In this document: positions 1-28,163 of the stretch, in pieces
Position numbering within the stretch: the first letter of the stretch is position 1
Layout: every line of letters starts with the position of its first letter
From: a virus
Virus record (IMG/VR): IMGVR_UViG_3300005833_000005
Coordinates: 1 to 28,163 of that record
Strand: one strand, 5' to 3'
DNA length: 28,163 nucleotides
Notes under the pieces: generated by a model
The model's input: the letters and a program-made list of their open reading frames with translations, nothing else
Databases searched by the model: none
Told to the model about the DNA's origin: nothing
Position numbers and translations under genes: made by a program

Positions 1-269
1 CCCGTGAGATGAGTGCCGCGTGTGGTGGTTTGCAGGATGCTGTGACGGAAGGTCAAGCGGGATTTGTGCATATTGGGCAGCAGCAAGTAGACCTAGCAAT
101 TTTAAATGCAAGTAAAAGAGTTATCGGTGATGGTGGTTGGGCTTTCGGTCGCAGACTGTCCGCCGATGTGTCCATTGACATTACGCCCGCAACGACTATA
201 GCGTTAGCGCGTTGGGCTGTTACGGTGGCTTCAAAGCCAGTAGCGGCACCAAGGGCAGCATGGAGTTAA
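1..269 (+). CDS. Terminase large subunit, C-terminal end (partial)
   Basis: The reading frame is open from the left edge (first full codon at base 3) to TAA at 267-269, so only the last ~88 residues are present. The Met at base 9 is internal: the frame continues upstream as Arg-Glu-Met. The text around residues 25-65 (HIGQQQVDLAI, then KRVIGDGGWAFGRR, then a hydrophobic stretch ending ALARWAV) matches the tail end of actinophage large terminases, just after the RNase H-like nuclease fold. That enzyme is the ATP-driven motor and nuclease that packages DNA through the portal. Its position just upstream of the portal gene supports the call. The ATPase motifs lie outside the window, so the identification rests on C-terminal style and synteny only. 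Confidence 0.75.
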   Translation, partial: REMSAACGGLQDAVTEGQAGFVHIGQQQVDLAILNASKRVIGDGGWAFGRRLSADVSIDITPATTIALARWAVTVASKPVAAPRAAWS

Positions 270-290
270 TTACAGGGGAGAAGTGAATTT

Positions 291-476
291 TTGAGAAATT
301 CTGCGCTGGCAGTGCTTACTCTTATTATTGGAGTAAGTTTACTTGCTAGTGGAGTTTATACTCTGTTTGGTTTAGGTTGGACGCTTCTCATTTGTGGAGT
401 GGTCTTTATTTTGCTTGCCATTTTGGCGATAGATGTTGATGAGCCTATCGAAAGGGATACAGCCAACGATGGGTAA
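291..476 (+). CDS. Small membrane protein with two transmembrane segments
   Basis: This is a 61-residue protein with a TTG start; no internal Met is available. A purine-rich ribosome site (AGGGGAG at 273-279) lies 11 bases upstream. Two hydrophobic stretches (about residues 5-25 and 28-48) are joined by a short FGLGW turn and followed by an acidic, charged C-terminus (DVDEPIERDTANDG). A helical hairpin in the inner membrane is therefore likely. It sits between terminase and portal and overlaps the portal start by 8 bases, which suggests translational coupling. Small membrane proteins at this position recur in actinophages but I know of no firm function. It is not next to the lysis genes, so I do not call it a holin. 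Confidence 0.6.
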   Translation: MRNSALAVLTLIIGVSLLASGVYTLFGLGWTLLICGVVFILLAILAIDVDEPIERDTANDG

Positions 477-1830
477 TCTAGTTCAGAGGCTGCGCCGTAG
501 TCTTACTCCCGTTCGTGCCAATGAAACAGTCCCAATTTCTTTTACTGATTGGGCTAAAATGTTTGCTCCAGGTAACGGAGTAAACTATCAGGGCAGGAAT
601 TATCCCAGCTTCAATCTCAGTTCTACTCCCGGTTCTGATTCGTCCATCGTGTACACGTGCGAGGCTAAGCGTGTGTCTGTGTTCTCGGAGGCCCGTTTCG
701 CGTGGCAGCGCATCCGTAATGGTCGACCCATGCCTGGTGCACTGTTCGGTACCGATGCGTTATCGGTCCTTGAGGAACCATGGATCGGTGCAACTACTCG
801 TGACTTGCTAGCCGTTTGTGAGCTGGACGTTGCTTATTATGGCAACAGTTATTGGACTATTGATCAGTGGTCCATCCCAGGAAAAGTTATGCTTGTTCGT
901 ATTGATCCTCGTAATGTCAAGCCACTTACTCAGGCATCATACGATCCTGTCAATGGGAATCGCTTCGGTGAATTCTTGATTGGCTATGGTGCTGTTGTCG
1001 ATAATAAAAGTATTATATTCTCTCCCGAGGACATCGCTCATTACAAGCCGATTCCTCTTCCCGGTAATCAATGGGTTGGACAATCGTGGATTTCTGCCTG
1101 TCTGCCTGATGTTGAAGTGGACAGGGAGATCACGGCGCATAAAAATGCAACGGTTAAAAACGGCGCAAATCTTACTCACGTTATTTCAATGGACCCAAAT
1201 ATCGACCCACTTGAGTTTGATTTGTTTGTTGAAAAGTTCAATGAAAAACATACTGGTCCTCAGCAGGCTGGTAAAACTTTGTTTATTCAAGGTGGAACGG
1301 ATGTTAAAACTGTTGGCCAGTCATGGGAATCCTTGTCTCTCCGTGCAACGCAAGGTGCTGGCGAAACGCGCGTTGCTGCTGCTGCTGGTACTCACCCCGT
1401 AATCCTTGGTCTATCAGAGGGTCTCGCGGGTTCAGCACTCAACGCCGGTAACTACTCTGCTGCTAAGCGCAATTTCGTTGATGGCACCATGTGTCCACTG
1501 TGGGGTACCTGGGTTGGTTCCTTCGCTTCCCTTGTTTCCAAGCCTGGCCGTGATACTCGGCTTTGGTATGATGCAAGAGACATTCCGTTCCTACGTGAAG
1601 ATATTACCGATCTCGCTGCTGTTCTAACTCAGAACGCCACAGTCATTAATATTCTTGTCACTGCTGGCTTTGAGCCTGACGCTGTTATCGAGGCAGTTTA
1701 CGCCGGTGATGTTTCTGGTCTCATTGGTCAGCATAACGGCTTGCCTTCAGTTCAGCAGCAAAATGTTACTTCACCACGAAATTTGGATCAGGAGTTTATT
1801 CTAGCGCTATCTGAAAGGATTACAAACTAA
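469..1830 (+). CDS. Portal protein (HK97 type)
   Basis: This 453-residue protein has the usual size for an HK97-family portal: the dodecameric ring at one capsid vertex through which DNA enters and leaves and to which the tail attaches. The ATG at 469 is preferred over the in-frame ATG at 433 because AAAGGGA at 451-457 precedes it and it overlaps the upstream gene less. Family-like features are a conserved N-terminal part with VYTCEAKRVSVFSEARFAW, a central region with PGNQWVGQSWISACLPDVEVD (read here as two pieces), and a glycine- and alanine-rich segment (GLSEGLAGSALNAGNYSAAKR) before the C-terminal helices. Gene order terminase-portal-protease-capsid is the classical HK97 order. The stop overlaps the next start (TAATG). 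Confidence 0.88.
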   Translation: MGNLVQRLRRSLTPVRANETVPISFTDWAKMFAPGNGVNYQGRNYPSFNLSSTPGSDSSIVYTCEAKRVSVFSEARFAWQRIRNGRPMPGALFGTDALSVLEEPWIGATTRDLLAVCELDVAYYGNSYWTIDQWSIPGKVMLVRIDPRNVKPLTQASYDPVNGNRFGEFLIGYGAVVDNKSIIFSPEDIAHYKPIPLPGNQWVGQSWISACLPDVEVDREITAHKNATVKNGANLTHVISMDPNIDPLEFDLFVEKFNEKHTGPQQAGKTLFIQGGTDVKTVGQSWESLSLRATQGAGETRVAAAAGTHPVILGLSEGLAGSALNAGNYSAAKRNFVDGTMCPLWGTWVGSFASLVSKPGRDTRLWYDARDIPFLREDITDLAAVLTQNATVINILVTAGFEPDAVIEAVYAGDVSGLIGQHNGLPSVQQQNVTSPRNLDQEFILALSERITN

Positions 1831-2975
1831 TGTCTGCAATTTCTACAGTAGCGCCAATGGCTACTATCCAAGTCCATTGCGAACGTGACATAGATTTTGA
1901 GTTGAGAGATGACTCAGGTGGCGACGACGGACTTACGCTCAGTGGTGTTGCTGCTGTGTTCGGTCAGCGTGCAACTATTCAATCCTGGGAGGGAGTCTTT
2001 GAGGAGAGCATCCGAAAGGGTGCCTTTGCCAAAACTTTCCGTGAGCGTGTTCCAGTTATCCAGTTTGACCACGGCAGGCATCCTGTCGTCGGTTCCATTC
2101 CTATCGCAACTTTCAACAGTGGTTATCCTCGCGAGTCTGATAATGGTGTCGAAATTGAAGCCCGTTTGTTCGATAACTGGATGATGCTACCCGTTCGCGA
2201 GGCTATTGCTGGACAAGCGATCAAAGGTATGTCTTTCAGGATGGAAGTTGTTCGCGATGAATGGACCGATCGAAAGGGTAAGAAACTTTCCCGTCAGGAA
2301 GTTCAGGATCTCTTGTGGAATCCTGTTGCATCTCGTAGCCCACTACATCGGGAACTTATTGAGGTCAAGTCTCCAGAAATGGGTCCTGTTGTTTTCCCGG
2401 CATATGAAAACACATCTGTAAGTGTTCGTGCCAGTAGAGTTGCCTATGAGATTCGTAATAATCCTGACAATGTTGATCAGTTACGCGAAACTCTAACTCT
2501 TTGCGCTCGTTCCGCTTTGGGTTCCACTGCGCTTGAGGTTCCTTCTGTCGAGATTCCTTTCGATGCTTCACAAGTTGCACGTGCGCTGCTGTTCGGACTT
2601 CCCGATGACAACACTGTTTCTATTAATCGCATCAAATCTGTCTTGGCTACGCGCTCTCTCACGGATGCAGACTCCGTGGCGTTCAGTAATTTACTTGTTC
2701 AACTTTCTGCAACGGATGTTGACATCGACTCGATTGAGGACTCTTTGTGTGACAGCACCGTCACAGTGGAGGATGCTCGCGTGCTCGTATCGTCCCTGCT
2801 CAGGGGTGTTGATTTTGAGCAAGGTTCCGGCGATACTGGTCCCGTTGCGCCGCCCATTGAGGCACCCGACATCGTTGCGCCGCCCGTCGTTGAGGCACCC
2901 AACGTTTCCCCGGATAGTAGGCGCCGTTATGCGCGCCAAAATTACATAACACTTAACAGTGTTGGAAAGGTGTAA
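1830..2975 (+). CDS. Prohead maturation protease (S78-type)
   Basis: This 381-residue protein resembles the HK97-type prohead proteases that trim the scaffold and delta domains from capsid subunits before expansion. The N-terminal ~190 residues carry the family pattern: GVAAVFGQ, FEESIRKGAFAKTF, a candidate catalytic His81 in FDHGRHPVVGSI and a candidate catalytic Ser135 in GMSFRM. The second half is longer than in a minimal protease. It ends in a Pro/Ala/Val-rich segment with two near-repeats (residues about 335-360) and a basic tail, and could act as a linker or scaffold extension. The start ATG overlaps the portal stop, with GAAAGGA about 11 bases upstream. The family call is secure. Any scaffold role for the C-terminus is inference. 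Confidence 0.85.
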   Translation: MSAISTVAPMATIQVHCERDIDFELRDDSGGDDGLTLSGVAAVFGQRATIQSWEGVFEESIRKGAFAKTFRERVPVIQFDHGRHPVVGSIPIATFNSGYPRESDNGVEIEARLFDNWMMLPVREAIAGQAIKGMSFRMEVVRDEWTDRKGKKLSRQEVQDLLWNPVASRSPLHRELIEVKSPEMGPVVFPAYENTSVSVRASRVAYEIRNNPDNVDQLRETLTLCARSALGSTALEVPSVEIPFDASQVARALLFGLPDDNTVSINRIKSVLATRSLTDADSVAFSNLLVQLSATDVDIDSIEDSLCDSTVTVEDARVLVSSLLRGVDFEQGSGDTGPVAPPIEAPDIVAPPVVEAPNVSPDSRRRYARQNYITLNSVGKV

Positions 2976-2979
2976 TAAA

Positions 2980-4410
2980 ATGGGCGACGTTCTGGACGTT
3001 AAGAATTCTAAGTTGGTGGAACTACGTACTCAACTTGCGGATCTCGATGCACAGATTCTCGACCTTGCGTCTCGTGACCATCTAGATGAGGAGCAGGAAG
3101 CGCAGTGGGAGGATTTTACTGCGCAGCGTGACACAATTTATCCGGAATATAAGAAGTTGGAGGAGCGTGCCGCGCGGGTTGCAGAGATTCGCACTAACAC
3201 GTTCCGTAAGATTTCTGGACTTCCCGATGCGCGTAAGCCTTCCGAAGATACGTTCGGAATGGACGTTCGTCCGATGGATTGGCGAACGGCGCGTGATGGT
3301 GCGTTGCGAATTCTTGAGGATAGGGAGTCGAACTATCCACTTTCCACAACTGCGCTGGATTATCTGGACAAGAACATTCGCAATGCGCGAATGACGGAAC
3401 TTGCGCGGCGTATCATTGTTACTGAGAATGACGGCTACCGTAGCGCATTCTACAAGATGATGACTCGCTCCAACGCAATTCTCACTGATGATGAGCGTAT
3501 CGCGATGCTCCGGTATGAGGAGTATCGTGCCGCTGCTGAAGGCACTACTACTTCAGGTGGTTTTGCCATCCCTGTGTTCATCGACCCATCGGTGATTCTC
3601 ACGGATCAGGAAACAGACAACCCGTTCCTATCTCTCGCGCGACAGGTTGACGTTAACACTAATGCTTGGAAGGGCATTAGCGCTGCTGGTGTTTCGTGGT
3701 CATTCGATTCAGAAGGCACTGCAGTATCTGATGACATGATTACGATTGCGCAGCCGAGTGTTACTGTGTTTACGGCACGTGGCTTTATTCCTTACTCTTT
3801 GGAGATTGGTCAGGACTGGCCAGACTTCCAAGGAGAAATGGCGCGACTTCTTGCCACGGGTTACGATGAACTGCTGATCAATAAGTTCTCTACGGGTAAC
3901 GGAACATCGGAACCGCGAGGCGTTTTGACGGCAATCAACGCAACTACTACATCTCGTGTTGTTGCAACCACGAATGGTGCTTTCGGGTTCCAGGATGTGT
4001 ATAACACGTGGAAGGCGTTGCCGCAGAAGTATCGTCGGCGGGCATCTTTCATGATGAGTGTCGGTGTTAACAATGCTATCCGGACGTTCGGTGCTGCGAA
4101 TGTGTATCACGCTGCAACCGTTGCCCTTCCGGCTGGTGCTGCCGAGGTTCTGTTCAACCGGCCCGTGATGGAGAACCCGTACTTTGGAGATTTCACGGGT
4201 ACGACTGCCGCCGAGACGCGTTTTATCGTAGGAGATTTTAGTAACTACGTTATCGCACGTCGCCAGGGCATGAACGTTGAATTGGTCCCGACGCTTTTCG
4301 ATGTGACCAATAACCGCCCCACGGGTCAGCGCGGTTGGTTTGCATATGCCCGCATCGGGGGAAACAGTGTGAACGATACTGCTTTCCGGGTGCAGACGAA
4401 CACCGCGTAA
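2980..4410 (+). CDS. Major capsid protein (HK97 fold) with N-terminal delta domain
   Basis: This 476-residue protein starts at ATG 2980, with GGAAAGG about 9 bases upstream; the in-frame codon at 2959 would overlap the protease and lacks a ribosome site. Residues 1 to ~75 are highly charged with heptad-like leucines, as expected of the coiled-coil delta/scaffold domain that the upstream protease removes. From about residue 190 the sequence shows HK97 capsid features: a GGFAIP segment, ending in FIDPSVILT, then DNPFLSLARQV, a long P-domain region (GQDWPDFQGEMARLLATGYDELLINKF split by family gaps), GNGTSEPRGVLTA, and a C-terminal VPTLFDV.NNRPTGQRGWFAY. These assemble the icosahedral shell. A 13-bp hairpin follows 8 bases after the stop. 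Confidence 0.9.
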   Translation: MGDVLDVKNSKLVELRTQLADLDAQILDLASRDHLDEEQEAQWEDFTAQRDTIYPEYKKLEERAARVAEIRTNTFRKISGLPDARKPSEDTFGMDVRPMDWRTARDGALRILEDRESNYPLSTTALDYLDKNIRNARMTELARRIIVTENDGYRSAFYKMMTRSNAILTDDERIAMLRYEEYRAAAEGTTTSGGFAIPVFIDPSVILTDQETDNPFLSLARQVDVNTNAWKGISAAGVSWSFDSEGTAVSDDMITIAQPSVTVFTARGFIPYSLEIGQDWPDFQGEMARLLATGYDELLINKFSTGNGTSEPRGVLTAINATTTSRVVATTNGAFGFQDVYNTWKALPQKYRRRASFMMSVGVNNAIRTFGAANVYHAATVALPAGAAEVLFNRPVMENPYFGDFTGTTAAETRFIVGDFSNYVIARRQGMNVELVPTLFDVTNNRPTGQRGWFAYARIGGNSVNDTAFRVQTNTA

Positions 4411-4418
4411 TAAGTGTG

Positions 4419-4457
4419 TCCGGGGTGAGTTTCATGGAGATGGGAACTCACCCCGGA
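4419..4457 (+). terminator. 13-bp hairpin after the major capsid gene
   Basis: Left arm 4419-4431 (TCCGGGGTGAGTT) is perfectly complementary to right arm 4445-4457, with a 13-base loop. No T-run follows, so it is not a classical intrinsic terminator. A partial terminator or an RNA stabiliser that sets the capsid transcript apart from later genes fits its position. It lies in the only gap of notable size (88 bases) in the head region. Confidence 0.55.
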
Positions 4458-4498
4458 TGCAATATGGGTATTAATCCCAAAAGAGGAAAAGGAAGCAC

Positions 4499-4789
4499 AT
4501 GTCTAAGAGTGTAGTGTTTGCAACATTCAGCACGTGGGTGACGCCAACGATTCACATTAATCGGGGTGAGCCGTGGGATGTCAATGATTCTGTTGTGCAG
4601 TCTCATCCTGATTGGTTTCAAGAGGAGCCGCTTGATGTCCGTACCTCACGTGCCGCTGATGCAGGCGATGAACTTCCGTGGGCGAAAGCCGTTGCTACGC
4701 CTACGGTTGCAGTCGCATCCGATGTGGAAGCAGCGACTAGTAACCCTGGTGAAAAGCGTTCCGTGACAACGGTTCACGGTAAGGTCTAA
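4499..4789 (+). CDS. Small head-region protein, function unknown
   Basis: This 96-residue protein starts at ATG 4499 after a strong purine-rich ribosome site (AGAGGAAAAGGAAG). The N-terminus (VVFATFSTWVTP, then INRGEPWDVNDSVVQSHPDWF) is compact and aromatic. The last ~45 residues are Ala/Val/Thr-rich and probably disordered. Short proteins with an 'hPDWF' motif directly after the capsid gene are common in actinophages and are often left unannotated. A head-completion or capsid-associated role is possible, but nothing in the sequence proves it. It is followed after 3 bases by the glycosyltransferase-like gene, suggesting co-translation. Confidence 0.7.
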   Translation: MSKSVVFATFSTWVTPTIHINRGEPWDVNDSVVQSHPDWFQEEPLDVRTSRAADAGDELPWAKAVATPTVAVASDVEAATSNPGEKRSVTTVHGKV

Positions 4790-4792
4790 AGT

Positions 4793-5665
4793 ATGAACAC
4801 TGAGCCGCAAGTGGAAACTGTTCCGGAAATCCCTGTGAGGGTTTCTGTGAGTGCTCCAGCGCGGGAGCCGGATGCAGTGACCGTGGCGTATATCCATGGA
4901 AATCATGAGTATGGGGATTTGGTCACGCACTCATGGCACATGTCGCTGACCGAGTTGGTGGCCTGGGATTTGCAGCATGATGGGCGAGTGATCCGTGGTG
5001 GGTGGATTGCGGTTCGTTGTGGCACGGACGGTTTGCCAGATTCGCGTAATTCTGCAATTCAGCAATTTCTAGAGAACAGAGATTCTCAGTGGTTGTGTTG
5101 GATTGATACGGATATGGGTTTTCAGCCGGACATGATTGATTGTCTGGTGGAGGCTGCTGACGCTGAAACTCGACCCGTTATCGGTGCGTTATGTTTTTCG
5201 TGGAAAGAAACCGGCATTGATGGGATGGGTGGATATCGTTGTGAGCCACGGCCAACCATCTTTGATTGGAAAACAATTGACAATGAGACCGGTTTCGTTG
5301 GTAGGGCATCGTATCCGCCAAATACTCTAGTGCGTTGTGGTGCAACAGGTTCCGCTGCGATTTTGATTCATCGTAGTGTGCTTGAAAGCATGCGTGAACA
5401 GTATGGACAAAACTGGTATTCGAGGATTCCTAATCCGTCAACGGGTGGGAATCTTATTGGTGAGGATTTGTCCTGCTGTGTTCGTCTCGGTGCAATGAAT
5501 GTTTCGCTGCATGTTCATACCGGTATTCCGACGAGTCATCACAAGTCGGCATGGGTTAGTGAACTGGATTTCTTTGCATATACAGCCGGTAAGGCTGCGC
5601 TAAAGGAACAAGTGGAGATGGAAGCAGAAGCGGCGGAAATTGTAAGTGATGAGGTATCCATCTAA
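4793..5665 (+). CDS. Glycosyltransferase-like protein (GT-A fold, DxD motif)
   Basis: This 290-residue protein looks like a nucleotide-sugar glycosyltransferase. The best evidence is WIDTDMGFQPDMID, where Asp105 and Asp107 form a DxD metal/nucleotide-sugar motif after a hydrophobic strand. It is preceded by a DGLPDSRNSAIQQFL segment typical of GT-A enzymes that scan a substrate strand. Further downstream, GATGSAAILIHRSVLE and GEDLSCCVRLGAMN resemble the acceptor-side part, with a GED motif; a late His-rich stretch (TSHHKSAW) could bind metal. The N-terminal ~30 residues are variable. Actinophage glycosyltransferases lying among structural genes have been linked to glycosylation of capsid or tail proteins. 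Here the gene sits next to the capsid and just before putative surface proteins, so virion glycosylation is the likeliest role by inference. Confidence 0.72.
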   Translation: MNTEPQVETVPEIPVRVSVSAPAREPDAVTVAYIHGNHEYGDLVTHSWHMSLTELVAWDLQHDGRVIRGGWIAVRCGTDGLPDSRNSAIQQFLENRDSQWLCWIDTDMGFQPDMIDCLVEAADAETRPVIGALCFSWKETGIDGMGGYRCEPRPTIFDWKTIDNETGFVGRASYPPNTLVRCGATGSAAILIHRSVLESMREQYGQNWYSRIPNPSTGGNLIGEDLSCCVRLGAMNVSLHVHTGIPTSHHKSAWVSELDFFAYTAGKAALKEQVEMEAEAAEIVSDEVSI

Positions 5666-5790
5666 TGAGTGAAGATGCTGGATTTGAAAGTGTTATGGGT
5701 GTTGAGGCGACAGCAGTAGTAACGCATAATTATCCATGCGTTCCAGAATGTAATGTTTGCAATCCTAAAGGAGAAATTAAATGGCTGTAG
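5665..5790 (+). CDS. 41-residue Cys-rich small ORF
   Basis: An ATG at 5665 overlaps the stop of the glycosyltransferase-like gene (TAATG) and runs to TAG at 5788-5790, overlapping the next gene by 10 bases. The peptide begins MSEDAGFESVMGVEATAV and contains PCVPECNVCNP, i.e. Cys-x3-Cys-x2-Cys. It fills what would otherwise be a 115-base gap in a tightly packed operon, and the coupling at both ends argues that it is translated. A Cys cluster in so short a peptide could bind a metal, but only three Cys plus one upstream His (HNYPC) are present. No family is recognised. It may instead be a spacer that simply reads open. Confidence 0.5.
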   Translation: MSEDAGFESVMGVEATAVVTHNYPCVPECNVCNPKGEIKWL

Positions 5791-6158
5791 GGCTTGCTAC
5801 TGCTAGCGCTAACTCGATTCTTAACGTTTATAGGACAACTACCTATACTGGCATTACTGTGTGGGTGAAGTTGCATACTGCTGATCCGGGTGCGGCTGGT
5901 GCAACGGCTGCAAGCGCAGTACTCACGCGGAATCAGGCGACATGGTCTGCTGCATCCGGTGGCAGCATGGCGATTTCATCGCTCGCCGCGTGGACGATGA
6001 CAACAACCGAGACTATTTCACATATCAGTATGTGGGATGCGTCCACTGGTGGAAACTTTGTCCAGTCGGCTTCATTGACGACACCACAGGCAGTTGTCAA
6101 CACGAATACCCTTACACTGACGACGCTAACACTTTCGTATACACCGATCGCCGCGTAA
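5781..6158 (+). CDS. Putative virion surface (fibre/decoration) protein
   Basis: This 125-residue protein starts at ATG 5781 with AAAGGAG six bases upstream. The motif VKLHTADPGAAGA followed by a Thr/Ala/Ser-rich beta-strand pattern is shared with small actinophage proteins often annotated as tail fibre or virion proteins. The residues predict an all-beta fold with few charges, as is usual for a surface-exposed jelly roll or fibre subunit. It lies between capsid and connector genes rather than among tail-tip genes, so a head decoration role is at least as likely as a tail one. The label should be taken as structural virion protein, not as a proven fibre. Confidence 0.6.
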   Translation: MAVGLATASANSILNVYRTTTYTGITVWVKLHTADPGAAGATAASAVLTRNQATWSAASGGSMAISSLAAWTMTTTETISHISMWDASTGGNFVQSASLTTPQAVVNTNTLTLTTLTLSYTPIAA

Positions 6159-6176
6159 TCAGGAGAGAGGGATTAA

Positions 6177-6755
6177 ATGCCAGGATATCAGAGCACTCTT
6201 GTAGAGGCTCAGATTGATGGGACTGCTTTTAGTACATCAACGGCTGAAACAACCCTACTCCCGGCAGTTGCAAAGATTGTTATTCCATCGGGATATATTA
6301 ACCGCATTGGTAAACGGTTCTGTGTTAGGGCGTCAGGTCGTGTCTCAAATCTAGTGACAACTCCAGGAACGCTGACGTTTCGTTTTAAGTTGGGGCCGAC
6401 GGCCAACATTGCAGTTGCGACAAGTCAAGCGATTCAGCTTAACGCTGTTGCAAAGACAAACGTTGGTTGGTGGCTTGATTTATCAATGTTGGTCAGGTCT
6501 ATTGGTTCCAGTACTACTGCAACGATTATGTCTCAAGGAACGTGGCAGTCGGAATCTGTTGTCGGGTCTGGTCTACCGAGTGCTGGTGGTGCAGGATCGG
6601 CTATGTGGCAGGCTGCAACTCCTGTTGTCGGAACGGGTTTCGATTCGTCTGTTGCCAATCAGATAGATCTTACGGCGCAATTTTCTATTTCCAATGCTGC
6701 CAATGGTATTCAGTTGCACACTTTTGCTCTTGAGGATTTGACCACCACTCCGTGA
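6177..6755 (+). CDS. Beta-rich virion protein, likely capsid decoration
   Basis: This 192-residue protein starts at ATG 6177 after AGGAGAGAGG. The sequence alternates hydrophobic and Thr/Ser residues over its whole length, with segments such as KIVIPSGYINRIGKRFCVRASG and LTFRFKLGPT (read separately) and a final LHTFALEDLTTTP. This pattern is typical of a jelly-roll beta sandwich of the kind used by phage head fibres and tail surface subunits. There is no catalytic motif, signal peptide or membrane segment. It is the second of three consecutive beta-rich genes between capsid and connectors. A surface role on the head is inferred from position. A receptor-binding role cannot be excluded. Confidence 0.55.
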   Translation: MPGYQSTLVEAQIDGTAFSTSTAETTLLPAVAKIVIPSGYINRIGKRFCVRASGRVSNLVTTPGTLTFRFKLGPTANIAVATSQAIQLNAVAKTNVGWWLDLSMLVRSIGSSTTATIMSQGTWQSESVVGSGLPSAGGAGSAMWQAATPVVGTGFDSSVANQIDLTAQFSISNAANGIQLHTFALEDLTTTP

Positions 6756-6780
6756 TAAATAGGTAGGTGGTGACAACGGC

Positions 6781-9258
6781 GTGACGATTACTTTATTGCC
6801 TAGAACTAGTAATGTTTTAGGGCTAGGCTATCCGCCGTTTATTGATCCTTTGGCTAGCGGTTCTACGGCATTATTGAAAATAAAAGAAGCACAGTCCGGC
6901 GCGGCAACAAATAATTCGGTTACGCTTACTCTTGGAACTAATACTTCTGCGGGCGATTTGCTTCTGATTTTCAATCATAATGACTGGTATAATGCAGCAA
7001 GTATTCCTAATCCAACATCTTCGCAGACGTTGTCGAATCTTACTTTGCAAGCCACGGCTGATTCTGGGACAAATTCACCACATATTAAGTTTTGGACTGC
7101 ATTTACCACGGTTAACGGAGTACAAACTGTTACCGGCGCTCCCGTGTCTGACGAAGAAATTACTTTTCATGTAATTGTGATTGATGGTAAAACAGTTAAC
7201 TCTTTTGACTTTCTCGATGGTTCGACAGCGACAAATAGTGGTACGTCGTCAATTTTACATGTGGCACCTTCGGTTAGTTCGACTACAATAAATAGCTTGT
7301 TGGTTTCTGCTGTTGGTTCAGCAAGTACCGCTGGTGCAGCAGCAAATTATACCTCGCCAGCGGGGATGATCGAACAAACTGATGTGAGGGAACCTTCTTT
7401 TCAAGCTCTCGGTAGTATTGCTAGTGAACAGTTAGTTACCTCCGGTGCAACTGGTACTAAAACGTTCACACTAAATGGGACGGCTCAAGCTTTTGCCGCA
7501 ATTTCGGTAGCAATCAAATGGGTCGGTGATGTAAATTCAGGTACTGTAACTCAAGCGATTACGGCGAATGCAGAAGTTATAGGTTCAGTTACTAGTGATG
7601 TTCCTGTTTTGGTGCAATCTGCACAGTCGGTTTGGAACACAACGACATCACCTAAAACTGTAACTTTGACAACGCAAGCCAATGATGTCATTATCGTCAT
7701 GGCGATAAGTGACTCTGGTAGAACGTGGAGCGTTCCAACTGGTAACTCGGTAACATTCGCCCTTGAAAAATCGTATACTGATGCTAACTCGGCGTGTGTG
7801 TATTTGTGGTCTGCTACCGACAGTGCGGGTGGAACCAACTGGACGTTATCGGTAGCAGCGACAGCGGGCAGTACGCAATGGGGAATCGTCGCATATGTAT
7901 TCCGTTATTCTAGCGGTCCTGGTGTATCTGGTATCACGGGTGGGCAAACTACGGGTCTCCCGAGTCAAGCTCTTACTACTGGTATGGATAAATCTGCTAT
8001 TGTCGCTGGTGTCGGTGACTGGTCTGCACAAGCCATCACGTCGCGAACGTGGAAAACAATTAACTCGGTCACTCCGACTGCTGGCAATGGGTTGGAAAAG
8101 GTTGCGTCGCAACAGGTTAGCCTTTATACTGCATATTCGGCGTATTGGGATAACGTAGGTACTGCCGGTTCCAAGACTGCCGGGATGGATGCACCATCCG
8201 GTATGACGTGGACCATTGCCGCTATCGAGGTCAAGCCCGTAGCAACGAGTGCCAAGACCGGTGCCGTAACTCAAACAATCACAGCGGGTTCCAGTGTCGT
8301 CGGTGTCGTTGCTACATCGGGTGCTGTAACTCAAGCCATCATAGCGGGTTTCAGTGTCGTCGGTGTCGTTGCTACATCGGGTGCTGTAACTCAAGCCATC
8401 ACAGCGGGTTTCAGTGTCGTCGGTGTGAGTGGTGCTGTCGGTGCCGTAACTCAAGCCATCACAGCGGGTTTCAGTGTCATCGGTTCTGTTGGTGGCGCTC
8501 AGCCTCAAGGTCAGGTCACTCAAACGCTGACTGCGGTAAGCGCTGTCGTGGGAACGGTGCAGACGTTCGGTGCTGTAACGAGCGTGTACACGGCTGGCTC
8601 GAGTGTGGTCGGTGTCGTTGCTAAGACGGGTGCCGTAACCGCCACTGAGACAGCGGTTTCCACTGTTGTCGGTTCTGTTGTCGCTGGTGTGACGGGTTCC
8701 GTAACCGCTGTAGAAACGGCAGCAAGCACGGTTGTTGGTGTTGTTGCTGTGTTCGGTGCAGTGACTCAAACCTTAACTGCCGCAAGCACAGTCATCGGTG
8801 TTGTGAACAGGAGTGGTGTTGTAACTGCTTCTGTTGCAGCGGGTTTCAGCGTTGTTGGTTCCACGGTGGCAGGGGTGATCGGCCAGGTCACCCAAACGAT
8901 CACTACTGGTGCCACCGTGGTTGGTCTACGGGGATCGGTCGGCGCAGCCTCTGTGGCTATCGCTGCTGGCTCAGTGGTGACCGGGCGGGTAGATGCCACG
9001 GGTACCGTGATCATTACTGTCCAGGGCGTGTACACAGTCGCTGCTGTGCGTGCTACGTCCGCTACGGTGGGTAGTTCTATCTCGTCTAATGTTCTTGCTA
9101 CTGCTTTCGTAGTTGGTACCTATGGTTATAGTAGGATCGGCGTTGGTGTAACTGGTGGACCATTCTCTATTATTGATGATTCAGGTGGGCCATCCTCAGT
9201 TATCGATGATTCAGATAGAAATGTTTCGTTTGGTGTCGTTGGAGAGGGTGTCAATTAA
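6781..9258 (+). CDS. Large repetitive virion protein (two beta domains plus ~12 tandem repeats)
   Basis: This 825-residue protein begins at GTG 6781, with AGGTGG about 10 bases upstream. Residues ~20-250 and ~275-490 look like two copies of one beta-sandwich domain: each has a strand-rich start with Thr runs, a GDLLL/NDVII segment, an aromatic centre, and a closing [AI]A[AI]IxVxxK strand. From residue ~494 to ~760 there are about twelve repeats of roughly 20-23 residues with the theme GAVTQAITAGFSVVGV. The C-terminus (~760-825) has a duplicated SIIDDSGGPSSVIDDS acidic stretch. Such beta-repeat stalks suit a fibre or surface lattice. Its place before the connector genes suggests the head or neck. 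The repeats are near-identical at DNA level in part of the gene (see the repeat entry). Confidence 0.65.
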   Translation: MTITLLPRTSNVLGLGYPPFIDPLASGSTALLKIKEAQSGAATNNSVTLTLGTNTSAGDLLLIFNHNDWYNAASIPNPTSSQTLSNLTLQATADSGTNSPHIKFWTAFTTVNGVQTVTGAPVSDEEITFHVIVIDGKTVNSFDFLDGSTATNSGTSSILHVAPSVSSTTINSLLVSAVGSASTAGAAANYTSPAGMIEQTDVREPSFQALGSIASEQLVTSGATGTKTFTLNGTAQAFAAISVAIKWVGDVNSGTVTQAITANAEVIGSVTSDVPVLVQSAQSVWNTTTSPKTVTLTTQANDVIIVMAISDSGRTWSVPTGNSVTFALEKSYTDANSACVYLWSATDSAGGTNWTLSVAATAGSTQWGIVAYVFRYSSGPGVSGITGGQTTGLPSQALTTGMDKSAIVAGVGDWSAQAITSRTWKTINSVTPTAGNGLEKVASQQVSLYTAYSAYWDNVGTAGSKTAGMDAPSGMTWTIAAIEVKPVATSAKTGAVTQTITAGSSVVGVVATSGAVTQAIIAGFSVVGVVATSGAVTQAITAGFSVVGVSGAVGAVTQAITAGFSVIGSVGGAQPQGQVTQTLTAVSAVVGTVQTFGAVTSVYTAGSSVVGVVAKTGAVTATETAVSTVVGSVVAGVTGSVTAVETAASTVVGVVAVFGAVTQTLTAASTVIGVVNRSGVVTASVAAGFSVVGSTVAGVIGQVTQTITTGATVVGLRGSVGAASVAIAAGSVVTGRVDATGTVIITVQGVYTVAAVRATSATVGSSISSNVLATAFVVGTYGYSRIGVGVTGGPFSIIDDSGGPSSVIDDSDRNVSFGVVGEGVN
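8261..8484 (+). repeat. 60-bp tandem direct repeats inside the 825-residue virion gene
   Basis: The sequence repeats with an exact 60-base period, about 3.7 units. Units 8281-8340 and 8341-8400 differ at only two bases (8342 and 8351). The next unit keeps its first 26 bases and its last 20 almost unchanged and diverges in between. Because the period is a multiple of three, gain or loss of units keeps the frame and would lengthen or shorten the protein by 20 residues per unit. Similar but older, diverged units continue to about 8900. Confidence 0.85.
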
Positions 9259-9260
9259 AA

Positions 9261-10082
9261 ATGGTTGCTGTTGGAGGACTGCATAGGATCACTTATGATG
9301 TCTACAGTGATCTCGGCGCTCCCGTGACTCCGTCAACGATTACGTTATCTATTTTTCTTCCCGATGGAACCAGCGCTGGCACAACGAATTTCGGTTCTCC
9401 TGATTCCGTCGGTAAGTATCATTATGATTTTCTCTGCACTGTTGAGGGTAGGCATACCGGATACGTGTCGACCACCAACCCAATTACTGTCAAGGGTTTT
9501 AGTTTCAATGTTGATTCCTTGTCGACATCAGGGATTGTTTCACTATCAACGGCTAAAGAATTTCTTAATGAAAGTGGAACGTTTAACGACAATGAATTGT
9601 CAGATTTTATCTTAGTTGTTACTGACATCGTGGAAGGTCTTATCGGGCCAGTTGTCAGGCGAACCGTTTCGGAAGTTCATCAGTCCGGCTCTAGTCTGTG
9701 GCTTAGAAAACGTCCAGTTATTTCTGTTACATCTATTGTTCCTTATCTCACATCGGGTATGTCCTACTCGGCAAATGCCGTAAAGGTCAACGGGGACACC
9801 GGCCAAGTCAGCCTGTTGGACGGCGGATCATTTACCGACGGACCTTTTACTGTTACCTTTGTCGCGGGTAGGCAAGCCGTGGCGTCAAGTATTCGACATG
9901 CGTCTTTGAATGTACTTTCTCATCTTTGGGAAACACAGCGTGGCGGGATGACTTTCCTTGGTGCTGGACCAGGTGTTGATACTGATAGCGAATCGTTCCG
10001 TGTGAGTGGTAGAGAATATTCAGTTCCGCGAAGAGTTTTAGAGTTACTACGGCCGAGTAAGAGGGGGCCGCTTGTCGGATGA
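9261..10082 (+). CDS. Head-tail adaptor (gp6/gp15-like) with extra N-terminal beta domain
   Basis: This 273-residue protein starts at ATG 9261, with GGAGAGGG about 11 bases upstream. Residues ~90-235 read as a head-tail adaptor: a helical start (STAKEFLNESGTFNDNELSDFI) typical of the HK97 gp6/SPP1 gp15 class, the VVRRTVSEVH strand, RKRPVISVTSIVP, and a late helix with ASLNVLSHLWETQRGG. Adaptors form a ring beneath the portal. Residues 1-80 form an added Ig-like or beta domain (TYDVYSDLGAPVTPSTITL) that minimal adaptors lack. The stop overlaps the next start (ATGA). The call rests on motif pattern and gene order. The function of the N-terminal domain is unknown. Confidence 0.7.
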   Translation: MVAVGGLHRITYDVYSDLGAPVTPSTITLSIFLPDGTSAGTTNFGSPDSVGKYHYDFLCTVEGRHTGYVSTTNPITVKGFSFNVDSLSTSGIVSLSTAKEFLNESGTFNDNELSDFILVVTDIVEGLIGPVVRRTVSEVHQSGSSLWLRKRPVISVTSIVPYLTSGMSYSANAVKVNGDTGQVSLLDGGSFTDGPFTVTFVAGRQAVASSIRHASLNVLSHLWETQRGGMTFLGAGPGVDTDSESFRVSGREYSVPRRVLELLRPSKRGPLVG

Positions 10083-10543
10083 GTAATTATATTCTAGACA
10101 CATTGGCCGCTTTGGTAACAGCGGCTGAGTCCTCCGTGGCGTTGGCCGATGTATCTATTATCAATGGTCCTCGTGTATCCAGCGAGTCAGATTTCGATCG
10201 TCTGTTCATCGGTGTGGATTTTGATCCTGCAAATGGGCTGTCGATGATAGGATCAGTAAGTCTTAGTAATAGTGTATATGTGACGTCAGAGAATGTATCA
10301 ATTCTGTGCGTTGCTGAGGCTTGGAGTGGTAGCGATCTAGATGCGTTGCGTGCCAAGGCATTTGGATTCAAGGATGCAGTAAGGGAACTCGTTCGGCCAA
10401 GTCCTGCCGGTATTTTTCTTACAGTCAAGGCGTTGCAGTCTGTGAATATGGGGGATTGGTCTCTATACCAAGTTCAAACGTCTAGAGGACCTTATGTTGG
10501 TATTGCGTTTTCTATCGAATGTGTTTACCAGCCAACTGTTTAA
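10079..10543 (+). CDS. Putative tail terminator or neck protein
   Basis: This 154-residue protein starts at ATG 10079 inside the stop of the adaptor gene, so the two are probably co-translated. The fold pattern is an N-terminal helix (LDTLAALVTAAESS), a strand with IINGPRV, a central RLFIGVDFDP strand, a long strand-turn-strand around YVTSENVSILCVAEAWSG, a helix (DLDALRAKAFGFKDAVRELV) and a final ECVYQPTV strand. This alpha/beta order resembles tail terminator proteins that cap the tail tube and join it to the head. The assignment comes from layout and position between the adaptor and the major tail protein. A stopper role is the main alternative. Confidence 0.55.
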   Translation: MSNYILDTLAALVTAAESSVALADVSIINGPRVSSESDFDRLFIGVDFDPANGLSMIGSVSLSNSVYVTSENVSILCVAEAWSGSDLDALRAKAFGFKDAVRELVRPSPAGIFLTVKALQSVNMGDWSLYQVQTSRGPYVGIAFSIECVYQPTV

Positions 10544-10558
10544 GAGAGTAGGTATAAA

Positions 10559-10873
10559 GTGGCGGGAAAAGTGAAGTTGGAGGAGTTTAAGGCAATGCAA
10601 GAAGATGAGTGGTATACATTTGTTGCTCGGGAGGTAATCCTTATTGGTGAAGCCAGGGCGTTTAACATCGGTGATGCGGTGCCGGTTAGTCATGTGACAC
10701 GTGGTGTTGTGAACATGTCACAGGTTATTCGACGTGAAGATATTACGCCTGACATGGATATTGTTGCACCAGTAAGGATTTCAACGCCTCCTCCCGGTGC
10801 TTCCGATGTCGCAAGCCCCGAAGATGTTGCGGCGGCTGAAGCTGCGAATCGGGCAGCGGGAGTGATTGAGTAA
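10559..10873 (+). CDS. Small connector-region protein, function unknown
   Basis: This 104-residue protein starts at GTG 10559, with AGAGAGTAGG upstream. The first ~70 residues look folded (KVKLEEFKAMQEDEWYTFV, then FNIGDAVPVSHV). The last ~35 are Ala/Pro/Glu-rich and probably flexible. It is the only gene between the terminator-like protein and the next small beta protein; the stop overlaps the next start (TAATG). The position would suit a neck or head-completion factor, but I recognise no family motif and make no functional call. Confidence 0.65.
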   Translation: MAGKVKLEEFKAMQEDEWYTFVAREVILIGEARAFNIGDAVPVSHVTRGVVNMSQVIRREDITPDMDIVAPVRISTPPPGASDVASPEDVAAAEAANRAAGVIE

Positions 10874-11208
10874 TGGCTACATATACGTCAGCACAGGCAA
10901 TTCCGAAAACTGGTCTCAACGCAACCTATAATGCAATTGCCGCTACTGACAGAGTGCCTCCCGGTTGTATGTTGCATGTTAAGAATGCAGGAGGTAGCTC
11001 TACGGTGGTTACATTGGTGACCGTTGATACTGCCGATGGTGATTTGACTGTCGCAGATAGGGCACAGGCTTCTATTGCCGCAACGACAGGGATGCAGTTT
11101 ATTCGTGTTCCGAATACCTGGCCATATGTTGATCCTGCCGATGGTTTAGTCGGAATCTCGACAACGCCAACGACTTCCGTAACGTTCGCTATTATTTCAC
11201 TTGGCTAA
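10873..11208 (+). CDS. Small beta-rich protein before the major tail gene
   Basis: This 111-residue protein starts at ATG 10873, overlapping the previous stop by one base. The sequence is strand-rich with a Gly-Gly turn (KNAGGSSTVVTLVTVDT) and a C-terminal TWPYVDPADGLVGIS followed by hydrophobic strands. It looks like a small jelly roll of the type seen in actinophage virion proteins near the tail tube gene. There is no enzyme motif or membrane segment. A decoration or tail-associated role is possible but inferred only from fold style and position. A good AAGGAGA site follows it for the next gene. Confidence 0.6.
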   Translation: MATYTSAQAIPKTGLNATYNAIAATDRVPPGCMLHVKNAGGSSTVVTLVTVDTADGDLTVADRAQASIAATTGMQFIRVPNTWPYVDPADGLVGISTTPTTSVTFAIISLG

Positions 11209-11221
11209 GGAGAATAGGTAA

Positions 11222-11803
11222 ATGCCTGGGACTACTGCAACTCCGAATATCCTTGTCGATGCGGGATACCTTTTCTATGCTCCACTCGCTACTTCTGTCC
11301 CGACTAACACAGTTGTTGGTTCTGTGTTTACAGATTCGTGGGCGGGCCCATGGGTCTCTTTGGGTGGGACTCAAGATGGAAGCACGTTTGAATATGAATC
11401 CACTGTGGCTCCTATTTCGATCGCGGAATTTCTAGATCCGATCAGGTATTCGACAACGGATCGCTCTGGATCGTTTGCGTTCAACCTGGCCAGTTACACG
11501 ATGGGTAACCTGGCGAAGGCTCTCAACGGTGCTGCACCTACTGTCGTTAGTGGTTCTGGTACAACGCTTCTCAGTCGAGTGCGGCCACCGGTGCCCGGTC
11601 AAGAGATCCGATGCATGATTGGTTGGGAGTCGCTAGATAATACTGTGAGAGCTATTTTCTTTCAGACTCTTAGTTCGGGCAGGATTTCAAGTGCATACAA
11701 GAAGTCTCCAGATTTCGCTGTGATTCCTTGCACGTTTAATTTCGAGGTTCCTGCATCGGGAATTCCGTGGGAGTACTATGGTGCAGGCGTTGGGCGTGGC
11801 TAA
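11222..11803 (+). CDS. Major tail (tube) protein
   Basis: This 193-residue protein starts at ATG 11222 with AAGGAGAATAGGT upstream, a strong ribosome site as expected for a product needed in many copies. It fits the tail tube family in size and pattern: an N-terminal segment ending AGYLFYAPLATSVPT, a TDSWAGPWVSLGGTQDGSTF motif common in actinophage tube proteins, a conserved central SFAFNLASYTMGNLAKALNG, and a C-terminal FNFEVPASGIPWEYYG. Hexamer rings of this protein stack around the tape measure. Its position just before the frameshifted chaperone genes is the strongest supporting evidence. Confidence 0.85.
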   Translation: MPGTTATPNILVDAGYLFYAPLATSVPTNTVVGSVFTDSWAGPWVSLGGTQDGSTFEYESTVAPISIAEFLDPIRYSTTDRSGSFAFNLASYTMGNLAKALNGAAPTVVSGSGTTLLSRVRPPVPGQEIRCMIGWESLDNTVRAIFFQTLSSGRISSAYKKSPDFAVIPCTFNFEVPASGIPWEYYGAGVGRG

Positions 11804-11805
11804 GA

Positions 11806-12264
11806 ATGACTAAGCGCAATCGGAGGGTTTACAGGTCTCCGAAACCGGAAGCTATGCCGGACCCTGTGGACTTTGAACTTGACGAAGTTGTTTATATTTG
11901 TCGAGAACTTGGTCCATTGGAAATTTCAGAAATTGCAAGAATGCATGGCGCTCCAGCAGACGACCCTAAGTCACTTGCTTTTATGGCTGAACTGTTTGAA
12001 ACCTTGCTTGGTGCTCAACAGTACAGAGTGTTCAGGGCAAACGCTGGACGGTTTGAAACGAGACCTGAAATTTTCATTGAAATTATTCAGGGTGTCTTTG
12101 AGGACATGACGAGTAGAAACCCTACCGAGCGATCCGTCTCATCAGATGGGTCGGAGAGCGATGGGACGAATTCAACGGGCGACTTGTCCTCGCGGGTTAT
12201 GAGTCGTTTGGAAGGACGGCCAGATTTGCAAATGGCAATCGAGTTGGCGAGAGAGAATCGTTAA
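11806..12264 (+). CDS. Tail assembly chaperone, upstream product (G-type)
   Basis: This 152-residue protein is read from ATG 11806, two bases after the tail tube gene. The first ~105 residues are acidic and helical (DFELDEVVYICRELGPLEI, then SLAFMAELFETLL), as is usual for lambda gpG-like chaperones that coat the tape measure during tube growth. The last ~45 residues after the slippery site are Ser/Asp-rich and end in a helix. The -1 frame opens at 12117 and runs to 12503, giving the longer G-T product. In lambda-like systems only a small fraction of ribosomes shift, so this unshifted form is expected to be the more abundant. Confidence 0.82.
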   Translation: MTKRNRRVYRSPKPEAMPDPVDFELDEVVYICRELGPLEISEIARMHGAPADDPKSLAFMAELFETLLGAQQYRVFRANAGRFETRPEIFIEIIQGVFEDMTSRNPTERSVSSDGSESDGTNSTGDLSSRVMSRLEGRPDLQMAIELARENR

Positions 12265-12503
12265 GCATCAGTGATGTGTGTGATGTTGCCTATGTACTGC
12301 TGATAGATGACTTGCGACAAAGAGTATATGTTGATAGGCAGGTAGCCGCGTTATATAGAAGTCGGGGGATGGACATTGAACTTCCAGATTTTGATGAGCA
12401 AAGGGAACGACTTGACAAGTTTTTAGATTCAGAGTTTAGGGAATCACGTAATGATTCTGATTCGGAGTTGCTGGAGGCATTAGGGTTAAGGCCGAGGGGA
12501 TAG
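11806..12503 (+). CDS. Tail assembly chaperone, frameshifted G-T fusion
   Basis: If the ribosome slips by -1 at 12117-12123, the first 106 residues of the upstream chaperone join 126 residues read from 12123 to TAG at 12501-12503, giving a 232-residue protein. The added part runs from Tyr-Arg-Ala-Ile through a tryptophan-rich stretch (RWVGERWDEF) into SISDVCDVAYVLLIDDLRQ and an acidic/basic helical end. An independent start (GTG 12276) exists for the last 75 residues, but it has no ribosome site, so the fusion is the likely form. The T-type part usually recruits the tube subunit to the tape measure-chaperone complex. The only canonical slippery site in the overlap supports this model. Confidence 0.78.
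12117..12153 (+). promoter_or_regulatory. -1 programmed frameshift signal (slippery heptamer plus stem-loop)
   Basis: The heptamer A AAC CCT occupies 12117-12123 and is in the right phase (aga-aac-cct) for an X XXY YYZ slip. After a 6-base spacer a stem-loop follows: 12130-12139 pairs with 12144-12153, ten pairs including two G-U, with a CATC loop. Upstream of 12117 the -1 frame is closed by stops at 12066, 12078, 12099 and 12114, so the shift must occur at or after this point. Confidence 0.85.
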
Positions 12504-12505
12504 TT

Positions 12506-13003
12506 ATGGCGACTAGACCTAGCATTGATCTAATTATTGAAGGTCCCGCTATTAAACAGATTCCTAAACTTGCTAGAGAGTTAAAGGAATTAGGAGACGG
12601 GAAAACTATTCCTAGGGAATTTCGTAAGGCACTCAGAAAGAGTACAGATGGTGCCTTGGCGGGAGGTAAGCGTGCGGCATTGGCGTTGCCATCTCAGGGG
12701 AAGTCTCGCGGTGCCACAGGTCTACGGCGCAGAATTGCACGAGCAATGCATGCTCAAGTTTCAACGTCAGGTGATGCGCGACTTGGAATTAGAATTTCTA
12801 AATCATCACTTGGTAATGAACGAAATTTGCCACGTCTCATGAATCAAGGGACGTGGCGTCACCCGGTTTACGGGAAGGATGTGTGGGTTACCCAAACGTC
12901 ACGTGCCAATTGGTTTGATGATGAGATGAGAAAGCAAGCGCCAGATGTAATCAGAGAACTAGAATCGACTATTGATATTTTTGAGAAGAGGCTCAGGGTG
13001 TAA
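12506..13003 (+). CDS. HK97 gp10-like tail completion/connector protein
   Basis: This 165-residue protein starts at ATG 12506, with GAGGGGA seven bases upstream. It carries the pattern of the HK97 gp10 group: an N-terminal helix region rich in Lys/Arg (AKQIPKL-like helix, then REFRKALRKS), LRRRIARAMHAQV, and the diagnostic PRLMNQGTWRHPVYGKDVW with WVTQ and a conserved WFDDEM. Such proteins join the tail to the head or complete the tail. In HK97 and many relatives the gene precedes the major tail gene. Here it lies between the chaperones and the tape measure, a less usual order. The stop overlaps the tape measure start (TAATG). Confidence 0.7.
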   Translation: MATRPSIDLIIEGPAIKQIPKLARELKELGDGKTIPREFRKALRKSTDGALAGGKRAALALPSQGKSRGATGLRRRIARAMHAQVSTSGDARLGIRISKSSLGNERNLPRLMNQGTWRHPVYGKDVWVTQTSRANWFDDEMRKQAPDVIRELESTIDIFEKRLRV

Positions 13004-15186
13004 TGGCCGAAAATAGCCTCACTTGGAACTTTATAGCCAAGGATAAGGCGTCTCAGGTCGCTAAGGGAATTGGCACGGTTTTTAAGGAAGTCGGTACGGG
13101 AATCCTGTTGAGCCTTGGTGAGCGAGCAGTTGAAGGGGTTATTAAATTTGGTGAGGCACTTATTGATGGTGTCAAGGCTGCTGATGAATATCAGAAATTG
13201 GCGAGAACTACTGCGGCTGTAATCGAGTCCACTGGGAAAAAGGCCGGGGTATCGGTTAAGGATGTTCAGGGGCTAGCGAATACGCTGGAGAACTTATCTG
13301 CTGTTGATAGTGAACTGATTCAGAATAGTGAAAATGTACTCCTAACATTTACGAATGTTAAAAATGCAGCAGGTAAGAATAATGACGTTTTCAATCAGGG
13401 TACTTTGGCTGCTTTGAATATGTCAACTGCACTTGGTAGCGATTTGCAAGGTGCCACTATCCAAGTCGGTAAAGCGCTCAATGATCCGATTAAGGGTATT
13501 ACTGCACTTTCACGAGTAGGTGTAAGTTTCACTGATCAGCAAAAAGAGCAGATTAAGGCCATGGTGAAATCAGGCGATACCATGGGCGCTCAGAAATTAA
13601 TTCTCAAGGAACTTAATACGGAATTTGGTGGCGCCGCAAAAGCTGCCGGTGAGGGTTTGGGCGGGGCTTTGTTCCGTCTCAAGGATACTGTTGGTGATGC
13701 TTTTCGCGGTTTGGGAACGTTACTTTTACCGGTAATACAAAAAACCGCTGATTGGTTGACATTAAAAGCAATTCCTGCCGTACAGAGTTTTGGAACTGAG
13801 TGGGGTCCGAAACTCATTCCAACCATCAAGAATGCTTACAATTTTATTATGGCACTCGGTAGATTCATTGGTGAAGAATTGTGGCCAATAATTGATAAAG
13901 GTATCAAGGGTGTCATGCCCTACCTGCAAAGGGCATGGGAGACAATCTCTAAAGCATTCAAGGATAACCAAGGTCAGTTGTCAACTTTGAATACATGGTT
14001 TATTAAGATTTGGGATTTCATCAAGGCGTACGTTCTGCCGATCTTGGGGAAACTTATCGGTGAAGGTATAAACGTACTGGCTCAGGTGTTTGGTGTTCTC
14101 ATTACTGTTATCGGTACAGTTATCAGCATCTTGGGAAAAGTATTCTCGGCGTTCGGAACTACAGTTACAGCAGTTAAAGGTGTCATCAGTGTCGGTAGGG
14201 AATTTATCACGGGCTTTGCTGATTCCATCAAGAGTGGATATAATACTGTAACCAATTCTATCAGTGGGTTTATTCAGAGCATCAAGAATTTATTCGGTAG
14301 CGCTAGAACGTGGCTGCTGCAAGCCGGTAGAGATGTTCTTAATGGATTCCTAGATGGATTGAAAGCTATTTGGGGGACTGTCACAAACTGGGTTGGTGGA
14401 ATCGCAACTTGGATCAAAGATCACAAGGGTCCGATCCGTCTTGACCGTACGCTACTTGTTCCAGCCGGTAAGGCTATCATGCAAGGTTTCTTGAGCGGTT
14501 TGGAATCTGGTGCCGGTAAGGCATGGGATTTCGTGAAATCTGTTGGAGGGAAAACTAAGGAAGCCATTGCGGAGGCTTTGGGATGGATTCAAGGTATTGG
14601 TTGGGCTGGTGCGGGTGGAGCGGTAAGTCAGAGTGTAGCGCAGTGGGCTAACACTGCCCGAGAGGCACTTATAGCGGCCGGTGCTCCCGTTAGTTGGTTG
14701 CCATCGTTGCTTGCAAGAATGCAACGAGAGAGCGGCGGTAATCCAAACGCCATCAACCTATGGGATATTAACGCTAAGAATGGTGTGCCATCAAAGGGTT
14801 TGATGCAAGTCATTGGTCCGACGTTCTCGGCGTATGCTGGTCAATATGCATCGCGTGGCATTTACGATCCTTTTGCGAATATTTATGCTGCTATCCGTTA
14901 CACGGTTGCGCGTTACGGTTCTGGTCCTGCCGGGTGGGGGCAGCCTGGTGGGTACGACCGTGGCGGGATGCTGAATCCTGGGTATACGTTGGCGTACAAC
15001 GGAACTGGTGCTAACGAACACATTTTAACGGGTGATCAGTTTAATACTCTGGTTGGCAATGGTGGTGGTGACACTATGGTCAATGTATATCTAGATGGTG
15101 AACTAATTAGAGGCGTTGCTAGAGTTGAAGTTCAGCGAGGATTGACAACGGTGGCCCGTAATATTTCTGGACGGCGGAGTTACTAA
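13003..15186 (+). CDS. Tape measure protein with C-terminal lytic transglycosylase domain
   Basis: This 727-residue protein starts at ATG 13003. Residues 1-270 are helical with the phage minor-tail signature (KDKASQVAKGIGTVFKEVG; a LSRVGVSFTDQQKEQIKAM segment). Residues ~340-400 hold hydrophobic membrane-like stretches (VLPILGKLIGEGINVL, VFGVLITVIGTVISILG), as usual in tape measures. Residues ~560-650 form a goose-lysozyme/SLT-like domain: MQRESGGNPNAINLWD, with Glu576 the candidate catalytic acid, then KGLMQVIGPTFSAYAG and YDPFANIYAAIRY. This domain would open peptidoglycan during DNA entry. The length predicts a fairly short tail, about 100 nm by the usual 1.5 angstrom per residue rule (inference). 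Confidence 0.88.
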   Translation: MAENSLTWNFIAKDKASQVAKGIGTVFKEVGTGILLSLGERAVEGVIKFGEALIDGVKAADEYQKLARTTAAVIESTGKKAGVSVKDVQGLANTLENLSAVDSELIQNSENVLLTFTNVKNAAGKNNDVFNQGTLAALNMSTALGSDLQGATIQVGKALNDPIKGITALSRVGVSFTDQQKEQIKAMVKSGDTMGAQKLILKELNTEFGGAAKAAGEGLGGALFRLKDTVGDAFRGLGTLLLPVIQKTADWLTLKAIPAVQSFGTEWGPKLIPTIKNAYNFIMALGRFIGEELWPIIDKGIKGVMPYLQRAWETISKAFKDNQGQLSTLNTWFIKIWDFIKAYVLPILGKLIGEGINVLAQVFGVLITVIGTVISILGKVFSAFGTTVTAVKGVISVGREFITGFADSIKSGYNTVTNSISGFIQSIKNLFGSARTWLLQAGRDVLNGFLDGLKAIWGTVTNWVGGIATWIKDHKGPIRLDRTLLVPAGKAIMQGFLSGLESGAGKAWDFVKSVGGKTKEAIAEALGWIQGIGWAGAGGAVSQSVAQWANTAREALIAAGAPVSWLPSLLARMQRESGGNPNAINLWDINAKNGVPSKGLMQVIGPTFSAYAGQYASRGIYDPFANIYAAIRYTVARYGSGPAGWGQPGGYDRGGMLNPGYTLAYNGTGANEHILTGDQFNTLVGNGGGDTMVNVYLDGELIRGVARVEVQRGLTTVARNISGRRSY

Positions 15187-16812
15187 ATGGCAATCTATAT
15201 GACAGATGTCTTTACGGGTACTCCTTTCACTTCTTGGAATTCCAGTAACTGGACTGATGATTATGAATCAGTAAACGCGAGCGCTTACATTGATATAAAT
15301 GGCAATGCTGGACAGATTCACTTGGGCACAGCGACAGTTTACTTGGGTGAATCTTCGCATCGTGCTACTGGTGCTGGTCAACATGCAGATATGCAGATAG
15401 ATTTCTCGTTCACATTCTTTGGTTCTCAAGATGGAACAGTTGAGGTCTGGCTTCGTGCTGTTGGACCTTTTAATTCGCAAACAGGTTATGAGTTATGGAT
15501 TGCTAGAAGTGGTAGCGGTTGGACTCTTAAGAGGGTTGTTGATTGGTCAAGTACAGATTTAAATAGTATGACAAGTATGACTTTTACCGATGGATCAAAA
15601 TACAAGGGAAGATTCAAGGTCTCTGGAACCGGTGCAACAGTTACACTTTCAGCCAAAGTTTGGTTAGCAACAGACAGTGAGCCTGGTTCTTGGACCACGT
15701 ATGCAGATACCAATGCTGCTAGAATCACTACATCAAACTGGGGTGTTATAAATGGTAAGGGTGGGAATGCCTCTGGTTTGGTTATTAATATAGATGATGT
15801 CACAATTTCTGACGGTGCGGGTTCTGTATCCGGTACGGTTGTTCATACGACGACGCGTAACGCCACGGTAGTCGGTGTTGCTGCTGTACCGTCAAAGCAG
15901 GGGCAAGTGGCACATACGACAACTCGCAACGCTACGGTTGTCGGTTTGAAAGCCGGAACGCATGGTGTCCATTCTTTCCCGCAAATTTCGATGACTGCTA
16001 TCGTTGCTGGATTTGGTGGTTCACCTGCACCGACCTTGCAGTTGACGGAATTGAATACTCCGTCTCCCGGGGTGAGGGTTACTGTCCTGTCCGTTGCACC
16101 GGATGCTGATAGCATTACCATTTATCGGACAGATTCGAGTGGTGAGACTGTATCATTGCGTGGTGCCACGGAAGCGGTATTAACGGGGTCATTCGTTATC
16201 GATGATTATGAGGCTCCACTTAATACGGTTCTCACGTATACAGCAACTACACGAACTATTACTAAGGTTCCTTCTACCGGATCACAAAGTTATGCCATTG
16301 AATTGTCGAGCGTGTACACGTGGCTTACCGATCCGGTAGTCCCGACAAATGCAGTCGCTGTGAGAGTGCGGGAGTTTCCGTCTATCAGTAAGTCTATTGA
16401 CAATGCAATGCTTTCGGTGATCGGTTCACCCTATCCGGTCATGGTTGCTGGGCAGCGTCTTGCCGGTTCCGGTCGACTTTCGCTTTTAACGTTGGACCTT
16501 GGTGAATTGGAACTATTGCGCTCGGTTCTACAGTCGACAGCAATTTTATTGCTACGTGCGCCATATACGACATGGGACTTAGGGACGGCATTTCTTGGTA
16601 TTGGTAACGTATCTGAATCGCGCTGGAGTAGGTTGATTTCTGATCCGACTAGAATTATTGAGTTGGACGTTACGTATGTTGCGCAGCCTCCAGCGACCAT
16701 AACGGGAGCGTTGCATACGTACGCGGAACTGGCGCAGAGAGGGTATACTTACCGAAATTTGTCGGACCCCAACCTGACGTATTTGCAACTTTCTCAAAGG
16801 GGTGGAATCTAA
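15187..16812 (+). CDS. Distal-tail-like minor tail protein with N-terminal lectin-like domain
   Basis: This 541-residue protein starts at ATG 15187, directly after the tape measure stop, as the distal tail gene does in siphophages. Residues 1-205 look like a concanavalin/LamG-type beta sandwich (DVFTGTPFTSWNSSNW, then a YELWIARSGSGWTLKR strand) that may bind sugars. Residues ~215-260 carry two copies of a VVHTTTRNATVVGV repeat, the same theme as in the 825-residue virion protein. Residues ~275-370 look Ig-like. From ~379 (TWLTDPVVPTNAVAVRV) to the end the sequence resembles the tail-bound domain of actinophage minor tail proteins. The end, with a duplicated LAQRGYTY/LSQRGG motif, matches many of these proteins. 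Confidence 0.68.
   Translation: MAIYMTDVFTGTPFTSWNSSNWTDDYESVNASAYIDINGNAGQIHLGTATVYLGESSHRATGAGQHADMQIDFSFTFFGSQDGTVEVWLRAVGPFNSQTGYELWIARSGSGWTLKRVVDWSSTDLNSMTSMTFTDGSKYKGRFKVSGTGATVTLSAKVWLATDSEPGSWTTYADTNAARITTSNWGVINGKGGNASGLVINIDDVTISDGAGSVSGTVVHTTTRNATVVGVAAVPSKQGQVAHTTTRNATVVGLKAGTHGVHSFPQISMTAIVAGFGGSPAPTLQLTELNTPSPGVRVTVLSVAPDADSITIYRTDSSGETVSLRGATEAVLTGSFVIDDYEAPLNTVLTYTATTRTITKVPSTGSQSYAIELSSVYTWLTDPVVPTNAVAVRVREFPSISKSIDNAMLSVIGSPYPVMVAGQRLAGSGRLSLLTLDLGELELLRSVLQSTAILLLRAPYTTWDLGTAFLGIGNVSESRWSRLISDPTRIIELDVTYVAQPPATITGALHTYAELAQRGYTYRNLSDPNLTYLQLSQRGGI
15832..15951 (+). repeat. Two-copy repeat in the distal-tail-like gene
   Basis: Two units of about 66 bases encode VVHTTTRNATVVGVAAV and VAHTTTRNATVVGLKAG. 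The core ten residues (HTTTRNATVV) are identical but several third codon positions differ, so the duplication is not recent. The pattern matches the VTQ.ITAG.SVVGV repeats at 8261-8900. Confidence 0.65.
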
Positions 16813-16813
16813 G

Positions 16814-17959
16814 ATGCGAACGGCAGGGAATGCCACTTTGGCAACGCTCGGCGGTTCGTATCGACTTTCTGTATGGGCAGATGTTTGGTATGCGAACCAA
16901 TTGGTAGCATCAGAAATCCCTATTACCGGCGGTTCTATTTCATTTGATATTTCCCAGGATATTTCCTCACGACTTGAGATCGTTGTCGGTGATTCTGGTC
17001 GAGACTTGACACCAGTGTTCCCAACTGATCCTTTGGGTTGTTATGGGCAGGAAATAAATATCAATGTCGGGGTCGCTGGCGGTTCGGCTCTCGCTGAACC
17101 GTTATCACTTGGTTGGTTTAGAATTCAGCATACGGAAGTAAATCAGAAGTGGTATCGAAATTCTAGTGGAGCATGGCGTTCCGGTGGTTCTGTTATCAAT
17201 GTTACGGCTTTGGACAGGATGGCCACCTTAGCGGATGCTCGGCTTTTGGCTGTGCAGCAACCACCATTAGGGTCTACGGTGTTCAGTGAGATTCGTAGAC
17301 TTCTGGGTAATCTAGTTCCCATGGGCGTGATTGATTCAGAGTTAGCAGATGCGCAGGTTCCTAGTAATATTGTATATGAACAAGATAGAGTTGTGAACAT
17401 TGTTTCATTGGCACGGGCGCTTGGTGCAATTGTGAAGATGGATTCAAATGGTTATTTAAATGTAAAAAGAGCAACGGCTTACGGTGACACTCCCATCTGG
17501 ACCTTCACGGCTGGTGAAGGTGGAACGATTATTGATTACAGTGTTCAGATGTCAAGAGATGGTGTTTATAATTCCGTGATGGTTACTGGTGAGGCTAATC
17601 AGGATCTTGCACCATGTATTGCAATAGCTTATGATTTGGATCCTAATTCACCATCACGGTGGGGTGGGCCATTCGGTGAGGTACCGATGTTTTATTCTTC
17701 GCCACTTATTACGACTTACCCAGCGGCGCAGATGGCAGCAGCAACGCGACTCAATAATATGATTCGAGGTAGGGACAGGGAGTTTACTTTTAGCGTAGTA
17801 CCGAATCATGTAGTAGAACTAGATGATCCGGTTGAGGTAATACTGCCGGACCGGACCATACCGGGACGCATTTCTAAACTGACCTTGCCATTGACTCCCG
17901 GGTCTATGAGCGTCACAATCAGGGCATTGGATTCCTCTATCGTTGTCATAGGAGACTGA
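16814..17959 (+). CDS. Tail hub-like minor tail protein (DUF5047-like)
   Basis: This 381-residue protein is read from ATG 16814: the AGGGGTGG at 16798-16805 is well spaced for it, but too close for the in-frame GTG at 16802. The opening beta strands (YRLSVWADVWYANQLVA, then ITGGSISFDISQDISSRLEI) and the domain order resemble the gp27/Tal hub proteins at the tail tip, in particular the actinophage minor tail group known as DUF5047. A central segment (VINVTALDRMATLADARL) and a C-terminal VVELDDPVEVILPDRTIPGRISK support this. It would sit below the distal tail ring and carry the giant adhesin encoded next. The fold call is inference from gene order plus pattern. Confidence 0.65.
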   Translation: MRTAGNATLATLGGSYRLSVWADVWYANQLVASEIPITGGSISFDISQDISSRLEIVVGDSGRDLTPVFPTDPLGCYGQEININVGVAGGSALAEPLSLGWFRIQHTEVNQKWYRNSSGAWRSGGSVINVTALDRMATLADARLLAVQQPPLGSTVFSEIRRLLGNLVPMGVIDSELADAQVPSNIVYEQDRVVNIVSLARALGAIVKMDSNGYLNVKRATAYGDTPIWTFTAGEGGTIIDYSVQMSRDGVYNSVMVTGEANQDLAPCIAIAYDLDPNSPSRWGGPFGEVPMFYSSPLITTYPAAQMAAATRLNNMIRGRDREFTFSVVPNHVVELDDPVEVILPDRTIPGRISKLTLPLTPGSMSVTIRALDSSIVVIGD

Positions 17960-17961
17960 CC

Positions 17962-20900
17962 GTGGCGATTGATCTCGAAAGTGTTCTCCCTCAGTCTGTT
18001 GGCACTACTGCTTATTACGTTATTGGGACAGTTGTTAATACGCCTGCTGTTTCGTCAATGATCAGCGTAAATATTCACGGTACAGTGGTTATCCTTCCAC
18101 ATTTGCAAAGTTACATTCCTGCTGTTAATGATTCTTGTATGATTATGGTTCAGGGAACACAGCGTATTGTGATCGGTGCTGTAACTAATCCCAGCATGCC
18201 GACTGGTGACAGGGGTCTCGCTCCCCTTCCGTCGCAGGCAATTCCGGGTACCCCTATTTCTCCTGTTCCATCGCAAGCCGATGTTACACGGACCTTTGTT
18301 GCTTTAAGTACTGGTGACTGGGTTTCCACTAATACTACGTTGCTGTTCGATCAATTCAATGGTCTGGATAACTGGCTCATTAGCAGTGGTGGGGACATTG
18401 TTAACGGCCAATTTCGTATGGTGGCTTCTAATTCCTGGTATAACGCGATGGCCAGGCAGAGCCCATTGGGCAATGTTATTGTAATGGACTTTACTGGTTC
18501 GACTATTACCATCAGGGTTCCGCAAACTATTCCTATGGGCGTCGGGAAAAACTACGAGCAGATTTTGTTCATAGAAAATAGTGTTACGGGCAACCGTTAT
18601 GAATTTATGATCTCTGGTTCTGATAGCAATATTAACGCACGTGACCGTGTCAGTGGTACCTATCACACTTATGGGATTTCGCCATATTCTTCAACAGACC
18701 ATCAATGGATTCGCATTAGCGAGTCTGGTGGAATGATGAGATGGTGGACATCTCCTAATAACCTCAATTGGACTTTGCTCGCTGAGACTACTGTTTCATT
18801 TTCTCTTTCCAGTATGTTTGTGTACTTGACATGTGGACATGATGGATCGGTTCCTGATTCCTATGGATATTGGGATGACTGTCGTATTGATGTTCCAAGT
18901 GCTGTCGGACAGTGGAGGACTGACACCAAGCAACCGCATATGGGTAACCCTGGTGACGGTCTCCACACTGGTACTTGGTTTTATGGTCAAGGCATTAATA
19001 CGGCGTTGGACGGCGCTACGATTTCATCTGCAAAGATATATCTACGCCGTGCTGCTGGTGGCGTGTACACGTCCGTGGCGCCAACCTTGTATTTAGTGAC
19101 ACAAGGGAGTCAACCGGAAGCCGGACCTACTCTGATCGGTTCTCCTGTAACACTTTCTCCTATCCCATATGATTCAGAAGGTTGGTTCGATCTTCCATTA
19201 AGTTTCGTTCAGCAGTTCTCTAATGGTGGTGCGTTCGGCATTGCTTGTCATGTTCCTTCTGCTAACCCATTTATCGCATTCTCTTCACTGGCCGAACGTA
19301 GGCAAAGCGGAGCATTGCAACTGACGTACAATTCTGGGGTTCCTGGTGGTGGTGGGTCATTCAAGTACGGGCAGGTGTTTTCCCAGATTAGGGCAGTGCC
19401 CACGGTAAGCGTTGTTGGTACTGTAAGTAGCAATGCTCAGATAGCATCGTTTTCTACCGTGAAAAATGGTACCACTATTGTTAAGCCATCCGGTACGTCA
19501 ACTGATGATGTGCTTATTGCAATTCATTACAATGACACTGATGGTTCGCTAGGAGCCATGACTGCACCGGCCGGTTGGGCTTTGGCTACGAATGGTTCAT
19601 ATACTGGAAGTTCTGGATTTGTAAAAATCTGGTGGAAAGCTGTTACGGCTACTGAACCTGCTACCTATGATTTTACCGTGGGTGCTGGTTCAGAGAATAT
19701 GGTTATTCTCCTACGTGGTATCGGAATCAATACCACTACACCTTTCTTGACTAATCCTGTATTCGCCTCGGCCACATTGCCCGGCACCGTGCATGATGCA
19801 CCTTCTGTATCTGCTACTGCTGAAGGTGTGCTCGTATGTGCCTGGGAGACACAGGTTCCTGTCGTTGCAAATAACTGGACTGTGCCGAGTGACATGGTTG
19901 CACTCGGTGATGTGAATCAGCCTGCCGACTGGGTTACCGCTATTGCAGCATATAAGCGTTTGTCTGCTAATGTTGCTTCCGGTGTTCGAACTGCTATTTC
20001 TTCATCTACTCCGGCTGGCACATTCGGTAATATTGGCCTTTCATTTATCCTTGCTCCGTCTGGCACGGGTGGAGGTGGAGGTGGGACTGTTCCCGGTGCA
20101 TTCATGATGGGAGCATCCGGGATCGCTGTTGCCAACGGTGAGATGGACGCATGGTTAGTGAATGGACCTTTGCAGATTGCTGGCACGTGGGGTGATGTTC
20201 CCGGCTCCCAGGTGGAGCAGTGGAGCACCCGGCCGGGTGGCGAATATGGTAGTTGGACAAGGGCGTTGGATATTGCCGTTGGTGCTATATTCAAGTCGCA
20301 AGGTGAAACGTGGGCTAATGCTGCTGCTGGCACTTATGATTCACGTTGGCAGGCTATCGCCAATCAACTGAAATCAAATCTAGGACCTTCTACGATTCCG
20401 GGCCCAACGGGTGGAGTGGCGTGGCCTCTCAAGGTAGCAACCAATGGGCATTATCTTGTAGATCAGAATAACAATCCATTCTTTTACAGTGCCGATACCG
20501 CATGGGTCTCGGTCTCTCGATTGACCGTAACGGATGCTAAACGGTACATCGATATCAAGGCTGCGCAAGGATTCAGCGCTTTACAGTGTAGTCTCACGGT
20601 GTGGGGCAGGGATCAGGCCGGTGACAAGGGCTCCCCGTTCAATGGTGCCGATCTCACACAGCCTAATGCCGCTTACTGGTCGGACGTGGATCAGATTCTC
20701 GACTACGCGAATAGTCGAGGTATGCTCATCGTTCTTTGGCCGCTATGGATGGCTGACAATGGCGGATGGGCGGGTGGCAGTGCACCGAGCACCGGATCTA
20801 TGTCTACGTATGGAACGTGGCTCGGGAATCGCTATCGAAATCGCGGGCATATCATGTGGGCGCTCGGAGGTGATGAGCAGTATGAGCAGATTTCGCCGCA

Positions 20901-23223
20901 GATTGATGCCATTGCTTCGGCGCTAAATGCAGCGGATGCCAATCATCTGATCACGTATCACCCGCGCTGGGACAATTACAATCTACGCACTCAGTCGTGG
21001 CTTGACTGGAATTCGATTCAGCACAACGACAATAATTCGCCGATGTGTTATGAATTGGCCCGGACGGGATATGACCTTACGTCGCCTACCAAACCGTTCC
21101 TGAATTCCGAACCGCCGTACTATCCCGATACGGCCATGGGTAATACCACGTCGGTACAGCGGAATCGCCAAAATGGGTGGTGGTCGATGCTCGGCGGTTC
21201 CATGGGTGTTGTCTACGGTGGAACGCGATATGGCACATGGAATATCGGAGGCAGCGGTCAATATGATTGGGTAGGTGCCGCAGACAAGACCGGATTGCAC
21301 ACCGGTAACATTGGAAAGATTCTGACGCAATTCCACTGGGAACGGCTCGTTCCTGACTGGGGTTCATCGGTCGTGACATCGTCGCGCGGGACCTATGGCA
21401 GTACGGATTATAGAGCCGTGGGAAGAGCCTCGGACGGCTCGGTTATCGCGGTCTATCTGCCTTCGGGTGGAAATGTTACCGTAGCCTTGTCGCAACTTTC
21501 GGCTTCGGGTACAGCGCAGTTCTTTGACGTGGCGAATGGTAACTCCGTGTCGTCCGTGAATGTTAACAATTTCGGCACCCAGGTATTCACTCCCCCTGGG
21601 AACAACTCTGATAACGGCTCGGACTGGGTACTCATTCTGTCGACTACGGCCGGACGGGTTTCGGCGCAGGGAGACGGAACCGTTACTCTAGGAGCGCGTG
21701 ATCCCCGATATTGGTTTGTCAACTTTGCGCGAGAGATGAATGGCGGTTGGTCTGATTGGAATGTTCAGCCTGGTGAAGAGGCTAACTTTAGAACTGCCTA
21801 TGGAAGATTCCAGAATATTCTAAAGGCGACAATTCCAGGAATTAAGACTGTCCTCGTGTATAATGACGGCACTACTACCGGATGTGATACTGATGCAATT
21901 TGGCCATCAGCAACGCCACCGGATGTGTTGGGTGTTGACACCTATAATGCCTGGCCGCATGTTACAGATGCTGCGGGATGGACAACCAAGATAAATCTTA
22001 CGGAAGCTGGTGGTCGTCCGGCAGGTATCGAGACGTGGCGTCAGAAGGCACTATCTCACGGTGTTCCTATCGCATTCCCCGAATTTGGCAATCCAGGATT
22101 AAACAATGGGGAGGGTGGTGGAGGTGGAGATGATCCTTATTGGTTACAGCAAATGCTCACTTATTGTCAATCCAAGGCTGGCACTGGTGCCGGTCAAGTA
22201 ATATATGCTGTCTACTTTAATATTGGTCTGAATGAAGGATATACATCGGACTACATCTTGTTCGCTGGTAGTAGCGGAATCACTATTCATCAGCCGTTGA
22301 ACAGTGAGGTTTTTAGAACTATTGCCAGGTCGGTGGGTTCCGTGACACCACCACCTCCTCCTCCTCCACCACCGACAACGACAGGATTCCCAGCAAGAGC
22401 AGCGGGTATCTGGTATAACAAGTGGGAAGGTCCCATTTTAGGAGCGTTCCCAAGTGACGTATTGGGAACCTTGAATTACGTCATGGGAGCATTCGCTGAA
22501 TCTAGCAGTATAGGAACGGGTAGTGTAAGTTTCTCAGGTTACGGTGGTTATGGTTCTGACGCTGCGCTGAAGGCTGACATTGAAGCTCTCAAGGCTCGGG
22601 GAATTAGCGTTGCAGTTTCGATTGGTGGAGCGACAAATAACGGAAAGACATTACTACAGAACTCAACTCATAGATCGCAGATGTTAGCGTCTATTCAATT
22701 CATGGTGAGTACGTACGGATTCAATGGTGTCGATTTCGATATGGAAGCATCGAACGACTGGACGCCTACGGAGATGGCAACCTTCTGTGGACAGTTAAAG
22801 GGGTACTTCGGTTCTCAGTTCATTGTTGGTATGACAATGGGACTGTACGGAATCCTTGGTGATAACTGGCGTACAGCAGCAGGGTTGGCTGGAAATAACT
22901 GTGATTACTATTGTCCCATGCTTTATGACTTCCCAGAGGCTGGCGACAGTCGTCTGACTGGAGTTGCGCAAGATAAGATTAATTTCTTGAATGCGGGTGG
23001 ATTAAGCACGAGCAAGATTATCCTTGGATTTATGTTGAGGGTAAACTCTGAGTCATATCCTAACGCATCTCCGTTGAATGTTGCGCTATCCGCGTATCAG
23101 ACGGCTAAGGCGAACAATCCCACGCTCCGTGGCGCGTTCCTGTGGGAGCATTACCGTGATTCACGTTCTAATCCGTCATGGCCGTTCGTTCGTAACATTG
23201 GTACATTTGTGAGGAATGGATAG
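17962..23223 (+). CDS. Giant tail adhesin/depolymerase with three glycosidase-like modules
   Basis: This 1753-residue protein starts at GTG 17962, with AGGAGA six bases upstream. Domains by approximate residue: 1-80 OB-like tail attachment domain; 125-310 lectin/LamG-like sandwich; 318-450 beta domain; 500-700 beta domain like those of the 825-residue virion protein; Gly-rich linker near 705. A GH26-like glycosidase spans 712-815 and resumes at 1230-1455 (acid/base candidate Glu1258 in AREMNGGW, nucleophile candidate Glu1374 in FPEFGNPG). Inserted within it, residues ~820-1228 form a DUF4038/GH140-like glycosidase plus beta tail (LGGDEQ at 968-973, NSEPPYYP with Glu1050). A nine-proline linker (1463-1471) leads to a GH18-like domain (1475-1753; VDFDME with Glu1595). 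It probably binds and digests the host surface glycan. Substrates are unknown. Confidence 0.82.
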   Translation: MAIDLESVLPQSVGTTAYYVIGTVVNTPAVSSMISVNIHGTVVILPHLQSYIPAVNDSCMIMVQGTQRIVIGAVTNPSMPTGDRGLAPLPSQAIPGTPISPVPSQADVTRTFVALSTGDWVSTNTTLLFDQFNGLDNWLISSGGDIVNGQFRMVASNSWYNAMARQSPLGNVIVMDFTGSTITIRVPQTIPMGVGKNYEQILFIENSVTGNRYEFMISGSDSNINARDRVSGTYHTYGISPYSSTDHQWIRISESGGMMRWWTSPNNLNWTLLAETTVSFSLSSMFVYLTCGHDGSVPDSYGYWDDCRIDVPSAVGQWRTDTKQPHMGNPGDGLHTGTWFYGQGINTALDGATISSAKIYLRRAAGGVYTSVAPTLYLVTQGSQPEAGPTLIGSPVTLSPIPYDSEGWFDLPLSFVQQFSNGGAFGIACHVPSANPFIAFSSLAERRQSGALQLTYNSGVPGGGGSFKYGQVFSQIRAVPTVSVVGTVSSNAQIASFSTVKNGTTIVKPSGTSTDDVLIAIHYNDTDGSLGAMTAPAGWALATNGSYTGSSGFVKIWWKAVTATEPATYDFTVGAGSENMVILLRGIGINTTTPFLTNPVFASATLPGTVHDAPSVSATAEGVLVCAWETQVPVVANNWTVPSDMVALGDVNQPADWVTAIAAYKRLSANVASGVRTAISSSTPAGTFGNIGLSFILAPSGTGGGGGGTVPGAFMMGASGIAVANGEMDAWLVNGPLQIAGTWGDVPGSQVEQWSTRPGGEYGSWTRALDIAVGAIFKSQGETWANAAAGTYDSRWQAIANQLKSNLGPSTIPGPTGGVAWPLKVATNGHYLVDQNNNPFFYSADTAWVSVSRLTVTDAKRYIDIKAAQGFSALQCSLTVWGRDQAGDKGSPFNGADLTQPNAAYWSDVDQILDYANSRGMLIVLWPLWMADNGGWAGGSAPSTGSMSTYGTWLGNRYRNRGHIMWALGGDEQYEQISPQIDAIASALNAADANHLITYHPRWDNYNLRTQSWLDWNSIQHNDNNSPMCYELARTGYDLTSPTKPFLNSEPPYYPDTAMGNTTSVQRNRQNGWWSMLGGSMGVVYGGTRYGTWNIGGSGQYDWVGAADKTGLHTGNIGKILTQFHWERLVPDWGSSVVTSSRGTYGSTDYRAVGRASDGSVIAVYLPSGGNVTVALSQLSASGTAQFFDVANGNSVSSVNVNNFGTQVFTPPGNNSDNGSDWVLILSTTAGRVSAQGDGTVTLGARDPRYWFVNFAREMNGGWSDWNVQPGEEANFRTAYGRFQNILKATIPGIKTVLVYNDGTTTGCDTDAIWPSATPPDVLGVDTYNAWPHVTDAAGWTTKINLTEAGGRPAGIETWRQKALSHGVPIAFPEFGNPGLNNGEGGGGGDDPYWLQQMLTYCQSKAGTGAGQVIYAVYFNIGLNEGYTSDYILFAGSSGITIHQPLNSEVFRTIARSVGSVTPPPPPPPPPTTTGFPARAAGIWYNKWEGPILGAFPSDVLGTLNYVMGAFAESSSIGTGSVSFSGYGGYGSDAALKADIEALKARGISVAVSIGGATNNGKTLLQNSTHRSQMLASIQFMVSTYGFNGVDFDMEASNDWTPTEMATFCGQLKGYFGSQFIVGMTMGLYGILGDNWRTAAGLAGNNCDYYCPMLYDFPEAGDSRLTGVAQDKINFLNAGGLSTSKIILGFMLRVNSESYPNASPLNVALSAYQTAKANNPTLRGAFLWEHYRDSRSNPSWPFVRNIGTFVRNG

Positions 23224-23224
23224 C

Positions 23225-23881
23225 ATGCCAACATTTAATGCTTACGGATTTCAGTTACCTGCGATTGATGACCAGTTGGATATTCCTGGTGATTTGCGTA
23301 GGCTGGCTGACTCGATTGGTCCTTACGTGATTCAGATGTATGACTCCGTAGCGGATAGGGATGCAAGAATACCTGCACCAACGGAGGGCATGACAGCTTG
23401 GCTACGTGATACTAATATCATGACTAGATATAACGGTTCGGCATGGTTCATCGAATCATATGGTTATGCGTTGCCATCACCACAGACTAATCAATATGAC
23501 AATAATGGCAACGAGATCTCGCAAACCAGTACGTGGGCTGCTATGCCTAATAGTCCGAATGTTTCGATGACTAATTCTAATCCTCACTATGAACTGGAGG
23601 TTAGGGTGGACTATTCAGCCTGGTTGGTGACGACCGGTCAAGCGGTGCGAGCACAAATCATCAGTACTGATGGCTGGTGGTCTACACAATTGCCATGGGG
23701 AAATGTGCTTTACTTGGGTAACGTTGGTGGCGCAACTGTCCAATGTTCAGCAACCTTTTCAGCATTGGTAACTCGGGTGAGTACTGCAAACTTTTCCTGG
23801 CAGGCTCGCCGTGATAACACGTCCGGGGTAAATCAGGTTAATTATCCGAGTATTACTGTAACGCCGTTAAGGTATATCTAG
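23225..23881 (+). CDS. Minor tail-tip protein, first of two paralogues
   Basis: This 218-residue protein is read from ATG 23225, with GAGGA nine bases upstream; the ATG at 23216 is too close to that site and overlaps the adhesin. The N-terminal ~75 residues share a clear pattern with the next gene: YGFQLPAIDDQLDIPGDL, DSIG, RDARI, EGMTAWL.DTNI and a following aromatic strand. This motif set is common in actinophage proteins near the tail tip and baseplate. The C-terminal ~120 residues are beta-rich and differ from the paralogue, so they may be the exposed, variable part. A receptor-binding or fibre-tip role is plausible but unproven. Confidence 0.65.
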   Translation: MPTFNAYGFQLPAIDDQLDIPGDLRRLADSIGPYVIQMYDSVADRDARIPAPTEGMTAWLRDTNIMTRYNGSAWFIESYGYALPSPQTNQYDNNGNEISQTSTWAAMPNSPNVSMTNSNPHYELEVRVDYSAWLVTTGQAVRAQIISTDGWWSTQLPWGNVLYLGNVGGATVQCSATFSALVTRVSTANFSWQARRDNTSGVNQVNYPSITVTPLRYI

Positions 23882-24538
23882 ATGGCTACTAATAGGTATG
23901 GATTCGTTTACCCGCTCTCCGATGCACAGGTTGATGTACCCAATGATACCTTGGCGCTAGTGGATTCGATTGGTTCTCATTCCATTGATAGATTTACAAA
24001 TGCTGGTCAGCGTGATTCGTTTATCACTCAACCGGTAGAGGGTCAAGTTGCTTGGCTGGATGATATTAATATTCTGACATTTTATACCGGTACTCAGTGG
24101 CTTGAGCATAAGGGAAAAGGTGTCAATCTGCCTGCCACGGTGGAAAGCTACGGTGATGGGCAGAATGTCATTTCGGCTGCTTCGGCAGATGTGCTGCCTA
24201 GTTTTACTGCTAATGCTGTCATTACTAATCCACATCCCTCGCGTAGCATGAGATGCCAGATTATTTACTCCTGTTGGATTGCCTCTAATGGTGCTGTAGT
24301 CCAGGCAGGAGTAACATCAACTGGCGCTTTTACTCTGACAATTCCTCCACCATCTGCGGGTTGGGGACGGACCATTTATGTAGGTAACATTGGGTCGGTT
24401 GCCATTCAACGGATGGGAACTATTGTGGTTGAATTGCCGTCCGGTACGACAACATTCCAGTGGAAAGCTTGGAGGAACAGCGGTAGTCCTCTGGTCAGTT
24501 ATCCAGTTACAACAGTTATTCCGCAATGTTACCTTTAG
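23882..24538 (+). CDS. Minor tail-tip protein, second paralogue
   Basis: This 218-residue protein starts at ATG 23882, directly after the TAG of its paralogue, and has exactly the same length. The shared N-terminal block reads YGFVYPLSDAQVDVPND, DSIGSHSIDRF, RDSFI, EGQVAWLDDINILTFYTG. Late segments also align in order (a strand with a Trp near residue 135, then NIGS/NVGG, then FQWKAWR versus FSWQARR, then YP.[IT]TV at the end), so the duplication covers the whole gene. Divergence is moderate to high, so it is old. Two non-identical copies could form a hetero-oligomeric tip or allow separate receptor specificities (inference). Confidence 0.65.
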   Translation: MATNRYGFVYPLSDAQVDVPNDTLALVDSIGSHSIDRFTNAGQRDSFITQPVEGQVAWLDDINILTFYTGTQWLEHKGKGVNLPATVESYGDGQNVISAASADVLPSFTANAVITNPHPSRSMRCQIIYSCWIASNGAVVQAGVTSTGAFTLTIPPPSAGWGRTIYVGNIGSVAIQRMGTIVVELPSGTTTFQWKAWRNSGSPLVSYPVTTVIPQCYL

Positions 24539-24549
24539 GAGCGGACAGC

Positions 24550-25419
24550 ATGAAGGCCAAGATTGATAGCGTTCGTTGTCCACTGGCCTTGTGGCGTCCG
24601 CTATCGGCGCGCCAGAATGAACCTAAAATCGTCCCGCGTATATTAATCACGCATACCATGGTTGGTTACTTGCGTGGCACAGAAACAATGTTCAGGCAGA
24701 ATGGATTCAATGGAACCGAGTCGCATTTTGGTCTCGGTGGTCCGGCTGATGGCAAAGATTTAGATGGTGTCCTTTGGCAATGGCAGGCATTGGATCGACA
24801 GGCTGATGCACAGTATAGAGGTAATACTTATGCGACATCTATTGAGACCTCGGATGGTGGTAAGCCTTCAACTCTGTGGTCGGAAAAGCAATTAGAAGCA
24901 CTGATCAGATTGCATGTGTGGTGGTCTCAAGCAACAGGAAACCCGGGAAAGATCGTTGATACGTGGAACGGCAATGGGTGGGGTTGGCACGCTCAGTTTA
25001 ACGAGTGGAATCCGAACGGACATGTTTGTCCGGGAGATGCAAGAATCGCTCAACTCCATGAAGTCGTATGGCCTACTGCCGCACGTAGAGTGGGGGAGAA
25101 AGGCGGCCCGTCCAGCCGTGGCGCTGGCCGGACTTCTGTGTCAGACTTTCCACTGTATCCGTTGGATACAGGTGAGTATTTCGGTCCAGAGTCCGGTCCG
25201 AATGAATCGGTTAGCGGATTTCATAGGCATTCTGCTGACTTACGTTTATGGCAGAATAGAATGGCAGAGCGTGGGTGGCAGATAAAGTCGGATGGATTGT
25301 ATGGATATTTTACACGAGCAATTGTTATGCAGTTCCAAGAGGAAATGGGATTGACGGTTGACGGTTTAATTGGTAAAGACACATGGGATGCCGCGTGGCT
25401 TAGGGAAGTGACTCGTTAA
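24550..25419 (+). CDS. Endolysin: N-acetylmuramoyl-L-alanine amidase with peptidoglycan-binding domain
   Basis: This 289-residue protein is read from ATG 24550, with AGGAG eight bases upstream. Residues ~15-185 form an Amidase_2/PGRP-type domain: LITHTMVGY with His35, ESHFGLGG with His59, a WQWQALDRQADAQYRGN middle and WHAQFNEWNPNGHVCPGDAR with His147 and Cys160. His35, His147 and Cys160 are candidate zinc ligands. The enzyme would cut the bond between the glycan strand and the stem peptide. A linker rich in Gly/Ser/Arg (~185-205) leads to a PGB_1-type binding domain (~225-285; LWQNRMAERGW, then GYFTRAIVMQFQEEMGL). There is no signal peptide, so export depends on a holin. The two membrane proteins that follow are candidates. 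Confidence 0.88.
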   Translation: MKAKIDSVRCPLALWRPLSARQNEPKIVPRILITHTMVGYLRGTETMFRQNGFNGTESHFGLGGPADGKDLDGVLWQWQALDRQADAQYRGNTYATSIETSDGGKPSTLWSEKQLEALIRLHVWWSQATGNPGKIVDTWNGNGWGWHAQFNEWNPNGHVCPGDARIAQLHEVVWPTAARRVGEKGGPSSRGAGRTSVSDFPLYPLDTGEYFGPESGPNESVSGFHRHSADLRLWQNRMAERGWQIKSDGLYGYFTRAIVMQFQEEMGLTVDGLIGKDTWDAAWLREVTR

Positions 25420-25424
25420 TAAAA

Positions 25425-25470
25425 GACGGGCTTAGGAGGGATAGAAAATGGAACCTACTGAAAGCCCGTC
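25425..25470 (+). promoter_or_regulatory. 9-bp hairpin with ribosome site and start codon in its loop
   Basis: GACGGGCTT (25425-25433) is perfectly complementary to 25462-25470. The 28-base loop holds AGGAGGG (25434-25440) and the ATG at 25448 of the next gene. It could also act as a stem after the endolysin gene, but no T-run follows. Confidence 0.5.
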
Positions 25471-25918
25471 ATTTGATTTAGTCAGAGAAATACTAGAATG
25501 TAAAATTCAAGCCCTTGTCGATAGGGTTGATATACAATTTCAGTTAGTTTCTAGTTGCCAAAAGGAAATGGCACAGGAACAGTTGTTAGCCTTGCAGGCC
25601 CATATAGATAAAGCAACAGAGCAATTCAGGGCAATTGACATTAGACTGGCAGAACGTGACCTCCGTAGGATTCAGCAGAAAGAGGCAAGTGAGTTAGCGA
25701 TAGCTAAATCGGAAATCTCGACGGCAAAACAGATTGACTCAATTCAAGCATTAATCCAGAATAGCGTAGAAGCATTAAGTGATAAGATAATCGCTTTGAC
25801 AACTCGGATGGATCGGGGTGAGGGTCGTTCGTCAGGACTTAACGCGGGATGGGGTTACCTGATCGGTGCAATCGGGTTAGCGGCAACCGTTATTAGTATT
25901 GCTTATTCGCTCCGATAG
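25448..25918 (+). CDS. Coiled-coil membrane protein of the lysis cassette
   Basis: This 156-residue protein starts at ATG 25448 with AGGAGGGA upstream. Residues ~10-125 are strongly helical and charged, with heptad-like hydrophobics, suggesting a long coiled coil. Residues ~133-153 (GWGYLIGAIGLAATVISIAYSL) form one transmembrane segment, followed by a single Arg. There is no N-terminal signal. A C-terminal membrane anchor with a long coiled coil next to an endolysin is seen in many actinophages and is often annotated as a membrane protein or putative holin partner. It could regulate or assist the holin encoded next. It does not look like a spanin pair. Confidence 0.6.
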   Translation: MEPTESPSFDLVREILECKIQALVDRVDIQFQLVSSCQKEMAQEQLLALQAHIDKATEQFRAIDIRLAERDLRRIQQKEASELAIAKSEISTAKQIDSIQALIQNSVEALSDKIIALTTRMDRGEGRSSGLNAGWGYLIGAIGLAATVISIAYSLR

Positions 25919-25934
25919 TGAAAGGATTATCAAG

Positions 25935-26216
25935 ATGGGCGCATCGATCGTTCGGACCATTACGTCTTATCTGGTCGGATGGCTGGTCAGTTTTACTATT
26001 GTCCAGGAAGTCGGTCTCACTACTGATCAGTTGACGTGGCTGGTCCTCGCCCTTGTCACAGGAGCAAGCACCATGATTGGTTCCTTGTGGTACCTGGTGT
26101 TTCGTCGGCTTGAAAAGCGCTGGCCATGGCTGGGTTGGTTCCTGGGCAAGCCTGGCGCACCGATCTATCCACCCGTGCAACTTGGTTGGGTAGCGCAGGA
26201 GGGTGCTGAGAAGTAA
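25935..26216 (+). CDS. Putative holin (two transmembrane segments)
   Basis: This 93-residue protein is read from ATG 25935, with AAAGGA nine bases upstream. Two hydrophobic segments (about residues 7-24 and 31-53) are separated by a short polar turn (EVGLTTDQL). A basic cluster (FRRLEKRW) and a Pro/Gly-rich tail (WPWLGWFLGKPGAPIYPP) follow. This layout and its place just after the endolysin fit a holin, which would permeabilise the membrane to release the amidase. With the coiled-coil membrane protein it forms a two-gene membrane set. Which one is the true holin cannot be told from sequence alone. Confidence 0.65.
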   Translation: MGASIVRTITSYLVGWLVSFTIVQEVGLTTDQLTWLVLALVTGASTMIGSLWYLVFRRLEKRWPWLGWFLGKPGAPIYPPVQLGWVAQEGAEK

Positions 26217-26702
26217 ATGACTACTATTATCAAGTCGGCAGTTGTTTCCGGGTTACCAGCAAAACCACAAGGCATTGTTACGTTATATGTAACCTTGCAG
26301 CTTGGCGATGGACCAGGAACCGTGACCGTTCTCACTGATACAAGTGAGTATGTGCAAATTCCTCTTGTCTTCGAATTGGATTTTTCAAAAGTCACCATGG
26401 TGACCATTGGGCAACAGTCTCGTACGGTTAACGCGGTTGATCGGCCCGGTGTTTATCCCAATGGTGGGCGTGGTCCGAATGACCTTATCGTGTACACGCC
26501 GAAGTATGGCACATCAACTCGCACCAATAAATACGGGACAGAAGTGCAGGTCATTGACAACATAATTCCTGCCAATGGTGTTGTAAAAGGCATCGGGAAT
26601 ATTACTATCCCTGCGACCGGTTACATTCTTTCCGGTCACGGGACATCGGCTGAATGGCTGAACAAGAATGCGACCATTGATGCAGAAGTCATTCTATCCT
26701 GA
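26217..26702 (+). CDS. Last gene of the late operon; C-terminal domain recalls secreted cell-wall proteins
   Basis: This 161-residue protein starts at ATG 26217, immediately after the holin stop, with AGGAGGG about 11 bases upstream. Residues 1-80 are beta-rich with Val/Thr runs. Residues ~85-160 contain NDLIVYTPKYGTSTRTNKYG, then VQV, a Gly-rich turn, IPATGYILSGHGTSAEWL and a final strand. From memory this order (RG..LILYTP.YG.ST.TN.YG ... IP..GYVLSGHG) occurs in a module of secreted bacterial enzymes, including GH10-like and phosphodiester glycosidase proteins. I cannot confirm the family here. It may be a tail-surface or host-wall related protein. There is no signal peptide and no membrane segment. 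Confidence 0.55.
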   Translation: MTTIIKSAVVSGLPAKPQGIVTLYVTLQLGDGPGTVTVLTDTSEYVQIPLVFELDFSKVTMVTIGQQSRTVNAVDRPGVYPNGGRGPNDLIVYTPKYGTSTRTNKYGTEVQVIDNIIPANGVVKGIGNITIPATGYILSGHGTSAEWLNKNATIDAEVILS

Positions 26703-26916
26703 GGCGTGTACACGTTGCGTGAGGCGGGCCGTCTCGGCTGTTGCATGGGCTCGTCTGACCCGGTAGACTCGGCTTCGTAGCCAATGACAGGGCACGGATA
26801 GTCCCGTAAGGGGCACAAGTTACCCCGGTCGTTAGTTGATGTCGACCCAATGCGCTTGCATTGCATCACTTAGGTAAAGCTCCGAATGGTACGGTCGAAA
26901 TCCATTCGGAGCACAT
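26703..26916 (+). other. Non-coding stretch with several small hairpins, possible structured RNA
   Basis: No convincing ORF lies in these 214 bases on either strand. It starts with the palindrome CGTGTACACG (26705-26714). Small stems follow: GCCG-TCT-CGGC at 26728-26738, GGTCG/CGACC at 26827-26847, CAATGC-GCTT-GCATTG at 26848-26863, and an 11-bp stem at 26879-26912 next to the tRNA. They may fold as part of a late transcript or a small RNA. I recognise no known RNA family. Confidence 0.4.
26879..26912 (+). other. 11-bp hairpin four bases before the tRNA
   Basis: GCTCCGAATGG (26879-26889) pairs perfectly with 26902-26912 around a 12-base loop. The tRNA begins at 26917. No T-run follows, so an RNA-processing signal for tRNA 5' maturation is a better guess than a terminator. 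Confidence 0.5.
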
Positions 26917-26991
26917 CGCGGGATGGCGCAGTTCGGTTAGCGCGACGGGCTCATACCCCGTAGGTCACGGGTTCGAATCCCGTTCCCGCTA
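26917..26991 (+). tRNA. tRNA-Met (CAT anticodon), initiator-like anticodon stem
   Basis: A full cloverleaf folds. Acceptor 26917-26923 pairs with 26984-26990 (six pairs, with C1 opposite U72). The D arm is GCGC/GCGC, the anticodon stem ACGGG/CCCGT has loop CTCATAC (anticodon 26952-26954), the variable loop is AGGTC, and the T arm ACGGG/CCCGT has loop TTCGAAT. The discriminator base is A and no CCA is encoded. Three consecutive G-C pairs next to the anticodon loop and an unpaired 1-72 position are hallmarks of initiator tRNA. The C11-G24 pair is more like an elongator. Reading as Ile2 with a lysidine anticodon cannot be excluded. Confidence 0.88.
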
Positions 26992-27080
26992 CTCTCGGTT
27001 TGAGAAAAGGATTGAGCCGGAACGGATGTCCCCACATGCATCCCGGGTTCTACGCTCTCCTAACTTGAATCGGGAACGGT

Positions 27081-27141
27081 TGGAGTAAAGTGGGAATCTT
27101 TGTGCGCCGTGTCCAGGATTCTCACTTAAGGACATACTCCA
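27081..27141 (+). terminator. Long interrupted hairpin downstream of the tRNA
   Basis: Two nested stems: 27081-27087 with 27135-27141 (7 bp), and 27088-27098 with 27117-27127 (11 bp with one G-U). An unpaired 7-base bulge lies on the right side and an 18-base loop closes it. Its place between the tRNA and the terminator below suggests a transcript-end or stability element. Confidence 0.5.
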
Positions 27142-27149
27142 GCCAAAGG

Positions 27150-27206
27150 GAACGGCTCGACTGCTAGCGGCTTAAACCGAGTGGGCTCAAGGCAGTCGAG
27201 CCGTTC
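27150..27206. terminator. Strong terminator between converging operons
   Basis: GAACGGCTCGACTGC (27150-27164) pairs perfectly with 27192-27206 (15 bp, 27-base loop). On the + strand a T-rich tail (TCTCATTTTACATTCC) follows, fitting intrinsic termination of the late operon. On the - strand the stem comes just after the stop of the last leftward gene, with only a short T-run, so it may serve both directions. Confidence 0.8.
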
Positions 27207-27213
27207 TCTCATT

Positions 27214-27438
27214 TTACATTCCTTTCATGGCTAGTTGCATGGTGACAATGGCAACGGTTGGCGCCATTGTTTCTCTTTCCTTTATGGTTGCTTTTCTTAG
27301 GTCACCGTTGTCCATTACGGAGACGACTCGGCAATTCCAACACAGCATGGCGTCACCATCTTGCGGTGTTGCTCCCCTGTCCGTGACACAGGTATATAAA
27401 CTCACATTCGTGTCACAGTATGGGCAATAGAGATCCAT
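27214..27438 (-). CDS. Small zinc-ribbon-like protein
   Basis: This 74-residue protein on the - strand starts at 27438, with GGGGAA upstream. Two Cys pairs, CPYC (residues 5-8) and CWNC (33-36), are spaced as in a zinc ribbon, with an extra Cys at 17 (LYTC). The C-terminal half is Lys/Glu/Met-rich and helical. Small zinc-ribbon proteins are common in the early or accessory gene sets of phages and often touch nucleic acids or proteins. No specific role can be given. It is the last gene of the leftward set, 10 bases after its neighbour, so the two are likely co-transcribed. Confidence 0.7.
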   Translation of the reverse strand: MDLYCPYCDTNVSLYTCVTDRGATPQDGDAMLCWNCRVVSVMDNGDLRKATIKERETMAPTVAIVTMQLAMKGM

Positions 27439-27448
27439 TCTTGTTCCC

Positions 27449-27727
27449 CTATCTCGCTGTAATGGTTAGAGCTGTTTCGATGGTCACGGTATTGTCGTCC
27501 CAATGAATGAGTAGGATACCGCCTACACCGTTGTCATGTGTTCCGTGACGAAGCACGGTGCCACACTCGGTACCCTTTTTTACTTGTGCACCGACAGGAT
27601 AGCGTGAGGCGACATACCGGGCTCGTTCACCGTGGCGCCGGAAAATACGAAGATCCAACTTGTTTCCTTCCATCCATTTGGAGATCTTGGGAAAGTTATA
27701 CACACATGCGAATGCGCGTGTACACAT
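27449..27727 (-). CDS. Small phage protein with SH3-like beta core
   Basis: This 92-residue protein starts at 27727 on the - strand; an AGAAGG site lies six bases before the ATG. An internal ATG at 27673 (residue 19) has no ribosome site. The core (residues ~38-86: ARYVASRYPVGAQVKKGTEC, GTVLRHGTHDNGVGG, ILLIHWDDNTVTIE) has the strand-turn pattern of small SH3-like barrel proteins found in many actinophages. Such proteins often sit in accessory operons without known function. The ribosome site lies in the loop of a 14-bp hairpin (see separate entry), suggesting translational control. An alternative is that translation really begins at residue 19. Confidence 0.65.
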   Translation of the reverse strand: MCTRAFACVYNFPKISKWMEGNKLDLRIFRRHGERARYVASRYPVGAQVKKGTECGTVLRHGTHDNGVGGILLIHWDDNTVTIETALTITAR

Positions 27728-27755
27728 TGAACCTTCTCAACGTGTACACGCGCAT
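27712..27755 (-). promoter_or_regulatory. 14-bp hairpin enclosing a ribosome site; two GTGTACAC palindromes
   Basis: ATGCGCGTGTACAC (27712-27725) is perfectly complementary to 27742-27755 around a 16-base loop. On the - strand the loop holds GAGAAGG and the first two bases of the start codon of the 92-residue gene; its early codons lie in the stem. Each arm also contains the palindrome GTGTACAC, so a protein-binding operator pair (centres 24 bases apart) is an alternative. Confidence 0.65.
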
Positions 27756-27767
27756 CCCTGTGCATGT

Positions 27768-27992
27768 CTATGTCGTGGCTCCGTAGAAATAGCCACACCA
27801 GAAATGCGCAAAGCACTTCTGTTCGGGAGTCAACCTATCGCTCTCATGAATCACCAACTGGGCTTTGCCGATCGCATCCCTATCTTGGCAATTCACCCGT
27901 AGAATCTCCTCCTCTGTATGACGGTGAAACAGGATGATGTCGTTATCCACCATTTGCATCAGCCATGTTCCGTCAGGCGGTAATTGTGCCAT
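27768..27992 (-). CDS. Conserved small actinophage protein
   Basis: This 74-residue protein on the - strand starts at 27992; AGGGGA about ten bases upstream supports this ATG. The pattern LPPDGTWLMQMVDNDIILFH, HTEEEILRV, LTPEQKCFAHFWCGYFYG is one I recognise in many actinophage genomes as a short conserved protein of unknown function. The last third is aromatic-rich with FAHFWCGYFY. It starts three bases after the stop of the upstream 46-residue gene, so an operon is likely. The leftward direction puts it in a different transcription unit from the virion genes. Confidence 0.72.
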   Translation of the reverse strand: MAQLPPDGTWLMQMVDNDIILFHRHTEEEILRVNCQDRDAIGKAQLVIHESDRLTPEQKCFAHFWCGYFYGATT

Positions 27993-27995
27993 GGT

Positions 27996-28136
27996 TCAGA
28001 ATCCCCTCATGTCGTATACCGGATGAGTGGTATCGGCGATATCGTACGCTCTCAACGCCGTTACCTCGACTTTAGCGTTTGGCCCCAATCGCAGGACCAG
28101 GTCATCTCGCACGATGATGTACCCTTTGATTTTCAT
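27996..28136 (-). CDS. 46-residue small protein at the window edge
   Basis: A complete short ORF on the - strand reads from ATG at 28136 to TGA at 27996-27998, with AAGGGG about seven bases upstream of the start. The peptide begins MKIKGYIIVRDDLVLRLG, continues with a Lys/Glu/Thr strand region (NAKVEVTALRAYDI) and ends in DMRGF. The strong ribosome site, the tight spacing to the next gene, and the strand-like pattern argue for a real gene despite its length. No family or function is recognised. Confidence 0.6.
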   Translation of the reverse strand: MKIKGYIIVRDDLVLRLGPNAKVEVTALRAYDIADTTHPVYDMRGF

Positions 28137-28163
28137 TGCCAGCCCCTTAGATCTCTGAGGACC

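Follow-up and report, generated by a model that had tools for sequence, protein, structure and literature searches.

The tail-protein locus and its domains

The window, by which we mean the whole 28,163-nt stretch of DNA analysed here (the 28.2-kb virus record IMGVR_UViG_3300005833_000005), carries portal, head, tape-measure and tail genes, with a glycosyltransferase-like gene (phrog_34859, 4793-5665) among the head genes. Since the portal protein is closest to the portals of Gordonia, Mycobacterium and Rhodococcus phages (34-39% identity), the host of the virus is probably an actinobacterium. The genes that concern us are:

13003-15186: tape measure gene, upstream of the tail protein gene
16802-17959: phrog_1887 tail protein gene, between the tape measure gene and the 1753-aa gene
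17962-23223, + strand: tail (minor tail / adhesin) protein gene, 1753 aa, GTG start, open reading frame confirmed
24526-25419: PG_binding_1 endolysin-like gene, downstream of the 1753-aa tail gene

The 1753-residue product was classed as a phage tail or minor tail protein from its position in the tail module and its homology to annotated minor tail proteins. For phage depolymerases in general, the opening or binding of host surface glycans by glycosidases at the tail tip is established, and this protein is expected to have such a function. Searching with the second half of its GH26-type barrel, we found an orthologue of 1124 aa on another phage contig (L002), in a matching gene neighbourhood; the two proteins align over their full length except at two places. 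The features of the gene, all on the + strand, are:

17962-18315: N-terminal part, residues 1-118, common to L002
18316-18906: second insert relative to L002, a beta-rich domain, residues 119-315, absent from L002
18907-19335: phrog_25601-type beta domain, residues 316-458
19393-20034: phrog_3329 domain, residues 478-691, uninterrupted in the window
20083-20385: first half of the GH26-type barrel, residues 708-808, beta1 to alpha3
20379-20385: direct repeat TCTAGGA, left copy, at the insert border
20386-21687: inserted segment including linkers, residues 809-1242, absent from L002, from the phage outgroup L003 and from seven bacterial homologues
20440-21300: apiosidase-like catalytic barrel (PF13204, Pfam E 5e-58), residues 827-1113
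20872-20874: Asp971 (LGGDEQ), GH140 catalytic Asp column by alignment
21109-21111: Glu1050 (NSEPPYYP), GH140 catalytic Glu column by alignment
21412-21639: Collagen_bind_2 (PF12904, E 8e-11) beta tail of the inserted enzyme, residues 1151-1226
21687-21693: direct repeat TCTAGGA, right copy, 1308 nt (436 codons) downstream of the left copy
21688-22338: second half of the GH26-type barrel, residues 1243-1459, beta4 to alpha8
21730-21732: Arg1257, immediately before the GH26 acid/base Glu1258
21733-21735: Glu1258 (AREMNGGW), GH26 acid/base position by alignment
22081-22083: Glu1374 (FPEFGNPG), GH26 nucleophile position, invariant in alignment A5
22345-22386: proline-rich linker between GH26 and GH18, from the translation
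22384-23220: GH18 module (PF00704), residues 1475-1753, motif NGVDFDME (Glu1595)

Residues 1-118 are weakly similar to minor tail proteins of Arthrobacter, Streptomyces and Microbacterium phages. At the other end of the protein, the GH18-like module that the sequence-only reading had placed after the GH26 domain was recovered by Pfam, with a PF00704 match at residues 1501-1665 when the protein was scanned (E 1e-8) and an E of 8e-10 when the module was scanned alone. Its DxxDxDxE motif reads NxxDxDxE, the first Asp being replaced by Asn and Glu1595 kept. A tblastn search of 50,697 phage records with this module gave no match. In L003 the GH18 is a separate downstream gene (6661-8079), and in the window and L002 it forms the C-terminal part of the tail protein.

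A GH26-type barrel interrupted in its alpha3-beta4 loop

The main difference between the window protein and its orthologue is a gap at which the window has KSNLG, 434 further residues and LGARDPRYW, and L002 reads KSNLG-SRDPRYW, so that the flanks rejoin exactly. The GH26 part of L002 is contiguous and 87-88% identical to the window halves, which are free of stops. This comparison, together with profiles and fold comparison, bears out the earlier proposal that a GH26-like barrel is split by a whole DUF4038/GH140-like enzyme. The borders given for the inserted enzyme proper (about residues 820-1228; 809-1242 with linkers) were kept; those of the two halves, first put at 712-815 and 1230-1455, moved to 708-808 and 1243-1459, shifts of up to about 13 residues.

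The family assignment comes through the homologues. A Pfam scan of the 1753-aa protein gave no GH26 above the cut-off, the joined window halves had no Pfam match, contrary to what the sequence-only reading had hoped for from such a search, and the second half alone reached PF02156 only below threshold (E 0.14). PF02156 is matched by 8 of the 9 members of the homologue family (best 1.2e-8), L002 lying below the cut-off and L003, L006 and L012 above it, and a profile built from the nine uninterrupted homologues leads to GH26 crystal structures, with CtLic26 at E 6e-10. One alignment that mixed both enzyme families placed apiosidase rows onto GH26, and the fold was predicted from a set with little misalignment. 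No match to the joined GH26 sequence was obtained by tblastn in the 50,697 phage records. Several further copies of this domain were seen in one actinobacterial genome (G009; loci L012, L067 and L070-L073), which has at least five GH26-like copies and also holds the closest apiosidase homologue that we found; the neighbourhoods of its GH26-like and apiosidase-like genes gave no clue to a substrate.

The AlphaFold model of the L002 GH26 domain (pLDDT 85.3, pTM 0.88) has eight strands in barrel order, and its first 13 Foldseek matches are GH26 chains or a fusion to one. Had the two flanks been unrelated tandem domains with a spurious likeness to GH26, the failure of the joined window sequence to match Pfam would be expected, but L002 has the same segments contiguous in one confidently predicted GH26 barrel; that explanation is already refuted, and we leave it virtually no probability. 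Based on L002, the profiles and the fold comparison, residues 708-808 and 1243-1459 are one GH26-type domain.

In the L002 model alpha3 ends at 102 and beta4 starts at 110, and the insertion falls at 102-104. The surface loop proposed from the sequence alone is thus placed precisely: in this model the insertion site is the alpha3-beta4 loop, on the face of the barrel opposite the GH26 active site. The alpha-to-beta loops of TIM barrels lie on that opposite face, and an insertion there, away from the active site, would leave the GH26 catalytic face free. The model of window residues 701-1463 is of moderate confidence (pLDDT 64.5, pTM 0.48). It has the nested strand order (beta1-3, insert, beta4-8), and Foldseek returned GH140 at the top with CtLic26 also among the matches. 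Among viral structures, Foldseek gave no clear nested match.

Catalytic residues of the outer barrel

Glu1258 and Glu1374, the two catalytic Glu after beta4 and beta7, are invariant in the alignment, the region of Glu1374 being aligned with the TETGN stretch of CjMan26C, and the window also keeps the Asp and Tyr residues at positions that do not vary in the GH26-like family. The residue before the acid/base is Arg in the window (Arg1257) and in L002, and His in the other eight aligned homologues; according to PDB alignments, His before the acid/base Glu is usual in GH26. This substitution of a conserved His beside the acid/base may reduce or alter the GH26 activity of the window protein, and of L002 too. 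The earlier statement that both enzymes are catalytically intact is therefore to be narrowed: the catalytic acids are present in both, but in the GH26 domain the His beside the acid/base has become Arg.

The same substitution is what would be expected if the GH26 domain were a broken, degenerate barrel that now serves as scaffold or binding domain, so that activity would be left to the inserted enzyme and perhaps to the GH18. Against this speak the retention of both catalytic Glu and of the invariant Asp and Tyr positions, the stop-free halves that are still so close to L002, and an insertion on the face opposite the active site. We regard degeneration as rather unlikely, though it is a reading that deserves to be kept in mind.

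The inserted segment is a complete apiosidase-like enzyme

The segment within the barrel was described from the sequence alone as a complete enzyme with its own LGGDEQ and NSEPPYYP motifs and a beta tail, and each part of this description was confirmed. The catalytic part matches PF13204 with 197.7 bits, against a curated cut-off of 26.5, over positions 2-304 of the 320 of the profile; PF12904 covers the beta tail, and in the PDB comparison the 409 aa of the insert cover 8t9w, 3kzs/5msy and 4qfu end to end. The apiosidase 8t9w was matched both by sequence (E 3e-34 to 1e-33) and by Foldseek with the nested model (E 1e-25), and identity to the solved GH140 members is about 21-25% in the fold alignments. 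Asp971 and Glu1050 stay the same throughout alignment A3, which includes bacterial relatives; the former is aligned with the GGD of 8t9w, 3kzs and 4qfu and the latter with the GEP/DEP of the PDB chains. We take these columns to be D187 and E284 of BT_1012, which is consistent with the chain numbering. Short linkers, PSTIPGPTGG and STTAGRVSAQGDGTVT, flank the enzyme, one on each side.

The insert also covers, end to end, a standalone secreted-looking enzyme of an actinobacterial genome (47% identity), and a standalone bacterial homologue (L029) has the catalytic domain and the beta tail in the same order. Nine other viral contigs carry a PF13204 enzyme, standalone or in tandem, and none of the nine has it nested; in one of them (L037, 3237-7274) a GHL15 barrel is followed by the apiosidase-like enzyme. 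Another candidate phage carrier, MT835628.1 (L028), is labelled Bacteriophage sp. Its apiosidase match has mannosidase-like, glycosidase and transporter genes as neighbours, and we rejected it, since a match adjoining mannosidase-like and transporter genes is probably in bacterial DNA. Apiose is a plant sugar; "apiosidase" is therefore used here as a family label, and the substrate of the phage enzyme is not given by the name.

Origin of the insert

The insert is in frame. From its amino acids and the remainder of the window a GC3 of 0.42 would be expected, and 0.58 was observed; no other 435-codon stretch in the comparison has so high a z (7.06). The step in GC3 falls at the insert borders. 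This difference suggests a recent, foreign origin and points to entry from a source with higher GC. The exact alignment of L002 across an in-frame insert and the GC3 step at its edges also argue that the nested architecture did not arise by chance. The heptamer TCTAGGA stands at both borders, 1308 nt apart and in frame. At first sight the pair resembles a target-site duplication. Since about 6% of random stretch pairs from this gene share at least 7 bp, however, we treat the repeat as suggestive only.

A foreign composition confined to the insert, and the fact that homologue searches found no second independent genome carrying the nested form, would also fit an assembly chimera, in which an unrelated apiosidase contig was misjoined into the phage gene. 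For such an artefact, both joins would have had to keep the frame, coincide with the ends of a complete domain, include linkers on both sides and hit a loop between two secondary-structure elements of the host barrel. We consider it highly improbable.

The direction of change was read from the uninterrupted relatives. In L003, which is 49% identical, the GH26 domain is uninterrupted, as it is in all seven actinobacterial GH26-like proteins. Since L002, L003 and the seven bacterial proteins all lack the insert, the change is, by this sequence comparison, a gain of the enzyme in the window lineage. Were the nested form ancestral, with precise deletion of the insert in L002, L003 and the bacterial homologues, the TCTAGGA copies could serve deletion as well as insertion, but exact loss would be needed in 9 of 9 uninterrupted homologues, among them seven from bacteria and the phage protein with 49% identity, and the foreign composition of the insert would not be explained. 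Ancestral nesting is in our view extremely improbable.

Further insertions in related tail genes

The enzyme is not the only segment by which these tail proteins differ. The second insert of the window (197 residues) matches phrog_14065 (E 8e-9) and is similar to Streptomyces phage minor tail proteins; it follows an apparent first strand (TRTFVAL), which it cuts off from the phrog_25601-type domain, and this type of split domain occurs in minor tail proteins of Arthrobacter, Streptomyces and Microbacterium phages. In the L003 protein (1627-6651), a LamG-like domain (residues 1074-1277) splits the phrog_3329 domain, whose joined halves are matched at E 1.5e-9 and for which the whole protein gives no match. 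The inserted LamG-like domain is about 34% identical to the N-terminal domain of the same protein, suggesting that it arose by internal duplication and insertion. These two insertions are less certain than that of the enzyme, since the domains that they interrupt are defined less clearly than GH26. Taking the three cases together (the enzyme in GH26, the beta domain in the phrog_25601-type domain, the LamG-like domain in phrog_3329), we propose tentatively that whole-domain insertion into edge or back-face loops might be a regular growth route of this actinophage tail-adhesin lineage, a possibility that we do not yet favour.

Proposed model

Based on our results, we consider it very likely that the window encodes a siphovirus-like tail-tip adhesin whose GH26 barrel was split by the recent in-frame capture of a whole apiosidase-like enzyme, with a GH18 module after it. 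A complete enzyme of the secreted type, with its beta tail, would have been captured in frame inside a GH26-type (beta/alpha)8 barrel, possibly through illegitimate recombination, and would sit in the back-face alpha3-beta4 loop with short flexible linkers on both sides. Because the insertion is on the back face and the linkers are short and flexible, both barrels could fold and work. One polypeptide at the tail tip would then present three candidate glycosidase sites (GH26, apiosidase-like and GH18), all of which may be active, with host surface glycans or a cell-wall-linked polysaccharide as possible targets. Gaining an enzyme could have helped the phage to bind to a surface that had changed, or to get through it.

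The locus, with its well-defined borders, its compositional footprint and an orthologue that lacks the insert, is an example of such a capture caught in the act, and it shows how viruses build multi-enzyme tails. It also offers a natural, directly testable case for the tolerance of a TIM barrel to an insertion the size of an enzyme, and suggests alpha-to-beta loops as places where bifunctional glycosidases could be engineered. Furthermore, the missing Pfam GH26 match of the window protein illustrates that linear domain annotation misses split hosts.

Comparison with known systems

In the usual description, a phage tail protein is a row of modules linked one after another. Domain insertion is common, and multi-enzyme tails and binding modules nested in glycosidase barrels are already known. 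What seems unusual is that a phage tail protein has, on the back face of a barrel, an entire enzyme that exceeds this barrel in size, and that an empty-site orthologue exists. We found no published enzyme-in-enzyme glycosidase in a phage tail, in a search that covered few subscription journals and is weak evidence of absence.

Taken singly, the components have clear counterparts. The inserted enzyme resembles the GH140 apiosidases (8t9w; 5msy/3kzs, which are BT_1012) over its full length in sequence and fold, with both catalytic acid columns kept, and other viral PF13204 proteins have the same enzyme and beta tail, in tandem (L035, L037) or standalone (L036, L038-L043). The outer barrel has its best profile and fold matches in the GH26 lichenase CtLic26 (endoglucanase H, 2bv9) and GH26 mannanases, from which it differs by an identity of about 14%, by Arg for His beside the acid/base and by its interruption.

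For the architecture, a catalogue of 48,551 domain insertion events notes TIM barrels as preferred hosts, and its inserts are smaller than their hosts in 77% of events (medians 115 versus 199 residues; PMC13114784). The window shares the A1-B-A2 arrangement of these events, but its insert of 434 residues exceeds a host of about 318. The SusG amylase, as cited in PMC7848910, has a CBM58 inserted in domain B of GH13 and is likewise a glycosidase with a functional domain nested in it, the SusG insert being a binding module and that of the window an enzyme. A further parallel is the GH10 xylanase Pm25 / Xyn10C of Bacteroidetes, whose GH10 barrel has CBM4 modules placed after beta3 and before alpha3 and is active despite these inserts, which can be excised without loss of catalysis (PMC7848910). 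In both proteins a glycosidase (beta/alpha)8 barrel is interrupted by whole carbohydrate-acting domains; Pm25 / Xyn10C holds binding modules in a beta-to-alpha loop, whereas the insert in the phage tail protein of the window is a second enzyme, complete and bigger than its host barrel, and lies in an alpha-to-beta loop.
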